Virus record (IMG/VR): IMGVR_UViG_3300032284_000302
Span: 1-25,896 of that record
Source of the DNA: a virus
Reading direction: 5' to 3' (one strand)
DNA length: 25,896 nucleotides
Shown here: in pieces, positions 1-25,896 of the stretch
Layout of the letters: every line of letters begins with the position of its first letter
How positions within the stretch are numbered: the first letter of the stretch is position 1
Notes under the pieces: generated by a model
Database searches by the model: none
Told to the model about the DNA's origin: nothing
Seen by the model: only the letters and a program-made list of their open reading frames with translations
Program-made: the position numbers and the translations under genes

Positions 1-3000
1 CGATATCATATTGTTTATGTGTAACTGAGATGCATGTGCCTTCCGTGCCTCTACGTATCTGACCTAATACATTGTTTACTAGATCTCTTGTATAGTATGT
101 AATTCTTTCACCATTTACAAATATAATACCAGGAATGCTGGCAACTGGATTGGGCTCTGCTAGCTTGTTAGCATCAAACACGTGGATCTCAGTGTCGGTT
201 AGGTTTAGATCTTGGCTGAGCTGCGTAGAACCACTGTCTGCTATTCTAAAATAACTGGTATTGTTTAACATATTATTAAACATCCTGTATCCAATTATAG
301 CCTCACCACCACTGCCATCACCTACTTTTGTATATACCTGCATGCTTATTGCATCGAAACAGATACCTGGTACAAATTCTTCAGGTGCATGACTAGAATA
401 GGTGTCAACATACCTACCGCCATCTATGTTAATATCTTCTGGCCTTGTACCCAAAGCTGCATCTGTGTATTTGCTGCTGATCACAGTATCTAGGACGTTG
501 TCATCAATTACAGGATTACCATCAGAATCATATTGCACATTATCAAATTGGTCGCCGTCAAAATCAATACCTAAGTTACTTGCACCAGGTACTGCTACCC
601 AAGCATTGGGTTGGTATGGGTAACCACCCTTGTATTGATACATTATGCCAAGGTCTTGATTGTACCATAGATTTGAAACGACGGTGTCTAGGCTTGTGAA
701 TAGGCTTGAGTAATATGCATCTCTTTCTTCTATACTTAATAGCTGGATACCGTGAGGTGTTGAATATGGTCTATCACTTGTTGCATCAAATCCAGGCTGT
801 GCCGTAAATGGTAAGCCTGTAATTATAACACCTGGATATTCTACACCAAATATAATCTGTTTAAGATCTCTTGCAGGCATCTTGTTGTTGGGTGTGTAAT
901 ATGCCATAATTCTATCATTGGCATTATCAAAATCAGCTGCAGTTAATTTAGTATACTGACTAGCTAAGAATGTTAGATTAGCAGTTAAGTTACTGTTGAC
1001 TGTATATCCTTCACCATTGTATCTAACAATATCACCTGCAATATAGCTATTGCCTGGTATCCAATCTTTAACTACACTGGTATATCCTATTCTGTCAAAC
1101 TTCATTGTAACACCTAGATTTCGTATCCAGGGATTAGTTAACACAGCATAAGCCCTAGCAGGCGTTGTGCTGTTGCCATTGATTACAACATCTGGAGATT
1201 GACTGTAGCCAGAACCTGAATAGTTAACAACGATGCTGGTTATAGTACCAGTATCAAAGTTTAATATAGCAGTAGCAGTAGCATTAACACCATATGCGGC
1301 TGAACCCCCACCAATAATACTAACATTAGGGACTGTGGTATATCCACTGCCACCATCCTCTACAATGATCCTGCTTACTATGCTGTTTCTATGATTGTAC
1401 CAGCTTATGTAGTCTTGTTTTTGCCACAGTGCTTCATCTGTGCCAACATCTACATTGTAACCATCACCAGAGGGACTCCTAAAAATACCTGTGCTGGAAT
1501 CATAATATGGTGGCAAATCAAAGTCAGTTGCAAATCCTAAGTACCTATCATTCGCAGTATAGTCAATTAGATATTCTCTTATCTTAGTACTGTAAGGTTT
1601 TACCTCATTTATATAATCTTGATAATAGGTCTGGTTGTCTTGTATATAACTTGGAAATTGGTCTAGTGCTCTTAGTTGATGCTTCACGCTGATAAAGCTG
1701 GTTTTAAATATCCAATCTACATAGTTCTGTTCGCTGAATACATAGTTAACCATTACAAAGAATAGGTTATTAAATTCTACAGCAAGATTGCCAACAAATA
1801 TCTGTGTACGTAATGCATCTATAATACTTCTTATTTCTATATTTGGATTTTCATCAAACCTATTGTCTTGATATGCTTGATTACCAAAACCAACGTTATA
1901 ACTAGCGTAGTCACTAACAGAATAATCTAATTGTATTGTGCCATTCTGTATACCGATAGTATCGAATGCACCAGATGAATTAACTTTAACAAGTTGCCAT
2001 AGACCAGTACCCGTGTTATTAATTTTAATAATATTACCAACTGCGTATGGTAGTTTTAACGCATCAATCAGTGTGCCTACATTGTAAGTGGGTTTGTCTA
2101 CAGCACTGTATCCAGTTGCGTACCAGTCTGTATATTGCCAATACTTGCTGGTTACATAACTCTGCACTCTGTATATTTTCCATGTGCCATCTTCAGCTAA
2201 TTCATATATTACCCATAATCCATTTTGTGTTGTATCTGACACTACTAATACTTTATAGCCAACTTTTAAGTCTGCGGTGTCCACAAATTGTAAATCAGTC
2301 TGCACTGGTATGCTTATGTCATATACACCCAAATCACCTGCCTGTGTTTTACTAGGTGGTATAGGTTCTTGGCTATTAAGCTCAGATATATCGTACTCTT
2401 TTGTAATAGGATATTGAATTAACACACCATTAACAAATTGTACAAGGTTATGCATGGCCTTAACTCTATCAACAAACATACTTTGTCTTGGTCTAATGCC
2501 TATACCATATCTATCTGCTAGGCTTAGTTTAGGATCAGGCACGACTTCACCTGCTTGGTTAATACCAGATAGACTGTCTACTAGTTTGTTTATTACTTTA
2601 TCTGGTATTTTACTATCCGGATTACCTTTTTGGATTAGCTCATATTCACTATGTATGATGTTGGTATTTTTAACTAACTCATAATCAAGATGTAATATTG
2701 TACTGTTAGCACTTAGATATTGATTAATATTATAGGTACTGATAGCATTGTTTTTTATTATTGCCGCATAGGCAATACCCTGACCTTTTGGATTTTCTAT
2801 TAAGGTTTGGATACTGGCAATTGGTAAACTTCTATTGCTGTTTGTTTTAGTAATACTGGTCTTGCCAGTAACCCAGAAATAGTACTTGCTGCTGATAACA
2901 TTTGTAACACTATCAACATAGCTAATTTCTACATAGGCACTGTTGTCTGCATGTTTAGGCACACCATCATAACCTGCCGCAACGTATCCACTAGGTAATA

Positions 3001-6000
3001 CAGTTGATTCTACCCACTCACATACTTCAACCACACTACCTGGAAATAGTCTACCCCAGTTTACACTTCTATATGCTAGATCACCTTGTTCATAATCAAT
3101 AAATCTTATACTATCAAGGTTCCACCAAACTTGACCTACTTGATTTTCATTCCAATAGTAACTGGTATTGACGTTTGTAGTGCCTCTGTTATAAGCCGCT
3201 GGATCATAGGCAGATTTATAGCTGATTTCTTGATCTGCTACACCCAGTATCTTGCCTTTGGCTGGATCAATAAATTCAAGGTTAGTTCTGATCGTATTAG
3301 TAAGATTATTATATAGGAATATCCTATTAACACTGTCTACATCAACCTTAGGTTGTTCGTATCTAATAAGATTCCAGCCTCTAGTAAGTTTAGGATTAGT
3401 AAACACATATACACTGCCTGCGTTAGTTTTTTGTGTGCTGTCTGCAGGTGCAGTAACCGCAATGTATTGTCCTACTATGTCAATGGCGGCACCAAATCTA
3501 TCACCTCTATTAAGGTCACCAGTATCTAACTGTTGTGCAAAGTGATATCTGCCAGGATGTTCAACCACATTCCTAGGATCATCATATAACTCATAAACGT
3601 ATGCACTGCCACTGCCATTAATAGTATCAAAGTATTCTGTAGTGGTGTTGTCAAACGTAGTAGATCTATGATCAAATACTGTGTAATCTCTTGTTGTGCC
3701 TCTATCACTTGATATCAACAACATGTATGCGTTGCTAGCCAACTTAACTTTTGTACCAAAATATTCGCCAGGTGCATTGTATGGATTGATAATAATCTGC
3801 ATGAAAGCAAATATTTTCATATTAGCATTAGCATATATACCAGTGCTGCCGCTAGGTGATCCAGATAATATACGTAGAATGTTTTTAAATACTGTCTTAT
3901 CACTGTTTATAACTAATACAGCTTGATTAGCAGCAACATATTGTTTTGTCGCTGTACAACCCAAGAGTTTACTGTTATTAATATCACCGATAAAACCATC
4001 TAATGTTATAGTGTTGGTTGTAAGGGAAGCTGTAAGATTCCCGGCATTTCCCTTGTCAAAGAATGTAACATTACCACTAAGTGGTGAAGTATTTTTAAAA
4101 CTTAATCCAACAAGGGTATCACTGTAGACATTAGTTACATACACATTACTACCAAAACTTGCATTATTAACATACATGCCACTGTATACAGCATAGGTAG
4201 TACCAACTGTTAGATTAGTACCGGAAATACTAGACATAGTGGTTATTACATTAGCTGGTTTGACAAGAGTTACAGTTGGTGTATTATAATAACCTGTGGT
4301 TAAATTAGTAATACTAACGGATTGTATAGCACCATTTGCGTATAAACTTAAAGATGCCGCAGGCGCAGTGCCATATGTTGTATCTGGATTGCTTACTACC
4401 ACTGTAGTGCCTGAGCTATAGTTATTACCTATATTATTAATGGTAATATTGGCAACACTCGTGGTTGCATAGACTTCAAAATTATCAAGACGTATATAAT
4501 CACCTACTGTAAATGTAGGATTTACTGCATATCCTCTATTAGTACCATATAATCTACCACGATTATGGAATTTAAATACTGCGCCAGTGTTATATGTGTT
4601 GCCATTCCTATAGTTTGGTGCACCAACATATATGGCACAGTTATTTGAACAAATTGTTAAACTTGTACCAAAGAATGCACCAGCTTGTACGCTCTGCACA
4701 TCACCTTCGAGGTTGTTTACACCAACAAGTGTTTCTAATATATTAAAGTAGTTAGTCTCTATGTAGATTAATTTACCAAGCGGTGGAGCCTCTGTAAATC
4801 TAATAGTGTTTGTACCAACAACTGTATAGTCTGTAACTTCTATCTCATCTATAGTTACACGATGTATAATGCTGATAGCACCCTTAGTGATATAATCCGT
4901 ATTGCCTGTAGAATTAAATGCCTCTATAACCCTATCATATACATAAACACTACCTGCATTTATTAATAGATTGCCATTGTTGTTTACGGTATCATTAGGT
5001 GCACCAATACCTAGCTGCGCACCATCATAACTACTGCTTAACGCAAAACCAAAATTACTGCCAGTCGGTCCAGTTAATTTAGTCACAAATGCATAATATG
5101 GTTTTTGAGTAACAGTGATATCGACATAACTGCCAACAACTGCTGTAAATTTAACCGTAGCATTAGCATAGTCTAAGTTGTAGTCAATGCCAGGTATATA
5201 TGTTTTACTATTCGTAGTAACTAGCAGACTGTTTGCATCATTGACTTGAGGTATAAATGTTAATGCTATATTGCTGGTAGTTGGTATTGCAGCTACCGTT
5301 TGTTTTGCATATTTTATATCTGATCTTAATCCATACACGTAAACACTGTCATGGCCTGGAGCACCTACATAAAGCCATCTAGAATTTTGATCTGATGCCA
5401 CGCTGGTGCCAAATTTATCACCGGCAACATTGCTGGTTAGCACCTGAGCCCTAATAAATGAAGTAATAGCTGTTTGTTTATTATAGACATAAACATAGCC
5501 CATACCGTTATTGCTGTCTGGGGCACCAACAAATGGTGTACCTGCACCTAGTTCTAAACTTGCACCAAAAGACACTGTGTTATTTGCTGTTGGCACTAAA
5601 AGATTCTGTTCTACAAATTTATTATCATAGGTTTTTGCAAAAACATTAACAACACCTGATCTAGCCGTAACTTTTGTTGGTATATAAATGCTGTTGTTGC
5701 CATTTATTGTTATATTACCTATTAGGTCAAGGGCTGCGGTCGCTAGATACTTACCAATAATATTTTTTGATGTATTGACATCATTTAATATTAATAGATT
5801 TGCACCACTGCTGGGCTGTGTAATATAATTACCTGAGTTTAATGATATATTATTGTTTAATGTAATATCAACACTGTTACTATTAGGAGAACCAACAAAA
5901 GCAAAAGTGCCATCATCGCCGTCACTTATACGAACACTTGTACCAAAGCCATCGTTGGTTACGTATTCTTCTGGTCGTTTTGCTAGACTGTATGCGATAT

Positions 6001-9000
6001 GCCATGGTGCTGTTTTTTCGTATACTTTCCAGGTATTTGCAGGTGTTTCTACTGGTTGGCCCTGTACAAATGTAGTGGCCGCATCAATGTCAACCCATAT
6101 TTTTTCACCTACTTTATATCCATGAGGTGGCATATAGAATCGTTGATCTTCTATATATTTAAAACGTACACTGTCTAATCTAAACAGCATGCCTCTACCC
6201 GTTTCTACAGTTAGATTTGATGTGTTGCCAGCGTATGCCACCATAATATTAGTTAGATCTACTACCTTGTAGACTTGGTAGAATCCATCAAATGCTGGAT
6301 CAAAGTTTCTTATCATACAGATCTTACCTGCTGTAAGATTATGGAATTGTTCGCTGGTAAATGTAATATAACCATCTAGGTTATTAGTTACTTTTGTAAT
6401 ATGGTTTTCTGTTTCTGTTACACGATACACATTCCAATTTTGTGTAAAATCTTTAGCACACCATATAGTATATCCGCTGCCAATAACACTTAGGTCCATA
6501 TCTAGCTGTTGATAATTTGCTAGATCAAATATAGTTGCATCTACATCATCTATGTTTACATAACCTGCCGTAGGTATGTCATTATTATAGTCACTGTGGC
6601 TGTCTCTTAATAATGCAATGTTACCATTAAATTGCGATGTAGATTTGTGTAGTTGTGCATTATTAAAGATGGTTATGCCATTGCCTAGAGTTCTATTATT
6701 GTAGTCAACGAATTCTGCAACTGCGGGATTAACACCAAATGCTTTTTCATCCAATGATATTTCTAGATATGGATTTGAATCTAACGCACCATATTCACCT
6801 ACTCTTACTGCATATTCTTCAAAATAACTGATTGCACTCTTGCTGTTATTGAAGCTAGCAGTTATCAGTTCGTTTACAGCATTTGCACTGCCTTTTTGTT
6901 TGATATAGCCTTTGTAAAATTCTATCTGAGTAGTTTCAGTGAGTCCTAAGTCTTCTAGATATGATCTAGACTTATATCCTATTAGCCCGTGACCATATGC
7001 AACCTGATCAGCATCATTAAAAGAACTGTAGCTGTCATAGTATTCGGCACCCTTATGAGATATACTACTGAAGTTGCTGAGTAAGCCAGTTTGGATTTGA
7101 CTCTTATCTAGATATTTCCAGTACTGGAATTGGAATTCATTAGCGGCAATAATGTCTTGTAGTGCTGTATAATATTGATTCTTATACTGGACAATATCAC
7201 CTTGGAGATAGTCTTTGCCCACTATCCAATCATTTACATTGCCACTGTTGTATATAAAACCAGGTGCGCTTAGACTACCATCCCAATTAGCAGTTTTTTG
7301 TCCTATTAGTTTTAATCTAAATTGTCTATTACCTAATTCTGGTTTATATATAACATCATTAAACAATGTTGTATTATCGAAAACTAAAGCATGTTCATAT
7401 TGTACAAGATTTAATTCTACATAGGCAATAGTATTTAAATTAGTTAATCTTAGATTAAAAGCAGTCGGACTACGTAATATTTTAAAATCTGTATTTCTAA
7501 CAAGATTAAAGTTTTGATCTAAAACTTTAGAACCATATTGTGTGCTAGTTACTTCGTCCACTATAGCACCATTGGTAATAACATTTATAGAACTGCTGGC
7601 CGGTGATAGTACAAGAATGCTGCCTTTTTTCCAACCCTGTTGTGCCCAAAATAAGAATTCTTTAACAGATAACTTCCAATCTTTTATTTCACTAAGATCA
7701 CTATCTGAGTCAGTAAATTGGAAACCCTGTCCTACTAGATATCTCTGATAGCTAATTAAGAAGTCTGCTAGCTGTTGCTGTGTATTAAATTCATATCCAT
7801 AAGGTACTGTTAGTTTAACGGCCCTATAATCATTATAAATTACTGCTGTGCTGTTTAGTACCTTAACACTGATAGCACTACTATTAACTATACTTGGAAT
7901 AATAGTAAAGTATGGATCAGTTAGATTGTATCCTCTTACACTATATCCAGCACTGGTTTTTTCTACAATAACTGCACTGTAAGTAATTTTTTGTACAGGT
8001 GGCGTTTTGTATAGATATACAGAATAATTTTCATTTGGTATTACGATACTGTTATTAGTACTTGAAGGGCTACTCTGTTCTGCTAATACTTTTATATATT
8101 TTTTATCAGTGAATCCACCAACTTTGTATGCTAGATTTAATGTGTGCCCATTTATCATATCCATTAGTTTAGTAACAGGATTAATACCTTGGTTTATTAG
8201 ATAATCTGCTATCCAATTTATATACCCCGCAGCTCTTAGTACAGTACCAGGCATAGAGGTTGTATCACCATTAACAACGATGTCTTTTTGTCTAATGTGC
8301 TGGTTTGTGTCCACTGTTAGGAATTGACCCTGCGCATTGTAGATATTGTATCTACTAATGTCCATTAATGTGCCGAAGAATCTAGCAGGTTTAAGTACAG
8401 CTAATGCCTGCATTGCAGCAAAAGGAAAGTCGCTGCTTGTGCGCCAAGCAAATTCTACCGGACCTTGTTGTCCTATATCATAACTTGCACTGGCAGTCTT
8501 GCTGTTAAATATCTGTGTTAATATTGATCCTGGACTCAATAGATATCCATTCTCATCTACTGGAATTATATTTTTTAATCCAGGTCTTTGGAAGTGTGGG
8601 TCATATGTAGGTGTGAATGTGCCATCACCATTATCAATCGCTCTAAAACCTGCACGTATTGTACCTGCTTCTAAGTCATCCCATAAAAGTTTATTACCAC
8701 CAGTATAAGGTGCTGGACCATAGTATTGTTGCCACCAGTAAGGCTGTTCAGCAAAGCCCAACATTTCCCAAGGTGTAATATGAGGTCTTACAGTGTCGAA
8801 GAAATATTGATAACATGCACGCCAACTACCAGGTAACGCTTCACCATCTATCCTATCTGGCATGCCGCCATAGTTCCATGTAAATGGATCATTAGGATCA
8901 AATACATTATTACTAGAAAAATCTAGTTTATTGTTGCCTATCCAAAGAAGGAAACTAGACGACAACACACGGGCAACATCAGAATTTAAATAGTCTGTCT

Positions 9001-12000
9001 TCCTAAATTTTCCAGGTATGCTTGCGTAAATGTCTGGATATGTGCCGGTGTCAAACACTTTAATATTGTTATAGATACGTCTTTCTAATTCTATAAGGAG
9101 TGCATCTCTATAGTCACCGAATACCGGTGTTAAACTACCGTCATGACCTTTGATAACATCTGTTGCCGTTCTATAGGTGTCGTCTGTAAAGATAACCGGT
9201 ATAAACTTTGGCCATAGTCCTAACTTACTTGGTGTTTCGGGAATATAGTTACCATCTGTGTTACTGTATTCTTTTATAACGATTATGTCATCAACAAACA
9301 ATGGGGTGTTGTCAGTTAGTATAATAGCAGGTCTGTCTGTGGCAAATGAGTAATTATACTCTTTAACTAACTGTTGTCCATTCAAGTAGACCAATACAGC
9401 TTGATTGCTTAATTGGGTGCCATTAAAAATTTGAGTAATTTCATAGTATCTAGTCAATGGATCAAACACCGTATAGGTAATTTGATTAAACAGTGTACCA
9501 TATGGCACCATATCACTGTAATACCAGGGAAATGTTTTGTTTTTAATACTGTTGATATTATTAAGTATTAGATCAACTGTGCTAATAGGATCTGTAGGAT
9601 CTACACCAGTAAGTGTCACACTTAGCTCTAAGAATTTATTTTTAAATTTTGTATATTCTTGTTGGGCAAGTTTTAGCGCACTTATAAAGTTTGCTTGTTC
9701 TTCTACCATAAACATCATAGCGTATGTAATTGGTGCACTGTGCTGTAATATTGTGCCACCTTGAGCTTTGATCTCTATGTCCCTTAGATTGCTTACACCA
9801 AATAAATCACCTACTATAGTTTTGCTATTTTGGCCACAAGTACTAACATGGTTTCTAAATTGGCCCAGTGTAACATTGCCTAAATCTACATTTAGTCCAT
9901 TGTAATCTAGATTATTGGGTATCTGATAATATCCCTGTTTGCTAACCTGTTTGCTGTATACACGAACATCTATCTTATCACCAGGCACAAATGGAACGTT
10001 TAGGTTTAGCAAGGTGCCATCTAGATACCAGTCTGTATTTTTAAGGTAATTATTATTTAGATAAACTGAGATATAGGGCAGAAGACTTTCCTGATCTGGT
10101 ACAAGATCTAACTGGAAAGGATAGTTTAGGGTGTTGTATACAAAACTTAAGATTTGAAACTGTTTACTGTACTCTACTGCTGTTTGCCATACGTTTATAA
10201 ACTCTGGTCCGGAATCTTTATTTTTTTGCAGGAATGCTGTTGATATTGGCACATTGTTATAAACAACACCATTAAGTTCATAACTGTAGGTATCTGTGTC
10301 AATAAAATTTGTAAATTCTATATCACCCTGTGTGCCAATGCTTCTGTAACTTAATGGAAATCCCAAAACCTTGTCATTTGTGCCATTGCCTACAGCATAT
10401 CCAAATATATTGGTACCAGAAAACGTGCTTCTAGATTTAGCACTTAGACTTACACCATTGTTATCAATCATATCATACAATGGTGGTTGATAAACAGCAG
10501 TTTTGTTTTGAGCGGCATGCCATGCATTTCCATCATACCACCATTGGCTACCTGCATATCTGCCCTTTGCTACAACAACAGTATCGTATTGTACAACATC
10601 TCCATCATCTGCCTTGACAAGATTAATCTGTGGTAATCCATATGGTACGCCATTTTCATCTTGATATGGTTGTATAAGATTAATAACCCAGATCTTATCT
10701 CGTACTAGGGGATCATAGTCTGCAGCAAACACAATTCGCATGCCATCTGTTACTGTCACACCAAAAGCAAACGAAATGTTTTTTCCATTTAATTCTGTAA
10801 AGGCATCAGTGGTTGTAGTATCTAATATATTAATAGCTGGCTTGCCATTGATACCATAATTAAACAACTGTATGTTTGTTTCGAATTGGATAATAGGTCT
10901 AAGTGCTCTTAGACTTTGATCAAATACAGCTGGTTTATTGTTGTAACTGGCAGCTGCGGTGATTACCTGTCTATGAAACCATCTGTTATTTCTAGACCAG
11001 GCATTTAGATCCTGGCTAGCTCTATTAATAGTAACATATTCCGGAAACACAGTATTATAATGTATGTCTGTTACTGTTGTGCCATCTGGTATGCCTTGAG
11101 CAGTTACAGGACCACCTACAAGAACAGTGCTGACATCACTTAATGTAATAATGTATGCGTCGCCTACCTTTACTTCTTGATTTGTGATCACTGATATGCC
11201 ATCAACTAATATAATATCACCTGCAGCAATAGGTGCAGTTGCAGAAAGACTAAGCACGATTCTTTGTAGTGGATAGTTTAATTTATTTTCTGAATTATAT
11301 TTTTCTGGTGTTATTAGCAGTCTTACATCGACTAGTATAATACCAGCTCCAACTTGTTCAACGTAGTATGTGTTATTTTTGTATTGGTCAGGTATTACCG
11401 TGTCGTCAAACTTAATTTTTAATCCGCTAGTAAAGGCAACACCATTAGGACTTGTATAGTATTCTTTACCTAATATATCTTGCTCTACATCAATAATAAA
11501 GTCACTGATGTTTACAAGTTTAAAACTGCCATATATACTAGAACTAGCACCATCTTGGTAATATGTAACAGGTTGGACTGCTGTAATTAGTGGCACAGGT
11601 TTTAATATGTCGGATGTCGATCTGTAGAAATCTTTATTAGCGTTTACAGCACCAGATCTTATGTTTACTTTTTCGTTTTGATTAATAATTCTGTGTTTGC
11701 CATCAGCATCTCTATTATCAAGTCTTATAATATAGTCATTGTTTGGACTGTTTACAGGATATATTAATTGAGTAACACCGTTTATTGTTATACATCTTGT
11801 GTCAGCTGTAGATGTGGGCACACCCAATACATTAGTAAAAATTATTCCATTATCATATGTAACATTTACCGAGACCGAGTTTGTCGCCGCTTGAGTTACT
11901 GTTGCACTTGCACCACTACTGTATTGTGTTATCTTATCACCAGCTTTAACTGTTACAGGTTTACTTAAAGTTAAAACATTGGTGCTGGGCACTAGATAGA

Positions 12001-13369
12001 GTGTCCATACTGATATGCGCTGACTAACTGGCACGGTTGCACCAATGCCAAACTGAGCATGATCCCAATCAGGTGGATTAAATGCCCATGGGGTTTCGTC
12101 CCAAGGCACATCTACAAATGGACCTTGAGTAGTCCAGAACGGATCTGGTTGAGTTACAGTAAACACAAGGTCGTTTAGTAAATCTACACCACCTAAACTT
12201 GCACCACTGATCGTAATGGTGTCGCCACTGCTGTAGTTTACGCCACTGCTGGCTACTTGGATTGTTACTGCGTAGTTATATATTGATCCATTGCCAGTTT
12301 TTGTAATGTTAAACAATGCACCACTGCCTAATCCACTTGTGCTTTTTTGTTTTACTCTGCTGTATACACCAGCGGCAGACACACTAGTACCAGCTATGTT
12401 ATTAAAAATAATGTCGGTGGGTATGCCAGCATTTACAAATTTAGTTGTGGCTTTGGTATTAGTTAGTTGATCTTGATTAATAAAAACAAAAGACTTGCCA
12501 TTTAGTTGTGTTAATGCTAGGCCGTCCCATACACCTGGGTTTTTATTAACTTGACTTACAAGCTGACCTTGTAGACTACTATATGCAAGACTTACTGTAA
12601 AGTCTGCGCTATAGACTCTTGGCATATTTAGATAGTAATCTTGTGCAGTGGCCAATGGCACTTGATATGTGATAGTGCCTACATCTATGCCATTGTTAGT
12701 CACACCCAACATGTCTCTAGAGCTTAGTGTAGGCATTGCGTTTACTCTACCATCTAAACCTAGTTCGCTCTGTATCCAAAAAGGTATGCCAGGTTGGTCA
12801 ACAACAAATTTATATGTGCCACCACGTGCTAGGATAATACTGTTTTTATCTACTCCATTGCTGTTAAAACTATATGTGCCTGTGCTGGCATTTCTGCTTA
12901 CTACAAATGTGTTTGTGCTTTCAATCTGTCCAGCAAAAACATTTACCGTGTCTGGACCATTTGGTAACCAATAGTATTGACTAAAATTTACTATCTTGTC
13001 AAAACTTATTTTAGGATCATAGCTGTAATATTCTTGATCAAACAATCTACTGTGGTTAGTAATAGATGCGCCATAATATTTTAACTTATTAAGAAAGTCT
13101 AAATATGTTGTAAAAAAAGTTATGTTATTTTCTTTATCTTTGATAACAAGACTGGGTTCAAGTTGAAAGTTCTGTCTATCAACTGTTATTTCTCTTACAT
13201 AACTATCTGAGCCTTTATAGGTAGGTGCAAATCTTCTACCGATATAACCATTAATAGTTCTTAGATTTGGTTCTGTAACTAACTGATCTAGAGTGGCAGA
13301 TAGAAACTTTTCGTTGGTGTCAGTCTGAAAGACTATGGGCAGTAATTTACTAGTTTTTCTAATAGCCAT
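1..13369 (-). CDS. Giant virion structural protein in the gp7 position of the baseplate cluster (3' end missing)
   Basis: A single minus-strand frame stays open from the ATG at 13369 to the left edge: 4456 codons with no stop. I read it through and confirmed the phase at both ends and at several internal points. The N-terminus (MAIRKTSKLLPIVFQTDTNE; then YYWLPNGPDTVNVF near residue 110) matches the large structural proteins found next to gp6 in marine T4-like phages. A second familiar block at about residues 1467-1577 has DPFTWNYGGMPDRIDGEALP, HITPWEMLGF and YYGPAPYTGGNKLLWDDLE. Seven FG-GAP-like motifs occupy about residues 2473-3327. Gly-Ser-Gly-Tyr beta modules occur near 2970-3010 and 4000-4074. 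The last residues (NGERITYYTRDLVNNVLGQI near 4411) form a module often seen close to the end of such proteins, so little may be missing. T4 gp7 has 1032 residues; this is over four times longer. Position suggests a baseplate wedge or peripheral fibre role; sequence alone does not prove orthology to gp7. Confidence 0.9.
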   Translation of the reverse strand, partial: MAIRKTSKLLPIVFQTDTNEKFLSATLDQLVTEPNLRTINGYIGRRFAPTYKGSDSYVREITVDRQNFQLEPSLVIKDKENNITFFTTYLDFLNKLKYYGASITNHSRLFDQEYYSYDPKISFDKIVNFSQYYWLPNGPDTVNVFAGQIESTNTFVVSRNASTGTYSFNSNGVDKNSIILARGGTYKFVVDQPGIPFWIQSELGLDGRVNAMPTLSSRDMLGVTNNGIDVGTITYQVPLATAQDYYLNMPRVYSADFTVSLAYSSLQGQLVSQVNKNPGVWDGLALTQLNGKSFVFINQDQLTNTKATTKFVNAGIPTDIIFNNIAGTSVSAAGVYSRVKQKSTSGLGSGALFNITKTGNGSIYNYAVTIQVASSGVNYSSGDTITISGASLGGVDLLNDLVFTVTQPDPFWTTQGPFVDVPWDETPWAFNPPDWDHAQFGIGATVPVSQRISVWTLYLVPSTNVLTLSKPVTVKAGDKITQYSSGASATVTQAATNSVSVNVTYDNGIIFTNVLGVPTSTADTRCITINGVTQLIYPVNSPNNDYIIRLDNRDADGKHRIINQNEKVNIRSGAVNANKDFYRSTSDILKPVPLITAVQPVTYYQDGASSSIYGSFKLVNISDFIIDVEQDILGKEYYTSPNGVAFTSGLKIKFDDTVIPDQYKNNTYYVEQVGAGIILVDVRLLITPEKYNSENKLNYPLQRIVLSLSATAPIAAGDIILVDGISVITNQEVKVGDAYIITLSDVSTVLVGGPVTAQGIPDGTTVTDIHYNTVFPEYVTINRASQDLNAWSRNNRWFHRQVITAAASYNNKPAVFDQSLRALRPIIQFETNIQLFNYGINGKPAINILDTTTTDAFTELNGKNISFAFGVTVTDGMRIVFAADYDPLVRDKIWVINLIQPYQDENGVPYGLPQINLVKADDGDVVQYDTVVVAKGRYAGSQWWYDGNAWHAAQNKTAVYQPPLYDMIDNNGVSLSAKSRSTFSGTNIFGYAVGNGTNDKVLGFPLSYRSIGTQGDIEFTNFIDTDTYSYELNGVVYNNVPISTAFLQKNKDSGPEFINVWQTAVEYSKQFQILSFVYNTLNYPFQLDLVPDQESLLPYISVYLNNNYLKNTDWYLDGTLLNLNVPFVPGDKIDVRVYSKQVSKQGYYQIPNNLDYNGLNVDLGNVTLGQFRNHVSTCGQNSKTIVGDLFGVSNLRDIEIKAQGGTILQHSAPITYAMMFMVEEQANFISALKLAQQEYTKFKNKFLELSVTLTGVDPTDPISTVDLILNNINSIKNKTFPWYYSDMVPYGTLFNQITYTVFDPLTRYYEITQIFNGTQLSNQAVLVYLNGQQLVKEYNYSFATDRPAIILTDNTPLFVDDIIVIKEYSNTDGNYIPETPSKLGLWPKFIPVIFTDDTYRTATDVIKGHDGSLTPVFGDYRDALLIELERRIYNNIKVFDTGTYPDIYASIPGKFRKTDYLNSDVARVLSSSFLLWIGNNKLDFSSNNVFDPNDPFTWNYGGMPDRIDGEALPGSWRACYQYFFDTVRPHITPWEMLGFAEQPYWWQQYYGPAPYTGGNKLLWDDLEAGTIRAGFRAIDNGDGTFTPTYDPHFQRPGLKNIIPVDENGYLLSPGSILTQIFNSKTASASYDIGQQGPVEFAWRTSSDFPFAAMQALAVLKPARFFGTLMDISRYNIYNAQGQFLTVDTNQHIRQKDIVVNGDTTSMPGTVLRAAGYINWIADYLINQGINPVTKLMDMINGHTLNLAYKVGGFTDKKYIKVLAEQSSPSSTNNSIVIPNENYSVYLYKTPPVQKITYSAVIVEKTSAGYSVRGYNLTDPYFTIIPSIVNSSAISVKVLNSTAVIYNDYRAVKLTVPYGYEFNTQQQLADFLISYQRYLVGQGFQFTDSDSDLSEIKDWKLSVKEFLFWAQQGWKKGSILVLSPASSSINVITNGAIVDEVTSTQYGSKVLDQNFNLVRNTDFKILRSPTAFNLRLTNLNTIAYVELNLVQYEHALVFDNTTLFNDVIYKPELGNRQFRLKLIGQKTANWDGSLSAPGFIYNSGNVNDWIVGKDYLQGDIVQYKNQYYTALQDIIAANEFQFQYWKYLDKSQIQTGLLSNFSSISHKGAEYYDSYSSFNDADQVAYGHGLIGYKSRSYLEDLGLTETTQIEFYKGYIKQKGSANAVNELITASFNNSKSAISYFEEYAVRVGEYGALDSNPYLEISLDEKAFGVNPAVAEFVDYNNRTLGNGITIFNNAQLHKSTSQFNGNIALLRDSHSDYNNDIPTAGYVNIDDVDATIFDLANYQQLDMDLSVIGSGYTIWCAKDFTQNWNVYRVTETENHITKVTNNLDGYITFTSEQFHNLTAGKICMIRNFDPAFDGFYQVYKVVDLTNIMVAYAGNTSNLTVETGRGMLFRLDSVRFKYIEDQRFYMPPHGYKVGEKIWVDIDAATTFVQGQPVETPANTWKVYEKTAPWHIAYSLAKRPEEYVTNDGFGTSVRISDGDDGTFAFVGSPNSNSVDITLNNNISLNSGNYITQPSSGANLLILNDVNTSKNIIGKYLATAALDLIGNITINGNNSIYIPTKVTARSGVVNVFAKTYDNKFVEQNLLVPTANNTVSFGASLELGAGTPFVGAPDSNNGMGYVYVYNKQTAITSFIRAQVLTSNVAGDKFGTSVASDQNSRWLYVGAPGHDSVYVYGLRSDIKYAKQTVAAIPTTSNIALTFIPQVNDANSLLVTTNSKTYIPGIDYNLDYANATVKFTAVVGSYVDITVTQKPYYAFVTKLTGPTGSNFGFALSSSYDGAQLGIGAPNDTVNNNGNLLINAGSVYVYDRVIEAFNSTGNTDYITKGAISIIHRVTIDEIEVTDYTVVGTNTIRFTEAPPLGKLIYIETNYFNILETLVGVNNLEGDVQSVQAGAFFGTSLTICSNNCAIYVGAPNYRNGNTYNTGAVFKFHNRGRLYGTNRGYAVNPTFTVGDYIRLDNFEVYATTSVANITINNIGNNYSSGTTVVVSNPDTTYGTAPAASLSLYANGAIQSVSITNLTTGYYNTPTVTLVKPANVITTMSSISGTNLTVGTTYAVYSGMYVNNASFGSNVYVTNVYSDTLVGLSFKNTSPLSGNVTFFDKGNAGNLTASLTTNTITLDGFIGDINNSKLLGCTATKQYVAANQAVLVINSDKTVFKNILRILSGSPSGSTGIYANANMKIFAFMQIIINPYNAPGEYFGTKVKLASNAYMLLISSDRGTTRDYTVFDHRSTTFDNTTTEYFDTINGSGSAYVYELYDDPRNVVEHPGRYHFAQQLDTGDLNRGDRFGAAIDIVGQYIAVTAPADSTQKTNAGSVYVFTNPKLTRGWNLIRYEQPKVDVDSVNRIFLYNNLTNTIRTNLEFIDPAKGKILGVADQEISYKSAYDPAAYNRGTTNVNTSYYWNENQVGQVWWNLDSIRFIDYEQGDLAYRSVNWGRLFPGSVVEVCEWVESTVLPSGYVAAGYDGVPKHADNSAYVEISYVDSVTNVISSKYYFWVTGKTSITKTNSNRSLPIASIQTLIENPKGQGIAYAAIIKNNAISTYNINQYLSANSTILHLDYELVKNTNIIHSEYELIQKGNPDSKIPDKVINKLVDSLSGINQAGEVVPDPKLSLADRYGIGIRPRQSMFVDRVKAMHNLVQFVNGVLIQYPITKEYDISELNSQEPIPPSKTQAGDLGVYDISIPVQTDLQFVDTADLKVGYKVLVVSDTTQNGLWVIYELAEDGTWKIYRVQSYVTSKYWQYTDWYATGYSAVDKPTYNVGTLIDALKLPYAVGNIIKINNTGTGLWQLVKVNSSGAFDTIGIQNGTIQLDYSVSDYASYNVGFGNQAYQDNRFDENPNIEIRSIIDALRTQIFVGNLAVEFNNLFFVMVNYVFSEQNYVDWIFKTSFISVKHQLRALDQFPSYIQDNQTYYQDYINEVKPYSTKIREYLIDYTANDRYLGFATDFDLPPYYDSSTGIFRSPSGDGYNVDVGTDEALWQKQDYISWYNHRNSIVSRIIVEDGGSGYTTVPNVSIIGGGSAAYGVNATATAILNFDTGTITSIVVNYSGSGYSQSPDVVINGNSTTPARAYAVLTNPWIRNLGVTMKFDRIGYTSVVKDWIPGNSYIAGDIVRYNGEGYTVNSNLTANLTFLASQYTKLTAADFDNANDRIMAYYTPNNKMPARDLKQIIFGVEYPGVIITGLPFTAQPGFDATSDRPYSTPHGIQLLSIEERDAYYSSLFTSLDTVVSNLWYNQDLGIMYQYKGGYPYQPNAWVAVPGASNLGIDFDGDQFDNVQYDSDGNPVIDDNVLDTVISSKYTDAALGTRPEDINIDGGRYVDTYSSHAPEEFVPGICFDAISMQVYTKVGDGSGGEAIIGYRMFNNMLNNTSYFRIADSGSTQLSQDLNLTDTEIHVFDANKLAEPNPVASIPGIIFVNGERITYYTRDLVNNVLGQIRRGTEGTCISVTHKQYDI
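3389..5953 (-). repeat. Seven FG-GAP-like motifs inside the giant structural protein
   Basis: The pattern is FG(T/A)S, a short strand, (V/I)G(A/S)P, then a VYVY-type strand. The Phe residues are near 2475, 2601, 2653, 2773, 2900, 3204 and 3292. Clear examples are DKFGTSVASDQNSRWLYVGA and DRFGAAIDIVGQYIAVTAPA, each followed by VYVY or VYVF. The first carries an acidic loop, SDGDDGT. FG-GAP repeats form blades of integrin-alpha-type beta-propellers. Seven motifs fit a seven-bladed propeller, but spacing is uneven (52 to 304 residues against about 60 typically), so inserts between blades, or blades I could not see, must be assumed. Confidence 0.7.
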
Positions 13370-13383
13370 GTTATTTAGATACG

Positions 13384-13389
13384 TCCTTC
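13384..13389 (-). promoter_or_regulatory. Probable ribosome binding site of the giant gene, with long spacing
   Basis: On the minus strand GAAGGA lies 14 bases before the ATG at 13369, longer than the usual 5 to 9. It directly follows the gp6 stop. The gp6 stop overlaps an ATG (TAATG) that opens a six-codon reading frame ending 1 base before the giant gene's ATG. No better Shine-Dalgarno sequence is present, and the MAIRKTSKLLP start fits the family. Confidence 0.5.
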
Positions 13390-13390
13390 A

Positions 13391-16300
13391 TTAAGCAATT
13401 ACAGTTTGATTGATCTGTGCTGCAGTAATAGCACTGATAATCTGTACATTATCAACTGTTGCCGCACTTATTATAATTTCATTATACTCTGCATTAATTT
13501 GTAGTAAGCTGCCAAAAGCACTGCTGGTACTAGCTGGCACAATAACAATGCTGGCAATGTTAGGTGCTAATGCTTGGTGTAGATATGCACTTAACTCACT
13601 GAAATAAAACGTTTCACCGAAATCCCAGTTAGTAACGTCAAAATAGTTATTAATAGCCGCTACCACCGTGGTACGTACATCATTATCACTGATTACTACA
13701 GCAGGATTTTTAACTACTTTAAATGTTGCCTGCAATGCAGGATCAGCTTTAGCACCAAACAATGGTTTAAACTTAGCAGGATTATAGATAATAGTATCAG
13801 TAATACTCTTATAGTTTTCTAACACACTGTAATCTGTACCTAAGGTTTCAACTGTTGGTGCAGTTGGTTCTGTTAATGTGTTAGATGAATCCTGTATCCA
13901 TGCTACATAATCAGTTGCATAAGATTTAGTCAAAATATATAGGTCAATAATATTATTTGGACTAGGATCTATACGTCTGTAATTAGGACTATTATGTCTG
14001 TATTGGAAGTACAAGTCACCTCTTCCAATCTTAGCAGTATAACCTGTTACTGGATTTAATACATAGCTACTACCAGTTATGGTTAGTTTGTAAAATGTAT
14101 TTGTTGGTGCAATATAGAATAATTGTCCATTTGTGTATAAGTTTGCATTTACTTGTGCATCTCTAAGATTAGAATATTTGGCTTCTACTGATCCTGTTGC
14201 CAATGGGGTTTGCACTACAAAGTTATCATACCCGTATGTTGCCTGGAAATAAACATATTTGGTGTAATTATTAATATCTGGTGCTACAATTAATTCAAAC
14301 AATTCAGGATTATCTGGTATGCCATCATTGTTAGCATCAGGGAATGTTACCAGTATTTTATTTGGATTTTCATAACCATCTACATCTATAATGTTTTTAT
14401 GGATATACCATGTATAGTCTAGGGACAATGGTGTGCTTGCATCTGGAACTGTATTAATCTTTAATATCTTAACCTGATCATGTAGGGTAAATCCTGTTTT
14501 AGGATCAAACACTCTAACACTCTTATCAAAGTAGAAATTAGTTTCTTTTACACTTTGGAATACGTAGTTAAGACCTCTATATAGTACTGTATAGCTCTGT
14601 CCAACTGTTTTAAATCTTATAAACCAACTGCTATCTAAACTTGCACCACTTGCATTGCCTGCAAAACTAAGACTAAAAGGATTCGTTGCGTTTAAGTCAG
14701 CTGGTGCAATAACTTTCCAACTAACAGTTTCAAGATCATAACGTAAACCAAAGTCTTCATACGCCTGTATATATGTGGTCATTTCTGCAACAACACTTTC
14801 TGAAAAATCAGTGTTAAACACAGCATACACACTCTGTGCGATTGCACCACTAGGTACTTGTTGATTTAAAATTATCGGACCGCTGCCATTAGCAAGGCTA
14901 CCTAATCCACCATTCGTGCCATCGCCAATAATCTGTTCTACTGCAGCATATATGAAGTATTTGTCACCGCTGTGTGTAGGCATGCCTGGTTGGATATTGT
15001 TTAGAGCATCAAAATAGAATCCGTCACCTGCACCAAATTTAATTACAGCACCCTGTCTAATATATCTAAATAGATTACTAGTACCTGGACCAACCTGTAA
15101 TATCTTAGGTGGTGTGCTGCTATCTGATATGTATCCTGTACTGCCATTTGCAATATCACTGCTAAGATTCCAGTATACGTCTGTGATATCTACTTTTGGG
15201 TAATTACTTAAGAAAAATTGTAGGCTTTCTGTACTAGTTGCTATGGGTCTAACTAGATTTTGTATAGCCTTGTAGATATCATTTGTAGTGTTGTAACTGA
15301 AAGTAAATGATGCTTCAAAAGGATCTCTAAATAGGATCCCGTCCTGACAGAAAATATTAGTAGATGAATACTTGCCTGTTGTATCAATTACATCTAAGTA
15401 GCGACTTACCCCCGAACTGGTACGGTTTACTGCTTTAACTTTTAAGACACTTGAGAACAATGTGTAAGGTAGGATGTTATAGTCTTCACCTGTAACCATA
15501 CGATCTTGTGTATAGTATTGTTGTGGTGCTTTTTGACGTATTTCTTCAAGACTTTCTCTAGCACTAGAATTTGTAACTGTGTATTTTAGGCTAGCCCGTA
15601 CATTAAGTGTCTCAATCCTGTTATTTTTGCTAACATAGTTTACTGGAATAATAATGCCAGTCATTTCATCTGGTGTAACTTTGTAGTTAAGACCATTTGA
15701 AACTCTATAGTACAACCTAAAATTGCCTCTTGGTATGTTAGCAAATGATCCATCACCAAACACAAGATCAATCTGATCATTGGCTCTGCTTTTTACCTGG
15801 AATATGTTTTTATTAGTACGTTTATTGTAGATAACATTTGTATTGCCTACACTAGGCACTTGGCTCCATAGATACACAGGATTGTTGTTATTGTCTAGTG
15901 TATATAACCATATGTCGCTGTTGTTGATGTTGTCAACATTAATACTGTATACTCTATTAGGAATACTTTCTGCAAAACTGAAGTTTACATTTTTAAGTTC
16001 ACCTTGTTTAAAGTACAAGAAAAAACCAGTGTTGTCACTTTGATTGCCTAGATTATCGTTTTTATATAACAGATTAAATGGTTGATTGGCTCTTGGTGCA
16101 TTTTCATAGATATATGTTTCACCTGCGCTAGTTGGGCTTACAATTTCAAAATTAGTTTGTGTGCCTTCTATGTTAACCGTATAACCAAATGTCGCTAGCT
16201 GACTTGTTACAAGATTGATTTGATATTCATCATTCTGTATGCCATTAATAAGACTGCTGTTGCTGGGTTTTCCTACTACTTGGTTATTGTGTAGACTGCT

Positions 16301-16783
16301 GTTGATTATGGCTGTAAATTGTTCAAGCCAGTTGTTATTGCCACTGTCTGCCCAGTTAATAACGAGACCACTAAGATTTAAGCCATTGCTGTCATATACA
16401 GTTTCTGTAGTACTAACGCTCTCTACTTTAAGAAAACCAGTAGCTGGTATATTGCGTTTAGGATTGTAGCTGATTAATCTAGCTAGTTTAAGAATACTGT
16501 CACGACGCTGTGCTGTGTCAATGAAGTTTTCACGGGCATTTAAGTCGCCACGGAATGCCAACGATTGGCCTAGGAAAGCAACAAGATCAATTAGGGCAAT
16601 AAATTCTGAACTTTCAATAAAATCATTGAAATCTTCAGGATAGTATAGTTTAAGATAATCTATCATTGACTTACGAAGAGTTTCGTAGTCATAGCTTTGA
16701 AAATCAGCGTTTTTAAACGTTTGATAGAGTCTTGTCCAGTCCTCTGCAACCAACAAACTCGTCTGTCTTGTAGTGATAGCCAT
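13391..16783 (-). CDS. 6: Baseplate wedge protein gp6, enlarged
   Basis: This 1130-residue protein is a gp6-type wedge subunit, which forms the inner ring linking wedges around the hub and triggers sheath contraction. The N-terminal region shows the gp6 signature: DLVAFLGQSLAFRGDLNARE near residues 66-85, then ENFIDTAQRRDSILKLARLI and SYNPKRNIPATG near 85-116. The C-terminal 130 residues (DVRTTVVAAINNYFDVTNWD; FYFSELSAYLHQALAPNIAS) match the gp6/J-like C-terminal region. T4 gp6 has about 660 residues, so roughly 450 are extra, mostly in the middle (about 500-970). That insert holds a perfect EF-hand-type loop, DANNDGIPDNPE, at 816-827. The start is supported by AGGAA upstream and by a candidate late promoter in the 51-base gap after gp25. 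It ends 21 bases before the giant gene. Confidence 0.93.
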   Translation of the reverse strand: MAITTRQTSLLVAEDWTRLYQTFKNADFQSYDYETLRKSMIDYLKLYYPEDFNDFIESSEFIALIDLVAFLGQSLAFRGDLNARENFIDTAQRRDSILKLARLISYNPKRNIPATGFLKVESVSTTETVYDSNGLNLSGLVINWADSGNNNWLEQFTAIINSSLHNNQVVGKPSNSSLINGIQNDEYQINLVTSQLATFGYTVNIEGTQTNFEIVSPTSAGETYIYENAPRANQPFNLLYKNDNLGNQSDNTGFFLYFKQGELKNVNFSFAESIPNRVYSINVDNINNSDIWLYTLDNNNNPVYLWSQVPSVGNTNVIYNKRTNKNIFQVKSRANDQIDLVFGDGSFANIPRGNFRLYYRVSNGLNYKVTPDEMTGIIIPVNYVSKNNRIETLNVRASLKYTVTNSSARESLEEIRQKAPQQYYTQDRMVTGEDYNILPYTLFSSVLKVKAVNRTSSGVSRYLDVIDTTGKYSSTNIFCQDGILFRDPFEASFTFSYNTTNDIYKAIQNLVRPIATSTESLQFFLSNYPKVDITDVYWNLSSDIANGSTGYISDSSTPPKILQVGPGTSNLFRYIRQGAVIKFGAGDGFYFDALNNIQPGMPTHSGDKYFIYAAVEQIIGDGTNGGLGSLANGSGPIILNQQVPSGAIAQSVYAVFNTDFSESVVAEMTTYIQAYEDFGLRYDLETVSWKVIAPADLNATNPFSLSFAGNASGASLDSSWFIRFKTVGQSYTVLYRGLNYVFQSVKETNFYFDKSVRVFDPKTGFTLHDQVKILKINTVPDASTPLSLDYTWYIHKNIIDVDGYENPNKILVTFPDANNDGIPDNPELFELIVAPDINNYTKYVYFQATYGYDNFVVQTPLATGSVEAKYSNLRDAQVNANLYTNGQLFYIAPTNTFYKLTITGSSYVLNPVTGYTAKIGRGDLYFQYRHNSPNYRRIDPSPNNIIDLYILTKSYATDYVAWIQDSSNTLTEPTAPTVETLGTDYSVLENYKSITDTIIYNPAKFKPLFGAKADPALQATFKVVKNPAVVISDNDVRTTVVAAINNYFDVTNWDFGETFYFSELSAYLHQALAPNIASIVIVPASTSSAFGSLLQINAEYNEIIISAATVDNVQIISAITAAQINQTVIA

Positions 16784-16803
16784 ACTAATTCCTGTGTATT
16801 ATG

Positions 16804-16811
16804 TATTTATT
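16804..16811 (-). promoter_or_regulatory. Candidate late promoter AATAAATA before gp6
   Basis: On the minus strand AATAAATA differs by one base from the T4 late promoter core TATAAATA and fits the looser NATAAATA form reported for T4-like cyanophages. It lies 20 bases before the gp6 ATG, leaving room for a short leader that includes AGGAA. It sits in the only gap over 25 bases within the minus-strand cluster, so an internal late start for gp6 and the giant gene is plausible. Confidence 0.5.
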
Positions 16812-16834
16812 TAAAGAAAAAAGTGCTATGTTAA

Positions 16835-17209
16835 TTAACTAGCAGTCAGAGTATTGGTTGAATTGTTAAACTGTAGGGTCATAGCATTAATCTCATTGGT
16901 ACGTAGATATCTTAGTTCTAACTGTATCATAATGCCCTGATCATATGCTGTAACAATAATATTATCCACACTTACTCTTGGATCGTAAGTAGCTACCTGA
17001 TTAATGTCTGCAATAATAACTGCTTTTAGGTCTTCAGTCATGGGCTCATGCAGCACATTCCAGATAATGGTGCCAAAGTTTGGCTTCATTAGCTTTTCGC
17101 CCTTGCGTATGTATAGGTGGTTAGTTATATCCTGTTTAATCAATTCAAAATCGGTTAAACGAAATTTGTTAATCCTACCTACTGTACTAAAACCTTTATA
17201 TGTGCTCAT
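16835..17209 (-). CDS. 25: Baseplate wedge protein gp25
   Basis: This 124-residue protein (T4 gp25 has 132) belongs to the gp25/TssE family, small wedge proteins that contact gp6 and gp53 and help nucleate the sheath. Recognisable parts are the N-terminal GFSTVGRINKFRLTDFELIK, the central KLMKPNFGTIIWNVLHEPMT and the ATYDPRVSVDNIIV segment, where DPR occupies the place of the conserved EPR of the family. The start codon has AAGGGTAA upstream, formed by the very end of gp5, whose stop lies 8 bases away. Cotranscription and probably translational coupling with gp5 are likely. It is the most conserved small marker in this cluster. Confidence 0.95.
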   Translation of the reverse strand: MSTYKGFSTVGRINKFRLTDFELIKQDITNHLYIRKGEKLMKPNFGTIIWNVLHEPMTEDLKAVIIADINQVATYDPRVSVDNIIVTAYDQGIMIQLELRYLRTNEINAMTLQFNNSTNTLTAS

Positions 17210-17217
17210 ATCTATAT

Positions 17218-19290
17218 TTACCCTTGCTGTAAGGCAGGTACTTTGGGTGCTAAGATTGTGGCAGAGAACTTGCCCATTTGGAAATAACTATTGCCTGTTA
17301 CTCCAGCAGCAACACCACTGCCAGTAGTTCTCCAAGTATATGCACCATTTGGTCCTAATAGATGACCAACTGCCAACATGCCGGCCATTTCTTCAGGTGC
17401 TAAGTCACCTGTTATGGCACCATTACTGGCCATGGCATTATAATTGCCCATAGTATAGTCTGCAATAGCAGTTTCTTGTATGTTTGTTAGATTAATAAAT
17501 GCATCTAGACTTGTTGCGCCATCTTTACCTGTCCATACATTTGGATTTGTTTGCATTTGACTGTTGTTCTTACATGCCTGGCCAACATAACCTAGGTTTT
17601 GTAAAGTGGTATAGTTAAACTGATATTTGCCAACCTTACCATCAGTGCCTATTTTAGTGTAATCATTGTCACTCTGTTGCTTACCTAACTGTGCATAATA
17701 GGCTGTCATTTGGTTCTGATTAAGTGTAGCAATAGTGTTGTAGGCAGTGGGTTGATTTCTTAGATCTTTATCAGTTGCTGGATTGGAAACGCTGGTGCCG
17801 GCTGTAGTTTTAGTTGCATCTGTCTTGCCTGTATATGTGGGCTTAGGTTCAAGGCCAGGAGTTGTGTCAGAACTAGGCATGCTATTTGTATCGGGTCTTC
17901 CATATGGCTCATGTGTAGGGAGTTTAGTAACAATACTGCTGACACTGTTTGGTTGTGCTATATACTGATTATCCTGTTTTACACTGTCTGCAAACTGTTG
18001 TACAGGTAGTGGTGTAAGTGCCTTAACTTTAACAGTGCCACCACTGTTTTCTAGTATCGTTGATCCTTCTATTGCAACTTTATCACCGGCAAGTATACTG
18101 ATCTTAGCATCACAGTCTACATATAGATAGGCGCTCTTTATATCCATGCCGCCTGTTGCCTGTAGACTAATACCAGTAGTGCTCAATACCTTAAAACCAG
18201 TAGCATTAAAATATGTCTTACCGCCGCTATTGATATTAATAGCATTGCCTGCATTAATATTAATATTATTGTCACTGTGTATGTTTATAGATCCTTTAGA
18301 ACGTAGGTTGTATCCGCCGTTCGCAAAGACATCTATACTGCCACTGGCTGTTAATTCTATCCAGCTTTTACCACTGGCATGTGCTATATATAGACTGCCT
18401 TTGGTATCATGCATCATAATCTGATGACCTCTAGCACTGCGTATTCTTATTAATTGGTCTTCACCCGTAACGTTGCCGTCATCCATAACCAACACGTGAC
18501 CACCTGCTCTAGTAGCATAGGTATAATCACTGGCTGTTAGTGAATTGTTGTTTAGATCCTGTTGGAATTTATCTTTATTATAGGCAAAGTTATCGGGAAA
18601 CGGTCTACCAGGTGTGCTAATACCAAAAACATTACTGGGTGTTTCACGTTGACTGCTACTAGAAATAGTACCTCTTGTGGTATCATTCTGTAGACCTTGC
18701 TCTAACAATATATTATATTGTGGTTCATGCACTGGTTTATTAAATCTATAGAATGAAGGTGCATCAATAGTTGCCGGATCAAATTCATTGAATTCAGTTA
18801 CTGGTGCAGGGGTTCCAGAAGTATATGTGCCAGTAACTGAACTATTGGCCCCGTCTAATGCAACATCTGCACTGCTGGCTAAGCCCGGCATCATATATCT
18901 ACTTAGATTGCTGTTTACACATGCTATCCAATATCCACGTAACGGATCGCCCGCAATAAAAATAACGATTACTTCATTTTCTATATCAGGTGGTACCATC
19001 CACATGCCATAGGTATGGTTTGTACTACCGAATTTATTTTGTTTGTTTGCTGGTTCTGTGTATGTGGTACCCATAAATGGACTAGCATAGCTTACAGTCT
19101 GCCAGTTTTTAGGATCATCTTTGTTACCACCAAGGTCTGGTATCCATACCTGTAATCTGCCGCATCTTGTTGGATCTATATTATTTTTAACAACACCAAT
19201 ATACGGATGTGGATCTACCAGCGTTGCTGGAGAATCCTGTCTACGTAATTCTGAACTTACTTTGTTGCCAATTCTACTATTGGTTGCCAT
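17218..19290 (-). CDS. 5: Baseplate central spike/hub protein gp5 with a C-terminal lysozyme-like domain
   Basis: This 690-residue protein (T4 gp5 has 575) should form the trimeric spike under the tail tube that pierces the outer membrane. Residues about 28-136 form the OB-fold (HPYIGVVKNNIDPTRCGRLQ; GMWMVPPDIENEVIVIFIAG; DPLRGYWIACV). Residues about 263-425 are a repetitive Gly/Asn/Ile-rich stretch (GSINIHSDNNININAGNAIN) typical of the triple-stranded beta-helix. A Pro/Thr/Ser-rich linker with PTHEPYGRP follows. Residues about 520-685 resemble transglycosylase/lysozyme-like domains (DGKVGKYQFNYTTLQNLGYV). T4 gp5 has its lysozyme between the OB-fold and the helix, so the order differs. The position where related domains have the Glu of an ES motif looks like Gln539-Ser540. 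AAGGTAA lies before the ATG in a 17-base gap after the hub gene. Confidence 0.9.
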   Translation of the reverse strand: MATNSRIGNKVSSELRRQDSPATLVDPHPYIGVVKNNIDPTRCGRLQVWIPDLGGNKDDPKNWQTVSYASPFMGTTYTEPANKQNKFGSTNHTYGMWMVPPDIENEVIVIFIAGDPLRGYWIACVNSNLSRYMMPGLASSADVALDGANSSVTGTYTSGTPAPVTEFNEFDPATIDAPSFYRFNKPVHEPQYNILLEQGLQNDTTRGTISSSSQRETPSNVFGISTPGRPFPDNFAYNKDKFQQDLNNNSLTASDYTYATRAGGHVLVMDDGNVTGEDQLIRIRSARGHQIMMHDTKGSLYIAHASGKSWIELTASGSIDVFANGGYNLRSKGSINIHSDNNININAGNAININSGGKTYFNATGFKVLSTTGISLQATGGMDIKSAYLYVDCDAKISILAGDKVAIEGSTILENSGGTVKVKALTPLPVQQFADSVKQDNQYIAQPNSVSSIVTKLPTHEPYGRPDTNSMPSSDTTPGLEPKPTYTGKTDATKTTAGTSVSNPATDKDLRNQPTAYNTIATLNQNQMTAYYAQLGKQQSDNDYTKIGTDGKVGKYQFNYTTLQNLGYVGQACKNNSQMQTNPNVWTGKDGATSLDAFINLTNIQETAIADYTMGNYNAMASNGAITGDLAPEEMAGMLAVGHLLGPNGAYTWRTTGSGVAAGVTGNSYFQMGKFSATILAPKVPALQQG

Positions 19291-19307
19291 TTTTTTACCT
19301 TATTGAA

Positions 19308-22300
19308 TTAACCTGTTATTGCGGCCGCACCTGGCACCTGGTTGCCCGCTACACTTATTGGTGCGTAATCTGGTGCTGGACCAACTTGATTTACTGCTAA
19401 TGTGCCACCAATGCTGTTGGTTACATCTGTGTATGCACTTAAACTATAACTTGGAGCAGACTGCGCAACTTGCGATAGTTGTGCTTGTTGAGCATTATAA
19501 ACACTACTGCCTGTATCTAATAATGGGGTACTGCCTGGTGCTGTGCTATCTGCTGCAGTCGGTGACGGCGAATTAAAATTAGGTCCAATGTCATAGTTCT
19601 GACTAATAGCAGCTTCACCGGGTGGTTGTGTACTTTCTCTCTGTGGATTATTTGGATCGGCTTTGCCTGCCATATTAATAGACTGTCTTGGTAGTCGTAC
19701 TATGTCTAGCGTCTGTGTAAAATGTCCGCCACTAAAATTGCTTTCAACTGTTAGTACTCTATATAGACCGCTAAATTTACTTTCTTTATATTTGGGATCA
19801 TATTTCACTAATCCAGTCATTTCATCTAAATCACTGGGGGATTTAAAAGTAATATTTACATACACTTCACCTGCATCTGTTTTAATACTGCCGTTAGATG
19901 TAAGTCTAGGATCTACAGTAGGATCAAACGTGGTGGCATTTACTAATGTATATTGTGGTGAAAAGAATAGATCATCCTGTTTAATAAAACTAGGATCACC
20001 TATAATTTTTAATTTAAGACTAATCATGTCACCTTGAGCACTTGTATACAGACTGGCTTGGGTGTCAACTGTTGCGGCTTGTTTTTGGCTTATTTCACCA
20101 CCCGTTGCCTTTATTTTAGTATTTGGTGGTACCGGTCTCTGACCTACAGGCTGTACTGCATTTGGTTGATCTGGTAATCCACTATCGCCCGTTGCTACAC
20201 TGCTGTCGGATTCTGTTACATCATTGATATCTGCCATATTACCTCTATAGTTGGTAATTGCAGTGTAATAAAGAGCATTAAATTCTATGTTTAGGTCTAG
20301 GATTTCATCGTTTAAACCAGTGTAATAGTAGTGGTAGTCTTTTAATGGATTGCTGGCCTGACCTTGGGGGGTCACATCTATCTTAGTATTATAGATAGGA
20401 TATGGCATGACATGATATGTTATAACTCTACTATAGTGTTTTGTTTTAGGATCATAGTCTTTTAGTTCAATAGTTGGCACTATCTTAAACCAATTAAATG
20501 GAAGATTAGAATATTTTTGTTTAGCAGCAAGAAAATCCTCTTTGGTTTTATAGTCTTGTGGTACCACAAGTTGATTCTGTATGTAGTCGCTGTTACGTAA
20601 CACATAGTTAATAATCTGTTCTACACTGGTGCCTGCATTTATAGAAAATATTCTTAGGCCATACTGTAGATCATCTGCCTTGGCATTGGTATTTGCTCGT
20701 CTACTGGAAATTTCGTTTGGATCGCCCATTGGTGTATCTTTACTAGACTGCTTGCCTTGACCTAATATACTTTTAAATCCTGTACCATCTATCTCACCGT
20801 AGAATTTAAATTGATATTTGTCTGGAAAAGTTAGTTGATTATTCCTAACCTGGTCATTTTGATATGCATTTAACGCACTGCCATAGCTTTTAACTTTGTA
20901 TATTCTATCTGCACTTGCGGGTGCGGGGGATGATTGTGCGTTTTGTGCAGAGGTTGGATTTGTAGTGCCTGCATTAAGTGTATTACTGCCTGCGTAGCCC
21001 GGTCCATTTAGTTTTGGTGCAGCAGTGGCACCCGTGGTGGAAGGACTTGCGCTGCCAGAAACGGGCATACTAGCAAATCTATTAGAGCCATATGTTGTGT
21101 TTGGTTTGCTGGCAGTAGTAGTTGGTGCTGGTTGCCTTTGGCTTGTAAAGTTAATAACTGGATCGGATGTTTCTGTGCTTTGGAAAAAACTGTTTACAGT
21201 ACCAGCTGTAACTTCAAATCTTGCAGGTGTCTGCACTGTAGAAACATCATATGCGCTATGATTATATGGTACTGCCTGTATATTATATTCTGCACCTTTA
21301 TGACTGGCTTTTACTGTCATACCAGTTAACTGTATTGGAATATATTTTGATGTATTGGGTATTTGACCCACGATATTGCCTGTGTCATCTATGCCATAGA
21401 AATCTACTTCTAATAGGTATGGACACGCTAGATAATTGTCTATGTTAAGATCCTTACACTGAAACAATATTCTATCTACCAGTGTAATACCATAGGGTTC
21501 CATAATATCAAATTTTAAATCAATGGCATTGGTTGCTCGTGAATTTGAATTTAAACCCACGATTGTGGTCATTGATAGATTTTCAAAATAGAAATCTTCA
21601 TTGAAGTAAGGACTACGTATAAATTGGTTAGTACCTAGAGTGTTATTGTATCTACCAGCACTGGCTATTAAAACTCTATTAGCCACAAACTTTCCCTGCT
21701 GTATGGTTGTGTTGTATTCATCTGGTGTTAATAGATGTAGACTAATACTGTATGTCCAACTTGCATAGGCAAGTAAAGGATTAGGCACAGGAAATGTAAA
21801 AATGCCAGTGTTGCTGTTTATGGGAATATAGTCTGGATTACCAGCACTTGTAGGAGGTTCAGTTGGTGGGGTAGGTGGGGTAGCTGCTGTATTGGGTTGT
21901 CCGCCACCCACTAACAATATAGTGCCTACCTTATAGCCTTCTACCTTACTCATAGCATGTACAAGTGCTATTCTTTGATCTGCGCTTAAACTTGATAGCG
22001 GCGTATTACTGCTGACCCCCAATGCTGTTGTAATACTATTAATATATGCTGTGGTATTGTTTTCGCTGGGTGGTGCATATTTTGTAATTGCATCTGCTAT
22101 ACTGAGATTTATATAGCTCTTGCCAAATAACAATGCAGACTGTGCGGCATAACCAGCATCTGGTGTTGCAAAAATAGCAAATGCACCATCACTGCCTATA
22201 TAGCCTGGTTGGCTTCTAGCAAAAGATCCATCTCTTATGTCACCGGGATTATTATTGCGCCATGGGATATTACCAATACGTTGGACTTGGTTGCCTGCAC

Positions 22301-22376
22301 CATCTATTACTGTGAGAGTAGTGCCTACCTTACTAATGTACTGGCTAATGCCGTTATCGGATACTGAAGTAGCCAC
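19308..22376 (-). CDS. Baseplate hub protein with an N-terminal peptidoglycan-hydrolase-like domain
   Basis: This 1022-residue protein starts with GTG, 1 base after the gp53 stop, so coupled translation is likely. Residues about 39-147 carry WRNNNPGDIRDGSFA, GAFAIFATPDAGYAAQSALL, KYAPPSENNTTAYI and AMSKVEG. This pattern is found in phage proteins annotated as structural or lysozyme-like (NNPGN type). A Pro/Thr linker (160-180) leads to a body at about 181-410 (VPNPLLAYASWTYSISLHLL), a low-complexity linker (412-490) and a second body at about 491-896 ending in SGLYRVLTVESNFSGGHFTQ and TLDIV. This ending is shared with hub proteins of marine phages. Residues 900-979 are another Ser/Pro/Gln-rich linker. 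The last 43 residues hold one copy of the repeat found in the gp48-like protein. Location between gp53 and gp5 suggests it replaces or contains the gp27 hub function (T4 gp27: 391 residues); that is inference. Confidence 0.65.
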   Translation of the reverse strand: MATSVSDNGISQYISKVGTTLTVIDGAGNQVQRIGNIPWRNNNPGDIRDGSFARSQPGYIGSDGAFAIFATPDAGYAAQSALLFGKSYINLSIADAITKYAPPSENNTTAYINSITTALGVSSNTPLSSLSADQRIALVHAMSKVEGYKVGTILLVGGGQPNTAATPPTPPTEPPTSAGNPDYIPINSNTGIFTFPVPNPLLAYASWTYSISLHLLTPDEYNTTIQQGKFVANRVLIASAGRYNNTLGTNQFIRSPYFNEDFYFENLSMTTIVGLNSNSRATNAIDLKFDIMEPYGITLVDRILFQCKDLNIDNYLACPYLLEVDFYGIDDTGNIVGQIPNTSKYIPIQLTGMTVKASHKGAEYNIQAVPYNHSAYDVSTVQTPARFEVTAGTVNSFFQSTETSDPVINFTSQRQPAPTTTASKPNTTYGSNRFASMPVSGSASPSTTGATAAPKLNGPGYAGSNTLNAGTTNPTSAQNAQSSPAPASADRIYKVKSYGSALNAYQNDQVRNNQLTFPDKYQFKFYGEIDGTGFKSILGQGKQSSKDTPMGDPNEISSRRANTNAKADDLQYGLRIFSINAGTSVEQIINYVLRNSDYIQNQLVVPQDYKTKEDFLAAKQKYSNLPFNWFKIVPTIELKDYDPKTKHYSRVITYHVMPYPIYNTKIDVTPQGQASNPLKDYHYYYTGLNDEILDLNIEFNALYYTAITNYRGNMADINDVTESDSSVATGDSGLPDQPNAVQPVGQRPVPPNTKIKATGGEISQKQAATVDTQASLYTSAQGDMISLKLKIIGDPSFIKQDDLFFSPQYTLVNATTFDPTVDPRLTSNGSIKTDAGEVYVNITFKSPSDLDEMTGLVKYDPKYKESKFSGLYRVLTVESNFSGGHFTQTLDIVRLPRQSINMAGKADPNNPQRESTQPPGEAAISQNYDIGPNFNSPSPTAADSTAPGSTPLLDTGSSVYNAQQAQLSQVAQSAPSYSLSAYTDVTNSIGGTLAVNQVGPAPDYAPISVAGNQVPGAAAITG
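19311..19439 (-). repeat. Single hub-protein copy of the SAYTDVTNSIGG repeat
   Basis: Residues 980-1022 of the hub protein begin with SAYTDVTNSIGG. The first unit in the gp48-like protein begins SAYSDVTNSIGG, a match at 11 of 12 positions, and both are preceded by a related AP(S/N)YS(L/V) segment. Similarity fades after about 26 residues (VGPAPDYAP against APSYAGG). Confidence 0.8.
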
Positions 22377-22377
22377 G

Positions 22378-22677
22378 TTATAATCCTAGACTTGCTTTTA
22401 TTACATCTTTTTTGGGAATATATATTGTAGTGCCTGGTAGGAAATCAAAGACTGGATCTTCTAGCGTGTTGGGATTTCTTACTGCAAATACCCACCACAG
22501 ACTGGTATCACCATACAAGTCAAATGCCAATAGATCTGGTCTAAATTTGTATATGTCTTGTATCCTATATACTACATCTGATGAATTCTTTGGCAAGTCT
22601 CTAGGTGCCCAAACATCTAAAAAGAAACCATATTTTTGTGAATCGTAGTATGGACTACTCTTGTTATAAGTTGCCAT
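22378..22677 (-). CDS. 53: Baseplate wedge protein gp53-like
   Basis: This 99-residue protein matches the short gp53 proteins of marine T4-like phages (T4 gp53 has 196). In T4, gp53 joins neighbouring wedges and contacts gp25 and gp6. Visible features are an N-terminal SPYYDSQKYGFFLDVWAPRD, the central YKFRPDLLAFDLYGDTSLWW, VFAVRNPNTLEDPVFDF and a C-terminal LPGTTIYIPKKDVI. The last piece resembles the end of a LysM module, where a binding strand ends in an IYIP-type motif. The ATG overlaps the upstream gp48-like stop by one base (TAATG), and the gene ends 1 base before the hub GTG, so the three genes probably form one translationally coupled unit. Identity rests on the Trp-Trp region and gene order. 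Confidence 0.85.
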   Translation of the reverse strand: MATYNKSSPYYDSQKYGFFLDVWAPRDLPKNSSDVVYRIQDIYKFRPDLLAFDLYGDTSLWWVFAVRNPNTLEDPVFDFLPGTTIYIPKKDVIKASLGL

Positions 22678-24281
22678 TAAATAAATCCTCCATAACCACT
22701 CATTGCATCTTGCAGCAATCTACCGGCGGCAAAGTCATTAAGGTTAAATCTATCATGTAGATTTTTTCTACTGTACATGGGTTTAACCGTAACTTGTATT
22801 TGACTAACAGTTGGTACTCTTGTAATAGTTGATATTGGTCTTTTAGTTATAGATTGTACTGGACTTAATGCACTCTGTAATAGACTTGGAATATTTTGCA
22901 TGCCTGCATTATCTAAGAAATTCACAGCACCGTTAGTGGCCACTGTGGAATTCTGATTGGTGTTTACACTAACCGTATTCTGTAAAGGGATCTCAATGTA
23001 ATCTACTTCGTTGCCCATAACATGATTAAAGCTGGTAACTACACATGGCACATGGGGGAAATAATGACTACCATAACCATCTAAAAACAGTATTGGTGGC
23101 GGGTTGCCTACATTGTCACCACTGCCAAAAAACATTTTTGTGGCGGCACGGAAGAAATATATGGCCGCCAATAGATACTTGCCTTCACTTATGTTCTGTA
23201 CAGTAAAATCACCACTAATATTAATCTCACTGACATCACTGTTTGTGTAGAAATTTTGTGGATAGTTGCTGTGTACTGGTGTCATAGGACTATAGTTAGC
23301 CTGATGTGTGATGTTAATCTGTGGTGTATAAGGCCATATCACACCGTTTGTTGCCTGTAGTGGTGCCATTAATGCATTACTGCTGTCTTTATAAAATATC
23401 TGGGGACCATTTGCAGCTAGACTAAGTCTAACTCTCCAATCTGTATCACTGCCACTAGCTGGTCCGAATCCGCCGCCTGTTAAAAAATTAATAACAGGTG
23501 CTATAGGTCCACCACTCGCTGATCCTCCAGGAAATAATCCACTAGCCGCTCTACGACTGATACTGGGATCTTGTATGTCAAATGCAGTGTTAGTTGCAGA
23601 AGGGTCATACCCACCACCACTTGCCTCTGTCTGATCACCATAATATCCACCAGCAAAACTAGGTCCAATGGCGGCTGTATCTGTAACAGCGGCATCACCA
23701 CCTATACTATTTGCTGGGTCTGTATACGCACTTGGATTATTGGGATCATATCCACCGCCTGTACTTTCTACTGCACCTGGCACATATCCACCAGCATAGC
23801 TAGGTCCAACGGCTGTGGTATCTGTTACTGCTGCGGCACCACCTATACTATTTGCTGAATCGGTGTAAGCACTGGGATTATTAGGATCATATCCGCCACC
23901 ACTTGATAGTGTCTGATCTCCATAATAACCGCCTGCATAGCTAGGTGCTGTAGTACTGGTATCTGTAGTTGCTTGGGCACCACCTATACTATTTGTTACA
24001 TCTGAATATGCGCTGACACTGTAATTTGGTGCATAATCTCCTGCAGCACTGGTACCTGCAGCTGGTGCTGTGGTGTCTGTGGTAGATAGATAGGCACTAT
24101 TGGGATCATTACCACTTATTGGCACAGATGGTTGAGTAGATGTAGTTCCCTGTACTTCTGTTGTAGTGGTTTGATCTACAGCAATAACCTGTTGCTGACT
24201 GTCTGCAGATAGAGAACCAAATGTAGTTTGTAAACCAGTGGTTGGATCTGTAACTAAACTTGTGTCACTGAATGCAGTCAT
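22677..24281 (-). CDS. 48: Baseplate tail-tube cap protein gp48-like, with N-terminal tandem repeats
   Basis: This 534-residue protein combines an unusual N-terminus with a conserved C-terminal body. Residues 1-89 are Thr/Ser/Gln-rich, residues 90-230 are three 47-residue repeats, and 231-280 is Gly/Ser/Pro-rich. From DWRVRLSLAANG at 281 it resembles gp48-like tube-cap proteins of marine T4-like phages: WPYTPQINITHQANYSPMTP, NFYTNSDVSEINISGDFTVQ, AIYFFRAATKMFFG, PPPILFLDGYG and VEVTVKP-like QIQVTVKPMYSR, ending in SGYGGFI. T4 gp48 (364 residues) caps the baseplate hub and, with gp54, starts the tube; gp54 is a related alternative here. It is the first gene of the late operon, 27 bases downstream of an exact late promoter, with GAGGTA before the ATG. 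Confidence 0.75.
   Translation of the reverse strand: MTAFSDTSLVTDPTTGLQTTFGSLSADSQQQVIAVDQTTTTEVQGTTSTQPSVPISGNDPNSAYLSTTDTTAPAAGTSAAGDYAPNYSVSAYSDVTNSIGGAQATTDTSTTAPSYAGGYYGDQTLSSGGGYDPNNPSAYTDSANSIGGAAAVTDTTAVGPSYAGGYVPGAVESTGGGYDPNNPSAYTDPANSIGGDAAVTDTAAIGPSFAGGYYGDQTEASGGGYDPSATNTAFDIQDPSISRRAASGLFPGGSASGGPIAPVINFLTGGGFGPASGSDTDWRVRLSLAANGPQIFYKDSSNALMAPLQATNGVIWPYTPQINITHQANYSPMTPVHSNYPQNFYTNSDVSEINISGDFTVQNISEGKYLLAAIYFFRAATKMFFGSGDNVGNPPPILFLDGYGSHYFPHVPCVVTSFNHVMGNEVDYIEIPLQNTVSVNTNQNSTVATNGAVNFLDNAGMQNIPSLLQSALSPVQSITKRPISTITRVPTVSQIQVTVKPMYSRKNLHDRFNLNDFAAGRLLQDAMSGYGGFI
23592..24014 (-). repeat. Three tandem 141-bp (47-residue) coding repeats in the gp48-like gene
   Basis: Units span residues 90-136, 137-183 and 184-230 with exact 47-residue periodicity. 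Consensus parts in order: SAY(T/S)D, NSIGG, a (V/T)TDT segment, PS(Y/F)AGGY, a variable part (GDQT in units 1 and 3), GGGYDP. The DNA copies (24014-23874, 23873-23733, 23732-23592) differ at many synonymous positions, so the duplication is not recent and the amino-acid pattern appears maintained. A degenerate fourth start (DPNSAYLSTTD, residues 59-69) precedes the array. Confidence 0.93.
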
Positions 24282-24296
24282 AAATATAATTACCTC

Positions 24297-24326
24297 TTGC
24301 TTTTAAGTATTTATAGGTTGTATAAT
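24297..24326 (+). promoter_or_regulatory. Sigma70-like promoter for the gp55-like gene
   Basis: TTGCTT (24297-24302) is followed after 18 bases by a perfect TATAAT (24321-24326). The expected start site is about 20 bases before the ATG at 24352, and AGGAA lies between. This suits recognition by host polymerase before late sigma is made. Confidence 0.55.
24308..24315 (-). promoter_or_regulatory. T4-type late promoter TATAAATA for the baseplate operon
   Basis: The minus strand reads exactly TATAAATA, the T4 late promoter core bound by gp55. A start about six bases downstream gives a leader of about 20 bases that includes GAGGTA before the gp48-like ATG at 24281. By eye I found no other exact copy on the minus strand of the window. 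Confidence 0.75.
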
Positions 24327-24351
24327 AGTAGTAGTTAAAAGGAAACCATCA

Positions 24352-25233
24352 ATGAGAAAGGTTAATTATCTAAACAATAAAGATATTCTAAAGGAAATAC
24401 ATAAGAGCAAATTAACATACTGTAGTTTTACTAGCCCGGCTGTAACCAGCTATGACAGTATTGTTTCTAACACTTCAGTAATAACTAAGAAAGCAGTAAC
24501 AGAGGCAAGGAAAAACCGCGCAGATAGACTTGCTAAAGAACAGCAAGATGCCGAGATGGCTCTGGGTAATAAACGCAAATTGGATGAATTTCTTGTGCCC
24601 TACAATAAGATACCCGTTACTGATGTGGTATTCCGTGTTATGACTTGGGAACATATACCAATAGATGCTGACAAACAGAAAAAAGCGGATGCAAAAGCTC
24701 AAGAGGAGTATGATGACAGCGACTTGTTTGAAACAGAGTATGATGAACCTGCTGTTATGGTTAAAGGCCCTGCAAAATATGTCCGTGTTAATTTTCCACC
24801 GTTTAAACATTATCAGGTAACAGATGAATTAGTGCCGGTATGCGTGGGTATAAGTCATTGGCAGGGTGGTATAGAAAATGGTGCATTCAGTAAGGATCAC
24901 GGACAAATGACCCCTAAACTAGCACACATGTTTATTAAATTGTGTGAACGATATGCTACACGTAGCAACTGGCGTGGTTATACCTACAACGATGAAATGC
25001 GCAGTCAGGCGTTGCTACAGTTAAGCCAGGTTGGTCTACAGTTTGATGAAGCAAAAAGCCAAAACCCATTTGCATATTTTACAGCGGCCATTACCAATAG
25101 TTTTACTCGTGTGCTGAACACAGAAAAGCGCAATCAGAATATTCGAGATGACATATTGGAGATGAACAACTATGCACCAAGTTATACTAGACAGAACCAA
25201 TGGGGCAGTGGTGGTTGGGGTGCAGATGAGTAA
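24352..25233 (+). CDS. 55: Late-transcription sigma factor, gp55-like
   Basis: This 293-residue protein is most like the gp55 sigma factors of T4-like phages, which bind host core polymerase and direct it to TATAAATA late promoters. The recognisable core is in the C-terminal half: HGQMTPKLAHMFIKLCERYA, NWRGYTYNDEMRSQALLQLS, FDEAKSQNPFAYFTAAITNS and FTRVLNTEKRNQNIRDD. This corresponds to sigma region 2-like helices, with the aromatic NPFAYF segment conserved in the family. It is longer than T4 gp55 (185 residues). The extra N-terminus contains a basic stretch (residues 43-60), an acidic run (QEEYDDSDLFETEYDEPA) and KYVRVNFPPFKHY. The start is supported by AGGAA and a sigma70-like promoter. It is transcribed away from the baseplate operon and is followed 52 bases later by gp47. 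Confidence 0.82.
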   Translation: MRKVNYLNNKDILKEIHKSKLTYCSFTSPAVTSYDSIVSNTSVITKKAVTEARKNRADRLAKEQQDAEMALGNKRKLDEFLVPYNKIPVTDVVFRVMTWEHIPIDADKQKKADAKAQEEYDDSDLFETEYDEPAVMVKGPAKYVRVNFPPFKHYQVTDELVPVCVGISHWQGGIENGAFSKDHGQMTPKLAHMFIKLCERYATRSNWRGYTYNDEMRSQALLQLSQVGLQFDEAKSQNPFAYFTAAITNSFTRVLNTEKRNQNIRDDILEMNNYAPSYTRQNQWGSGGWGADE

Positions 25234-25285
25234 TCGGCTAATACAGCCTAGCTTTTTGTTATCTAAATCTGTTACAATATAATTT

Positions 25286-25896
25286 ATGGCAAACTTATTT
25301 AAAAAAGCCGCAGTGCTGACAGATATCCACTTTGGTTTAAAATCCAACAGCACGCAGCACAATGAAGACTGTTTAAATTTTGTCAAATGGTTTATAGAGA
25401 CTGCCAAAGCAGAAGGCTGTGATACCTGTTTTATGACAGGCGATTGGCATAATAATCGAGCGGCTATTAACATCGTTACACTTAACTACAGTCTTACAGC
25501 TTTAGAGTTATTAGGCAAAGCGTTTGATCGTGTGTTTTTTATTCCAGGTAATCATGATCTATACTACCGTGACAAGCGTGATATACAATCAGCCGAGTGG
25601 GCAAGACATATTCCTAACATACACATAGTCAATGACTTCTACAAAGAAGGCGATGTCAGCATTGTGCCATGGCTAGTAGGCGACGACCATAAGAAAATAC
25701 CTAAGATATCTGCCAAATATATGTTTGGGCATTTTGAATTGCCTAGTTTCTATATGAATGCAATGGTACAGATGCCAGAAGTTGGTGAAATACGTCGTGA
25801 AGACTTTGTGGGCACAGAACATGTGTTCAGTGGACACTTCCATAAACGCCAGAGTGGTAAAAACATTACCTATATTGGCAACTGCTTTCCACACAA
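25286..25896 (+). CDS. 47: Recombination endonuclease subunit gp47, Mre11-like (3' end missing)
   Basis: The first 203 codons are present. All visible calcineurin-like phosphoesterase motifs are intact: TDIHFG (Asp13, His15), GDWHNN (Asp53, His55), IPGNHD (Asn89, His90) and SGHFHKR (His184, His186). gp47 is the nuclease half of the gp46/gp47 complex, the phage counterpart of Mre11/Rad50. It processes DNA ends for recombination-dependent replication. T4 gp47 has about 339 residues, so about 60% is here; gp46 would be expected further right. No Shine-Dalgarno sequence stands before the ATG, yet the start MANLFKKAAVLTDIHFG matches related marine phage proteins. Confidence 0.94.
   Translation, partial: MANLFKKAAVLTDIHFGLKSNSTQHNEDCLNFVKWFIETAKAEGCDTCFMTGDWHNNRAAINIVTLNYSLTALELLGKAFDRVFFIPGNHDLYYRDKRDIQSAEWARHIPNIHIVNDFYKEGDVSIVPWLVGDDHKKIPKISAKYMFGHFELPSFYMNAMVQMPEVGEIRREDFVGTEHVFSGHFHKRQSGKNITYIGNCFPH

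Follow-up and report, generated by a model that had tools for sequence, protein, structure and literature searches.

Accessory domains such as the Ig-like ones move among phage virion proteins; they are attached to the ends of several of these proteins and are gained and lost among relatives. Two known repeats also bear on the family described here: kelch repeats, which are about 47 residues long, and the helical CW_7 cell-wall-binding repeat. In phage T4 the tube cap is present in six copies and the hub in three, and both lie between tube and spike (PMC3004832). In cyanophage A-1(L), the C-terminal tails of gp16, a LysM/gp53-like protein, insert into the hub or pair with the tube initiator, and the hub has hydrolytic activities (PMC10966104).

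The repeat units that we characterise here, termed tags, resemble Ig-like domains in being one module on the ends of several virion proteins that is gained and lost among relatives. This is in contrast to the folded state of Ig-like domains, as the tags are units of about 20 residues, predicted to be unstructured and confined in the searched set to tail-axis proteins. They are like the A-1(L) gp16 tails as flexible ends of baseplate proteins that reach the hub or tube initiator, but in A-1(L) the arms belong to a single protein, whereas the tag family is repeated and common to unrelated proteins. VgrG/hub fusions and hub lysozyme modules are likewise modules that gp27-type hubs exchange at their ends; the tag differs in having no enzymatic domain and in occurring also on caps and a tube-like protein. 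A search of the literature on disordered or glycine-rich repeats in jumbo-phage tail proteins found nothing relevant.

The window is the whole 25,896-nucleotide stretch of virus record IMGVR_UViG_3300032284_000302, and all features below lie on its minus strand. A tube-cap/baseplate-initiator protein of 534 aa (22677..24281; gp48-like, phrog_12050, E 1.2e-45 over residues 280-525) and a baseplate hub of 1022 aa with a GTG start (19308..22376; gp27/VgrG-type, phrog_11190, E 2.2e-38) are separated, as the first-pass annotation had stated, by a 99-aa gp53-like baseplate wedge protein that carries no tag (22378..22677; PF11246, E 4.8e-5; phrog_7145, E 6e-25). This gene order is that of RaK2, PA5oct and XaC1. 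In Foldseek searches the predicted cap fold matched cyanophage A-1(L) baseplate initiators and T4 baseplate-tail tube chains (5iv5), with weak E values (1e-3 to 2e-2; top 1.1e-3); the tube-like predicted fold and the position beside the gp53-like and hub genes support its assignment as a gp48-type tube cap. The predicted hub fold matched an eCIS hub (E 2.5e-6) and also phage hubs, the A-1(L) hub, VgrG and T4 gp27, supporting a gp27/VgrG-type assignment. The folded cap domain spans aa 281-534 (22680..23441; profile match and AF2). At the other end of the cap, the tag array is preceded by a mini-domain, M (aa 1-43, 24153..24281), which is predicted with high confidence (AF2 pLDDT blocks 80-96) and is also found in seven caps and in the L014 hub (HMM, 55-79 bits). 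Mini-domain M is thus a second, folded module common to caps and one hub. In the hub, a lysozyme-like module (about aa 36-162, 21891..22271; phrog_873 'endolysin', 3.6e-22) occupies the N-terminal slot; this module is also present in the hubs of L031, L165 and L212.

The cap had been described as containing three exact 47-residue units. The period is exact, with NSIGG at cap residues 97, 144 and 191, but each period is a compound of two shorter units, B+A. The consensus of unit A is APSFAGGYYGDQTEASGGGYDP, in which GG..G.Q....GGG is invariant in the seed alignment, and that of unit B is GYDPNNPSYGNQANSIGG..., with the longer form GYDPNNPSYGNQANSIGGxAAVT; the two overlap in GYDP. A third unit, C, reads APDYAPISVAGNQVPGAAAITG. 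The order in the cap array is B-A-B-A-B-A. It begins with a variant unit, B' (aa 86-108, ...YSVSAYSDVTNSIGG..., 23958..24026), placed by motif position and alignment, and continues with unit A (aa 112-133, APSYAGGYYGDQTLSSGGGYDP, 23883..23948; 43.7 bits with a leave-window-out profile), unit B (aa 130-155, GYDPNNPSAYTDSANSIGGAAAVTDT, 23817..23894; 39.4 bits), which has GYDP in common with the preceding A, a degenerate unit A (aa 158-180, VGPSYAGGYVPGAVESTGGGYDP, 23742..23810; 20.1 bits), unit B (aa 177-202, GYDPNNPSAYTDPANSIGGDAAVTDT, 23676..23753; 39.7 bits) and unit A (aa 205-227, IGPSFAGGYYGDQTEASGGGYDP, 23601..23669; 45.8 bits). The hub was said to end in one such unit. A unit does lie near its end, with NSIGG at residue 987 (B', aa 977-997, YSLSAYTDVTNSIGG..., 19386..19448; direct alignment), but it is followed by unit C (aa 999-1022, 19311..19382), which runs to the last residue. 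The motif SAY(T/S)DVTNSIGG, taken earlier as common to all four units, is a variant of unit B and fits the first cap unit and the hub only; at this position the second and third cap units have SAYTDSANSIGG and SAYTDPANSIGG. Among phages, tags occur in one to three compound copies with a spacing of 32-48 residues. AF2 models built with 39-40 sequences gave a pLDDT below 50 for most of the window cap array, without strands, and mostly below 50 for hub residues 975-1022. The tags are predicted to be disordered, low pLDDT alone being no proof of disorder.

We evaluated the likeness of cap and hub using profiles built without the window sequences and 500 composition-preserving shuffles. The cap A units scored 44, 20 and 46 bits, the cap B units 39 and 40 bits and the hub C unit 42.5 bits (i-E 4e-13), against 4.9-8.8 bits for the best of the shuffles. 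The hub B unit (7.9 bits) and the first cap B unit (9.2 bits) fell within or at the edge of the shuffle range, and their case therefore rests on direct alignment and on L188, a related phage whose hub carries the B' variant of the window hub at its C-terminus (APNFQVSAYSDQTNSIGG). Direct local alignment of cap and hub scored 100, whereas the highest score among 2000 shuffles was 84. With the tags set aside, the alignment fell to the level of noise (41; the shuffles averaged 46), and the two proteins are otherwise unrelated in sequence, as had been proposed. Together these data confirm that the tube cap and hub proteins carry the same repeat family.

Carriers were surveyed by exact-pattern scans of IMG/VR viral contigs and by profile searches, covering 15,557 ORFs from 310 loci. 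Tags were found in 22 of 57 non-redundant RaK2-type caps, in 16 of 49 non-redundant hubs, at either hub end, and in 6 of the 66 T4-type caps (phrog_230) of another lineage in the tree set, one of the six being a duplicate fragment; these counts are biased, since loci were fetched mainly around cap genes. The contigs are fragments, and the 15-bit threshold may miss degraded tags (L160 and L179 have weak remnants). The tagged T4-type caps include L004, L017, L039 and L076. A tag also ends a tail-tube-like protein (L012, L026), which lies on a different contig from any tagged cap and has a sheath neighbour closest to those of the jumbo phages Phosso and Atu_ph07 and of the PA5oct group; the window cap is likewise matched by the PA5oct group and by two Agrobacterium records. 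The tagged RaK2-type caps, hubs and tube-like protein, in all of which the tags are terminal, belong to a RaK2/PA5oct-like uncultured lineage in IMG/VR. Unit C is the conserved hub C-terminus in L001, L014, L020, L037, L093, L173 and others, and some caps (L019, L094/L108, L095, L188) carry it close to their N-terminus, which indicates that unit types have been exchanged between the two genes across phages. On the cap tree, cap tags required 4 changes against 17.7 expected when shuffled and are thus inherited within clades; hub tags required 7 changes on the same tree. The window cap stands apart on this tree, on a long, weakly placed branch.

No other protein in the 15,557 ORFs carried a convincing tag, and HMM searches of whole records, with contigs up to 219 kb, recovered tags in cap or hub frames only. 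The tag profile found nothing in the whole genomes of RaK2, PA5oct, XaC1 and Vibrio 2.275.O. A tblastn search of isolates with a two-unit tag query gave no match; since the low-complexity filter may have masked the query, the homologous proteins of eight isolates were inspected directly, and no tag was seen. Strict tag patterns were also run twice against bacterial and archaeal genomes, without a match, and Pfam and PHROGs gave no significant family over the tag regions. Nor is the original motif widespread in unrelated low-complexity proteins: an exact scan of the viral contigs for AY(S/T)DxxNSIGG returned two stretches, of which one is the L188 hub C-terminus; in the other, none of the frames with at least 110 codons encodes this peptide. 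Exact-pattern matches in short or unrelated ORFs at eight loci (L006, L007, L010, L011, L013, L015, L018 and L032) were set aside as chance because only the searched heptapeptide matched, and an L082 frame assigned to the hub by a rough profile proved to be a cap fragment. The carriers are of four kinds, all forming the central axis of the tail: the hub, RaK2-type and T4-type tube caps, which are unrelated to each other, and a tail-tube-like protein. Tags are terminal, without confident predicted structure, gained and lost by clade and, in everything searched, restricted to tail-axis proteins.

These data lead us to propose that the repeats are a portable, flexible tag that may dock a partner in the tail or baseplate by multivalent binding, rather than a junk repeat. 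We assign this reading a probability of roughly 0.4. The variation in copy number and spacing fits multivalent binding better than it fits a fixed fold, and the flexible tails that join hub and tube initiator in A-1(L) provide a precedent for terminal arms as connectors. A common interaction site, as suggested in the first-pass annotation, is partly supported and kept in a wider form, with tags conserved as protein on several tail-axis proteins. A docking tag accounts for the data better than either a cap-hub clasp or non-functional copying.

An unlikely alternative is that the tags are directed at the envelope, being exposed at the tail tip, where they would bind or mimic the host surface or cell wall at the place that lysozyme occupies in other hubs. 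The hydrolytic activities of the A-1(L) hub are in keeping with such a role, as is the N-terminal slot of the 49 non-redundant hubs, which holds a lysozyme-like module in 15 (the window included), tags in 6 and other sequence in 28. Lysozyme and N-terminal tags were never found in one hub, but with 1.8 expected this exclusion is not significant, and seven hubs combine C-terminal tags with lysozyme. The cap array also weakly matches the Cpl-7 cell-wall-binding repeats (5i8l, E 0.0017), which share with it a similar period with G.YDP; the tags are, however, rich in Gly and Pro and not predicted to be helical, and Pfam scans of the tag arrays gave no CW_7 match at E 1 or E 10, so that we rejected their identity with CW_7. 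Furthermore, the tagged T4-type caps and tube-like proteins are not parts of the tip.

A still less probable reading is recruitment to an assembly site, in which Tyr/Gly-rich, Lys/Arg-poor stickers would concentrate tail proteins, ahead of their incorporation into the tail, in a condensate or assembly focus. Across 94 distinct units the composition is of this kind (Gly 22%, Tyr+Phe+Trp 12%, Lys+Arg 2%), cap residues 57-236 of the window contain no K, R or H and 18 D/E, and the predicted disorder is also compatible with it. The position-specific conservation of GG..G.Q....GGG nevertheless exceeds what a composition-driven condensation would need.

We think it improbable that the tags are non-functional low-complexity sequence, growing by slippage or by copying from the neighbouring gene and tolerated at protein ends. 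Such growth would account for the varying copy number, for the agreement of cap units 2 and 3 at 35 of 47 residues, and for the short N-termini of caps that lack an array. The dN/dS pooled over 13 cap pairs was, however, 0.12 for the tag, near that of the folded domain (0.09), with 0.16 for the linker; these ratios are approximate, because several pairs overlap in sequence and synonymous change is nearly saturated (dS near 1), and the tag regions were picked by HMM match. The tags are under purifying selection at the protein level, and relaxed neutral repeats would not look so. Copying between neighbouring genes was one of the origins first suggested. The window hub and cap copies are identical at 15 of 18 residues but use the same codon at only 6 of these 15, so their synonymous codons are randomised and a recent gene-to-gene duplication, which would be visible at the DNA level, is unsupported. 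The likeness of hub and cap is probably either old and held by selection on the protein, or the result of separate acquisitions. The presence of the same motif in unrelated lineages, and in no other protein class, also speaks against tolerated junk.

The multimer clasp that had been suggested, in which cap and hub tags would bind each other, is more improbable again. Tags are present in both genes in the window, L014, L033/L037, L093 and L188, as a clasp would have it. Among 45 non-redundant relatives with both genes readable, however, 17 carry tags in neither gene at the 15-bit threshold, 15 in the cap only, 8 in the hub only and 5 in both (Fisher p = 0.74, with only 2-4 phylogenetically independent pairs). 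Cap and hub tags thus co-occur no more than by chance, a tag in one gene does not predict one in the other, and the T4-type and tube-like proteins are tagged without a known tagged neighbour. Relatives untagged in both genes, which the first-pass annotation had named as a counter-indication, are common, and indicate that the tag is a variable, dispensable accessory and not essential to the machine.

Finally, degenerate kelch-like beta-propeller blades, suggested by the GG...YDP spacing, the roughly 47-residue period and matches of the A+B profile to designed kelch proteins (8pjw, E 4e-9) and Keap1 (E 0.02), are scarcely credible, as those matches mostly lack a stretch that passes by itself and are explained as sums of Gly/Tyr-rich matches, no Pfam kelch model matched in eight arrays at E 10, the variable spacing and one to three copies do not give four or more regular blades, and AF2 predicts no strands.

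Returning to the docking tag, we can hypothesise a mechanism by which it might act. Each unit would display a P-x-(Y/F)...Y-G-(D/E)-Q or S-(A)Y...NSIGG peptide, to be bound at a site on some partner that these phages share; we infer both the binding and its time of action. With T4 stoichiometry, tag copies on six cap and three hub subunits would hold or recruit this partner, either during assembly of baseplate and tube or at injection. Candidate partners include another baseplate protein, the tape measure protein or a host factor. The FG-GAP propeller of a giant baseplate protein was considered as a partner and rejected; it is found in tagged and untagged uncultured relatives alike and is absent in four isolates, and as it does not track the tag it is uninformative. 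A more specific form of the docking reading is possible but more doubtful: the tag would be a shared tail-axis address, with a mobile and disordered peptide as the code by which one receptor recognises tube, cap and hub proteins, and it would have spread between unrelated myophage lineages, so far uncultured ones only.

A short conserved peptide on different tail-axis proteins in different phages bears on how the parts of a phage tail meet and on whether virion proteins use common linear binding codes, and it is a concrete bait for a partner. The tag can also be used to recognise a large, uncultured group of giant phages, and it identifies the protein ends of tail hubs and caps as sites of exchange for tags, lysozymes and small domains.

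The proteins of phrog_12050 (gp48-like tube caps) and phrog_11190 (gp27/VgrG-type hubs) are placed in the tail baseplate by gene order and fold; the PHROG category of both families is head and packaging. Besides the tags, short repeat units at the protein ends, caps and the hub of a related phage locus, L014, have a second module in common, a 40-residue N-terminal mini-domain (consensus DTxVxDPxTGxxVEFGxLSxxxQQ). This mini-domain begins several caps, including that of the window (24153-24281, minus strand), as well as the L014 hub, with copies in L014 at 8887-9006 and 7142-7261 (both minus strand). Its fold was predicted confidently by AF2, and it had no match in Pfam or PHROG.

The N-terminal slot of the window hub holds a lysozyme-like module (21891-22271, minus strand), and that of other hubs Phage_lysozyme2, tags or helical sequence. 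At the C-terminus of many hubs, long Ala/Gln-rich tails, probably helical, take the place of the tags (L008, L016, L048, L051, L150, L178 and L216), often preceded by a recurring segment, VNxTAPExxI..TEP.

A giant open frame (2-13369, minus strand) extends past the window edge and encodes no fewer than 4456 aa, with carbohydrate-binding modules and an FG-GAP repeat. Of 22 uncultured relatives that were searched, 21 have FG-GAP matches, which lie in frames 4.0-4.9 thousand aa long; in four isolates there was no such match. The gp5-like spike protein (17218-19290, minus strand) has a further lysozyme-like region at its C-terminus, which hits PHROGs annotated 'baseplate hub subunit and tail lysozyme'. 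The window phage may therefore carry two muralytic modules at its tip.
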